A stretch of 37,105 nucleotides of DNA from a virus. The translations under genes were made by a program, and so were the position numbers. Position 1 is the stretch's first letter, and every line of letters starts with the position of its first letter. This document shows positions 1 to 37,105 of the stretch, piece after piece. The DNA is taken from the IMG/VR virus record IMGVR_UViG_3300042300_000723, positions 1 to 37,105 of that record; one strand, 5' to 3'. The notes below the pieces were generated by a model. The model was not told the origin of the DNA, did no database searches, and saw only the letters and a list, made by a program, of their open reading frames with translations.

Positions 1-121
1 GGCCCGTGACCAGATCATGTTCGGGCCGGACGATGACAACGCCACCCATGTGTTCAACCAGGCACGGGTGGTGTTGAATGTGCTGAAGGATGTCGAACAG
101 AAACAGGTGGTTCCTTTTTAA
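1..121 (+). CDS. 3' end of an unknown protein (cut by window edge)
   Basis: An open frame runs in from the left edge (codons from position 2) and ends at a TAA at 119-121. The 39 visible residues end in VEKDQ-like polar sequence and the tail KQVVPF; the rest is outside the window. The stop codon abuts the strong AAGGAGG ribosome site of the next gene, so the two are probably co-transcribed. The tail carries no motif I recognise. Its polar, alternating character and the immediate hand-over to the ATPase gene make real coding likely. Confidence 0.6.
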   Translation, partial: ARDQIMFGPDDDNATHVFNQARVVLNVLKDVEQKQVVPF

Positions 122-132
122 GGAGGTGAGTG

Positions 133-1236
133 ATGAGCCAGTGGTTTGACGTTGATCGGGATGGTCTGGCTGCAATCCTGGAGCGGCGCGGCAAGTCGTT
201 CGCCATCGCCGAGCTGGTCAGCAACGCATGGGACAGCGGCACCGACAGGGTGGCCATCACCATGACGCCCGTAGATGGTCGGCCCGCGGTGGACATCTCG
301 GTGGAGGATTGGGGCGAGGGATTCGATGACCTTGCACACTCCTACACCATGTTCGCCAAGTCTCGCCGAGCTGGGGATGCGGAGAAGCGCGGACGCTTTT
401 GCCTGGGCGAGAAACTGGTACTGGCCATCTGCTCCAGTGCGTCCATTGTTAGCACCAGCGGTGGCATTGTCTTCGACGGCGGCGAGCGCAGGAAGACTCG
501 CGCCAACCGCGAAGTCGGGACGCTATTCCAGGCGTGCATGAAGATGACGCGCAGCGAGTACGAGGATGCGGTGGATTTCCTGCGCCGCACTATCCCGCCT
601 GTTGAAACCACCCTTAACGGCGAGGCCATACGACGCGGCGATTCACTGTGCCGATTCTCATGCCGCCTGCCTACGGAGATTGCCGACCCCGATGGCAACC
701 TGCGCCGCACCATGCGAACGTGCGACGTTGAGGTGTACGACGGCTCGGATGGTGGCGAGATCCTTGAACTTGGCGTTCCTGTTGTTGAGTGCGACATGCC
801 GTACCGTGTCAATGTGCTTCAGAAAATCCCTCTGAACATGGACAGGGACAATGTCACGCCGGCATTCTTGAAAGCCTTGCAGGCCGAGGTGCTGAACCAC
901 ATGCACAACACACTCACAAGCGAGCAAGCATGCGAGGCGTGGGTTGCCGAGGCAGGGGCCGATGCCCGAGCCACAACCGAGGCCGTGTCCAGCGTGGTGC
1001 GCCAGCGGTTCGGCGAGCGTGCCGTGATCGCGGTGCCCGGTGACCCTCTGGCCAACGCGCAAGCCGAAGCCAGCGGCTACACCGTGGTTCATGGTGGTGC
1101 AATGAGCAGCGGCATGTGGGCCAACGTCCGCAAGGGCAATACCCTGCTGCCTTCCAGTAGGGTCTTCCCAACACCGAGCGCCGAGCAGTTGTCGAAGTCT
1201 GCCTCGCAGGGCGCATGCCCGACGTGCGGGCGGTGA
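133..1236 (+). CDS. GHKL-type ATPase, phage rIIA-like
   Basis: The first 100 residues carry the Bergerat ATP-binding fold: N-box E27-LVSNAWD-34, G1 box DWGEGF (59-64) and G2-like box GRFCLG (87-92). This is the arrangement of phage rIIA-like proteins, MutL, Hsp90 and histidine kinases; no kinase His domain is present. The middle (about 120-260) resembles a transducer-like domain and is not assignable by eye. The C-terminus ends in CPTCGR, half of a zinc knuckle. The ATG at 133 follows AGGAGG by six bases; the in-frame GTG at 130 sits too close to it. T4 rIIA acts in exclusion and membrane events, but that role here is only an analogy. Confidence 0.75.
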   Translation: MSQWFDVDRDGLAAILERRGKSFAIAELVSNAWDSGTDRVAITMTPVDGRPAVDISVEDWGEGFDDLAHSYTMFAKSRRAGDAEKRGRFCLGEKLVLAICSSASIVSTSGGIVFDGGERRKTRANREVGTLFQACMKMTRSEYEDAVDFLRRTIPPVETTLNGEAIRRGDSLCRFSCRLPTEIADPDGNLRRTMRTCDVEVYDGSDGGEILELGVPVVECDMPYRVNVLQKIPLNMDRDNVTPAFLKALQAEVLNHMHNTLTSEQACEAWVAEAGADARATTEAVSSVVRQRFGERAVIAVPGDPLANAQAEASGYTVVHGGAMSSGMWANVRKGNTLLPSSRVFPTPSAEQLSKSASQGACPTCGR

Positions 1237-1266
1237 TCGATTGTTTCCACAGCCAGGAGGTAGCCG

Positions 1267-1500
1267 ATGTCCCGAAGTGATCCTAAGACCTGGGCCTACC
1301 GTGGCCGGGTGATCGAAGAGGACTTTGAGAGTTGGGCTGATCGGTCCAAGGAAATCTTTCTGAAGACACGGACGGGCTACATCATCCGTGCCCACAACTA
1401 CACGGATGCGAATGATGGGCCGTTTGTTCCTGGGAAATATCGCACGCTGGCGGAGGCGAAGCGAGGGGTGGATGAAGTTCTAACAGAAGGGGTGTGGTGA
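1267..1500 (+). CDS. Small unknown protein, 77 aa
   Basis: The ATG is preceded by AGGAGGT at a good distance, which fixes the start. The product is polar with many aromatic residues (TWAYRGRVIEEDF near the start, GPFVPGKYRTLAEAKRGVDEVL near the end). The last part reads like a short strand followed by a helix. There is no signal peptide or membrane segment. Its TGA overlaps the ATG of the next gene as TGATG, implying coupled translation. No family is recognised. Confidence 0.65.
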   Translation: MSRSDPKTWAYRGRVIEEDFESWADRSKEIFLKTRTGYIIRAHNYTDANDGPFVPGKYRTLAEAKRGVDEVLTEGVW

Positions 1501-1862
1501 TGACTGACATTGAAGTGATGCAGTGGTTCTTTGACTTGGAGAAGGTGGCTTCCGGATTCAACTGGCCGGTCAATGCGTCCGGCATGGCCGAATCCAAGCG
1601 CGGGCTTGACGCCGCAGTGCAGGCCAAGTCGCCTGCCGACGATGTCCTGGCTGCGTACAAGCGGTTCGCAGCGACCATCGGGCCAACGGCCATGAGCCTG
1701 CTGCTTCAGTCCGATGACGCCTTCCCGGAGGTCAACCACTCGGGCAAGCCGACGCCACCCAGCGATGGTGCCGTCACGTTGTATGTCGATCCTGACGGCA
1801 AGCGTGTGCTTGCCAAGTCTACCAATGTCTGGGGTGCCGCCCCGGAACTGTCTGTCTGCTAG
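1500..1862 (+). CDS. Unknown protein, 120 aa
   Basis: It starts at the ATG sharing a base with the TGA of the preceding gene; two in-frame GTG codons just upstream are possible alternatives. The protein is mostly helical in appearance in its first 70 residues (FFDLEKVASGFNW, DDVLAAYKRFAATIG). It then has a proline-rich turn and a short strand-like end (VTLYVDPDGKRVLAKS). No catalytic motif, signal or membrane segment is seen. Position suggests an accessory product of the ATPase operon. Confidence 0.6.
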   Translation: MTDIEVMQWFFDLEKVASGFNWPVNASGMAESKRGLDAAVQAKSPADDVLAAYKRFAATIGPTAMSLLLQSDDAFPEVNHSGKPTPPSDGAVTLYVDPDGKRVLAKSTNVWGAAPELSVC

Positions 1863-1871
1863 GAGTCTCTC

Positions 1872-1985
1872 ATGTACAGGGATGTACTAAGGCTGCTTCA
1901 CATCCTGGCAACTGCCATCCTCGTCCTGTTGGCGGGGAGGTTGCAGGATATCTGTTGGCATATACTACTGGAGGTTCGCAAGTGA
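1872..1985 (+). CDS. Possible 37-aa membrane microprotein
   Basis: A short frame begins at ATG 1872, a few bases after GGAGTCTC, and ends at TGA 1983-1985. The product has a short basic N-terminus (MYRDVLR) followed by a hydrophobic helix, LLHILATAILVLLAG, then a mixed tail. This is a plausible single-pass inner-membrane protein. Its stop overlaps a GTG start of another hydrophobic microprotein. Length is the main weakness; support is the ribosome site, the transmembrane pattern and the tight spacing. Confidence 0.45.
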   Translation: MYRDVLRLLHILATAILVLLAGRLQDICWHILLEVRK

Positions 1986-2056
1986 GTCCGGTCGCTGATT
2001 TCATGGTCGGTTGCGTCATCATCTTCTTCCTTGGCTGGTGGTCTAGCTCGCAATGA
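1982..2056 (+). CDS. Possible 24-aa membrane microprotein
   Basis: A GTG at 1982 lies seven bases after GGAGG (1970-1974) and overlaps the stop of the microprotein before it as GTGA. The 24 residues are dominated by the stretch FMVGCVIIFFLGWW, enough for one membrane pass. Its TGA overlaps the ATG of the serine recombinase as ATGA. The chain of start/stop overlaps argues that translation really passes through here, if only to couple the recombinase to upstream translation. Confidence 0.35.
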   Translation: MSPVADFMVGCVIIFFLGWWSSSQ

Positions 2057-2823
2057 TTCATCTATACGCTCGGGTATCTACGGACAAGCAGGAGAACGGC
2101 CGGGAGGCGCAGACCAAGCGGCTCCTGGACTGGGTTACTGACAAGGAGCATCGGCTGTGGGTGGACGAGGATGTCTCCGCCTACAACGTGCGACTCCACG
2201 CCCGGCCGTTCGGGAAGCAGATGTACGACGCCTTGCAGGCAGGCGACACGGTGGTCATCACCAAGATCGACCGTGCCTTCCGCCGGATGTATGACTTCGC
2301 CGTCACCCGCGAGCAGTGGGAGAAGCTCGGCGTCACCCTGGTCATCTTGGACCTGCCGTCCAATCTCTCGGGCCCGCACGGCAAGTTCTTCCTGTCCGTA
2401 GTGGTGGCAGCCGGCGAGCTGGAGTCCGACATGCACGGCCAGCGGAAGCGGGAGGTCTACGCCTACAAGCGCAACAGCGGCCTACCCTATGGTCCGCTTC
2501 GCCCCTATGGCTGGTCAGTGCGGAAGACCAAGGCTGGCCTGGAGTGGGAGCCTGACGAGCAGGAGCAGGCTGTCTGCCACCGTGCCCTGGCCATGCGAGA
2601 GGAAGGCAAGAGCCTATACCAGATTGCTATCGCCCTGATGGACGATGGCGTGCGGAAGCCGCGGAGGAAGAAGGGCTGTTCCGATTACTACCACGTAAAG
2701 GATGTTCACCTGATGGCCCGCGCGGCGAAAGCCGGATTTCCAAGGCTTCCGCGAGACGAGCTGCGAGGGCCCGGCTACGAACAGAGGCTAGCCGCAATGA
2801 AATCCGGTGGTCGGCCGCTATAG
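2053..2823 (+). CDS. Serine recombinase (resolvase/invertase family)
   Basis: The N-terminus YARVSTDKQ places the catalytic serine at residue 9 and the conserved Arg at 7. The KIDRAFRRMYDF segment (about 74-85) matches the TxxDRLxR region of resolvases, and residues 110-140 form the E-helix region. Residues 150-215 resemble the start of a recombinase domain (PYGWSVRK, EEGKSLYQIAIALMDDGVRKPRR), followed by a short basic tail. At 256 aa it is larger than Tn3 resolvases and much smaller than large serine integrases. It probably catalyses site-specific inversion, resolution or integration. Its last 197 bases are antisense to the end of the sigma-like gene. Confidence 0.88.
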   Translation: MIHLYARVSTDKQENGREAQTKRLLDWVTDKEHRLWVDEDVSAYNVRLHARPFGKQMYDALQAGDTVVITKIDRAFRRMYDFAVTREQWEKLGVTLVILDLPSNLSGPHGKFFLSVVVAAGELESDMHGQRKREVYAYKRNSGLPYGPLRPYGWSVRKTKAGLEWEPDEQEQAVCHRALAMREEGKSLYQIAIALMDDGVRKPRRKKGCSDYYHVKDVHLMARAAKAGFPRLPRDELRGPGYEQRLAAMKSGGRPL

Positions 2824-3241
2824 TCCGCAGCGTGTGGCCATTCTGGAAACGATCCGTGGCCAGGTCGGCGTCGGGGCCGAGGTCATCGATGGCCATCTGC
2901 AAATAGTCCGGCGACTCAATGACCGGGAGCAAATCGCTGGCTTCCTCCAGGCTGATCTTCCAGTCGGCGGGCTGGCGGTTCTGCTTGCGGATCCACTTGT
3001 ACATGGCGTTCATGCACGCCCGTGCGAAGTACGCCTTGGGGTACGGCAGCTTGGTCTTGTCGTACGTGCGGGCTGCCTTTGTCAGGGCCAGGAATCCCTC
3101 GGCCTCTAGGTCAGGCAGCAGCACAGACTTCTGCCAGCCTGGCCGGGCTTTCAGAAAGAACTTCGCCAGCATCCGAGCTAGCGGGATGTACTCAATGACG
3201 AGTGTCTGTCGATGCTTTGAGAGCCGCGATCTCTTTTTCAT
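2627..3241 (-). CDS. Sigma-70-like RNA polymerase sigma factor
   Basis: Residues 16-90 read as sigma region 2: a first helix IEYIPLARMLAKFF, then LPDLEAEGFLALTKAARTYD, then PKAYFARACMNAMYKWIRKQNR, matching the DLxQEGxxGLxxAxxxFD pattern. Residues 137-168 (HTLRTIAADHRIS...VRSRALAARLAE) look like the region 4 helix-turn-helix. It should direct RNA polymerase to phage promoters, possibly those of the virion block. ATG 3241 is chosen because it gives a basic N-terminus; it overlaps the upstream gene by 50 bases. The region 4 part lies opposite the last codons of the serine recombinase. It is the last gene of the leftward block. Confidence 0.75.
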   Translation of the reverse strand: MKKRSRLSKHRQTLVIEYIPLARMLAKFFLKARPGWQKSVLLPDLEAEGFLALTKAARTYDKTKLPYPKAYFARACMNAMYKWIRKQNRQPADWKISLEEASDLLPVIESPDYLQMAIDDLGPDADLATDRFQNGHTLRTIAADHRISLRLASVRSRALAARLAEALEIRLSPRGPSGEHPLRGSNRNSPSSSAASARHRPSGR

Positions 3242-3416
3242 GCTCGTCCAGTCTGTCCTCATGTTCCGCCAGTGCTTCGCGGAGTTCCTGCACCATCTCG
3301 GGCAGGCTCTCCACCGCATTGGCAATCACCGCCACCTTGGCGTGGATAGAGAACGCCCACGGTATCACCGCTGCTACGGCGCTCATCACCACCAGCCACA
3401 TCTCCACCTCAGACAT
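3192..3416 (-). CDS. Small membrane protein with coiled coil (holin/spanin-like?)
   Basis: The ATG at 3416 follows GGAGGA by seven bases. The 74-aa product has a hydrophobic segment at about residues 6-24 (MWLVVMSAVAAVIPWAF). A charged heptad-like helix follows at about 40-68 (LPEMVQELREALAEHEDRLDEHEKEIAALKA). One membrane anchor plus a coiled coil fits small phage lysis or superinfection proteins, but no family signature is visible. Its neighbours include other small membrane or exported proteins, consistent with a lysis cassette. Confidence 0.65.
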   Translation of the reverse strand: MSEVEMWLVVMSAVAAVIPWAFSIHAKVAVIANAVESLPEMVQELREALAEHEDRLDEHEKEIAALKASTDTRH

Positions 3417-3633
3417 CGCTGCTCCTCCGAATCATGGACACCAACATGAGCCCAGCGTAGGGATGCAACTGCCCCTCTTCGACATGCAGTTTGATCATCC
3501 GGACGGCTCGGTCTGATTCTTCGGGGGGAAACTGATAGATGTGCGTGTGTCCATCCAGTGTGGCGATGAGTCGATGAGTGCGTCGAACGCCTGACTCCGA
3601 ATGGCCTTCATGTCCTTCCGATCCAAAATCCAT
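3409..3633 (-). CDS. Unknown small protein, start uncertain
   Basis: The last 55 residues (DGHTHIYQFPPEESDRAVRMIKLH..., ending SMIRRSSDV) have good coding character, and the stop region supplies the ribosome site of the next gene. The start is unclear. ATG 3633 lacks a ribosome site and lies deep inside the preceding gene, which overlaps it by 139 bases in another frame. A non-ATG start nearer 3560 would reduce the overlap. No family or membrane segment is recognised. Confidence 0.4.
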   Translation of the reverse strand: MDFGSEGHEGHSESGVRRTHRLIATLDGHTHIYQFPPEESDRAVRMIKLHVEEGQLHPYAGLMLVSMIRRSSDV

Positions 3634-3875
3634 TTGGCGATCCAGTTGCTGACGAGCGAGATGAGGACAGGCAGGACGAAGATGATGAAGAAGCTGCCGC
3701 ATTCCGGGTTGGCCTTGAGGTAGGTTTCCTTAATGCGGCGGCGATACTCCCGCATAGAAACCGCCCCATCCGGCACCACCAGCAGGCCCACAAGTGCCAC
3801 CTCTCTGGCATGCCTACTGATTCCCCGGGCACCGGATTCGTACAGGCACTGATCGGCTACCTCGGTGGCAAGCAT
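3495..3875 (-). CDS. Membrane protein, 126 aa
   Basis: The product begins MLATEVADQCLYESGARG and contains one strong membrane segment near residues 62-85 (GSFFIIFVLPVLISLVSNWIAKWIL), followed by a short basic stretch. The ATG at 3875 overlaps the end of the upstream Cys-rich gene by 19 bases; a TTG at 3941 would extend the protein by 22 residues. It could be a holin or a single-pass accessory protein. No motif decides between these. It lies between a Cys-rich exported protein and other small genes near the end of the operon. Confidence 0.6.
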   Translation of the reverse strand: MLATEVADQCLYESGARGISRHAREVALVGLLVVPDGAVSMREYRRRIKETYLKANPECGSFFIIFVLPVLISLVSNWIAKWILDRKDMKAIRSQAFDALIDSSPHWMDTRTSISFPPKNQTEPSG

Positions 3876-4135
3876 TTCCCATCCACGCACTTGAGGACTG
3901 ACGGCGGGTGAACCACCGCCCCCTTGGTCTTGCACTTGCAATCAGGCGGGCAAGGGCAGGGGGTAGAGTGGCCGTCGCCGTGGACGATGCGGCCGTTCTT
4001 GCAGGCGCCGCAGCATTGCTTGCTCGGGCCCGGGAACTCCTGAGTATGCAGCACATACGCTGCTTCGACCGCCACCCTGGCTGTCATGTCAGCCGGCGAG
4101 AAGAACGACAGGATCCAGAGCAGGAGACTAGCCAT
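3857..4135 (-). CDS. Cys-rich exported protein, 92 aa
   Basis: It begins with a hydrophobic signal-like segment (MASLLLWILSFFSPA). A domain with nine cysteines follows, arranged CCxxC ... CPCPxxCxC ... CxxxxC. Paired cysteines after a signal peptide suggest disulfides in the periplasm or on the outside, or metal binding. Its ATG overlaps the stop of the papain-like protease gene by eight bases (ATGGCTAG), so the two are probably translated together. I do not recognise the family. A lipobox at the signal end is not evident. Confidence 0.65.
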   Translation of the reverse strand: MASLLLWILSFFSPADMTARVAVEAAYVLHTQEFPGPSKQCCGACKNGRIVHGDGHSTPCPCPPDCKCKTKGAVVHPPSVLKCVDGKCLPPR

Positions 4136-5093
4136 GGCGGAGCAGTCCTACGGTTCCGTAGTCAGGCAGTTTCTGCGGCGGGTAGCCGTCGATGGATCCG
4201 TATGCGTAGCAGTCCTCAGCCTCCACACACACGCTCCAGTCCTCTGCCTTAGTCACTATCATCCCTGGCACCCACGCAGGGAGATCCTTGGGCCATTCCT
4301 TCGGCCGCTGATTCCACTGCCCCCAACTGTTTACGATGAAGAACACATCGAACGGCCAGAAGGTCCGAGTAAAGTCCATCCCGACCGTCGCCATTGCGTG
4401 ATTCCAGCCAGGACTAACGCGCTGGTGGATGTGGTCCTTGTTGGGCGATGGCGACCACGCGGCGTACTGGCCGGACATGAGAGCGTAGCCGTTGAACAGT
4501 GCGTCAACAGCATCTGAGATCGTCCTGATCTGCCTAATGATGCCGACCTTGTTAGCCTGGCACAGGTCAAGGACATCTTTAGGCACACCGCCGGCCCGGC
4601 CCCAGCTCGCGCCGATTGCGCCCCTGTACGACGAAAGATCGACTGACGGGTATTTCTGTCGAATCAAGAACCCGTTCTTGTTTTCAAACATCGCAGCCCT
4701 TGCTGGCGACATGCCTGCCCCAGCATGACCCCTGGCCCCGTACGTTGGCTCGGTGGCTCCGCGGTCCATAAAGGATTCCGCCTCGCGTTTCACCAGGATC
4801 TCAACGGCACGGCTTGTGTCTCTTGCGTTCCGGCTTGCATGGGACGTACAGTCCGGCTCGTCCTGCTTCTCTGTGTACGCGCCTGCGTCAAGCGCTCTCA
4901 GGTATGCCCACAGTGCAGCGCGCTGCCCCTTGCCGGAGCCTGCGATATTCGGCTCGGAATAAACAGGCTGCCGCTGCGACTCCGAGAACAGCCCACGCTC
5001 GCGCGGGCTGTTGATGTAGCCCACCATGCCGAGGTTCTGGTAGGCGTTAAGCAACGAGTACGGCGTGTCTAGCTCGCTGTTATCATCCGACAT
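4128..5093 (-). CDS. Papain-like cysteine protease (C1 fold)
   Basis: The four papain catalytic elements occur in order: Gln77 (oxyanion hole), Cys82 in DCTSHAS, His232 in WNHAMATVG, and Asn255 within the diagnostic NSWG. The spacing Q77-C82 is one residue shorter than in papain. About 320 residues fit a C1 catalytic domain with a short N-terminal extension and no long propeptide. No signal peptide is visible, so the enzyme would start in the cytoplasm. Possible jobs are virion protein processing, cleavage of host envelope protein at lysis, or attack on a host factor. It overlaps both neighbours by about ten bases. Confidence 0.82.
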   Translation of the reverse strand: MSDDNSELDTPYSLLNAYQNLGMVGYINSPRERGLFSESQRQPVYSEPNIAGSGKGQRAALWAYLRALDAGAYTEKQDEPDCTSHASRNARDTSRAVEILVKREAESFMDRGATEPTYGARGHAGAGMSPARAAMFENKNGFLIRQKYPSVDLSSYRGAIGASWGRAGGVPKDVLDLCQANKVGIIRQIRTISDAVDALFNGYALMSGQYAAWSPSPNKDHIHQRVSPGWNHAMATVGMDFTRTFWPFDVFFIVNSWGQWNQRPKEWPKDLPAWVPGMIVTKAEDWSVCVEAEDCYAYGSIDGYPPQKLPDYGTVGLLRHG

Positions 5094-5757
5094 GTTCTGC
5101 GCTCACAATGCGTCCAACATCTTGCGGCACTGACAGGTAGTAGATCGCCCTGGCTAGGATGCCGGCGCTGTCCTTGGCCTCTCCAAGGAGGCGGTTGCAG
5201 CCACGGCACAAGACACCCCTCACTGCCCCAGTGCTGTGGCAGTGGTCGATGTGCTTATTGCTCAGGTCTGTGAACGGCTCTTCGCAGATGTCGCACGCCT
5301 CCCTAGCACACATCCGCCGTGCGGTATCCAGCGGCAGCCTGTAAACGGAAGCCCGCGTCCTTGCGCTTGTGCATGGCCGGCACTCAGACCGCAGGCCACC
5401 CTTTCGCTTTGGATCCAGGCAGAACTCACTGGCCGGCTTTGTGATTCCGCAGTCACGGCAAGTCTTCTCGTCAAGCGTTACCGGATATCGTACCGATTCC
5501 TTGCGCGCTGAATGACATTCCTTGCATTCTTTCTGCAATCCAGTCGAATTGCTCTTCGACTTCCAAAATGCGTCCGCCGGCAGCGTTCGCTTGCATGAAC
5601 CGCAAGTCTTCTCATGCACAGGAGCTGGCCTCTGCTTTGCTCTCTGTGCGATGTTTCTGCACTCCTTGCAGGTTGGCTGAAGTGCGCCCCTCACTGGACT
5701 GAAGGCACTGAACAGTTTCCATTGCCGGCACTTATTGCACTGCTTGCGGTCACTCAC
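5083..5757 (-). CDS. Endonuclease VII-type Holliday junction resolvase with three zinc ribbons
   Basis: The C-terminal 75 residues match recombination endonuclease VII: C155xxC158, the HIDHCH core (169-174), GxVRGxLCxxCN (177-188) and a downstream G. The T4 relative cleaves branched DNA before packaging. Before this lie three tandem CxxC...CxxC units of similar layout, at C7/C10/C30/C33, C52/C55/C78/C81 and C100/C103/C126/C129. Each is a probable zinc ribbon for DNA or protein binding. GTG 5757 is chosen because GGAGG lies six bases upstream and the start overlaps the stop of the previous gene; an upstream ATG would bury the ribosome site. Confidence 0.87.
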   Translation of the reverse strand: MSDRKQCNKCRQWKLFSAFSPVRGALQPTCKECRNIAQRAKQRPAPVHEKTCGSCKRTLPADAFWKSKSNSTGLQKECKECHSARKESVRYPVTLDEKTCRDCGITKPASEFCLDPKRKGGLRSECRPCTSARTRASVYRLPLDTARRMCAREACDICEEPFTDLSNKHIDHCHSTGAVRGVLCRGCNRLLGEAKDSAGILARAIYYLSVPQDVGRIVSAEHVG

Positions 5758-6148
5758 ACTGCGCCTCCACGGCCCGCATGCCAGCCACAATCTTCTGTGC
5801 CAGCGCATCGTCTATGGCCACGTTCTCCAGCGGGTAGTGCTTGGCCAGCGTTTCCTCCACGGCCTTCGCCAGGTCGGGGTACTTGCCGACAAAGTCAGTC
5901 CCACCCACGGCCAGCCGCAGAGCGTCTTGGTAGATCGCTCGCCATGCTGCGGTGGTGGTGATCAGCCGGCCTGAGTCCCTGGCCATCACATCACCGAGCG
6001 CTCGGTAGATGGCGTTCACCTTGGCCCGGTCGGTGGAGGGAGCCGACGATAGGGCTGTAGCTACGGGACCAGTTGCGGCTGGCCGTGGGGAACCAACGAA
6101 ACTGGCGACCACCAACACGGCCGCCAATGCGAGAGGGAGGTACTTCAT
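5750..6148 (-). CDS. Exported protein, 132 aa
   Basis: A classical signal peptide is seen: MKYLPLALAAVLVVASFVGS with a likely cleavage site soon after. The mature part is helical and polar (about 45-125), with no cysteines until the penultimate CE. ATG 6148 overlaps the stop of the upstream gene as ATGA, and an SD-like GAGGGAGG lies just before it. The family is not recognised. Its place among small membrane proteins and two proteases suggests an envelope role. Confidence 0.65.
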   Translation of the reverse strand: MKYLPLALAAVLVVASFVGSPRPAATGPVATALSSAPSTDRAKVNAIYRALGDVMARDSGRLITTTAAWRAIYQDALRLAVGGTDFVGKYPDLAKAVEETLAKHYPLENVAIDDALAQKIVAGMRAVEAQCE

Positions 6149-6360
6149 TTGAGCAGGGCCTGGAGAAGGGCGTTGCAGGCGGTCTTCACTTCAGACGCGG
6201 ACGAGGATTCCCGGATGCGGATCACAGCCTCCAGGTGCTGGAGCGTGGCGTCCTTCCTCCGCAGGATTGGCAGAGACAGGGCAGGGAGCTTGGGGATGAC
6301 GAACTGCCACACCAGTGCAGCCCCGAGGGTGGCGACGGCGAGGATCTGAAACTTGGTCAC
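6145..6360 (-). CDS. Small membrane-anchored protein, 71 aa
   Basis: The start is GTG 6360, which overlaps the stop of the protease gene as GTGA. Residues 5-22 (FQILAVATLGAALVWQFV) form one membrane segment, followed by a Pro/Leu-rich linker. A soluble helix makes up the rest (ATLQHLEAVIRIRESSSASEVKTACNAL, split here by the family's usual short loop). It may be a small spanin- or holin-like protein, but nothing confirms that. Translation is coupled on both sides. Confidence 0.6.
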   Translation of the reverse strand: MTKFQILAVATLGAALVWQFVIPKLPALSLPILRRKDATLQHLEAVIRIRESSSASEVKTACNALLQALLK

Positions 6361-7298
6361 AGGATTCGGGCTCCGGGAATGAACAGGGTGACGCCGGCCT
6401 GCGAGGAACGGACCTCGTAGTTCAGCAGCTTGTGCGGATCGACCAGGCCCCAGCCGTACACATGGTCACGCCCGGGCTCACCTGAGTCGCGGCAAGTCTC
6501 CGAGAGCGCCTTGGTCACGGCCGCATGGTCAACCTTCCGGCCGTCCTTCTTCTGCGCCGACACGTACAGAGACAGCACGCCAGCCACAAACGGCGCGGCC
6601 ATGCTGGTGCCGCTGACCGTGGCGTATCCCTCACCAAGCCAGGTGCTGGTGATGTCCTGCCCTGGGGCAGCGACGGCAATCTCCTTGCCCCTGGAAGAGA
6701 ACTCGCAGGCGTTGCCGTTCCTGTCCACGGCACCCACCGCAATGGTTTCCTGGAAGGCAGCAGGGAAGTTCACTGCCCCACCGTCATTGCCAGCCGCGCA
6801 CACCACAATCACGCCCGCGGCCTGGGCCTTCTTCACTGCCTCATGCACGCGGCTGTCGGGCTTGCTGGACCCGAGCGACATGCAGACGATGTCGGCCTTG
6901 GCCTCGGTCGCATGCAGCACGGCCGTGGCCACCGCCTCGTTGCTGCCCATGCCCGAGTGGCCGAGGACTTTGAGGGACAGGATCTTGACCTCGGGTGCGA
7001 TGCCCTTGGCCAGGCCGGTCTTAGCACCGATCACGCCTGCGACATGCGTACCATGCCCGAGGGTGTCGTAGACATCGGAGTCCGAGGAGAAGTTGCGGTA
7101 GTCAACCACAACGTCCTTCAGCGCCGAGTGCGGCGACACCCCGGTGTCGATCACCGCCACCGTCACGCCTTCCCCCTTGGAGGTCATCCACAGGGAGGGT
7201 ATCCCATAGGAACTCACACCCCAGTCAACTCCCTCCTGGGCCGAGTGCGGCACATGGAGGAAGTCAACGCGGTATGGGGGCAGATGGACGAAGCTCAT
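6357..7298 (-). CDS. Subtilisin-like serine protease (S8 family)
   Basis: The complete catalytic triad is present: Asp51 in VAVIDTGV, His82 in GHGTHVAG, and Ser232 in SGTSMAAPFVAG. The oxyanion Asn171 lies in CAAGND. At 313 aa it covers just the catalytic domain; no signal peptide and no inhibitor-type propeptide are visible, resembling intracellular subtilisins. It should therefore be active in the cytoplasm or reach the envelope through lysis. The ATG overlaps the preceding stop as ATGA. With the papain-like enzyme downstream, this operon codes for two unrelated proteases. Confidence 0.92.
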   Translation of the reverse strand: MSFVHLPPYRVDFLHVPHSAQEGVDWGVSSYGIPSLWMTSKGEGVTVAVIDTGVSPHSALKDVVVDYRNFSSDSDVYDTLGHGTHVAGVIGAKTGLAKGIAPEVKILSLKVLGHSGMGSNEAVATAVLHATEAKADIVCMSLGSSKPDSRVHEAVKKAQAAGVIVVCAAGNDGGAVNFPAAFQETIAVGAVDRNGNACEFSSRGKEIAVAAPGQDITSTWLGEGYATVSGTSMAAPFVAGVLSLYVSAQKKDGRKVDHAAVTKALSETCRDSGEPGRDHVYGWGLVDPHKLLNYEVRSSQAGVTLFIPGARIL

Positions 7299-7645
7299 TC
7301 TCTCTTGCCGACCGCCTGGAGAATGGCAATGAGGATCGGCACCAGCACCTCAACGATGGTCTTCCAGTCGATCCCCAGAGCAGCCACCTCGGCGCCGGCG
7401 CTGAACACGCGGGCGTCATAGGAGGCAGGGGTATCCACCACCAGATCGTCCTCGCCGTCCCAGCCAAAGAACTTCGGCTGCACAGCCTCGGCTTCCAGGA
7501 TGGGGAGGACCACCTGGGCAATCTCGTTGACCACCGCCCACTGAGTCAGGTACGGGGAGGTGCGGTCGAACTTCTTGGCGATCTCCACCACCTTGAGGAG
7601 AGCTTCACGGTGCTTCAGCAGCCACTGAACGATCTTCAGATTCAT
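7295..7645 (-). CDS. Unknown protein with hydrophobic C-terminus, 116 aa
   Basis: ATG 7645 is chosen because GAGGAAC lies just upstream. The N-terminal 30 residues form an amphipathic, basic helix (LKIVQWLLKHREALLKVVEIAKKF). The C-terminus ends in a short hydrophobic helix (TIVEVLVPILIAILQAVGKRE) that could insert in the membrane or pack in an oligomer. The family is not recognised. It sits directly upstream of, and overlaps, the subtilisin gene, so a partner or chaperone role is possible but unproven. Confidence 0.6.
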   Translation of the reverse strand: MNLKIVQWLLKHREALLKVVEIAKKFDRTSPYLTQWAVVNEIAQVVLPILEAEAVQPKFFGWDGEDDLVVDTPASYDARVFSAGAEVAALGIDWKTIVEVLVPILIAILQAVGKRE

Positions 7646-7985
7646 GTTGTTCCTCATAATCCAAACAGGCAATGGCCACCACGGCGTGGCCGGCAATGTC
7701 AGCAAGTGTCTTCCTTATATCTATTGTCCGCAAAGGACCGCGGAGGCGGCGGCACTTTTCCCCGATCCTGGCGGCCTGGTATTTCCAGGGCTCAATCCCG
7801 TCCGCTTGCACCCCGAGTGCGTTTTCCAGCGGGTTTGACTGGCATCCGTAGTACCCCCGCTTCCTGGTAAGCAGGGCATGGAGGGCGTTGCAAATCTCCA
7901 GGTAGGGGTCACCATTCAACCGACCGGGAGGAGTGCTGGATCCTGCCGTACTCGGACCAGAATGTGGCATGGTGGTAGGGGTCAT
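7605..7985 (-). CDS. Unknown phage protein with C-terminal DIAGHAV motif
   Basis: From about residue 24 onward the coding character is strong: DPYLEICNALHALLTRKRGYYG, then a Lys/Arg-rich stretch, then RKTLADIAGHAVVAIACLDYEE. The ending resembles phage proteins that finish in a D-x-x-D-I/L-A-G-Y/H-A helix (DUF1599/DUF6378-like), an identification made from memory. ATG 7985 has GAGGAGGA upstream but overlaps the previous gene by 77 bases; a TTG at 7919 is a shorter alternative. Confidence 0.55.
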   Translation of the reverse strand: MTPTTMPHSGPSTAGSSTPPGRLNGDPYLEICNALHALLTRKRGYYGCQSNPLENALGVQADGIEPWKYQAARIGEKCRRLRGPLRTIDIRKTLADIAGHAVVAIACLDYEEQHESEDRSVAAEAP

Positions 7986-8253
7986 CGCTGTTGTCCTCCT
8001 CGTCGTTGAGCCAGACCACCCGGGCGTGCGACCACTCCTCGCACAGGGTGTCCAGCAATACGTAATGGTCTAGGTCACTCCGAACCGCTATCGTCCCTCG
8101 CTCCAGATCGTCATCCATGGTGAAGTAGCCCAGCTCACTCTTCATCTGCCTCGGGTTGCGCAGGTAGATCCGCACCGGGAACTGGAGCGGCCACCGCTCC
8201 TGGGCCCAACGCTTCCACTTGGCCACCAATTTCCTGCGCCAGTCTTGGGGCAT
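7909..8253 (-). CDS. Degenerate metallopeptidase-like protein, 114 aa
   Basis: The layout is that of small phage proteins with a zinc peptidase core: an N-terminal basic helix, strands (FPVRIYLR, GTIAVRSD), then LLDTLCEEWSHARVVW and a second HH-containing helix. The expected HExxH is altered: Glu72 stands where the first metal-binding His would be, giving EEWSH, while His76 and His94/95 remain. If the relationship is right, the enzyme is inactive or binds metal differently. ATG 8253 has CTGGAG seven bases upstream. Confidence 0.55.
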   Translation of the reverse strand: MPQDWRRKLVAKWKRWAQERWPLQFPVRIYLRNPRQMKSELGYFTMDDDLERGTIAVRSDLDHYVLLDTLCEEWSHARVVWLNDEEDNSDDPYHHATFWSEYGRIQHSSRSVEW

Positions 8254-8536
8254 CGTCAAGCTCCAGAATCAGTAGCCACTTGCGGTTATTGCGTTTGTGC
8301 AGCACCACCGGCAGCCGGTCCCCAGCATCACGCCTGGCCTGGTCCAGCCAGTCATAGGGGTTGCCACGCTCGGTTCGCTTCACCTCAACATGAATGCCCT
8401 CATGGGAGGTGACGATGTCCGGCGACTCCTTGGAGCCCGAGAACTGCTGGCCGCGCCGGGCCGAGCCGCCGAGGACGCGAGCCCATTCCTTGGCAGCCTC
8501 TCGCTCGCCGCGGGCACCCTTCTGGCGAGAGTTCAC
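8135..8536 (-). CDS. PD-(D/E)XK nuclease, RecU/VRR-like resolvase
   Basis: The short nuclease core is visible: Glu11 in the first helix (GARGEREAAKEW), Asp40 in SPDIV, then Glu51-x-Lys53 in HVEVKRTE. The spacing fits small Holliday-junction resolvase-like nucleases. A conserved-looking WLDQAR helix and LPVVLHKRNNRKWLLIL strand follow. The last 38 residues are Ala/Pro-rich and overlap the next gene by 119 bases. GTG 8536 overlaps the stop of the upstream gene as GTGA and has GAGG eight bases before it; a GTG at 8545 is the alternative. Confidence 0.75.
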   Translation of the reverse strand: MNSRQKGARGEREAAKEWARVLGGSARRGQQFSGSKESPDIVTSHEGIHVEVKRTERGNPYDWLDQARRDAGDRLPVVLHKRNNRKWLLILELDDAPRLAQEIGGQVEALGPGAVAAPVPGADLPAQPEADEE

Positions 8537-8775
8537 TTGGCCCACCTCGCCAGCCGTCCCTGGTGGTCACGGCCATCGACACAGGTCAGCTCGGGGAACT
8601 GCTCGGCCACCAGCCGCACGCACTCAGTGACCGGCTTCTTGTCCAGCACCTTCTGGTTCTGAGACACCCAGGTTCCGAGACGGCCGTACATGGCGAAGTC
8701 ACGGCGCTCGCCCTCGGTCGGCCAGTAGCAGGAGAACTTGTGATTCATCGTCTTGGTGTCGCCGCCGCTCAACAT
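8533..8775 (-). CDS. Unknown protein, 80 aa
   Basis: The core (KFSCYWPTEGERRDFAMYG, TWVSQNQKVLDKKPVTECV, LVAEQFPEL) is polar, with short helices. ATG 8775 overlaps the end of the SNase-like gene; ATG 8748 (MNHKFSCYW) is equally possible and would give 71 residues. The pattern of a helix, KPVTECVRLVAEQF and a basic end could be a small nucleic-acid-binding fold. No family is recognised. Confidence 0.55.
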   Translation of the reverse strand: MLSGGDTKTMNHKFSCYWPTEGERRDFAMYGRLGTWVSQNQKVLDKKPVTECVRLVAEQFPELTCVDGRDHQGRLARWAK

Positions 8776-9149
8776 TCCTCGGGTTCCTTCCCATGCATGA
8801 GGTTCATCATCGTTTCCATGTAGTGGTGCGGCCGTTGCGATGCCACCTTCTGCTCCACTAGATAGTCCGACAGACACTCCCCGGTCTGGAGGTCGCAGAG
8901 ATCCCCCAGCAACCGGCCGTACTCGTCCCTAACCCAGCCGAACGTGAGCAGCCGCAGCCGTCCATGGTCTGCGTGCAGCTCCACCCAGTCGATGATGGCG
9001 TTGTCGGCGTGTTCATCGCACCACACTCCTTCGACGGTCATGTACGTGGCGACCATCGATTGCAACTGGGGGTTCATCACCCGGATTTGAACGGTGTCTC
9101 GGCGTGTGACCCGGATGACCTGGGCCGTCAGGGGTTCCTGCGATTCCAT
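8769..9149 (-). CDS. Staphylococcal-nuclease-like (SNase) domain protein
   Basis: The order of elements matches the SNase fold: an opening strand with DTVQIRV (about 18-24), a segment VEGVWCDEHADNAIIDW where the family has its acidic metal-binding region, and DEYGRLLGDL (75-84). Arg79 aligns with catalytic Arg87 of the staphylococcal enzyme. SDYLVEQKVAS closes the domain. The first catalytic Arg (Arg35 of the staphylococcal enzyme) is not obvious, so activity is uncertain. There is no signal peptide, so a cytoplasmic role in DNA or RNA degradation is implied. Confidence 0.65.
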   Translation of the reverse strand: MESQEPLTAQVIRVTRRDTVQIRVMNPQLQSMVATYMTVEGVWCDEHADNAIIDWVELHADHGRLRLLTFGWVRDEYGRLLGDLCDLQTGECLSDYLVEQKVASQRPHHYMETMMNLMHGKEPEEC

Positions 9150-9526
9150 GAACCTACGTTTCGATCTCGCTGTTCGACATACGGCTGGGGAAGCGGCTCG
9201 GGCTCATAGCCCAGGTGCTTCTTCATCTTCAGGGAGGCCAGGAACTCCGGATCGTAATACTCGGGATCACACTCTTGCTTGCAGGCCAGGAGTATACCCC
9301 TGTTCAGATCGTAAAGTCCAGTGACTTTTGAGCCGCTGTGGTAGACGGTGTGACAGTTCTCACACAGACGAAGTAGGCACCGTCTGTCATGCTTGCGACC
9401 GGCACCTTGGACCAGATGGTGGATGTCCAGCTTGCGCCGGCCGTCAGACTCGGGCCACCAGCACACGGCACAGGAGCGAAAGAGGGAGGCAAACTCTTGG
9501 AGAACCAGCCGGTCTTGTTTGTTCAC
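9128..9526 (-). CDS. HNH endonuclease
   Basis: Zinc-binding pairs C19xxC22 and C55xxC58 frame the HNH core LDIHHLV (33-39), with H59 and H63 after the second pair (LCENCHTVYH). This is the standard phage HNH layout. The remaining 65 residues are polar. The start is GTG 9526 with AAGG upstream, and it is the first gene after a 430-bp non-coding region. It could be a free-standing homing nuclease or a packaging-associated nuclease; the second is usually encoded next to terminase, which is not the case here. Confidence 0.82.
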   Translation of the reverse strand: MNKQDRLVLQEFASLFRSCAVCWWPESDGRRKLDIHHLVQGAGRKHDRRCLLRLCENCHTVYHSGSKVTGLYDLNRGILLACKQECDPEYYDPEFLASLKMKKHLGYEPEPLPQPYVEQRDRNVGSWNRRNP

Positions 9527-9550
9527 TGTTGAAACCTTGGTGAGGGCGCA

Positions 9551-9580
9551 CCGACTCCCTGCGCAAGGCAGGGAAGTCGG
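9551..9580. repeat. Inverted repeat (strong hairpin)
   Basis: The left arm CCGACTCCCTGC (9551-9562) pairs with the right arm ending AGTCGG (9568-9580) with one bulged base. No T-run follows on either strand, so it is not a classical terminator. It lies about 25 bases before the HNH start codon in the transcribed leader. Confidence 0.6.
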
Positions 9581-9732
9581 GCGATGCTGAAACCCCGGAG
9601 CCGGGCAGACACCGCTATGGACGCTGGTTGTTTAACGCCGCTGTGTCCAATCGAACTCCCTGACACGGCGCTGCGGTTGGCCGGTGGCCTCGGGCAAGGC
9701 GGAGTCGGCAGACCCTGTCCTTTACCGCAGAA

Positions 9733-9749
9733 GGGAGTCGGAGACTCCC
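9733..9749. repeat. Inverted repeat (perfect 7-bp stem)
   Basis: GGGAGTC and GACTCCC are separated by GGA. It uses the same sequence word as the hairpin near 9551, so the two could also pair with each other in a larger RNA fold. Confidence 0.55.
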
Positions 9750-9959
9750 AGTTGTGCCCCCTCTTGGCGCGTCCCTGTGGGACCAGTCGGCGGGGGGCCG
9801 AGCTTCAGGCCGGATGCCCAAACAGTGGGCTATGTACCATAGTGCCTAATGTCCTGTCTGAGGCACCTGGCGTGCGTTCTAACGCCCTTTCTAAATCCTC
9901 GCCACACGTTTCCTGGGTTTGTGCAAATACGGCCGCAAAACGCATGCTAGCAGACCTGG

Positions 9960-10181
9960 CTAGATACACCTGTCCACTGGGGTCTTGGGGTGCTTGATGT
10001 CGTACATCTCGTTTCCCATGACCCGGACCTCGGCCGAGTCCACATGTATCACCTGACCGTCATCGAAGTGATGGACAACCCACACCGAATTGAGGGCAGG
10101 CCCGTAGTCAATGACCAGCAGGGCAAAGCCTTCGCCCATGGGGGTGGCAACCCAGATCGGCGGGTGTAGCTGGAGCATCAT
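9960..10181 (-). CDS. Unknown protein, 73 aa
   Basis: The start ATG at 10181 overlaps the stop of the upstream 47-aa gene as ATGA; a GTG at 10196 would add five residues. The product alternates strand-like segments (GFALLVIDYGPALNSVWVVHHFDDGQ, VIHVDSAEVRV) and looks like a small beta-barrel. No family is recognised. It is the last gene before the non-coding region. Confidence 0.6.
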   Translation of the reverse strand: MMLQLHPPIWVATPMGEGFALLVIDYGPALNSVWVVHHFDDGQVIHVDSAEVRVMGNEMYDIKHPKTPVDRCI

Positions 10182-10321
10182 TTGGCCATCATCCACAGGC
10201 CGATGTTGGCCATGGCATAGGACGCCCAGGTAATAAACCCTGGTACGTTCTTCTTACATAACTGCTCGCACGCCACGTAGGCGTAGATGCACATCGTCAA
10301 TAAGATTAGATGTCTACTCAT
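10178..10321 (-). CDS. Small membrane protein, 47 aa
   Basis: A short frame from ATG 10321 begins MSRHLILLTMCIYAYVACEQ, a basic N-terminus plus a membrane helix. A second moderately hydrophobic segment follows (FITWASYAMANIGLWMM). Its TGA overlaps the ATG of the next gene. A SD-like AGCAGC is weak. The coding call rests on the two hydrophobic segments and the overlap. Confidence 0.5.
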   Translation of the reverse strand: MSRHLILLTMCIYAYVACEQLCKKNVPGFITWASYAMANIGLWMMAK

Positions 10322-10332
10322 GCTGCTAGGTG

Positions 10333-10527
10333 TCACCTTCTGCCAGTTGCCGTGCAGTCTCGCTTAATGGTCGGCCCCGCCTCGCCTACATCAGCGACGG
10401 CTTCATTAGGAATCACCCAGCCGTAGCGTGTGTCCAGCCACACGCCGTCGCGCGTGTATCCGTAGCACATCGGCCCCTCCAGGCCAGGAGTCGCTGCCGA
10501 GTCCTGCGGTGTCTCTGCGTCACTCAT
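10333..10527 (-). CDS. Unknown protein, 64 aa
   Basis: ATG 10527 is preceded by CAGGAG at seven bases. The protein is acidic at the start (MSDAETPQDSAATPG) and then has an aromatic, strand-like part (CYGYTRDGVWLDTRYGWVIPNE). It shares the MSD-type opening with the two following upstream genes but not their C-terminal module. The function is unknown. Confidence 0.55.
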   Translation of the reverse strand: MSDAETPQDSAATPGLEGPMCYGYTRDGVWLDTRYGWVIPNEAVADVGEAGPTIKRDCTATGRR

Positions 10528-10552
10528 GCGATGCTCCTGATCCTGCGTGTTC

Positions 10553-10747
10553 TCAGCCCAATCGCTCCAGCAGTGCTTGCAGCGTTTTCGCGTGATCGCC
10601 CGCCCCGTAACCGGCGTACCACGCAATCGCCTCCCGCTCCTCGTCGGTGAGCCGCAGGCGCTCCACCTCCGCGTGCGCCGCCTGGAGTCGCAGCCTCGCT
10701 ATCTCGGCGTCACCACGCAGATCATCCCGAATGATCTGGTCGCTCAT
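10553..10747 (-). CDS. Short protein with C-terminal LTDEEREAIA...LLER module
   Basis: The ATG at 10747 overlaps the stop of the next gene upstream as ATGA. The 64-aa product has an N-terminal coiled-coil-like helix (IARLRLQAAHAEVERLRL). The module LTDEEREAIAWYAGYGAGDHAKTL-QALLER follows. The same module ends the two genes immediately upstream. The function is unknown; the all-helical module may be a small interaction unit. Confidence 0.65.
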   Translation of the reverse strand: MSDQIIRDDLRGDAEIARLRLQAAHAEVERLRLTDEEREAIAWYAGYGAGDHAKTLQALLERLG

Positions 10748-11001
10748 TTCGTCCGCTCCAGTAGGCCGTGCAGCGTGGCCGCGAGCCTTGCGCATTCCGG
10801 ATCGTCGTCGTTGTCGAAGTAGGCTCCGGCCGCTTCGGCAATCGCCTCCCGCTCCGCGTCGGTGAGCGTGGGTTGGCGCATTTGCCGATCAAACGCCGCC
10901 TCATGCACCATGTTGTCTATGACCACGCGAATACTGTGGTCTGCAATGCCATGCAGCCGTTTCCGTAGCCTTGTGTCAGCATCCTCTTGGCAGTCGCTCA
11001 T
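10744..11001 (-). CDS. Short protein with C-terminal LTDEEREAIA...LLER module
   Basis: This is the second of three neighbours with a common C-terminus: LTDAEREAIAEAAGAYFDND...TLHGLLERTK, preceded by a 45-residue unrelated N-terminal part (DTRLRKRLHGIADHSIRVVIDNM). Its ATG overlaps the preceding stop as ATGA. At 85 aa it is intermediate in size. The function is unknown. Confidence 0.65.
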   Translation of the reverse strand: MSDCQEDADTRLRKRLHGIADHSIRVVIDNMVHEAAFDRQMRQPTLTDAEREAIAEAAGAYFDNDDDPECARLAATLHGLLERTK

Positions 11002-11588
11002 TTCGTTCGCTCCAGCAGTGAGCGGAGCGTGGCGTCTACACCATCAGGCCCGCCAGTGCCGACATAGTAGGCAATCGCCCCCCGCTCATCGTCGGTCAGC
11101 GTGAGCGGCGTCAGCGAGCAGTACTGTGTTGTGCGGCCAACGACGTGTGGGCAGGTCTGCGGGGCGCGGTAAAGCGGGATGACTTCCGCCATGCCGACAA
11201 CCGCACCCTCAGCGTCTTGGCGGCTGTATGCCAGCCACATCGGCCGACCGTTCTTGGCGACCGCCGCCCACGCCACCGGATCCTGTGTATTGTGCCCCCG
11301 CCCACCCGCCGCCTCTCCCTTTGTATCGGGCCGCGTAACGTCTAGGGGCTGCCCCTCGCCGCTTCCATCGCTGGAGGCTGGTGGCTGCGCTGTCGCAGGC
11401 GAGGGGCCATCTGTCTCCACGCATGGTGGAGCAGTCTGATTGCCGGTGCCCGCGCTGAGCATGGCGTCGGCCCAGCGGTAGGCGTGCGTCACTAGGTGTT
11501 CCCACTGCAATGCAGTGGGGTACTGATTGGCCTCGTCAGACAGCAGCCCGGTGAGGGCCGCAGCGGCGAAGTGGTCACGGTCGGTCAT
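10998..11588 (-). CDS. Protein with C-terminal LTDEEREAIA...LLER module, 196 aa
   Basis: This is the longest of the three module-bearing neighbours. Residues 1-50 (DHFAAAALTGLLSDEANQYP, TALQWEHLVTHAYRWADAML) look like a compact helical domain. Residues 50-100 are a low-complexity Pro/Gly/Ser linker. About 105-140 contain a strand-rich WAAVAKNGRPMWLAYSRQDA segment, and the C-terminus carries LTDDERGAIAYYVGTGG...LRSLLERTK. ATG 11588 overlaps the upstream stop as ATGA; an earlier GTG/ATG is less likely. Confidence 0.65.
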   Translation of the reverse strand: MTDRDHFAAAALTGLLSDEANQYPTALQWEHLVTHAYRWADAMLSAGTGNQTAPPCVETDGPSPATAQPPASSDGSGEGQPLDVTRPDTKGEAAGGRGHNTQDPVAWAAVAKNGRPMWLAYSRQDAEGAVVGMAEVIPLYRAPQTCPHVVGRTTQYCSLTPLTLTDDERGAIAYYVGTGGPDGVDATLRSLLERTK

Positions 11589-11812
11589 GTCTTGTCCTCC
11601 TCGTTGGCCCACAGCATTGCGGCCTGCTCGTCAAAGCAGTTGGCCTGCCCCATATCGAACCAGTGCGGGAAATGCCGCAGCACACCCCTTGCCTCCTGGC
11701 GTACCTCCCGGCGGATCCCCTTGATGCCCCCCTCCACGTAGACATTGGAGAGCCGCACCAGGAAATTGCGGGCGCGGAGGACCGCCAGCGTGCGTTCACA
11801 CGGGAGGGTCAC
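11585..11812 (-). CDS. BPSL0761-like small protein, 75 aa
   Basis: The opening VTLPCERTLAVLRARNFLVRL and the later VRQEARGVLRHFPHW match, from memory, the BPSL0761 family of short proteins (TxPxERTRAVxxxxxFLxxL ... VRxxAxxLLRHYP). The family function is unknown. GTG 11812 overlaps the upstream stop as GTGA and has GAGG five bases before it; a GTG two codons earlier is possible. Confidence 0.65.
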   Translation of the reverse strand: MTLPCERTLAVLRARNFLVRLSNVYVEGGIKGIRREVRQEARGVLRHFPHWFDMGQANCFDEQAAMLWANEEDKT

Positions 11813-12087
11813 GGCCACCTCGGGTACAGGAGGCAGCCTTCATTGGCGAAGCCGTTCATCACTTCGATGGCGGAGATCCGCGGGAACTCCTTGGCCATCT
11901 CCTTGGCAATGTCCTCGCCAGGCAGCATGTCCAGCCGCTGACGGTTGGCCGCCACCCAGGCTTGCATCTTGGCCATGTCATCACCGTGCGACGGGCCATG
12001 CTCCTTCCGCTCCACCCAGGTCCGAATGACATGGTTGAAGGTTCGGAACTTCAGGATATTTTCCCAGATCACTTGTTTGCCAAACAT
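11809..12087 (-). CDS. Unknown protein, 92 aa
   Basis: It starts at ATG 12087 and is followed seamlessly by the next gene. The sequence is helical and basic/acidic mixed (FRTFNHVIRTWVERKEHG, DDMAKMQAWVAANRQRLDMLPGEDIAKEMAKEFP). The ending ISAIEVMNGFANEGCLLYPRWP could be a helix-turn-helix-like piece, but this is weak. No signal or membrane segment is present. Confidence 0.6.
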   Translation of the reverse strand: MFGKQVIWENILKFRTFNHVIRTWVERKEHGPSHGDDMAKMQAWVAANRQRLDMLPGEDIAKEMAKEFPRISAIEVMNGFANEGCLLYPRWP

Positions 12088-12093
12088 TACATT

Positions 12094-12711
12094 TCACCCC
12101 ATGTGCTTACGAGTTTTTGCTGGAGCCTTTGCAGTTCGGCCTCCAACGTCCGGATGCGTCTTCGCAACGTATCGTTCTCGCTCTTCAGTCTCTCCTCCTC
12201 CTGCAAGGAAGGCTTCGGTTGGTCCATCTACTAGGTCCAGATAGGCGTGCGGGTACAACAAATTGATCAGTGAGTCGGCCGTACGGAGATGCGCTTTCGG
12301 AGCGACGAGGACCGGCACCTCATGCCCCCGGCCGCGGTCATACGTAACGGCCTCTGTCCAGCTTTCGTCACGGTCCAGGATGGTGAGCCACACCCACTTG
12401 CCCGTGGGCTTCGACAGGTACACGTAGATGAGGTTCTGCGTGGACTCCATCCCCATGCCGCGCAGGTCATCAACAAAGACCGTGTCGTAGGGATAGGACT
12501 CCGGATCATCGAACGACAGGCTCCGCTCCTTGATCTCAATGGAGAACAGCCCAAGGGCGTCAGGGGTTTCGACATGGCCAGTTTTCCTGCAATGCTTCTT
12601 GACAACGATCTTCTTGCCGTGAGCGACCGACCGTCCGCTGGTCCGCATCGCCTCCACCCACTTGCGTTCAGCCTTCTGGCCGTTAGCGAGTGCCGACTGG
12701 AACGAGCGCAT
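12094..12711 (-). CDS. Putative PD-(D/E)XK nuclease, 205 aa
   Basis: The first 65 residues read as a nuclease core: helix LANGQKAERKWVEAMRTSG, strand with basic residues, then Asp51 in TPDALGLFS and Glu59-x-Lys61 in IEIKERS. These are the D...E-x-K triad of the restriction-nuclease fold. The following strand/helix stretches (TQNLIYVYLSKPTGKWVWLTILD) are consistent. The C-terminal 40 residues are charged and Ala/Lys-rich. ATG 12711 is used; an in-frame ATG at 12735 is possible. It overlaps the upstream gene by 29 bases. Confidence 0.6.
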   Translation of the reverse strand: MRSFQSALANGQKAERKWVEAMRTSGRSVAHGKKIVVKKHCRKTGHVETPDALGLFSIEIKERSLSFDDPESYPYDTVFVDDLRGMGMESTQNLIYVYLSKPTGKWVWLTILDRDESWTEAVTYDRGRGHEVPVLVAPKAHLRTADSLINLLYPHAYLDLVDGPTEAFLAGGGETEERERYVAKTHPDVGGRTAKAPAKTRKHMG

Positions 12712-13201
12712 AGTTATTCCAAAAGGAGTAGACATGCATGGCCACCGGCACGCGCGGCTGACCAACCATGCAGCCCTGGATCACACCCGCAGCACGCAGC
12801 TCCGCCGCGCGCTTGTACAACTCCTCCGGGGGCACATCGTCTCGCTGAAGCCCGCATTCCAGGAACTCCAGGCGTTCCGGAATGGGCTCGTTCGCCTTTA
12901 TCTCATCCGCGTTGTCGCGGACGGCCTTGGCCCAACGCTTCGACCGGGAGAAAATCTCTGCGATGTCGGCGTCATCCAGGCCCCAGTCACGCATGACCAC
13001 CAGGGCGAGACGCTCGGGCGACGGCATGTAGTTCAGCCGCTTCAGCAGCCGCACTGCCCCCTGCGTCTGCTGGGCCCGCAGCCCCAGGAGCCGGGCCACA
13101 TGGGCCGCTGGCTGACCGTTCACCAGACACCGACGCTTCAGCTCTGGGGCGTGCGCCAAAGCATGCCGCAATTCGACTTCGTAGTCTGCGAAACCAACCA
13201 T
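12683..13201 (-). CDS. Unknown DNA-binding-like protein, 172 aa
   Basis: ATG 13201 is preceded by AAGGAGGAG at nine bases, a very strong site. Residues 12-60 (ELRHALAHAPELKRRCLVNGQPAAHVARLLGLRAQQTQGAVRLLKRL) look like a winged-helix or helix-turn-helix repressor-type unit. Residues 70-110 (DADIAEIFSRSKRWAKAVRDN) could be a second one. It might be a phage regulator, but no family is recognised. The upstream small frame runs into it one base out of phase. Confidence 0.6.
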   Translation of the reverse strand: MVGFADYEVELRHALAHAPELKRRCLVNGQPAAHVARLLGLRAQQTQGAVRLLKRLNYMPSPERLALVVMRDWGLDDADIAEIFSRSKRWAKAVRDNADEIKANEPIPERLEFLECGLQRDDVPPEELYKRAAELRAAGVIQGCMVGQPRVPVAMHVYSFWNNYALVPVGTR

Positions 13202-13313
13202 CTTTCTTCTCCTCCTTGATGAAAGTTGTGGGGAAAACGTGATCCACATCGAAGTAATCCAAGACTTCCTGGAGCGTGTCATCCAGGAGAACGTCAGGCC
13301 GTTTGCTTGCCAT
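12987..13313 (-). CDS. Small protein with doubtful C-terminal half
   Basis: The first 38 residues (ASKRPDVLLDDTLQEVLDYFDV, then HVFPTTFIKEEKKDGW) have good coding character. The remainder, where it overlaps the 172-aa gene in another frame by 215 bases, is Arg/Ala/Gly/Pro-rich and looks like a shadow. ATG 13313 overlaps the helicase stop by 20 bases. Either a short gene continues by chance, or its real product joins the downstream frame by a +1 shift near 13201. Confidence 0.4.
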   Translation of the reverse strand: MASKRPDVLLDDTLQEVLDYFDVDHVFPTTFIKEEKKDGWFRRLRSRIAACFGARPRAEASVSGERSASGPCGPAPGAAGPADAGGSAAAEAAELHAVARASRPGGHA

Positions 13314-14796
13314 GTCTCCTATCCCTCTCCTTGCGAAACAGACTGCTCACCCAACCTTTGGTGTTCACTGCGGCCCACCGCAGATACCAATCAGGCAACG
13401 TGTTGAGCGTGCGGCCGGCGAACTTGCCCTTCAGCGGGTTCACGTAGGTTCCGACGCACCGCTTACCCGAGCCGATCTGCACCTCCTCGGAAAACAGACG
13501 GCCCGTCGCTTGACCCTGCATCCGCTTGCGGCGGGCTTCGATGTCCTGGGCAATCAGCCGGCGCTCCAGTTCCTGCTGGGCCAGGGCGTCGATCTGCTCC
13601 TGGGTCAGCGGCTCGGCGGCTTGAGCGGCAGCCTTCTTGATGACCTGGCGCACTTCCTTGTCGGCCGTGCAGAACATGTCCACGGCTGTGACGAGTCGGT
13701 GGTCCAGGCTTGCATCAGTGCAATCGACAATCTTGAAACGTGGCTTTCCAGATCCTGCGATCCGTGCAATACGGCCGGATGGATCCGAGCCTTCGTAGTC
13801 AACGACACCGGGGAGAGGACGAGTGGCTCGTCCCACGCATTGCAACCAGAAAGATCGGGACTTTGTGGGCCTTCCGAGGATGAGGGTGGCGGTCGGCGGA
13901 TGATCGAAGCCAACGGCCACAACTTGGCAATTGACAAGAACCTTCGCCTCTCCAGTCTTAAATCGCCGGATAGCATCTTGCCGTTCCTCCTCGGGCTGGG
14001 TGCCGTACACATAGACCGCAGGGATGCCGTAGTTGTTGGTCAGGTAGTGGCAGACACCCTTGGCCGAGGCGACCGATGGCGTGAACACAACGGTCGGCCC
14101 CTCCATCTCTTCCTGGGTAATCAGGGCGATACGGTGGAGGTTGGCTTCCTTTTCCACGGCTTCCTGGAGTTGCTTCTGGTTGAAGTCATCCCCGGAGACT
14201 GTCACGCCAGACAAGTCCAGGCCCTGCACGCGGGCGAGCTTGCACACGTAGGGAGCCGACCACCCCTGTTCGATGGCCCACTGGACATCCCGGTTGCAGA
14301 TTTCCTGCTCATAGAAGTCCCGCATGGCCGTGCCGTCCATCCGAAACGGCGTGGCCGTGAAGCCTGCGATCATGGCCCCGTGATCCTGGAACCAGCGGAA
14401 CATCTCCAGGCAGGCCGGTGAGAACTGAAGGTGGGCTTCGTCCACAATCACTAGCCGGATGTCGGTGAACTTCTTGTAGCGACCGCGGATCAGCGTCTGC
14501 TTGCAGCCGACGATGACCTTGGGGCTCCACCACTCGTCCTCCTGGGAGCTGTACTCCGCCATCTCCATCCCGGGATCGGCCCCCGTGATGTCGCGCACCT
14601 TGTCCACGGCCTGCCAGACCAGTTCCCGGAGCGGGGCGAGGATGAGCGTCCGGCCAGAGATGCGGTTGGCCGTCTCAACGAACACCACCGTCTTCCCAGC
14701 TCCGGTGAACAGGCCCGTTAGCGTAGAGCGAACCCCATCTGCGAGCGCACGCAGGTGAGCGTCTACGATCTCGGATTGGTAATCACGCAGTTGCAT
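13294..14796 (-). CDS. Superfamily 2 DEAH-type helicase
   Basis: Motifs occur in order: an N-terminal QxxR-like RDYQ (4-7), Walker A TGAGKT (31-36), DEAH (119-122), TATP (147-150) and the arginine-finger motif QCVGRATR (319-326). This resembles phage UvsW-like and type III restriction-related helicases that remodel recombination or replication intermediates. After a charged helix (about 380-430), the last 50 residues (KGKFAGRTLNTLPDWYLRWAA, 456-476) resemble the small DUF3820 fold, apparently fused. ATG 14796 was chosen because an upstream frame start would overlap the previous gene. It follows the ssb/ERF/exonuclease genes. Confidence 0.9.
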   Translation of the reverse strand: MQLRDYQSEIVDAHLRALADGVRSTLTGLFTGAGKTVVFVETANRISGRTLILAPLRELVWQAVDKVRDITGADPGMEMAEYSSQEDEWWSPKVIVGCKQTLIRGRYKKFTDIRLVIVDEAHLQFSPACLEMFRWFQDHGAMIAGFTATPFRMDGTAMRDFYEQEICNRDVQWAIEQGWSAPYVCKLARVQGLDLSGVTVSGDDFNQKQLQEAVEKEANLHRIALITQEEMEGPTVVFTPSVASAKGVCHYLTNNYGIPAVYVYGTQPEEERQDAIRRFKTGEAKVLVNCQVVAVGFDHPPTATLILGRPTKSRSFWLQCVGRATRPLPGVVDYEGSDPSGRIARIAGSGKPRFKIVDCTDASLDHRLVTAVDMFCTADKEVRQVIKKAAAQAAEPLTQEQIDALAQQELERRLIAQDIEARRKRMQGQATGRLFSEEVQIGSGKRCVGTYVNPLKGKFAGRTLNTLPDWYLRWAAVNTKGWVSSLFRKERDRRHGKQTA

Positions 14797-14797
14797 C

Positions 14798-15040
14798 TCA
14801 GTCCCTGTCAACAAGCCCGCCGATGACAAACCACACCTCAGAATCCGACAGCAGTTCCGGAGGGCGATCCCCCAGGAGCTCCGTGATGCGACGGCTGACT
14901 TCCCCGGAGAACAGCCAGCCCGTCTCGGCCTGGAGTTCGGTCAGGGCAGACTCAAACGCACACGCCGCTTCGATCAGCGACCGGCAGATGTCCGTGTCTT
15001 CCGCATCAAACAATGGGTCTTCGATGTACTCGCGTGCCAT
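14798..15040 (-). CDS. Unknown acidic protein, 80 aa
   Basis: The product begins MAREYIEDPLFDAEDTD and is acidic and helical (SLIEAACAFESALTELQAETGWLF, SRRITELLGDRPPELLSDSEVWFVIGGL). ATG 15040 has AGGA nine bases upstream; ATG 15061 is the alternative, closer to the hairpin. It sits between the ssb hairpin and the helicase gene and ends one base before the helicase ATG. The function is unknown. Confidence 0.6.
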   Translation of the reverse strand: MAREYIEDPLFDAEDTDICRSLIEAACAFESALTELQAETGWLFSGEVSRRITELLGDRPPELLSDSEVWFVIGGLVDRD

Positions 15041-15077
15041 GCAAACCATTCCTGTCCTCATGTCTCCGATAAAGAGG

Positions 15078-15112
15078 GCCCGCGGTGGAGTCGGAGGTTC
15101 TCCACCGCGGGC
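15078..15112 (-). terminator. Strong hairpin after ssb, probable terminator or attenuator
   Basis: A perfect 13-bp GC-rich stem (15078-15090 with 15100-15112) encloses a 9-base loop. Read leftward it is followed by CCTCTTTATC, a short U-rich stretch. It begins about 17 bases past the ssb stop. The T-run is modest, so it may terminate only part of the transcripts, or protect the upstream mRNA. Confidence 0.65.
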
Positions 15113-15128
15113 GGGCGCGCGCCTCTTG

Positions 15129-15458
15129 TCAGGCAAAATCCCCGGCGTACTCAGGCTCGGCCTTGGATCGACTGCCGCAGAGCTGGAGCGTGCGGACCTT
15201 CAGCACAGCCTTGCTGCGCTGCTGCCCGTCCTTCTCCCACTTCTGCGTTTGGAACTCCCCCTCCACCAGCACGGACGTTCCCTTGGTCACGTAGCCGATG
15301 GCGCCGTTGGGCTTCCACCACTCGCAATCAAAGAACTCCACGCTGTCCTTGTAGCCATTGACGGCAATGCCGAACTTGGCCACTTCGTTCTCACCGACTT
15401 GGCGGATCTCGGGATCCTTGGTCACATTCCCGAGAGCAACGAAACGCTGGTAACCCAT
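15129..15458 (-). CDS. ssb: Single-stranded DNA-binding protein
   Basis: This is an OB-fold SSB. It opens GYQRFVALGNVTKDPEIRQVG and continues with NEVAKFGIAVNGYKD, VEFFDCEWW and TKGTSVLVEGEF, the usual strand order of bacterial and phage SSBs. It binds and protects ssDNA in replication and recombination. At 109 aa it is short; it lacks a long linker, and the tail AEPEYAGDFA is only weakly like the canonical DDDIPF end. ATG 15458 follows AAGGAGG by seven bases; the ATG at 15464 is too close. The gene lies next to ERF and the exonuclease. Confidence 0.9.
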   Translation of the reverse strand: MGYQRFVALGNVTKDPEIRQVGENEVAKFGIAVNGYKDSVEFFDCEWWKPNGAIGYVTKGTSVLVEGEFQTQKWEKDGQQRSKAVLKVRTLQLCGSRSKAEPEYAGDFA

Positions 15459-15460
15459 GA

Positions 15461-16090
15461 TCATTCCTCCTTGTTCTTCCAGACCCTGTTGAACTCCGAC
15501 TCACAACGCTTGTAGACCTCCGGAGCCACGGCCTTTTCCTTGGCCCGCAGCCGGACGGTATCCAGATGCTTCTTCGCCGTGGCCTCGTCCTTGGCCTCTG
15601 CGATGGCCTTCTTGGCCTCGGCTTCGTACTGCATGGTCTTGGCGTGATTTGCAGGCTGTGCCTCTGCAATCGCCACGCTCTGCCCATCGTCATCCGCCTC
15701 GCCGCTGAACCCGCCGGCCAGGGCCATGAGCAGCGTCCGCTTGGCGTAGGTCATGGCAGCCCCAAAGGACTGCATGTCGCTCTTGCCCATCAGCAACGGG
15801 GCGATGCCCGTGATGTACTCGCCCGACAGGTGTCGCAGCGTGCCCATGACGATCCACTGACCGTTGACCACGCCCGGCCGGAAGTCCGGAAGAGCGATGC
15901 CGTTCTTCGTCAACGGTCCCCGCAACGCCTCGCAGCACGCCGAGTAGGAGGCGAACTTGCTGCGAAAGTGCGGGTTGGCACTGTCGAACTTCACCACCGG
16001 GTAGTCGGCCTGGGCTGCTGCCAGGGCCTTGGTCAAATGGCCGGTCGCAGGCGAACTGCTCGGGCCCAAGATGTCGTTGTTGTCATTCAT
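15461..16090 (-). CDS. ERF-family single-strand annealing protein
   Basis: Residues about 20-140 match the ERF pattern: LTKALAAAQADYP, NPHFRSKFASYSACCEALRGPL, GIALPDF, TLRHLSGEYITG and the hallmark SFGAAMTYAKRTLLMALAG...DDDGQS. ERF proteins anneal complementary ssDNA in phage recombination. The C-terminal 60 residues are charged and helical. ATG 16090 overlaps the exonuclease stop as ATGA and has AGGAGG ten bases before it. With the exonuclease and SSB it forms a complete Red-like module. Confidence 0.9.
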   Translation of the reverse strand: MNDNNDILGPSSSPATGHLTKALAAAQADYPVVKFDSANPHFRSKFASYSACCEALRGPLTKNGIALPDFRPGVVNGQWIVMGTLRHLSGEYITGIAPLLMGKSDMQSFGAAMTYAKRTLLMALAGGFSGEADDDGQSVAIAEAQPANHAKTMQYEAEAKKAIAEAKDEATAKKHLDTVRLRAKEKAVAPEVYKRCESEFNRVWKNKEE

Positions 16091-16947
16091 ATGATCACCA
16101 CCTCCTCCTGCTTGCCGCGGGCCCAACGCGGGATCTCAAGCTCCGTGATCTCTCCGTGATCAGCGGGCATGTAGATGCCGGTCGAACGACGCAGCCGAAC
16201 CTCCTCCATCACGCTGACCAACCGCTGGCCAGCCTCCTCCACCAAGTCATCAGGCAGATGGAACACATGACACGCATAGGGCGGCATGGTCTGAACGAAG
16301 ACGAACGGCATGCGGAACGGCTGGTAACCGACCTGTTCCGCACCGCGGCAGTACAGCCACTGCTGCTCCGCATAGCCGTAGTCAAAGACGCTGCGGTACA
16401 GCCGATCCCAGGGGGCCGAGGTTGTCTTCAGATCCCACCACAGTTCCGGGGTCACGCCGTCCGGACGCACCTTGAGAAGGTGTCCATGCTCGTCCTGCCA
16501 GAAGACTGACAACTGCGTCTCGGAGGTCTGGTCCATCAACGCCTTGGCGGCACCGTTGGCCTCCAGGCTTTCGACCATCCTCCTGTAGACCCACGCCTGA
16601 TCCGCCGTGCAGCAGATGCCGGTCTGGGCCGCCTCCCACTCCCGGTATGCCTTGGTGCTGCGGGAGCCGTTGGCCCCCAGCACCTCATCCGGCGGGATGC
16701 AGACCAGGGAGTCGAAGGTCTTCCCGGCACACAGGCCCATGACGATCTCATCGAACTCCCCGCCACGCTTGGTGGCCGAGTTGCCCGTGAACAGGGGATA
16801 GCCCTGGTCCAGCCACTGCTGGGCCTCGCCACCGCCCTTGAGGACAGCTAGCAGGAATGACCGGCTGTCGAACGCCTTGAGCGAGTGGTAGGCACTGCTC
16901 GCCATGCCGATGACCTTCACCGGCCCGTTAGAAACATCGATGTCCAT
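16087..16947 (-). CDS. RecE-like PD-(D/E)XK exonuclease
   Basis: Asp163 in LKVRPDGV, Asp172-x-Lys174 in WWDLKTTS and the downstream GYAEQQWLY (191-199, QxxxY-type) define the exonuclease VIII/PF12684-type nuclease. These enzymes resect double-stranded ends for an annealing protein. SRSTKAYREWEA (95-106) is also typical of the family. ATG 16947 is preceded by GGAGG eight bases upstream, directly after a T7 tract. This is the first clear gene of the leftward early block. Confidence 0.88.
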   Translation of the reverse strand: MDIDVSNGPVKVIGMASSAYHSLKAFDSRSFLLAVLKGGGEAQQWLDQGYPLFTGNSATKRGGEFDEIVMGLCAGKTFDSLVCIPPDEVLGANGSRSTKAYREWEAAQTGICCTADQAWVYRRMVESLEANGAAKALMDQTSETQLSVFWQDEHGHLLKVRPDGVTPELWWDLKTTSAPWDRLYRSVFDYGYAEQQWLYCRGAEQVGYQPFRMPFVFVQTMPPYACHVFHLPDDLVEEAGQRLVSVMEEVRLRRSTGIYMPADHGEITELEIPRWARGKQEEVVII

Positions 16948-16963
16948 ATGTACACCTCCGAGG

Positions 16964-17018
16964 AAAAAAACAGCCCGTCCGTGGGCGACCGTCCGATCCT
17001 TCAGCCCTTCCGTGGGCG
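16964..17018 (-). repeat. Tandem direct repeat with mini-hairpins and a T7 run
   Basis: CAGCCCGTCCGTGGGCG (16971-16987) and CAGCCCTTCCGTGGGCG (17002-17018) differ by one base. Each can form a GCCC/GGGC 4-bp stem with a 6-base loop. Read leftward, the proximal copy is followed at once by seven T residues (16970-16964), giving a weak terminator-like structure just before the exonuclease ribosome site. Confidence 0.5.
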
Positions 17019-17180
17019 GAGCCTCCTGAACGCTTTGCCAAACTGTCCGGCGACAAGAAGGCCGAGACAGAGTTCCATTTGGTGCAGCCAGACAAGGGCT
17101 GCGAGAACGGCCAGATAGACCGTGTCTAAGATTGGCTCAACTCGCTCAAACAGGGCGAGGAGCGACGGGCCGCTAACCAA
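17001..17180 (-). CDS. Possible small membrane protein (TTG start)
   Basis: The frame has a coding-like, hydrophobic stretch (PILDTVYLAVLAALVWLHQM, then CLGLLVAGQFGKAF) and a basic end. There is no ATG or ribosome site; TTG 17180 is the only nearby start. It overlaps the tRNA-like fragment and the direct repeats, so the reading may be chance. The rest of this intergenic stretch (16948-17276) holds the divergent control region between exonuclease and integrase. Confidence 0.25.
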   Translation of the reverse strand: MVSGPSLLALFERVEPILDTVYLAVLAALVWLHQMELCLGLLVAGQFGKAFRRLRPRKG

Positions 17181-17189
17181 CTGAGCTAG
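17173..17189 (-). other. tRNA D-arm-like fragment, candidate attachment site
   Basis: On the minus strand this 17-mer reads CTAGCTCAGTTGGTTAG, the consensus D-arm of many bacterial tRNAs, preceded by GGGCAA as in an acceptor 5' strand. No anticodon arm, T-arm or matching 3' acceptor follows, so it is not a tRNA gene. It lies about 90 bases upstream of the integrase start, where an attP core would be expected. Confidence 0.4.
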
Positions 17190-17276
17190 TTGCCCGAAGC
17201 TCTGAAAAGGGCGATTTTCCTGGGACTTGAAAACCTTGAATAGATGGGTAGAACGTCCCCCAGAAGAGGGCACCCC

Positions 17277-18104
17277 ATGACGCTGCTGCAACTTGCCAGG
17301 ATCTACCACAACCGCGTAGGAGGCTCCCCCGGCTACCTGGAACAACTGGAGGTGTTCGTCCGCCGCCTTGACTGGCAGGCGAGCGACCTCAACCCAGAGA
17401 GGATTGATTCCTACCTGACTGATGCCCTGAAGCATCTGGCTCCCTCCACCGTCAGAAATCACAGGAAAATGCTGCGGGTTCTGCTGCATTTCGCCGCCTC
17501 CGAGCGACTTGTGGACGCCAGTATACTCAGGCCCCTCCGGAGAGTCAAGCAGCTCCCCCCCAACCCGAGGGCGTGGAGCCATGAGGAAATCCGTTCGCTT
17601 CTGGCGGTAGCTGCGAACATGACCGGGGGACGCAAATGCCCGCGCAACAAGCTGGCGAGGGCGTGGATCCTGACGGCCTACTCCACCGGCCTGCGTCTGG
17701 ATGACTTGCTGTCGATCAGGCATGACCAAATCCGTGGCCAACGTATCTGCCCCAGCCAGCACAAGGTGGGATGGCCCCATGTGTGCTGGCTGGATGACAA
17801 CGCCCTGGCAGCCTTACGACAACTGCCGATCCTTGGGCCGCGTATCTTTGGCGACTTGATCTGCCGAGACAAGGCCATGGCCATGATGCGGCACCTGACC
17901 CGTGTCGCCGGGCTGCCTGGCAGCACTAAGTTTCTGCGGCGATCCGGGGCGACCTACTGCGAGATCGCCGGGAAAGACGCCACTGGACACTTAGGACATA
18001 GAAGCCCTGGCATGAAGGCTTACTACGTGGACAGGCTGCTGGTGGCCGAGGAGAAGCGGCAGGAACCTACGGCTCCACCGCTAGAACTTTCCAGCACCAA
18101 TTGA
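17277..18104 (+). CDS. int: Tyrosine recombinase / phage integrase
   Basis: The 275-aa protein has a SAM-like N-terminal core-binding domain (1-90) and a catalytic domain. The latter shows Arg140 in STGLRLDDL, Lys163, KxxR (Lys218/Arg221 in TKFLRRSGATY, with Lys in the usual His place), His241 in LGHRSPG and the nucleophile at Tyr249 or Tyr250. It should catalyse integration at an attP/attB pair. ATG 17277 follows AGAGGG; an in-frame ATG at 17244 lacks a ribosome site. It faces the opposite way to both flanking blocks and ends 24 bases inside the convergent virion gene. Confidence 0.9.
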   Translation: MTLLQLARIYHNRVGGSPGYLEQLEVFVRRLDWQASDLNPERIDSYLTDALKHLAPSTVRNHRKMLRVLLHFAASERLVDASILRPLRRVKQLPPNPRAWSHEEIRSLLAVAANMTGGRKCPRNKLARAWILTAYSTGLRLDDLLSIRHDQIRGQRICPSQHKVGWPHVCWLDDNALAALRQLPILGPRIFGDLICRDKAMAMMRHLTRVAGLPGSTKFLRRSGATYCEIAGKDATGHLGHRSPGMKAYYVDRLLVAEEKRQEPTAPPLELSSTN

Positions 18105-18527
18105 CGGCGTGGGGGTCTTCCGGTCCATGAGGAGCCCCCACAGGATCCCATCCGCCGCTGCCTTCTGCTCGGGCGTGTACGGTCCAGCCGATGGGTCACC
18201 AGACAGAATGCGGGCGACGATGGTGTGGCGGGCCATTTGCGGCTGCTGCCCGTAGGCCGTCTTGGAGAAGAACTGCTGCTGGCCTGGCGTGATGGGGAAT
18301 CCGTGGATGGTGCCCTTGTCCATCATGTGCAGGCGGGCGGATTCGTTCAGGGCCACCGAATCCTTTTCCGCAGGCGAGAGCTGCGAGTAAGGGTTCAGCA
18401 CCACCTTCTGGTCCGGGGCTGCATACCCAGCGACCGCGGGATTCTTGGCGAAGAATGCCTCCTCGCCCCAGTACGGATCGCGCTGTCCATACTTAGACCG
18501 CAGCAGATCGGCGCGGTAATCACCCAC
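18081..18527 (-). CDS. Conserved phage virion-block protein, 148 aa
   Basis: It contains the run PDQKVVLNPYSQLSPAEKD, then ALNESARLHM, then TPGQQQFFSKTAYG, and RHTIVARILSGDPSAGPYTPEQ. This combination occurs, from memory, in unnamed proteins encoded among internal virion genes of several phages. A peptidase-like or structural role is unproven. It starts at GTG 18527 within the stop of the preceding large gene. It is the last gene of the virion block and converges on the integrase. Confidence 0.65.
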   Translation of the reverse strand: MGDYRADLLRSKYGQRDPYWGEEAFFAKNPAVAGYAAPDQKVVLNPYSQLSPAEKDSVALNESARLHMMDKGTIHGFPITPGQQQFFSKTAYGQQPQMARHTIVARILSGDPSAGPYTPEQKAAADGILWGLLMDRKTPTPSIGAGKF

Positions 18528-21500
18528 CGTTGAGAGCCCCTAGCATCTCTAGCGGATCTGCGGCCATCTTCTTCTTCTGCCGTGCCCGCTTTGCCGCTTC
18601 GCTTTGGATGATCTTGTACAAGAGGTACAAGTCCTTCTGCTCCTTCGGCATGGCCCGCAGCACATCCTCTGGGACCGTGATGTTCTCATAGGTCCGGACG
18701 CCGGGCGTTGTCTCCAGGATGCTGTTGAGCATGTCCCGAGCGGCTTGCCGCTTGGCCCGATCCTGGTCAATGTCGGTGAGCTTGGCACCGGCCAGGAGGT
18801 TCCATGCTGCCTTGGTGTACTTGTCTGCCGGGGCTAGGCGGTCATCGGTGAACTGTCGGTACATGCCGAGGGCACGGGTGCCGAACGGCACAAAGTTGGT
18901 GACCACCTGCTCTAGCGGTCGGCCGATCTCACCGAAGTCCCGCTCTAGGACTGAGTACAGGTCTGTGAGATCCCGGCCGGAATAGAGCTGCCGGTTGGTG
19001 AAATACTCAATCGGGGCTTTGATGATCGGGCTGGTCATGCCCAGCAGATTGGAGCCGGTCTGGCGGATGGTGTCGGCAATCCGGGACGAGGTGGTGGCAC
19101 CCACGCCGGGCGTGACGGTGTTGAAGAACGCCTCCCATGGAGCGTCGATGCTCGTCAGGAACCGTTGCAGGTTGGGATTGCCAGAGCCCCACTCGGGCGG
19201 AAGCGGAATGGCAGCCGACCGCCGCAGATGCTCGGGGATGAAGTTGTCTTCGCTCGGCTCCGTGCCGCGGGTGACCGCACGGATCGACTGCCCCATCAGA
19301 CCGCCGGGGCGATAGAGCGTGTTGTTGACGATGCTCGGGACAATGCCCTTCTGGAAACTATAGAAGGGCAGCGCCCGCTTCAGGACGTTGCGCTCAAAGG
19401 ATGTGAAAGCCTGGGGCGAATAGTCCACCTGGCTGAGACGCACCAAGTCGGCCGCCTCTCCAGGATCCACGCCCTTCCGCAACTGGTTGAGGAACACGCC
19501 GCCCCGCAGGGCATCTTCCGACACCGATCCAACGGCATCGTTCAGTACCAGGAACGGATTGCGATTCCGGGTCGGCGCCCGGTCGGTGATGCCGACGCCA
19601 CGCAGGCTGAAGAAATCGTTGGCAAAGTCTCCCCAGGAGCGGTTTGGATTTAAGAACGCCCGCCCAACGCTCTGGTCATTGCCAGCCCCAAGCCAGCCGC
19701 CGCGGATCTGCTGCTCGGGCAGGCCGCTGATATCGTCCAGGATGTTGCCGCCACCGATGCGATTGGCCGCAGTCAGGTCTTGGAATCGGGCTACACGTTG
19801 CGCGGGATTGAGTCCCTGGAATCCCGGGGCATTCTCCAGCCGGCGGGCCAGCGCGTCGGTGTTGCCCATGGAGGCCCGGAGAGCGGCGTACCAGTCACCA
19901 GGATTGAAGGCCCCGAACGTGCCGGCATTGAGCATGCCCGAATAGGTGTTGCGGGTGTGGAACGCTGGGCTGGCGAGGGCACCCACCTTAAAGGCATTGG
20001 TGAACCCATCCAGCAGGCCAACCATTCCACGCTCGGCATCGCCCGCCCGCGAAGAGTTGACCACCGTCAGCATCTGCTCCACCAGCCGCTCGGGCACGGC
20101 GAGGTTGGTGATGTCGGCGCCGAACCGCCGCTGCCAAACTTGCCGCAGGTTGTCTGGATCGAATCCGAGGCGACGAGCGGCATCGGTGAGTTGCACCATG
20201 CCATCCGCCAGCCCGTTGGACCCAATCACAGCGGTGGCCTCTTCCAGCCGCGGGATCAGCCGCTCGGCGTTCGCTATCACGCGGCTCTGGCCACGCTCAT
20301 AGCGAGACAGGTTTGTCCAGCCTGGGGTGTCGAAGATGCCCGTCCCGGTCTGGGCAAACTGCTGGTCCGAGCCGCGCAGCAAGTTGACGAGTTTGTCCTG
20401 CCGTTGCTGGAGCGACCGCACGGCCTCGGCCATCATCTGCTGCTGGGCCGGTGGGGCGGCGTTTTGGTACGCAGCAGACGCCTGGAGGTTAGAGATATCC
20501 TCCCGAAACGGACGGGCGATCCCGAGTTGATCGAAGGCATCGTCCAGCAGGTCGCGGGCCGGGATCTGGTCAGCGGCAATCAGGCGCCGCTGGAGATCGG
20601 CCGCATCGAACGGCAGGCCGGTTGGTGTCCCCGGTGCAGACTGGAGCGCCCGGCCACCCGTCAGCAGGCGGAAGGTTCGCTGCCCGCCCGGGATGTCGGT
20701 GTACTCCTGTCGGCTGCGACCGAAGTTGTCGGCCGTATCCATCAGCGTCTGACTGCGTCCCCACGGCTTCTCCACACGCCCCGTGGCATTGGGACGCACG
20801 GGATCCATGAGTCGCTCAAACCACTTCAACTGCCGCGGGAAGAAGCCCGTGCCAGATGCCCCACGCCAATCCCTGTCGGGGAGGCCAGAGGCGACGGCGT
20901 TTTGCCTGGCCTGCTGCACGGCATCCATGTACGTGTCCCGCATGCCGCGGAACTCGGGCACGTTCTCCAGCACCCAGTCGGCCACGGCATCGCCGCTGCT
21001 TTTGGGCATAGGCCCGTACGCGCCAGCGGCAGATGGGACAGCGGACGATTCGACATAATCCACCAACGCACGCTGAACGTCGGTGCTGTTGAACCGCCGC
21101 AGCGAGTCGGGGATCGCAGCGGGGACATTGGCAGCCCCAGCGGCACGCATGCCAGCCGCCACATCCTCGGCGTCCACACCAAGCGCTTCGCGGAGCTGCC
21201 GCTGACGAAGTAGTTCTCTCGCCTCATCCGCCCGGGAGGCGTTCATCTTGGAAATGCGGGAATCCCACTGGAGGTCGGGATTTAGCGTGCCGCCTGACGG
21301 GCCGTGGAATCCGGCGTACAGCGCATTGACAACAGGGGCGGTGTACGGGTTTCGCTTAGAGGCTTCGCCCAAGGCATCTAAGCCTTCGGCCAATCGGTTG
21401 CCAAACCGCTCGCCAAAGACATCGGTGCTGACTCCGATGTTGGTGCCGGGGATCCTGACATCCATGAGCCTGGCGGCGCTGCCTGTCAGATCGTTTGGAT

Positions 21501-22176
21501 CGACGCCATATCGCCGAGCCTGCTGTTGCCAGCGAGCAAGCGCCTCAGCCCGCGCGGTTGGGTCCGCGATCTCGGCCAACGCCTGCTCTGGCGTGATGGA
21601 CCGCATGTAGCTGCGCACGCCGCGGCCTGCCGGTCGCCCTGCACCGGCCGCTGTCCCGGCCCATGCCTGCTCTGCCGCGTTTCGCAGAAGTCCCGTCGCC
21701 TTCATCGCCTTGCCAGTCTGCGTCAATGCGCCGCGGCCAAGGATGGACAGAGGGTTGGCCCAGGTGAATGGATCCAGAAGCACCTCGGCGGCGAGCGATC
21801 CGGCGAAGTTGCCCCACGTATCCTTGTTGCCAATCATGCCGTACTGCCGCAGCAGCTCACGGCCGGTGACGCGCTCCTCAGAATCCCCAAGAAACGACAG
21901 CGGCTTACCCGCCAGCAAGCCACGCACTAAAGCCCCAGGAGTGTCGAACAACCACCCGGCAGTGGCTAGGCCAGAAGACCCAACCTGTGCCAGGGAGTTG
22001 AGCAGGCCGCTCTTCTCTTCCTGCGGCATGAGGTCGGCAATCGTCGCTCGCTGACGCCCAAGAGGAGCGATGCCAAGTATATCCGTGTCCTCGTCGGGAG
22101 GCAGAAGGCCCATCGCAGCCTGCTGCTTGAGGAGATCGTACGGATCATAGATGTCAAAAAGCGGCGACTGTGCCAT
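18520..22176 (-). CDS. Large internal virion (ejection) protein, 1218 aa
   Basis: This is the largest gene in the window. Helical and Gln/Arg/Ala-rich stretches dominate. A conserved-looking stretch near residues 915-955 (VDYSPQAFTSFERNVLKRAL, then PFYSFQKGIVPSIVNN) recalls the 'tyr-x-phe' part shared by big podovirus internal proteins and polyvalent proteins. Such proteins are packed in the capsid and injected with DNA. No lytic transglycosylase motif was found. The ATG overlaps the previous stop as TAATG. Its position after a series of Ala/Gln-rich genes supports the assignment. Confidence 0.7.
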   Translation of the reverse strand: MAQSPLFDIYDPYDLLKQQAAMGLLPPDEDTDILGIAPLGRQRATIADLMPQEEKSGLLNSLAQVGSSGLATAGWLFDTPGALVRGLLAGKPLSFLGDSEERVTGRELLRQYGMIGNKDTWGNFAGSLAAEVLLDPFTWANPLSILGRGALTQTGKAMKATGLLRNAAEQAWAGTAAGAGRPAGRGVRSYMRSITPEQALAEIADPTARAEALARWQQQARRYGVDPNDLTGSAARLMDVRIPGTNIGVSTDVFGERFGNRLAEGLDALGEASKRNPYTAPVVNALYAGFHGPSGGTLNPDLQWDSRISKMNASRADEARELLRQRQLREALGVDAEDVAAGMRAAGAANVPAAIPDSLRRFNSTDVQRALVDYVESSAVPSAAGAYGPMPKSSGDAVADWVLENVPEFRGMRDTYMDAVQQARQNAVASGLPDRDWRGASGTGFFPRQLKWFERLMDPVRPNATGRVEKPWGRSQTLMDTADNFGRSRQEYTDIPGGQRTFRLLTGGRALQSAPGTPTGLPFDAADLQRRLIAADQIPARDLLDDAFDQLGIARPFREDISNLQASAAYQNAAPPAQQQMMAEAVRSLQQRQDKLVNLLRGSDQQFAQTGTGIFDTPGWTNLSRYERGQSRVIANAERLIPRLEEATAVIGSNGLADGMVQLTDAARRLGFDPDNLRQVWQRRFGADITNLAVPERLVEQMLTVVNSSRAGDAERGMVGLLDGFTNAFKVGALASPAFHTRNTYSGMLNAGTFGAFNPGDWYAALRASMGNTDALARRLENAPGFQGLNPAQRVARFQDLTAANRIGGGNILDDISGLPEQQIRGGWLGAGNDQSVGRAFLNPNRSWGDFANDFFSLRGVGITDRAPTRNRNPFLVLNDAVGSVSEDALRGGVFLNQLRKGVDPGEAADLVRLSQVDYSPQAFTSFERNVLKRALPFYSFQKGIVPSIVNNTLYRPGGLMGQSIRAVTRGTEPSEDNFIPEHLRRSAAIPLPPEWGSGNPNLQRFLTSIDAPWEAFFNTVTPGVGATTSSRIADTIRQTGSNLLGMTSPIIKAPIEYFTNRQLYSGRDLTDLYSVLERDFGEIGRPLEQVVTNFVPFGTRALGMYRQFTDDRLAPADKYTKAAWNLLAGAKLTDIDQDRAKRQAARDMLNSILETTPGVRTYENITVPEDVLRAMPKEQKDLYLLYKIIQSEAAKRARQKKKMAADPLEMLGALNGG

Positions 22177-23645
22177 TAAGAATCCATCGGAACGTACTTC
22201 GGCCTGCCGGGGCGTGCAGGAGGCGGAGTTCCAGGATTAGCTCCTGCGGCAGGAGCGGCGGGCTTCACGGTAACGGGACGCGGGCGCGCTGGTTCAGAAG
22301 TCTGATTGAACCACCATCGCTCGCGGTTCGCGGACGCCCACGCGGCCGCCTCGGCCTCGGCAGGCTTCATGTTATACGGCGGTTCCTGGAGACGCCTTGC
22401 GAGACGCTGCTCGCTTTCATAACTAAACCCACCCCAGTCATTGTCCATGGAGTCGCGGAGGCGGTCTATTTCGCCAATCCCCTGCTCGCTGTCCCATCTG
22501 CCGTCAGCAATGTCCTTGACGCCAGCGGCCGAGGGGTTGGTCTGCCGCAATTGAGTGTCAGCCTGCTGCGCCGCCAGGGCGGCCTGCTCGGGCGTGACCT
22601 GCTGGAAGCCGCGACCCTGCGCAACGCGCAGCCCCAGGTCCGTGAGTTGCTGATTGTGCATGGCCTCAACACCAAGCGGCGTGGGCCCGAAGTTGAGCGG
22701 GCCACCAGGCCGGTTGGCATTCAACGCTGCGTTCTGCTGATTCAGGATGGCAGACTGCATGGCCGGATCCAGGCCGGGCAGCGCCAGCGCCCCAGCGTAG
22801 TTTCCGGCACGCATCATTACCGTGGCGCGCCACTGGAGTTCACGGGCCTGCTTGTCCGCCTGTCGCTGGTTAGCGGCGGCAAGACGCAAGTCGTTGTCAG
22901 ACATCTTCGGCCCGGTGCCGTCTTCGTTCTTTTCCGTGGCAACGTCCTGGCTCAAGCCAGCCTCACGCGCCCACCGAGGACGGCTGACGTTCTGGGTGTA
23001 GCGCGCGTCGGCCGCGTTCCTCTCCGCAATCTCCTGATCGGTTGGCTTGTGAACCGGGATGACATCCGTGCCAACCCCTCGCCCCTGCTCGCGAGCCGCA
23101 AGCCACTTGGCGCCGGTGCCAGGCCCATACTTCTGCTCCAGCATTGCGGCGTGCGCCTTGTCACTCTCTGCCTGCTTTGCCGCCTCGCGCGCCGCAAACT
23201 CCTGCGGGCGATACCGCTGCATCTCGTCGGGGTTGTCTTCCAGGAACTGATTCCAGCGCGCCTGTTGTTCAGGAGTTCCTGGATCGACGGGCGTCTGAGG
23301 GTGCAGGCCAGAGCGAATGATGCGGCCTGCCTCACGGGCATGGGCCTCGCTGCTGTCCCACTGCTCCTGCAACTGCGGCGAGGCTGGCCCAAGGCCGGCG
23401 GGATCGCTTCCTGGACGCTCCAGCCCCGGTCGCTGCGGTGCAGCAGAGCGAATTTCCGGCTCCATGGCAATCGGCGTGGCCGAGGCTTCCAGGTCGGCAG
23501 CGACGTTGGCTGGCTCGCTGGACCATCCCGGAAGAGCGCCGCGGCGTGCCAGTTCCTGCTTGGCGGCTTCGGACAGGCCAGTGCCATCGTCGTTGTTCAG
23601 GTAGCCCAGAAGCTCGTCGTTGCTCTTGTTCGCCAGCCAACTCAT
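22176..23645 (-). CDS. Putative internal virion protein, 489 aa
   Basis: ATG 23645 follows GAGG. The protein opens with SWLANKSNDELLGYLNNDDGTGLSEAAKQELARRGALPG. It is rich in Ala, Gln and Arg (for example NQQLTDLGLRVAQGRGFQQV, TPEQAALAAQQADTQLRQTN) and ends in a Pro-rich tail. There is no signal, membrane segment or catalytic motif. Coupled starts with both neighbours and its composition suggest a capsid-internal protein. Confidence 0.65.
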   Translation of the reverse strand: MSWLANKSNDELLGYLNNDDGTGLSEAAKQELARRGALPGWSSEPANVAADLEASATPIAMEPEIRSAAPQRPGLERPGSDPAGLGPASPQLQEQWDSSEAHAREAGRIIRSGLHPQTPVDPGTPEQQARWNQFLEDNPDEMQRYRPQEFAAREAAKQAESDKAHAAMLEQKYGPGTGAKWLAAREQGRGVGTDVIPVHKPTDQEIAERNAADARYTQNVSRPRWAREAGLSQDVATEKNEDGTGPKMSDNDLRLAAANQRQADKQARELQWRATVMMRAGNYAGALALPGLDPAMQSAILNQQNAALNANRPGGPLNFGPTPLGVEAMHNQQLTDLGLRVAQGRGFQQVTPEQAALAAQQADTQLRQTNPSAAGVKDIADGRWDSEQGIGEIDRLRDSMDNDWGGFSYESEQRLARRLQEPPYNMKPAEAEAAAWASANRERWWFNQTSEPARPRPVTVKPAAPAAGANPGTPPPARPGRPKYVPMDS

Positions 23646-23652
23646 TCCAACC

Positions 23653-25272
23653 TCACGTAGTGCTTGGGGACGTTCGCTTCTTGTATCCGCGCGTCGGGCC
23701 GATCACACTCGGGCCGCGCTTCGGCTTCCCGATGAGTTGCGTGCGGCCCATGCCCTGGCCACGCGGCGCCGGCTTGTTGCGGCCCTCGGCGTCAGCCAGA
23801 GCGAAGAGTTCATCGATCCGCCGCTTCACGGCCGAATACTCCGCTGAAGAGATATTGCCCTGCGAGGAGCGGATGTTGAGTTCGGCCATCATCCGGCGGG
23901 CCTGGCTGCGGTAGTCCGACCCCTGGTTCTGGGCGATCTGCTGCTGGGAGTTCCGCTGGATGGAGCTGGTCTGCTGGTTCTGCTGTTCGACAGGCATGAT
24001 CGCAGGCTGCGATCCATTGCGCCGGCCCTCGGCAGCCATCTCATACAGCTTGTTGGCCTGATTAATCAGGGCGATGGACTCGGGCGTCTGGCGGCCCGCC
24101 TGCCGCTGGATGTCGTTGGCCCGAGCGATGAGTTCCCGAGCCTGGGCTGCGTAGTCCGGAGGGCCTTGCTTTACGGCGGGCTGCGGAACTGCCGGCGTGG
24201 CCTCCACCTTGGGGGCGGGGCGAGACTCGGCAGCGAGATCCGCCGTGCTGGAGCCCTTTCCATCAAAGGCGTTCTCGGGCATGAGTTGGCTGACACCGAG
24301 GCCGGCGCCGAGGCCGCCAGCGAGTGACTTCCACGGAACCTTTGGGCCGTCATCCGGAGCCTTCGGCGCATCGACCGGGCGTGGGCGCATTCCCGGCGAC
24401 GGGCCATCAGCAAGTTCGTCGGCTGTTTGTGGCAACCCAGCCCTTGGCCGACGAACTGGCTGGCCGGTAAGCCAGTCAACGTACTCGTCCGCACTTCCTC
24501 CGCTCCATGCTTGCGTTCGGCCGTCTGCAAGCCGCTGCGTAAAATCGTCCGTCTGCCTGGCGTCTGTCAGCCTCCGCGTGGGCTGCACAACCTCAAACGG
24601 CACATCGATGGCCGGCATGCTGGACGGCCCCATTGGCACGCCAGCCGTCGTTCCAAGCCGGCGCTGAGTGGGAGCCGGCAGGCCGCGGAGAGGAGCCGGG
24701 ATCATGTCCAGTTGCCTGGTCAGGATCTGACCCGGGCCAGACAGTTGTCCTGGGACACCCGGGCCTGGACGGCCCAGCGGGATCAGCGAGCGGATGTCCG
24801 GCTCCTGGGCGCTCGGGCCGAGCGGGAGTTCCATCTGCCGGGTTGGGCGAGGAGGCGGCGCAACGTCAGCGACGGGCGTGTCCATGACCATCTTGGGGCG
24901 GCCGCGGCGAACCTTATCGGCCTTGTTCACGGCGTTGCGGTACGCCTGCATGATCTCTTCGGGAGAAGCGGTGTCGATGCGAGCCGCGAACTCGGGGTCC
25001 AGCTCCTGAAGCGCGGCACGGATATTGGGATCGGGGCGCATGCCAGTCTGGGCACTGCCCGCCACGCGGTCCTCCACGCTCACCGGACTCTCCATCCGTG
25101 CCCGTGGGGCGGGAGAGTTCATCGCATCGATGAGCCGGGAGAGGTCGGCCGGCGTCATGTTCTCCACGTTGGGGATGGAGCGAAGCAGCGCTTCAGCCTG
25201 GTCGGGATCCACGCCCCGGCCCGACAGCCAGCCCATCAACGCTTCAAAGCCACGCGCCTTGCCTTTAGCCAT
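23653..25272 (-). CDS. Putative internal virion protein, 539 aa
   Basis: The start MAKGKARGFEALMGWLSGRG at 25272 overlaps the preceding stop by eight bases (ATGGCTAA). A 56-codon upstream extension is Arg-rich and is a shadow of the previous gene. The sequence is Pro/Arg-rich with a predicted helix near the N-terminus and a Gly-rich short hydrophobic patch (SLAGGLGAGLGVSQLMP). The C-terminal third has repeated helical pieces (AAQARELIARANDIQRQAGR, TPESIALINQANKLYEMAAE). It is structural by context; the family is not recognised. Confidence 0.65.
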   Translation of the reverse strand: MAKGKARGFEALMGWLSGRGVDPDQAEALLRSIPNVENMTPADLSRLIDAMNSPAPRARMESPVSVEDRVAGSAQTGMRPDPNIRAALQELDPEFAARIDTASPEEIMQAYRNAVNKADKVRRGRPKMVMDTPVADVAPPPRPTRQMELPLGPSAQEPDIRSLIPLGRPGPGVPGQLSGPGQILTRQLDMIPAPLRGLPAPTQRRLGTTAGVPMGPSSMPAIDVPFEVVQPTRRLTDARQTDDFTQRLADGRTQAWSGGSADEYVDWLTGQPVRRPRAGLPQTADELADGPSPGMRPRPVDAPKAPDDGPKVPWKSLAGGLGAGLGVSQLMPENAFDGKGSSTADLAAESRPAPKVEATPAVPQPAVKQGPPDYAAQARELIARANDIQRQAGRQTPESIALINQANKLYEMAAEGRRNGSQPAIMPVEQQNQQTSSIQRNSQQQIAQNQGSDYRSQARRMMAELNIRSSQGNISSAEYSAVKRRIDELFALADAEGRNKPAPRGQGMGRTQLIGKPKRGPSVIGPTRGYKKRTSPSTT

Positions 25273-25522
25273 TCTTCTTCGCCTTCTTCTTGGGCAGGTC
25301 CGCCAGCTCACCGTCGCCGGGGAGATCGTCTTCGGCGACCTCGGGAGTGTTCGGCTTGCCGTGCATCTCCTCGTCCAGGTCAGCCAGGTCGTTCTTCTCA
25401 GCCCGCTTCTGGAGCTTGTCCAGGATCTTCTTCTCGTCACCGTCCTTGGCGACCAGGAGTTGCTTCACCATGCGCTCCAGAGCCGAGCGGTTGAGGTCAC
25501 GGATGTCGAAGTCCATCTTCAT
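25265..25522 (-). CDS. Small charged virion-block protein, 85 aa
   Basis: It starts at ATG 25522 overlapping the previous stop as TAATG. The N-terminal 45 residues form a charged helix (SALERMVKQLLVAKDGDEKK, ILDKLQKRAEKNDLADLDEE); the C-terminus is acidic and then Lys-rich. It could be a scaffolding or chaperone-type virion-assembly protein. No motif is recognised. Confidence 0.6.
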   Translation of the reverse strand: MKMDFDIRDLNRSALERMVKQLLVAKDGDEKKILDKLQKRAEKNDLADLDEEMHGKPNTPEVAEDDLPGDGELADLPKKKAKKNG

Positions 25523-25908
25523 TACATAAGCCCCGAAAGAGCGCCGGCCCGCTGAAGCTGGGCCATGGCATTGGCGTAAGCGTTCTGCTGCTGAAGCGCG
25601 CCAAGCGCCTGAGCAAACTGTTCCTGTCCCTGCTCGGCCGTCAGACCCGCCAGCGCGGCGTTGTTGGCCTGCTGGGCCTGCTGGCCGTAGGCATCCGCAA
25701 TGCCATCAGCCATGGCCGTGGCCGCTTTGGCCCCAGCATGCTGCCGCTGGCCGGCGCCGCGGGACATGCCTGGACGGTCAAGCGGCTTGAGGTTGTAGCG
25801 CACATCCCCGGCCGCGTGAGCCTGGGCCATTCCGGCGTTGAACGGGCTGGGGTTGGCACGGTAGTCATAGGACGGCAGCGGCGGCTGCGCCAGGTTGACG
25901 TTGTTCAT
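25522..25908 (-). CDS. Ala/Gln-rich internal virion protein, 128 aa
   Basis: After a Pro/Tyr-rich start (NLAQPPLPSYDYRANPSP), the C-terminal two thirds is Ala/Gln-rich and helical (ADAYGQQAQQANNAALAG, QEQFAQALGALQQQNAYAN). The composition is typical of small podovirus ejection proteins. ATG 25908 overlaps the neighbouring stop as ATGA. No catalytic motif is present. Confidence 0.6.
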   Translation of the reverse strand: MNNVNLAQPPLPSYDYRANPSPFNAGMAQAHAAGDVRYNLKPLDRPGMSRGAGQRQHAGAKAATAMADGIADAYGQQAQQANNAALAGLTAEQGQEQFAQALGALQQQNAYANAMAQLQRAGALSGLM

Positions 25909-26228
25909 CGAAATAGCCCCCCAAGGAGACTGCTAGCCAGAGAAGACTGGTACTGGTTCTGGAGTTGCTGGAGGCCCGCCATCTGCTGCAAGCCCTGGAG
26001 GGCAAGTCCTCGCTGGGCCTTCTGATGGGCCACGCCGTACTGCATGTTGGCGTCATCGGCCTGGCGGGAGTAATCGGCCGCTCGCACGCTGGCCGCCGCG
26101 TTGTAGGTGTCCTTGGCCGTCTGGTCATACCCAGCCGGCGACTGCTTCTTCATGCCGGCCAACGCACCCGCACGCATCTCATCAGAGATAGGTGGGCGGT
26201 ACGCGAGCCTGGTGTCGTACGAAATCAC
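25905..26228 (-). CDS. Ala/Gln-rich internal virion protein, 107 aa
   Basis: It begins MISYDTRLAYRPPISDEM and continues as a helical Ala/Gln-rich protein (RAADYSRQADDANMQYGVAH, QGLQQMAGLQQLQNQYQSS). The ending LASSLLGGLFR is mildly hydrophobic. It resembles its neighbour downstream in composition. ATG 26228 touches the previous stop. Confidence 0.6.
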   Translation of the reverse strand: MISYDTRLAYRPPISDEMRAGALAGMKKQSPAGYDQTAKDTYNAAASVRAADYSRQADDANMQYGVAHQKAQRGLALQGLQQMAGLQQLQNQYQSSLASSLLGGLFR

Positions 26229-27214
26229 TAGCCCATATCTCCAATGAAGCCCCGTCCGCTTCGCACAATGTCAGGAGACGTACCGGGCCGCCATGCCTTC
26301 CTCGGCGCCTGCGGTCCAGTGATCCCAAAGGCGTCATGCAGCTTCCCCATGGCGCCCTGCATCATCTGGCCGTACTTGTTCATCTGCCCCAATGCACCGC
26401 TGTACCCGGAGTTCAACTGGTTCAGCACGCCACCAAACTGGGCACGGTTCGCTGGGTTGTTCTGCGTTGCGTAGAACTGGTTCATGCCCATCTGCGAGGC
26501 ACCAAGCCCCTGGCCGGCGAGGGAGTGCAGGCCGCCCAGAGTCTGGGACAGCATCTGCTGCGGGGCGTACCGCGAGCTGTAGTACGCACTGTCAAGCTGC
26601 TCCCGTCCGGAGTCCGCCTGCGACGAGATGCCACCGTCGCCCGACAGGATGTCACGCCGCAGCGTGTTTAGGAACGACATGGATCCGCCCGGTGAGGACG
26701 AACCGCCAAACGAGCCCGATGAAATGGGCCCCGACACGCCCGTCGCAGAGAACCCTGATCCCGGAGCGTTCATGCCAGACAGCACTCCAGCCCCAGCCAG
26801 GGCAGCCAGGTTGTTGTTGCGGCCAGTGGCGTACTGCGAACGGGCCATCTGATTGGCGGCCTGCATGTCCGCCACTGACTTTTGGTACGCAGCTTGGTTC
26901 GCAGCCCACGCCTGCATGGCGTTATTGCTGGCCCCACCAAACGCACTGAGGGCCCCAGCCCCGATGTTGGAGGCGGCGTTCTGACGGGCCGCTTCTGCCA
27001 TGGCATTGGCGCCGTACCAGCCGGTTCGCTCGTTGGCCATAGCACCGGCGACGTTGCCCAGTCCCTGTGCCATGCCGCCAAACGCCTGCCCTGCCGCGCC
27101 GGCGAACTGCCCAGGCTGCGAGTAGAGCGCGCCCAGCAGGCCAGCCTGGGCTTGAGCCCTCTGGCCGGCGGCCCCGTCGTTAAAGGACATATACGGCTGT
27201 GCGGTGTTAAACAT
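26228..27214 (-). CDS. Gly/Ala/Gln-rich internal virion protein, 328 aa
   Basis: The product is low-complexity and helical: repeats of Gly, Ala, Gln, Asn and Ser (AGAAGQAFGGMAQGLGNVAG, ANQMARSQYATGRNNN) with a Ser/Gly-rich hinge near residues 155-180. This is the composition of podovirus proteins packed in the capsid for DNA delivery. ATG 27214 has GAGGGAAAT just upstream, preceded by the CATTAGTCAGT element. It heads the run of internal virion genes. Confidence 0.68.
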   Translation of the reverse strand: MFNTAQPYMSFNDGAAGQRAQAQAGLLGALYSQPGQFAGAAGQAFGGMAQGLGNVAGAMANERTGWYGANAMAEAARQNAASNIGAGALSAFGGASNNAMQAWAANQAAYQKSVADMQAANQMARSQYATGRNNNLAALAGAGVLSGMNAPGSGFSATGVSGPISSGSFGGSSSPGGSMSFLNTLRRDILSGDGGISSQADSGREQLDSAYYSSRYAPQQMLSQTLGGLHSLAGQGLGASQMGMNQFYATQNNPANRAQFGGVLNQLNSGYSGALGQMNKYGQMMQGAMGKLHDAFGITGPQAPRKAWRPGTSPDIVRSGRGFIGDMG

Positions 27215-27225
27215 GTATTTCCCTC

Positions 27226-27236
27226 ACTGACTAATG
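27226..27236 (-). promoter_or_regulatory. Late-block upstream element CATTAGTCAGT, copy 2
   Basis: The minus strand reads GGACATTAGTCAGT-GAGGG directly before the ribosome site of the 328-aa virion gene. The same 11 bases precede the portal gene. Both lie in the only two intergenic gaps longer than 20 bases of the virion block. It could be a promoter part recognised with the phage sigma factor, or an RNA processing site. Confidence 0.4.
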
Positions 27237-27242
27237 TCCGTT

Positions 27243-27995
27243 TCAGGGCCGAACGACTACCTTCAGGTTGACCCCTAGTTTCTTCTCGTCTACTCGGCAC
27301 AATTCCTCATTAAATATGGCCCTTCGCAGGATCTTCTTCCCTTGCGGCAAGCCCGTAACCCGGAGCGACCGGATCTGTCGCTCCAATAACCGAACTCGCC
27401 CGTCCAGGTTGACGAGCCAGTTGGTGATGGGCCGCAGGTCGGCGTCTACCCTCTGAGTGATGTTGTTGATGTTTAGCAAGAAACCAGGAATACCATCCAA
27501 GCCCCGGGCCCCCTGCGGGCCAGCGGGACCATCTGCCCCGTCTGTCCCTGGGGCCGGCTCACCGTTGATCGTTTCGACGGTGATGTTGTTGGCGACATGG
27601 TTTTCGGTGGTCAGGTTCTCGGTGTAGGTGTCACCCTGAACCGTGACCGCAGGAGCCGTGTAGTACTGATTCAGGCTCTGCTGGAGAACCGTCCGTAGAT
27701 CGAAGTACGGTGACCCGTAGAACGTGCTGTTCCAATCGCCTGCCTGGTATCCGCCGCCGGACGGGGCTTCAACGAACCCCTGCGGTCGGAATAGGTTGGG
27801 ATAGTCGTTGGGGTTCCATCCGCCGGCTGGCACCAGACCGCCTGGAGGGGAGGCCAGGCCGTTGCTGAAGGCCACTGGCCCCCGATGCTCCATCGGCTGG
27901 GCGCAGTTGAACAGCGATTGCGTCAGTGCCTGCTGGGCCGGACTGACCTGCCCCTGCATCGCCCGGTTAAACGCTGGCGCCGCGCGTGTCAGCAT
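27243..27995 (-). CDS. Collagen-like tail fibre-type protein, 250 aa
   Basis: Residues about 145-172 contain consecutive Gly-x-y triplets (GTDGADGPAGPQGARGLDG), the collagen-like element common in phage fibres. Before it, the strand-rich NITVETINGEP and earlier Asn/Thr-rich stretch suggest a trimeric stalk. After it, DADLRPITNWLVNLDGRVRL looks like a coiled coil. The ATG overlaps the stop of the nozzle-like gene as TGATG. It likely makes a trimeric spike or fibre on the short tail. Confidence 0.75.
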   Translation of the reverse strand: MLTRAAPAFNRAMQGQVSPAQQALTQSLFNCAQPMEHRGPVAFSNGLASPPGGLVPAGGWNPNDYPNLFRPQGFVEAPSGGGYQAGDWNSTFYGSPYFDLRTVLQQSLNQYYTAPAVTVQGDTYTENLTTENHVANNITVETINGEPAPGTDGADGPAGPQGARGLDGIPGFLLNINNITQRVDADLRPITNWLVNLDGRVRLLERQIRSLRVTGLPQGKKILRRAIFNEELCRVDEKKLGVNLKVVVRP

Positions 27996-30619
27996 CAGTT
28001 GGCCCCCGCAACTGTCATGGAGTGGAGCTGCACGGTGCCCGTGGACTGCGTTCCAGAAAGGGCAATCGCCACATGCCGATCACCACCGGCGCTCATCTCG
28101 TCCACTCGGCCAGACATGCTGACGCGGGCGTACCCAGTCGCCTGGCCAAGAGCGCTGCGGTCGGAGGCCATGTTCAGCGTGGCGACTGACGAGCCGGTAA
28201 CGACAGTCACGCCATCCCCGCGGTCGGCAGCCACGGCATTGGTGCGCGCGGTGGTGGAGTTGTTGTAGTGCAGGCCAATCGCCATGGACTCAGGCGTCGG
28301 CGTGTACAGAATGCCCAGCGAGCGGTTGCCCTTCTCGTCAACCAACGGACGCGGCGAGCTGCGATAGAGCCACGGCACGGCGGTAGTGCTACCGGAGGTA
28401 GTGGCATCTACACGCCCACCAGGCTGAAGGATCTTGCCGGCCTCGCCGCCGTACAGCACCGTCTGCCGCTGACCGGCCACCGATGCCGCGGCATGGGACA
28501 TAGCCTGTGGGAACGTCTCTTCCCACCATGCCTGCGTGGACAGCGAGTAGCACAGCGCCCGCTTGGGATAGATCCCATCCGTGGCCTGGCAGTAGAAGAA
28601 CCGAATGACCCGCTCCTGCGGGCTGGCCTTCACGTAGAAGTATTTTCGCTTGGTGAAGTCGATGATGCCGTCACGCCAATAGTTGTCGATAGGGGCCGAA
28701 ATGGCCTGCTCCTGTGACCCATCAAAGGCGTAGACCCCATAGTCATCCGCGATGAAAGCCACGCCGCCGAACACATCCCAGCACCGGGAGTTCATCGCCC
28801 CGCGGTACGAGACTAGCGTGATCGACGCATCGATGATCGGCTGGCTGACATACTGCAAGCGGTATACGTGCCGGTTCTGGGCGATCAGCATGGATCCGCC
28901 GAATGGAATCAACGCCACTATCGCATCGGAGTCGATGGCATTCTCCTGCACCACCAGCTCGTTGGATTCGGGCACCGACTCGGGCTCGTCCACCTCGGAG
29001 TAGTAGAGGCTGTTGGGCTTGCTGCCGGTGGTGTCCACGGCATACCAGGCCCGGTCCTGGAACATGCAGCCAACGGCCATGGTCTGCGGCGGCGGATCGA
29101 ACCGACGAGCGTTGACCTGGCCGCTGGGAAGGACAATCGGCATCAGGCCGTAGACGCTGCTGACGTTGGACGCAACCGTATTGCGGTCGGTGTCCAGCAG
29201 GTCCAGGTCAGTGAGGGTGTCTACATATGATGTGGTGGTGAAGACGCCGTCTACCTTGTCGATCCTGGCAACCCGGTACAGCACCACCGACTGATCGGCG
29301 GTGGTCCGCCACAGTTCAATCGCATGCACCCGGCTTTCCATGCCTTGGTTATTCAGCGACCAGGTGAGCGACTGGAGGCCAGTGGTGGCATCGATCTCCT
29401 TCAGTTCGGAGATGGAACTTGGGATCGGGCCGCCCTGAGACTCGGGCGTGTCATCCAGGTAGCGGATGCAGCACTGATAGATCCCTTTGATAGTAGGGGC
29501 GACCACTGCTAGGGCCTTGGCACTGGTGTCAGCAATGGCTGCCGTGGGCGGGAGTGAGTATCGACCGCCAGCCAACACCGTCACGCCAGTGATCTGCCCG
29601 GCGGAGTTGATGGCGCAGGTCGCTGCCGCACCGCCACCCAGGTAGTCCTGCGGATGAGGGTAGAACGTGATGACGGGCGGAGACATATACCCCGTGCCAG
29701 AGTTTGCCACCGACACAGAGTGAACGGAATACTCCAGGACAGGCACGGCCGACGCCTGCGTGGTCGCGCCTCCTCCGATAAGCGAAACCGTCACTCCGGC
29801 GGCCGTGGCACCTGTCCCTCCCGCCAGAACATCGGCACCCACCACCACCTTGTCATCCGTGTCCACGCCAACAACAACATTGGCGCCCGTCAGGCCCTGG
29901 GTGTTGTGAAACGTGACCGTTGGTGCCCCGGTGTAGCCAGCTCCGACAGAGAGGAACTCCAGGCCCACAAGGCTCCCTTGGACGTTGCAGGTAAACGCAG
30001 CGCTACTGCCCTGCCCGCCGACAAAAGACACCTGCGGGGCGGCCGTGTATCCAGTACCGCGGTCGGTTAGCCGCACGCCGCTGACCCTGCCGTTGGCGAC
30101 CGTCACCACTGCCGCCGCTGACGTTGTCGCACCGCCGCCAGTAAACGCGGCTCCCGGGACGCTCGCGTAGCCATTGCCGCGGTCGATGACCTGCACTTCG
30201 GCAACGTAATACTTCTGCCCCGAGGTCGATCCGACAGGGGCGGCAAAGCTCGCCGGCTTAGAGATGCCCAACGGTTCCAGGTATGGCGTCTCGCCGTCCC
30301 AGCGGAACCCACGGCCGTGGCCGTCCACGCCGTACATGTCATGCCGGCCTTTGAAGAACGTCACGGGCCGGGTGCCGGCGAACGAAAGGACGCTAGCGGT
30401 GGCTGCTGCGGCGCCGGCTGAAAACGAAACGGTCGGGGCCGAGGTGTATCCCGTTCCGGCGTTGGTGATGATCACGCCCTGGACCATGGTGCCGGCCATC
30501 TGGGCGACCGCCGCGGCGCCAGTCCCGCCGCCACCGGAGATGGTCACGGACGGCGCAGAGCCGTAGCCGCCGCCGCCTGAACCCACCGTCACCTTGACCA
30601 CCCCAGAGCCAAGCTGCAT
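27995..30619 (-). CDS. Tail-nozzle-like protein with GxGYxxxP repeats, 874 aa
   Basis: Seven copies of a G-x-G/R-Y-x-x-x-P motif (Tyr 19, 58, 151, 191, 229, 311 and 354) form a Gly-rich repeat module in residues 10-65 and 145-365. Between and after them the sequence resembles short-tail nozzle or beta-propeller proteins: [20 protein letters not shown], later [39 protein letters not shown] and [19 protein letters not shown]. The ATG sits in a TGATG overlap with the 89-aa gene, which looks like its missing N-terminus. It would form the distal part of the short tail. Confidence 0.75.
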
Positions 30620-30888
30620 CAGACAGCCCCCTTGGCAACATAGATCCCGCCTGCGGCGTTCTGGTAGACCAAGTGGCCTGTGGTGCTGTGTTGAAAGTGA
30701 AACATCTGCACAACGGCTGTGGTGGAGCCGGTGTGCGTGGCGAACGACACGTTGGTCATGCCGCTGCGGACAACGACAGACCCCGGCACCAGGGCTTGCA
30801 GATTGACCTGCGTGGCCGCCGCAGTCGCAGGCACGGAGTAGGGGCTGGCGTTAGTGACCAGTCCCTTCCATGAGTCGATAACGATCAT
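30619..30888 (-). CDS. N-terminal piece of the nozzle-like protein, 89 aa
   Basis: The sequence [20 protein letters not shown], then [24 protein letters not shown], resembles the first 60 residues of tail-nozzle proteins (short 'G...spyxlpxGaaxxxxNxxxxxPGxlxxRxG' opening). It ends at a TGA that shares bases with the next ATG (TGATG), so the two products are coupled. It may be a split gene whose two parts assemble, or part of a larger protein made by occasional readthrough. Confidence 0.65.
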
Positions 30889-32024
30889 CCCTGGTCTGGC
30901 ATGAGCGGACTACGCCAGCCCCCATAATGGTAAACCTGTCGGCTGCGACCGCTGAGTGGGGCGAGCTGGTCCTGTTCCATCGCCAACCTGAGATCCCTTT
31001 GGTACATCTGGAATGCCTTGTCCACCGCCTGTCCGCGGATGCGGGCCAGCCAGTAGTCGCAGCAGCTATCCAGGGCGGCCTGCATGTGCGGGGCCACATC
31101 CATCGGATCGGTGATCAGGTATTTGGTCGAACCCGATACCGTCCCAGAGTCCTCGGTAGTCAGGGCCGTGGATGATCCCACGGTGGCAATGCGGCTCTCC
31201 GACACCCACGGCGTCAGCGACTCAATCGGCCCCGGGATGTTGGTGACATCGCCCACTCGCAGGATCGAACCCACCATCGCAGACGAGAAGGCCGTTCCCG
31301 TTCCGGTGACGGTGGTGGTGCTGCGGCTGATCGTCCCCTGGCGAAGGGCTGCCTCATGGCCGGAATAGCGAATCGGCCTGGCGGTGCGCCGGTAGGTGAA
31401 GTCGATGGTTTCCTTGGCGGTCGGCCAGCCCACCAACTTGATCGACCAGCTCGCACCGTGGGGATCTTTGATCAGGGTCCAGTGGTAGGGCTCGCCTGAC
31501 GAGTTGCTCACCCGTTCGATCTTCATCGCCTCATCGGGGGTCACATACAGCCCAGACCACCAGTTGAACTCATCGCTGGGCTCGTCCATGTTCTTGAAGT
31601 CGGACGGCAGTGGGTAGATGGTGCGGAACAGGGTGAATGGTGACCCGGCCGTCACATCGATTCCAGAGAAGGCCGACTCCAGCGTCACCGCCGTGGCACT
31701 GGAATAGGAGGCGAGTGGATACGAACGGTCGCCCGTTCTGATCGTCCAGTGCTTGGCGTTCGCTGCCGTCACGCCGGCCGTGGCAAACGATCCGCCAGTG
31801 AGCGTCACGGCCCCGGAGGTCACTCCGATGGTTCCGGTGGTATATGCCGGGTTGGTGACAATGCGCCCGTGAACGGAGTAGTAGCCCCAGTCCCGGATCG
31901 TTGTCAGCTCGTTGTACGCCCGATGAATGGCAGAGCGGATGTCACGCTGCTCGGCATCCTGCGGCCCGCCGTAGGAGGAGACGATCAGGGATTCGACTAG
32001 GTCGTAGTACGTGCTGTAGCCCAC
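30885..32024 (-). CDS. Head-tail adaptor-like virion protein, 379 aa
   Basis: The opening has AIHRAYNELTTIRDWGYYSVHG, a helix-plus-aromatic signature seen in short-tail adaptor proteins. Strand-rich sections follow (AYTTGTIGVTSGAVTLTGGS, TTVTGTGTAFSSAMVGSILR), and a C-terminal helical part (AALDSCCDYWLARIRGQAVD). It starts at GTG 32024 after GGAGGGGGAG. Placed between portal-side genes and the nozzle, it likely connects portal and nozzle. Confidence 0.68.
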   Translation of the reverse strand: MGYSTYYDLVESLIVSSYGGPQDAEQRDIRSAIHRAYNELTTIRDWGYYSVHGRIVTNPAYTTGTIGVTSGAVTLTGGSFATAGVTAANAKHWTIRTGDRSYPLASYSSATAVTLESAFSGIDVTAGSPFTLFRTIYPLPSDFKNMDEPSDEFNWWSGLYVTPDEAMKIERVSNSSGEPYHWTLIKDPHGASWSIKLVGWPTAKETIDFTYRRTARPIRYSGHEAALRQGTISRSTTTVTGTGTAFSSAMVGSILRVGDVTNIPGPIESLTPWVSESRIATVGSSTALTTEDSGTVSGSTKYLITDPMDVAPHMQAALDSCCDYWLARIRGQAVDKAFQMYQRDLRLAMEQDQLAPLSGRSRQVYHYGGWRSPLMPDQG

Positions 32025-32336
32025 TTACTCCCCCTCCACCGGCAGCAGCGCCACCGCCTCGCTCCAAGGGATCACCTCCACCGCAGGCAGCAAGACCGCC
32101 TTGTCGGCCGCCTCCCACACCCCCTGTAGCAAGCCTCCCGGCCCCACCTCTGTCAGCACGTCGCCGCAGAGCATGAGGCGGCCGTCCGTCAGAACGCGAG
32201 GCATCGGGACGCAGTTGGTGGTGCCGTGTTCCGCGTGGAGTTCCGCGAGCCTCGCGGCGAGTTTCGGCGTGAAGACCAGCGCCAATTCTTTGGCGTCGGC
32301 GTCACTGATCGGGAGCGTGAGGTCGGAGAGGGTCAC
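32025..32336 (-). CDS. Unknown protein, 103 aa
   Basis: It starts at GTG 32336, which shares its G with the stop of the upstream gene (TAGTG). The product opens TLSDLTLPISDADAKELALVF. It is helical with a short strand-like region (LTDGRLMLCGDVLTEVGPG). No family is recognised. It ends one base before the adaptor GTG. Confidence 0.6.
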   Translation of the reverse strand: MTLSDLTLPISDADAKELALVFTPKLAARLAELHAEHGTTNCVPMPRVLTDGRLMLCGDVLTEVGPGGLLQGVWEAADKAVLLPAVEVIPWSEAVALLPVEGE

Positions 32337-32662
32337 TAGACGTTCCTCCCCATCGCAGTCTGGAACGCTTGCATGATCGTTCGGTAGTACGGCGGTTGCG
32401 GCAAAGAGGCGCGGTAAGTCGCTGCGCTAATTTCTTCTACAGCACCCGCAGCCAGTAGGCCAGGCAGCACACTAGCGACCGCATCGTACTCGCAAAACTC
32501 ATTTGGAACGGCCAACAGACAACGCCCATCAGTGTCTTTGATTGCTTTGCTGGCCGGCATGTAACAAGTCTCTTGGCCGTTGGACGGGAGCCCCCACGCA
32601 TTGTCTAGTTCACGCCTCACGCCTTCATAGACGGCGTCAGATGCCGTGCGAAAATATCTCAT
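32336..32662 (-). CDS. Unknown protein in a low-GC cassette, 108 aa
   Basis: ATG 32662 overlaps the LamG gene's stop as ATGA; an earlier ATG at 32674 is possible. The sequence MRYFRTASDAVYEGVRRELD...GQETCYMPASKAIKD...LLAVPNEFCEYDAV recalls small proteins that accompany tail or capsid appendage genes. It shares the lower GC of the LamG gene. No motif is recognised. Confidence 0.6.
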   Translation of the reverse strand: MRYFRTASDAVYEGVRRELDNAWGLPSNGQETCYMPASKAIKDTDGRCLLAVPNEFCEYDAVASVLPGLLAAGAVEEISAATYRASLPQPPYYRTIMQAFQTAMGRNV

Positions 32663-33510
32663 TCTATTCCCCACTTGCCAATCATGTGCGACGTAAGTGC
32701 CGAAAGGTTGTTTGGCGAGAGAATTGAATCGTAAACAACGATCTCCGCTATATGTCCGCCGTGCCAGCGCGTCGCAGTGTTATCTGCCGCCCAGCCTCGC
32801 GCCCCAATGAATGCCCGGTGCAATCCGCTGCCGGTTAGCAAAAAATCTCCGGTCGGCAAATTTCCACTCCCGGCCGTAATGTCCTGCGTAAGGTCGGTGC
32901 CGTTGATTGAAACGGACAGAGTTCCATCGCTGCCAGACAACTCCCAAACAATTACGAACCTTGCAGATGCGCCAGTAAAAGAAAAATACCGGTCGGCATA
33001 ATCACCGAGTGTGCTTCCGGCACCGCGCCCAAACGTCAACTGCATGGCAGTTGAGTTTGCGAGCCCGTAGTCAATGGCAAGTCCAGTGATATAGTCGTCT
33101 CCATTGTCTCGCTTTAGCGTAAAAAAGTTTCCGTTTCCTGCGGACACATCAGCAACAATGCAAAGGGTAAGGTCGCGCGTGCTGGCAGCGTCAATAGCCA
33201 CGGCCGTCTCTAGGAAATCATCGGCACCATCAAACAGAATCGCACGCTTTCCGTTCCACAAAGCCGATTTAGCGGCGGGGCGGTTTAGGTTGACTGACTG
33301 CGTGGCGTGAACGCCGTTTCCGCTCTTGTCGCCCCAATACCCTACAGGATCGTCATTACCTGCGGCGCCTGTTCCGTCGCTGTTTTGAGCTATGGTCGTG
33401 GCGTCGTCAGCATCGAACCAGACAAGCATTCCAGAAATGCTGCTTGGCAAAAAAGACGTATTTGCCTGACCGCTAGCCTTCGGCCGCAGCAGTCTCGGAT
33501 TCATCGGCAT
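32659..33510 (-). CDS. LamG/concanavalin-like virion decoration or adhesion protein
   Basis: The opening (GMLVWFDADDATTIAQNSDGTG, GYWGDKSGNGVHATQ) and the late GGHIAEIVVYDSILSPNNLSAL are the hallmarks of a LamG/concanavalin-like beta-sandwich. RAILFDGADDFLET and FVIVWELSGSDGTLSVSINGTDL give the inner strands. Such domains bind sugars on virion surfaces. The gene is clearly lower in GC than neighbours: lines 32941 and 33121 count to 45% and 48%. ATG 33510 has AAGGGG upstream. It may be a recently acquired host-range module. Confidence 0.82.
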   Translation of the reverse strand: MPMNPRLLRPKASGQANTSFLPSSISGMLVWFDADDATTIAQNSDGTGAAGNDDPVGYWGDKSGNGVHATQSVNLNRPAAKSALWNGKRAILFDGADDFLETAVAIDAASTRDLTLCIVADVSAGNGNFFTLKRDNGDDYITGLAIDYGLANSTAMQLTFGRGAGSTLGDYADRYFSFTGASARFVIVWELSGSDGTLSVSINGTDLTQDITAGSGNLPTGDFLLTGSGLHRAFIGARGWAADNTATRWHGGHIAEIVVYDSILSPNNLSALTSHMIGKWGIE

Positions 33511-33514
33511 GCGA

Positions 33515-33844
33515 CTACCCCTTGGCCATCACGGTCATGGCGCAGGTTGTCGCACCCACAACCACTGGCACCACATGATTGACGGCGAAGCAGGCGTCCG
33601 GAACGGGATGGATGCCGACCGTCAACGCCGTAGACAGGGCCGAGCCATCTGCGTAGATCCGCTGCGGAGTCACGCCAGGATCGACGGTCCCGAACCAGTT
33701 GATCTGCGTGGCGCCGTTGGTGTTGGCAATCATCACGCACGCCCCGCCGAACCGGCCGAACGGGAACTGACCCGAGGTGGTCGCGGCCGAACTGTTGGCC
33801 GTGATCACGGACCCGGGGCTAAAGTGCCTGGCAATCTCGTTCAT
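33515..33844 (-). CDS. Putative virion structural protein, 109 aa
   Basis: The sequence is beta-rich with many Thr, Gly and Val (SPGSVITANSSAATTSGQFPFG, GGACVMIANTNGATQINWFG, then a VVPVVVGATTCAMTVMAKG ending). It looks like a small jelly-roll or Ig-like decoration protein, not a full HK97-fold capsid protein. The ATG overlaps the upstream stop as ATGA. Confidence 0.58.
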   Translation of the reverse strand: MNEIARHFSPGSVITANSSAATTSGQFPFGRFGGACVMIANTNGATQINWFGTVDPGVTPQRIYADGSALSTALTVGIHPVPDACFAVNHVVPVVVGATTCAMTVMAKG

Positions 33845-34371
33845 ACTCCTCGTCCTTTCGCTCGGTATGCATGCTTCTCAATGACCTTGGCCCGCAGCTC
33901 GCTCGTCTTGGCCGAGGGGTTCGTTCGCTTCTCTTTGCGGACGGCGTCCTGAATGATCGACTCCGCCAAGACGGTGCGCTGCGGAGGGGCAGGGCCGGGG
34001 TCGTAGTTCACGCTGCCTGAGACTGCCATGCGACGGGCCTTGGCCACCTTCAGCACATCGTCGTTGCTGCTGACCCAGGCGGCCGGATCACGCCAGCCAC
34101 GCTTGTCGGCAATGCCAGCGCAGTAATACTTGCCAGAGGGATTGATCCCGGCCTGCTTGGCCTCACGGATCATGTACTTGGCCTGGCGCTTGGGCAGGCT
34201 GTCGAACTGCTCGTTGTTCTGCCGGCCTTCCAGGAAAGCCCTCTCCGTGCCCTTGGTGCCGGGAGGGCATTGGAGGGCGCACATCTCCGCCCAGCGTTCG
34301 CCGTAGGGCAGGGCGGCTTCGTAGGTAGCGACAGCCTCTCGGCCGCGGTCAAGAATGGATTTGGGGATCAT
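33841..34371 (-). CDS. Unknown protein between portal and adaptor, 176 aa
   Basis: The sequence begins MIPKSILDRGREAVATYEAALPYGERWAEMCALQCPPGTKG and is helical, basic and polar throughout; there is a run of basic residues near the end (VRKEKRTNPSAKTSELRAKV). Position next to portal suggests scaffolding or head-completion, but length and composition fit neither clearly. No capsid-type motif is seen. Confidence 0.55.
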   Translation of the reverse strand: MIPKSILDRGREAVATYEAALPYGERWAEMCALQCPPGTKGTERAFLEGRQNNEQFDSLPKRQAKYMIREAKQAGINPSGKYYCAGIADKRGWRDPAAWVSSNDDVLKVAKARRMAVSGSVNYDPGPAPPQRTVLAESIIQDAVRKEKRTNPSAKTSELRAKVIEKHAYRAKGRGV

Positions 34372-34377
34372 ATAGGA

Positions 34378-36372
34378 CTATTGGGCTGGAGGGGCTTCGG
34401 GAGGTGCTTCTGGGCCTGGAGGCGGGCCTGGGGGCGGGGGAGGCGGCGGCGGGACAAGGAACTCCGCAACGTCCATCTGGTTGACCTTGCCCCAGGTGGT
34501 GAGCATGGCGTTGAAGATTTCCGGCCTGCCGGACTGCATCAGCCCCTGGGAGACGGGGGCGATGATCTGCATGAAGGTGTTCAGGTTCTCTGTCTTGGTG
34601 GCGATGTTCGGCTTGCGTGCCGAGCCGGCCTCCACGCGGTACGAATATTCCCTGACGATGTTGTCGGGGGCTTCGTTCTGAACGTGCATGCCCCAGGCTT
34701 GCGCCGCCAAAGGGCCGAGGAGCGGTTCGACATCCTGCGGGTAGATCAGCCAGCGGGCCATGAGGGCCTCTTTGCGGGCGACTTCCGACAGACGGTCCTC
34801 CAACGTATTGGCGTAATCGTCGGGCCTGACCGAAATCTGCTCGCTCTTCACGGCAGCTTCTGCTGCACTCCTGAAGGCTGATCTGGTCATACCGTAAATG
34901 AGCTCGGTCAACCCGACGCGGCGGTCGAACATCTCCGTAACGGCCTGGATGATGTTGAACATGTCCTGGGTGACACCAGGCATCTGGAAGACCGAGATCA
35001 CATCGTTCACCGAGCGTCCCACGGCCTCGGAGATTTCTACGATGTTGAAGCCGCCTTCGCTCTTCTCAAGGATCTTCGATTTGATATCTGGGTCCGCGGC
35101 CTTCGCCACACCGATGAGCGTCTGGGAGGAAGTGGCGATCCTGGTCGCTAGGAAGGACATCGCCCAGTTGATGAAGCGAAGCTCTCCGATGCCAGGTTTG
35201 ATCAGACTGATCGGCCAGGAGTATCCGGGCTGGCGGTGCCAATCCAGAAGCGTGAACGGCCAGCCGTTCGGCTCGGCCCAGAACGGGATCGGCCACTGGC
35301 ATGACATGAACATGGACTGCGGGACACCAGACTCGTCCACCTCTTCCTGCAACATGGCCGGCGGAGCGTTGAGCGGAAAGTCCACGCCTTCGGCCACAAC
35401 GATGTAGCAGTTGGGGCCAAGAGCATCGAACTTGCCGCGCAAGTCCTTCTCGGCGTCCTTCAGTCGATCCCCAAAGCCGGTCTTGGAGTAAATCTCCCAG
35501 TAGCAGATGAGGTCGTTGGTCTTGCCCGTACGCTTCTTGTGTTCGTAGCCGCGGTCGCCCTGGTCGGCGCGGGAAGAGTAGGATTCGATGTGCCCCTTCA
35601 TGTCCTCTCGGGACAAGCCGAACTTGGCGGACACCTCATCGATGGGCTGGATCCGCTTACGGGCAACCCAGCGGATATCCTCAAACTCATCAGCATCCGG
35701 ATCCCAGACAAGGTTGTCGATGGAATCGTAGAAGGATCCGGCGAACCTGACTGCCGAGCCGGGCGGCTGGTACAGCTCATGCCACCACACGCCCGCGCCC
35801 TTGATGAACGCCTCATCGACCACCTTGCGGGTGTGCCGCTTGAGATCCAGTTCATTGGGCGTGTAGTTCAGGTAGTCTTCCAGCAGCCTGGCGATGAGCT
35901 TGCGCCGCTCATACAGCATGCCCTGCTGCTCAACGGCCTGCTGGTAGGCCATCATCATCGGGTCAGGCATCATCACCGGCTGGCCGTCTGGGCCGATGAT
36001 CGGCTGGCCATCAGGGCCCATCTGCGGCACGGGAGGCTGCGGCTGCACGCCCAGGAGCGCCGGCCCGATGACCGGGTACTCCTTGGCCGTCACAGTCCGC
36101 TGGGGGTTCCGGTGGTGGATGACCGAGCCGAAGAGCGTGACGGCCTCAAAAACACGGTTCACCACCATCCGGAACGGCGGCGGGTCAATGCCCTTGTTGT
36201 AGCCCCGCTCGCCACGCGCATGCTCGTTGGCCCACATGGCGTTCGGGTCGGACGAGTAGAAGCCCATGGCCTCCTTGGCATCGTCCGAAAAGACCTTCTT
36301 GTGCTTCTCTCCCTGCTTGATGCACTCCAGCCAGCGCTTGGCTATCGGGCGCAGAGGGTTTTCGTCAGACAT
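34378..36372 (-). CDS. Portal protein, 664 aa
   Basis: The protein opens NPLRPIAKRWLECIKQGEKH and has the portal pattern: PPFRMVVNRVFEAVTLFGSV, EAFIKGAGVWWHELY, FYDSIDNLVWDPDADEFEDI, then DVISVFQMPGVTQDMFNIIQ and TELIYGMTRSAFRSAAEAAVKS. Portals form the dodecameric ring for DNA packaging and joining of the tail. The last 25 residues are an unusual run of prolines (eight in a row). ATG 36372 follows AGGAG and the CATTAGTCAGT element; terminase lies upstream. Confidence 0.88.
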   Translation of the reverse strand: MSDENPLRPIAKRWLECIKQGEKHKKVFSDDAKEAMGFYSSDPNAMWANEHARGERGYNKGIDPPPFRMVVNRVFEAVTLFGSVIHHRNPQRTVTAKEYPVIGPALLGVQPQPPVPQMGPDGQPIIGPDGQPVMMPDPMMMAYQQAVEQQGMLYERRKLIARLLEDYLNYTPNELDLKRHTRKVVDEAFIKGAGVWWHELYQPPGSAVRFAGSFYDSIDNLVWDPDADEFEDIRWVARKRIQPIDEVSAKFGLSREDMKGHIESYSSRADQGDRGYEHKKRTGKTNDLICYWEIYSKTGFGDRLKDAEKDLRGKFDALGPNCYIVVAEGVDFPLNAPPAMLQEEVDESGVPQSMFMSCQWPIPFWAEPNGWPFTLLDWHRQPGYSWPISLIKPGIGELRFINWAMSFLATRIATSSQTLIGVAKAADPDIKSKILEKSEGGFNIVEISEAVGRSVNDVISVFQMPGVTQDMFNIIQAVTEMFDRRVGLTELIYGMTRSAFRSAAEAAVKSEQISVRPDDYANTLEDRLSEVARKEALMARWLIYPQDVEPLLGPLAAQAWGMHVQNEAPDNIVREYSYRVEAGSARKPNIATKTENLNTFMQIIAPVSQGLMQSGRPEIFNAMLTTWGKVNQMDVAEFLVPPPPPPPPGPPPGPEAPPEAPPAQ

Positions 36373-36382
36373 GGCGTCTCCT

Positions 36383-36393
36383 ACTGACTAATG
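36383..36393 (-). promoter_or_regulatory. Late-block upstream element CATTAGTCAGT, copy 1
   Basis: The minus strand reads GGGCATTAGTCAGT-AGGAGAC, ending in the ribosome site of the portal gene. With the copy before the 328-aa virion gene it shares 13 of 14 bases including flanks. See that entry for the alternative explanations. Confidence 0.4.
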
Positions 36394-36396
36394 CCC

Positions 36397-36717
36397 TCAC
36401 TTGGCCTTTTTGGGCTCCAGGGCCTCCAGCTTCTTCTCCAGCAGGGCCAGCCGCTCGGAAAGCAGGGAAATCCGGGGATCCTTGGGGCGATGCTCCCAGA
36501 AGCCGTACTTCTTCCACTCCGGGAACTCATTCACCCCTTCGTCCGTGACATGGTGGACCGAGGGCTTGATGCTCACCCCAGCCTCCCCAGACATGGCGTA
36601 CAGGGTCACCGTCCTGGACGCCGCCTTGCAGACGATGGCTGGCACATGCGGGGCGCCTTCATGGGTCTGGAACAGGACGATCTCACCAACTTCCGCCTTC
36701 GGCATCTCGTAACTCAT
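36397..36717 (-). CDS. Unknown protein between terminase and portal, 106 aa
   Basis: It starts at ATG 36717 overlapping the terminase stop as ATGA. Residues 1-60 look like a small beta-barrel (VGEIVLFQTHEG, VPAIVCKAASRTVTLYAM), and residues 80-102 are a charged coiled coil (ISLLSERLALLEKKLEALEPK). Conserved placement between terminase and portal suggests a packaging accessory. No family is recognised. Confidence 0.65.
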   Translation of the reverse strand: MSYEMPKAEVGEIVLFQTHEGAPHVPAIVCKAASRTVTLYAMSGEAGVSIKPSVHHVTDEGVNEFPEWKKYGFWEHRPKDPRISLLSERLALLEKKLEALEPKKAK

Positions 36718-37105
36718 CGCTTAATACTCCCACTGGGGGCTAGGAAAATACACGGGTCTTCGGACTTCCGTTGTCTCATCAGACGATTGGCATGCCACTT
36801 CACCCACCACGGCTCTGGGCCAACCTGCGTCGGCGGCCGGTGGTACTTGGGTTCGTAGGCGCAGAGGTACTCCGCGGTCTGGCAGGCGTGAACCTCGCCC
36901 CGCGTCTGCGGCTCGTCGGTCACGTAGACCTGGCCGTTGACGGTGGTGGTCTTCTTGCGATACCGCTTCAGCTCCCGAACGAGGTTCGGGCAGCCACCTT
37001 CCAGGATTTTGAACTTGGTGGTCCCGTCACCGCGGATGTGCATGTACTGCCGCACCATGGCCGTGCGGGCCGGGATGTCATCGGATCCCGGGAGGAACTG
37101 GTGGG
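36714..37105 (-). CDS. Terminase large subunit, C-terminal part (cut by window edge)
   Basis: About 129 C-terminal residues are visible, running to the right edge. KFKILEGGCPNLVRELKRYR is the signature of the terminase nuclease end, where strands and a helix place the final catalytic residues before RGEVHACQTAEYLCA. The enzyme cuts and packages phage DNA. The ATPase domain and most of the nuclease domain are outside the window. Its stop overlaps the following ATG as ATGA. Confidence 0.75.
   Translation of the reverse strand, partial: HQFLPGSDDIPARTAMVRQYMHIRGDGTTKFKILEGGCPNLVRELKRYRKKTTTVNGQVYVTDEPQTRGEVHACQTAEYLCAYEPKYHRPPTQVGPEPWWVKWHANRLMRQRKSEDPCIFLAPSGSIKR

Follow-up and report, generated by a model that had tools for sequence, protein, structure and literature searches.

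A lake phage carries a conserved gene cassette that we propose to be a lysis module, with a cysteine peptidase of the C1 fold as its lysin; we put the chance that this proposal is right slightly above even. The combination of a papain block at the usual position of a lysin gene and a search that revealed no known wall-hydrolase family, either here or among 28 related phage records, points to an undescribed route of exit from the host. The cassette was found in a stretch of 37,105 nucleotides (the window), which matches a section of a 57.9 kb relative at 99.95% identity. It spans approximately positions 3192-7705 on the minus strand, and is thus broader than the 4128-7298 given in an earlier sequence-only reading of this DNA.

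Two protease genes lie in the cassette, both on the minus strand at the places given by the sequence-only reading and 1.26 kb apart (1.3 kb in that reading). Gene k (4128..5093, 321 amino acids) encodes the papain-like peptidase and proposed lysin, and gene g (6357..7298, 313 amino acids) encodes a subtilase of the intracellular-subtilisin (ISP) type. The claim of six small membrane or exported proteins around them was correct in number, but only h and i lie inside 4128-7298. All six are encoded on the minus strand: f (7295..7705, an ORF of 136 codons whose start is probably internal, with a C-terminal hydrophobic segment), h (6145..6360, 71 amino acids, a single transmembrane segment), i (5750..6148, 132 amino acids, exported or anchored by an N-terminal hydrophobic segment), l (3857..4135, 92 amino acids, Cys-rich with a probable export signal), m (3495..3941, an ORF of 148 codons, start probably internal, a single transmembrane segment), and n (3192..3416, 74 amino acids, an N-terminal transmembrane segment followed by a coiled coil). 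The assignments of f, h, m, and n are based on hydropathy and on conservation, which for f, h, and m is conservation of position. An endonuclease VII/HNH-like gene, j (5083..5808, minus strand; PF02945, E = 3.2e-17), is located between i and k. It was ruled out as a cassette member because most relatives lack it at this place. Downstream the cassette adjoins o (2627..3325, minus strand), a sigma-70 region 2-like gene (PF04542, E = 6.3e-6) that was kept alongside it in every near relative compared.

The complete papain set that the sequence-only reading had reported in k (Gln77, Cys82, His232, Asn255) was borne out by an alignment of 29 homologues, with identities down to approximately 36%. Gln77, Cys82, and His232 were invariant and Asn255 nearly so, in the Gln-Cys-His-Asn order of peptidase family C1. 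Sequence searches gave little: k fell below the Pfam cut-off (best match PF00112, E = 0.0026, obtained in five of ten members), and the papain profile gave only chance matches among PDB sequences, so that structure was needed. The AlphaFold2 model of k (pLDDT 87.5) was matched by Foldseek to xylellain and cathepsins (E from 1e-8 to 1e-6, probability 1.00), with xylellain at E = 1.3e-8. Thus k resembles papain, cathepsins, and xylellain (family C1A) in fold and catalytic residues, and differs from them in its sub-threshold sequence, in the lack of a recognised propeptide, and in its phage cassette context. Four relatives carry inteins in the papain gene, inserted exactly before Cys82. Retention of the catalytic residues at such divergence, together with inteins at active sites, supports the lysis reading, as does the presence of phage proteins labelled N-acetylmuramidase among the fold matches in BFVD; other proteins matched there were labelled peptidoglycan-binding-like.

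The second protease was identified readily. Gene g matched PF00082 (E = 1.7e-53), and the triad proposed earlier (Asp51, His82, Ser232) was complete and invariant in nine sequences; in one relative an intein directly follows His82-Gly83. The closest solved relatives are intracellular subtilisins (7y6m, 7xr8, 2wv7), of which 7y6m and 7xr8 were the best PDB matches. Like these, g lacks a signal peptide, and its invariant N-terminal HLPPYRV aligns with RLIPYEV of 7y6m, which places LPPY on the LIPY motif of the ISPs and suggests a putative inhibitory role. It differs from the ISPs in being a phage gene that shares an operon with membrane proteins. Identity to subtilases of isolated phages (Moorella, Bacillus, and others) was at most 44%.

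Homologues that never occur together would, according to the sequence-only reading, have counted against its proposal; instead, the whole cassette was found with its order kept in about 60 close relatives. In remote phages i, the papain, and l alone remain together, often with a thioredoxin and with no subtilase, and we therefore regard the papain as the core and the subtilase as an addition specific to this clade. Having two proteases is thus peculiar to this clade, and the system proper consists of the papain and its partners; the earlier interpretation was partly supported. The trio was present in a few hundred uncultivated phage contigs from freshwater and marine sources, a group with no family name so far. 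Its recurrence in phages that differ greatly in size and in base composition is a further argument for lysis. Searches (tblastn) with four divergent papain members and with the terminase gave no matches in 50,697 phage records. Relatives with no papain near the ribonucleotide reductase (RNR) gene (L190, L205, L209, L215, and L216) showed no clean exchange of the papain for a known endolysin; in L202 we observed an exported trypsin-thioredoxin fusion and a separate ORF that appeared NlpC-like by eye.

The small partners were characterised by profiles and models. Profile matches to i were obtained at nearly all distant papain loci, and its AlphaFold2 model (pLDDT 88.3) consisted of six helices with no related fold in the PDB by Foldseek. 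Protein l, which also gave profile matches in distant loci, has the motif CxxC...GxIxHGDGH...CPxxC with invariant Cys, Gly, and Asp columns, and is fused to thioredoxin in two loci (L139 and L149). Of the 88 papain loci that are distant or RNR-linked, 33 have an upstream gene for a holin-like protein with two hydrophobic segments, as a rule no more than about 30 bases away from the papain gene, and this order favours the lysis reading. Counted against that reading are the failure of the small membrane proteins to match any known holin or spanin family and the absence of the two-segment gene in the near clade and in roughly half the marine loci. Neither f, h, m, and n nor the marine two-segment proteins had a holin match in PHROG or Pfam; weak matches of n to coiled-coil families, XhlA included, were under the cut-off.

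The sequence-only reading had found no peptidoglycan hydrolase in the window, and this held. A conventional endolysin in the part of the genome missing from the window, which that reading had named as evidence against its proposal, was likewise not found: the 57.9 kb relative covers that part, and the Pfam matches listed for 85 of its ORFs included no such family. A wider search for six common families (lysozyme, amidase, M23, M15, SLT, and NlpC/P60) took in this relative and 28 further viral records with the papain, 29 in all and 49-185 kb long, and found none of the six, while control genomes were positive. We consider this absence an argument for lysis by the cassette. For a prophage in one Planctomycetota chromosome (32 phage ORFs), the Pfam matches listed comprised structural families and no hydrolase; a second prophage region, for which 25 of 49 Pfam families were listed, was left out of this evidence.

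Papain homologues were present in 13 of 392 Planctomycetota genomes, compared to one of 395 Bacteroidota genomes, the latter being the seed. Based on MAGs and prophages, the hosts are probably planctomycete bacteria. Contigs assigned to SAR202, Synechococcaceae, Flavobacteriales, and Lokiarchaeota were treated as likely misbinned because the matches in Planctomycetota are repeated and lie in long contigs. In two Planctomycetota chromosomes, prophages carry an f-like gene, i, the papain, and an exported thioredoxin immediately upstream of terminase and portal. This position just before terminase is that of the lysis genes of lambda and supports the same role; in the window clade the cassette is not located before terminase.

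Under the lysis reading, the operon would be expressed late in infection. The small membrane proteins (f, h, m, and n here, the two-segment holin-like protein in many marine relatives) would open or depolarise the inner membrane, and k, which is signal-less here, would leave the cytoplasm like canonical endolysins. The lack of an export signal on the near-clade papain is counted against this reading. By hydropathy, 7 of the 13 chromosomal planctomycete homologues, and none in the window clade, have a hydrophobic N-terminal segment, which may serve instead as an anchor, as in secreted or SAR-type lysins. Beyond the membrane, k would cut peptide bonds of murein or a structural envelope protein. 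The exported i and l may work with k, holding its catalytic Cys reduced in an oxidising periplasm, reducing disulfides of the target, or both. The subtilase, restricted to this clade, would be a zymogen of the ISP type with an accessory role.

Prohead proteases are common among tailed phages, and the window-clade proteases are predicted to be cytoplasmic and signal-less, so that they might process capsid or internal virion proteins. The sequence-only reading had offered such processing as an alternative. Prohead protease genes lie in the head module; here the head and tail genes, with two major capsid genes, are distant from the cassette, and for this reason virion processing was not favoured. 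The co-conserved partners are moreover exported, and the cassette is common to phages with differing capsid and portal families, making maturation a highly improbable function. The same distance from head and tail genes in the window clade speaks against an entry enzyme, that is, a papain (with or without the subtilase) in or on the virion that degrades a host surface protein at adsorption or DNA entry. A structural-looking gene does adjoin the cassette in two loci (L120 and L125), and the planctomycete wall was long considered proteinaceous (PMC4432640). Yet we observed no fusions with tail domains or receptor-binding domains, some chromosomal papains carry an N-terminal membrane anchor, and the partners are membrane or exported rather than virion proteins; we regard an entry role as unlikely.

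Cleavage of host regulatory, defence, or receptor proteins, in host takeover, counter-defence, or superinfection exclusion, would be consistent with the intracellular type of the subtilase, its putative inhibitory motif, and the sigma factor gene in the same operon. However, the conserved small exported partners and the pre-terminase position favour a role at the envelope, and the missing peptidoglycan hydrolases would be left unexplained; we give this explanation as little credence as entry. Finally, much of the proteome had no family match, and an unrecognised murein hydrolase could be encoded elsewhere, e.g. within the large virion proteins (18520-25440), with the cassette unrelated to lysis. 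The six families were absent even from phages of 116-185 kb among the 29 records, and no candidate was found beside a holin outside the cassette. Of the explanations considered, this one seems to us the least probable.

The lysis reading is also favoured by the use of papain-fold cysteine peptidases as endolysin domains elsewhere. Mycobacteriophage Lysin A proteins contain the cysteine-peptidase domains N5 (papain/C39-like) and N4, and the L5 lysin, in which N4 is the sole catalytic domain known, lyses cells (PMC3314691). PeiW and PeiP, cited in PMC12596118, are pseudomurein endoisopeptidases of methanogen viruses. In all of these, as proposed for k, a viral papain-fold cysteine peptidase opens a cell wall. 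Unlike these modular enzymes with cell-wall-binding domains, k is a single-domain C1-type protein with the Gln-Cys-His-Asn order and the partners i and l, and no sequence relation between them was found. The planctomycete prophage cassette resembles lambda S-R-Rz in combining small membrane proteins with one enzyme before terminase, and differs in that the enzyme is a protease and that no holin or spanin family was recognised. Compared to holin-endolysin systems generally, the relatives show the expected position, in which the genes lie among small membrane genes and either precede terminase or follow a holin-like gene, but neither a known murein hydrolase family nor a recognised holin family was found.

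The suggestion of a host with a protein-rich envelope is in line with a planctomycete host, but planctomycetes have lysozyme-sensitive murein sacculi (PMC4432640, which also summarises the older view of a proteinaceous wall). Because of these sacculi, murein peptides are at least as likely a target as an envelope protein. A bolder and rather doubtful possibility is that phages of planctomycetes and a large marine phage group lyse without any murein hydrolase, the C1 protease and its exported Cys-rich or thioredoxin partner breaking a disulfide-containing envelope protein rather than glycan strands or cross-links. Little seems to have been published on phage exit from planctomycetes, and our literature search found no paper on the lysis genes of their phages. 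If the lysis reading is true, the papain-i-l trio would be a new class of lysis module, annotators could locate the lysis genes of many phages in which none are apparent at present, and the trio would offer a direct test of what keeps the planctomycete cell intact.

Both proteases of the sequence-only reading, which had placed them about 1.3 kb apart, were present as open reading frames on the minus strand, 1.26 kb from each other. The subtilase (g, 6357-7298) matched PF00082 (1.7e-53), and Asp51, His82, and Ser232 were invariant in an alignment of homologues, confirming the complete triad. Its closest relatives are intracellular subtilisins, and it keeps an HLPPYRV stretch that aligns with their LIPY motif; our guess is an accessory, zymogen-like role. 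The papain-like protein (k, 4128-5093) was assigned by catalytic residues and predicted fold. It had no Pfam match of its own, and some family members gave sub-threshold matches. Among 29 homologues Gln77, Cys82, and His232 were invariant and Asn255 nearly so, and a confident predicted structure matched xylellain and cathepsins in a fold search. The proposed papain set thus held, with a predicted papain-type fold. Inteins tend to lie in conserved active-site DNA. LAGLIDADG-type inteins were found directly before the papain Cys82 in four relatives (about 400 residues; L070, L101, L113, and L123 [G003]) and directly after His82-Gly83 of the subtilase in one (L064), which, given this tendency, supports functional active sites in both proteases.

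All 11 other genomes in the comparison had the gene order f, subtilase, h, i, papain, l, m, n, sigma; tblastn did not detect h in three of them, and the endonuclease varied. An IMG/VR profile scan for the papain found 197 relatives, of which 80 were kept; about 60 of these belong to the window clade and carry the cassette, with l, m or n divergent or undetected in some. Remote relatives (36-50% identity) lacked the subtilase, and most had i and l beside the papain. A scan for ribonucleotide reductases (RNR) related to one adjoining the papain in L121 yielded 80 loci, most with papain, l, and i close by. Because i, k, and l recur together without the subtilase, they form the conserved core. In relative G002 the papain shared only 56% identity with that of the window (4128-5093 vs. 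L004:5060-6010) and the neighbouring cassette proteins about 90-100%, an apparent exchange of alleles beside a gene for a homing-type endonuclease. In L202, an RNR-linked locus with no nearby papain, the protease and thioredoxin pairing recurs: an exported trypsin-thioredoxin fusion adjoins an ORF read by eye as NlpC-like (707-1321, 1335-3215).

The papain is surrounded by small proteins (f, h, i, l, m, and n), five with one hydrophobic segment by hydropathy; the exception, l, fell below the cut-off used. It was called exported from its own N-terminus and because some distant homologues begin with a lipobox-like sequence. Its homologues share the pattern CxxC...GxIxHGDGH...CPxxC, and L139 and L149 carry it as a thioredoxin fusion. 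Adjacent cassette ORFs share a few bases, which fits a single operon, and an endonuclease VII-like gene separates the proteases. A conserved small protein at 7909-8259, with no family match, carries EEWxH ... HHxxFW, similar to a metallopeptidase motif but with another residue in place of the first His. A sigma-factor-like gene lies near the cassette in the freshwater clade (2627-3325) and, read by eye, in marine relatives (L139:5914-6381, L124:3878-4432).

The sequence-only reading had found no peptidoglycan hydrolase, and an endolysin in the missing part of the genome, which would have counted most against that reading, was sought through G001, a 57,870-base IMG/VR record whose positions 14090-51194 are 99.95% identical to the window; none was found at the sensitivity of a Pfam scan. 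The additional 20.8 kb carries two capsid genes and other head genes, the terminase gene, and a group of small genes. When 85 G001 ORFs were scanned with Pfam, 27 families matched; the 25 that were listed include SSB, ERF, helicase, resolvase, integrase, P22-like portal, and terminase, and no murein hydrolase. Phage lysozyme, Amidase_2, M23, M15_3, SLT, and NlpC/P60 were absent from 29 papain-bearing viral records (49-185 kb), and control genomes scored positive; the comparison covered these two sets. The two major capsid genes (G001 222-1328 and 56686-57798; L019, L021) share one PHROG. Beside them L019:3368-5878 encodes an 836-residue Cys-rich, beta-repeat protein, in composition like planctomycete surface proteins. 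The phage has both serine resolvase and tyrosine integrase-like genes (2053-2823 and 17244-18104).

Pirellulales-type planctomycete MAGs were the source of 6 of 11 papain-bearing genome contigs. Papain matches occurred in 13/392 Planctomycetota vs. 1/395 Bacteroidota genomes, each count including its seed genome, and several planctomycete matches were on very long contigs, including a 6.43-Mb one. In the Planctomycetota chromosome G386 the prophage order is f-like, h-like, i, papain, TM protein, exported thioredoxin, and another exported protein, followed by terminase and portal; the arrangement in G168 is similar. Pfam searches of 32 G386 prophage ORFs gave terminase, portal, capsid, tail tube, and thioredoxin, with no murein hydrolase among the 25 families listed out of 28. 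An N-terminal hydrophobic segment was present in 7 of 13 chromosomal papains vs. none of the viral papains tested.

We infer that the cassette serves lysis, with the papain acting as the lysin. In the window clade this enzyme would depend on a membrane lesion for its exit from the cytoplasm, as canonical endolysins do; the anchored chromosomal papains resemble secreted lysins. Among 88 distant and RNR-linked loci, 33 have a holin-like gene, coding for two hydrophobic segments, upstream of the papain. An exported thiol or zinc protein beside the cysteine protease suggests that redox state is regulated, either at the catalytic cysteine or at target disulfides. Murein peptides are a plausible target, since the sacculi of planctomycetes contain murein and are sensitive to lysozyme (PMC4432640); the alternative target is protein.

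Papain-fold cysteine peptidases already known as lysins include the mycobacteriophage N4 and N5 domains (PMC3314691) and, as cited in PMC12596118, PeiW/PeiP. Viral fold matches of the cassette papain include proteins labelled N-acetylmuramidase and peptidoglycan-binding-like. As a predicted lysin the cassette papain differs from these in sequence, single-domain build, and two putatively exported partners, and these features would be what is new. Should it act on protein and leave murein uncut, the cassette would be a new kind of system.
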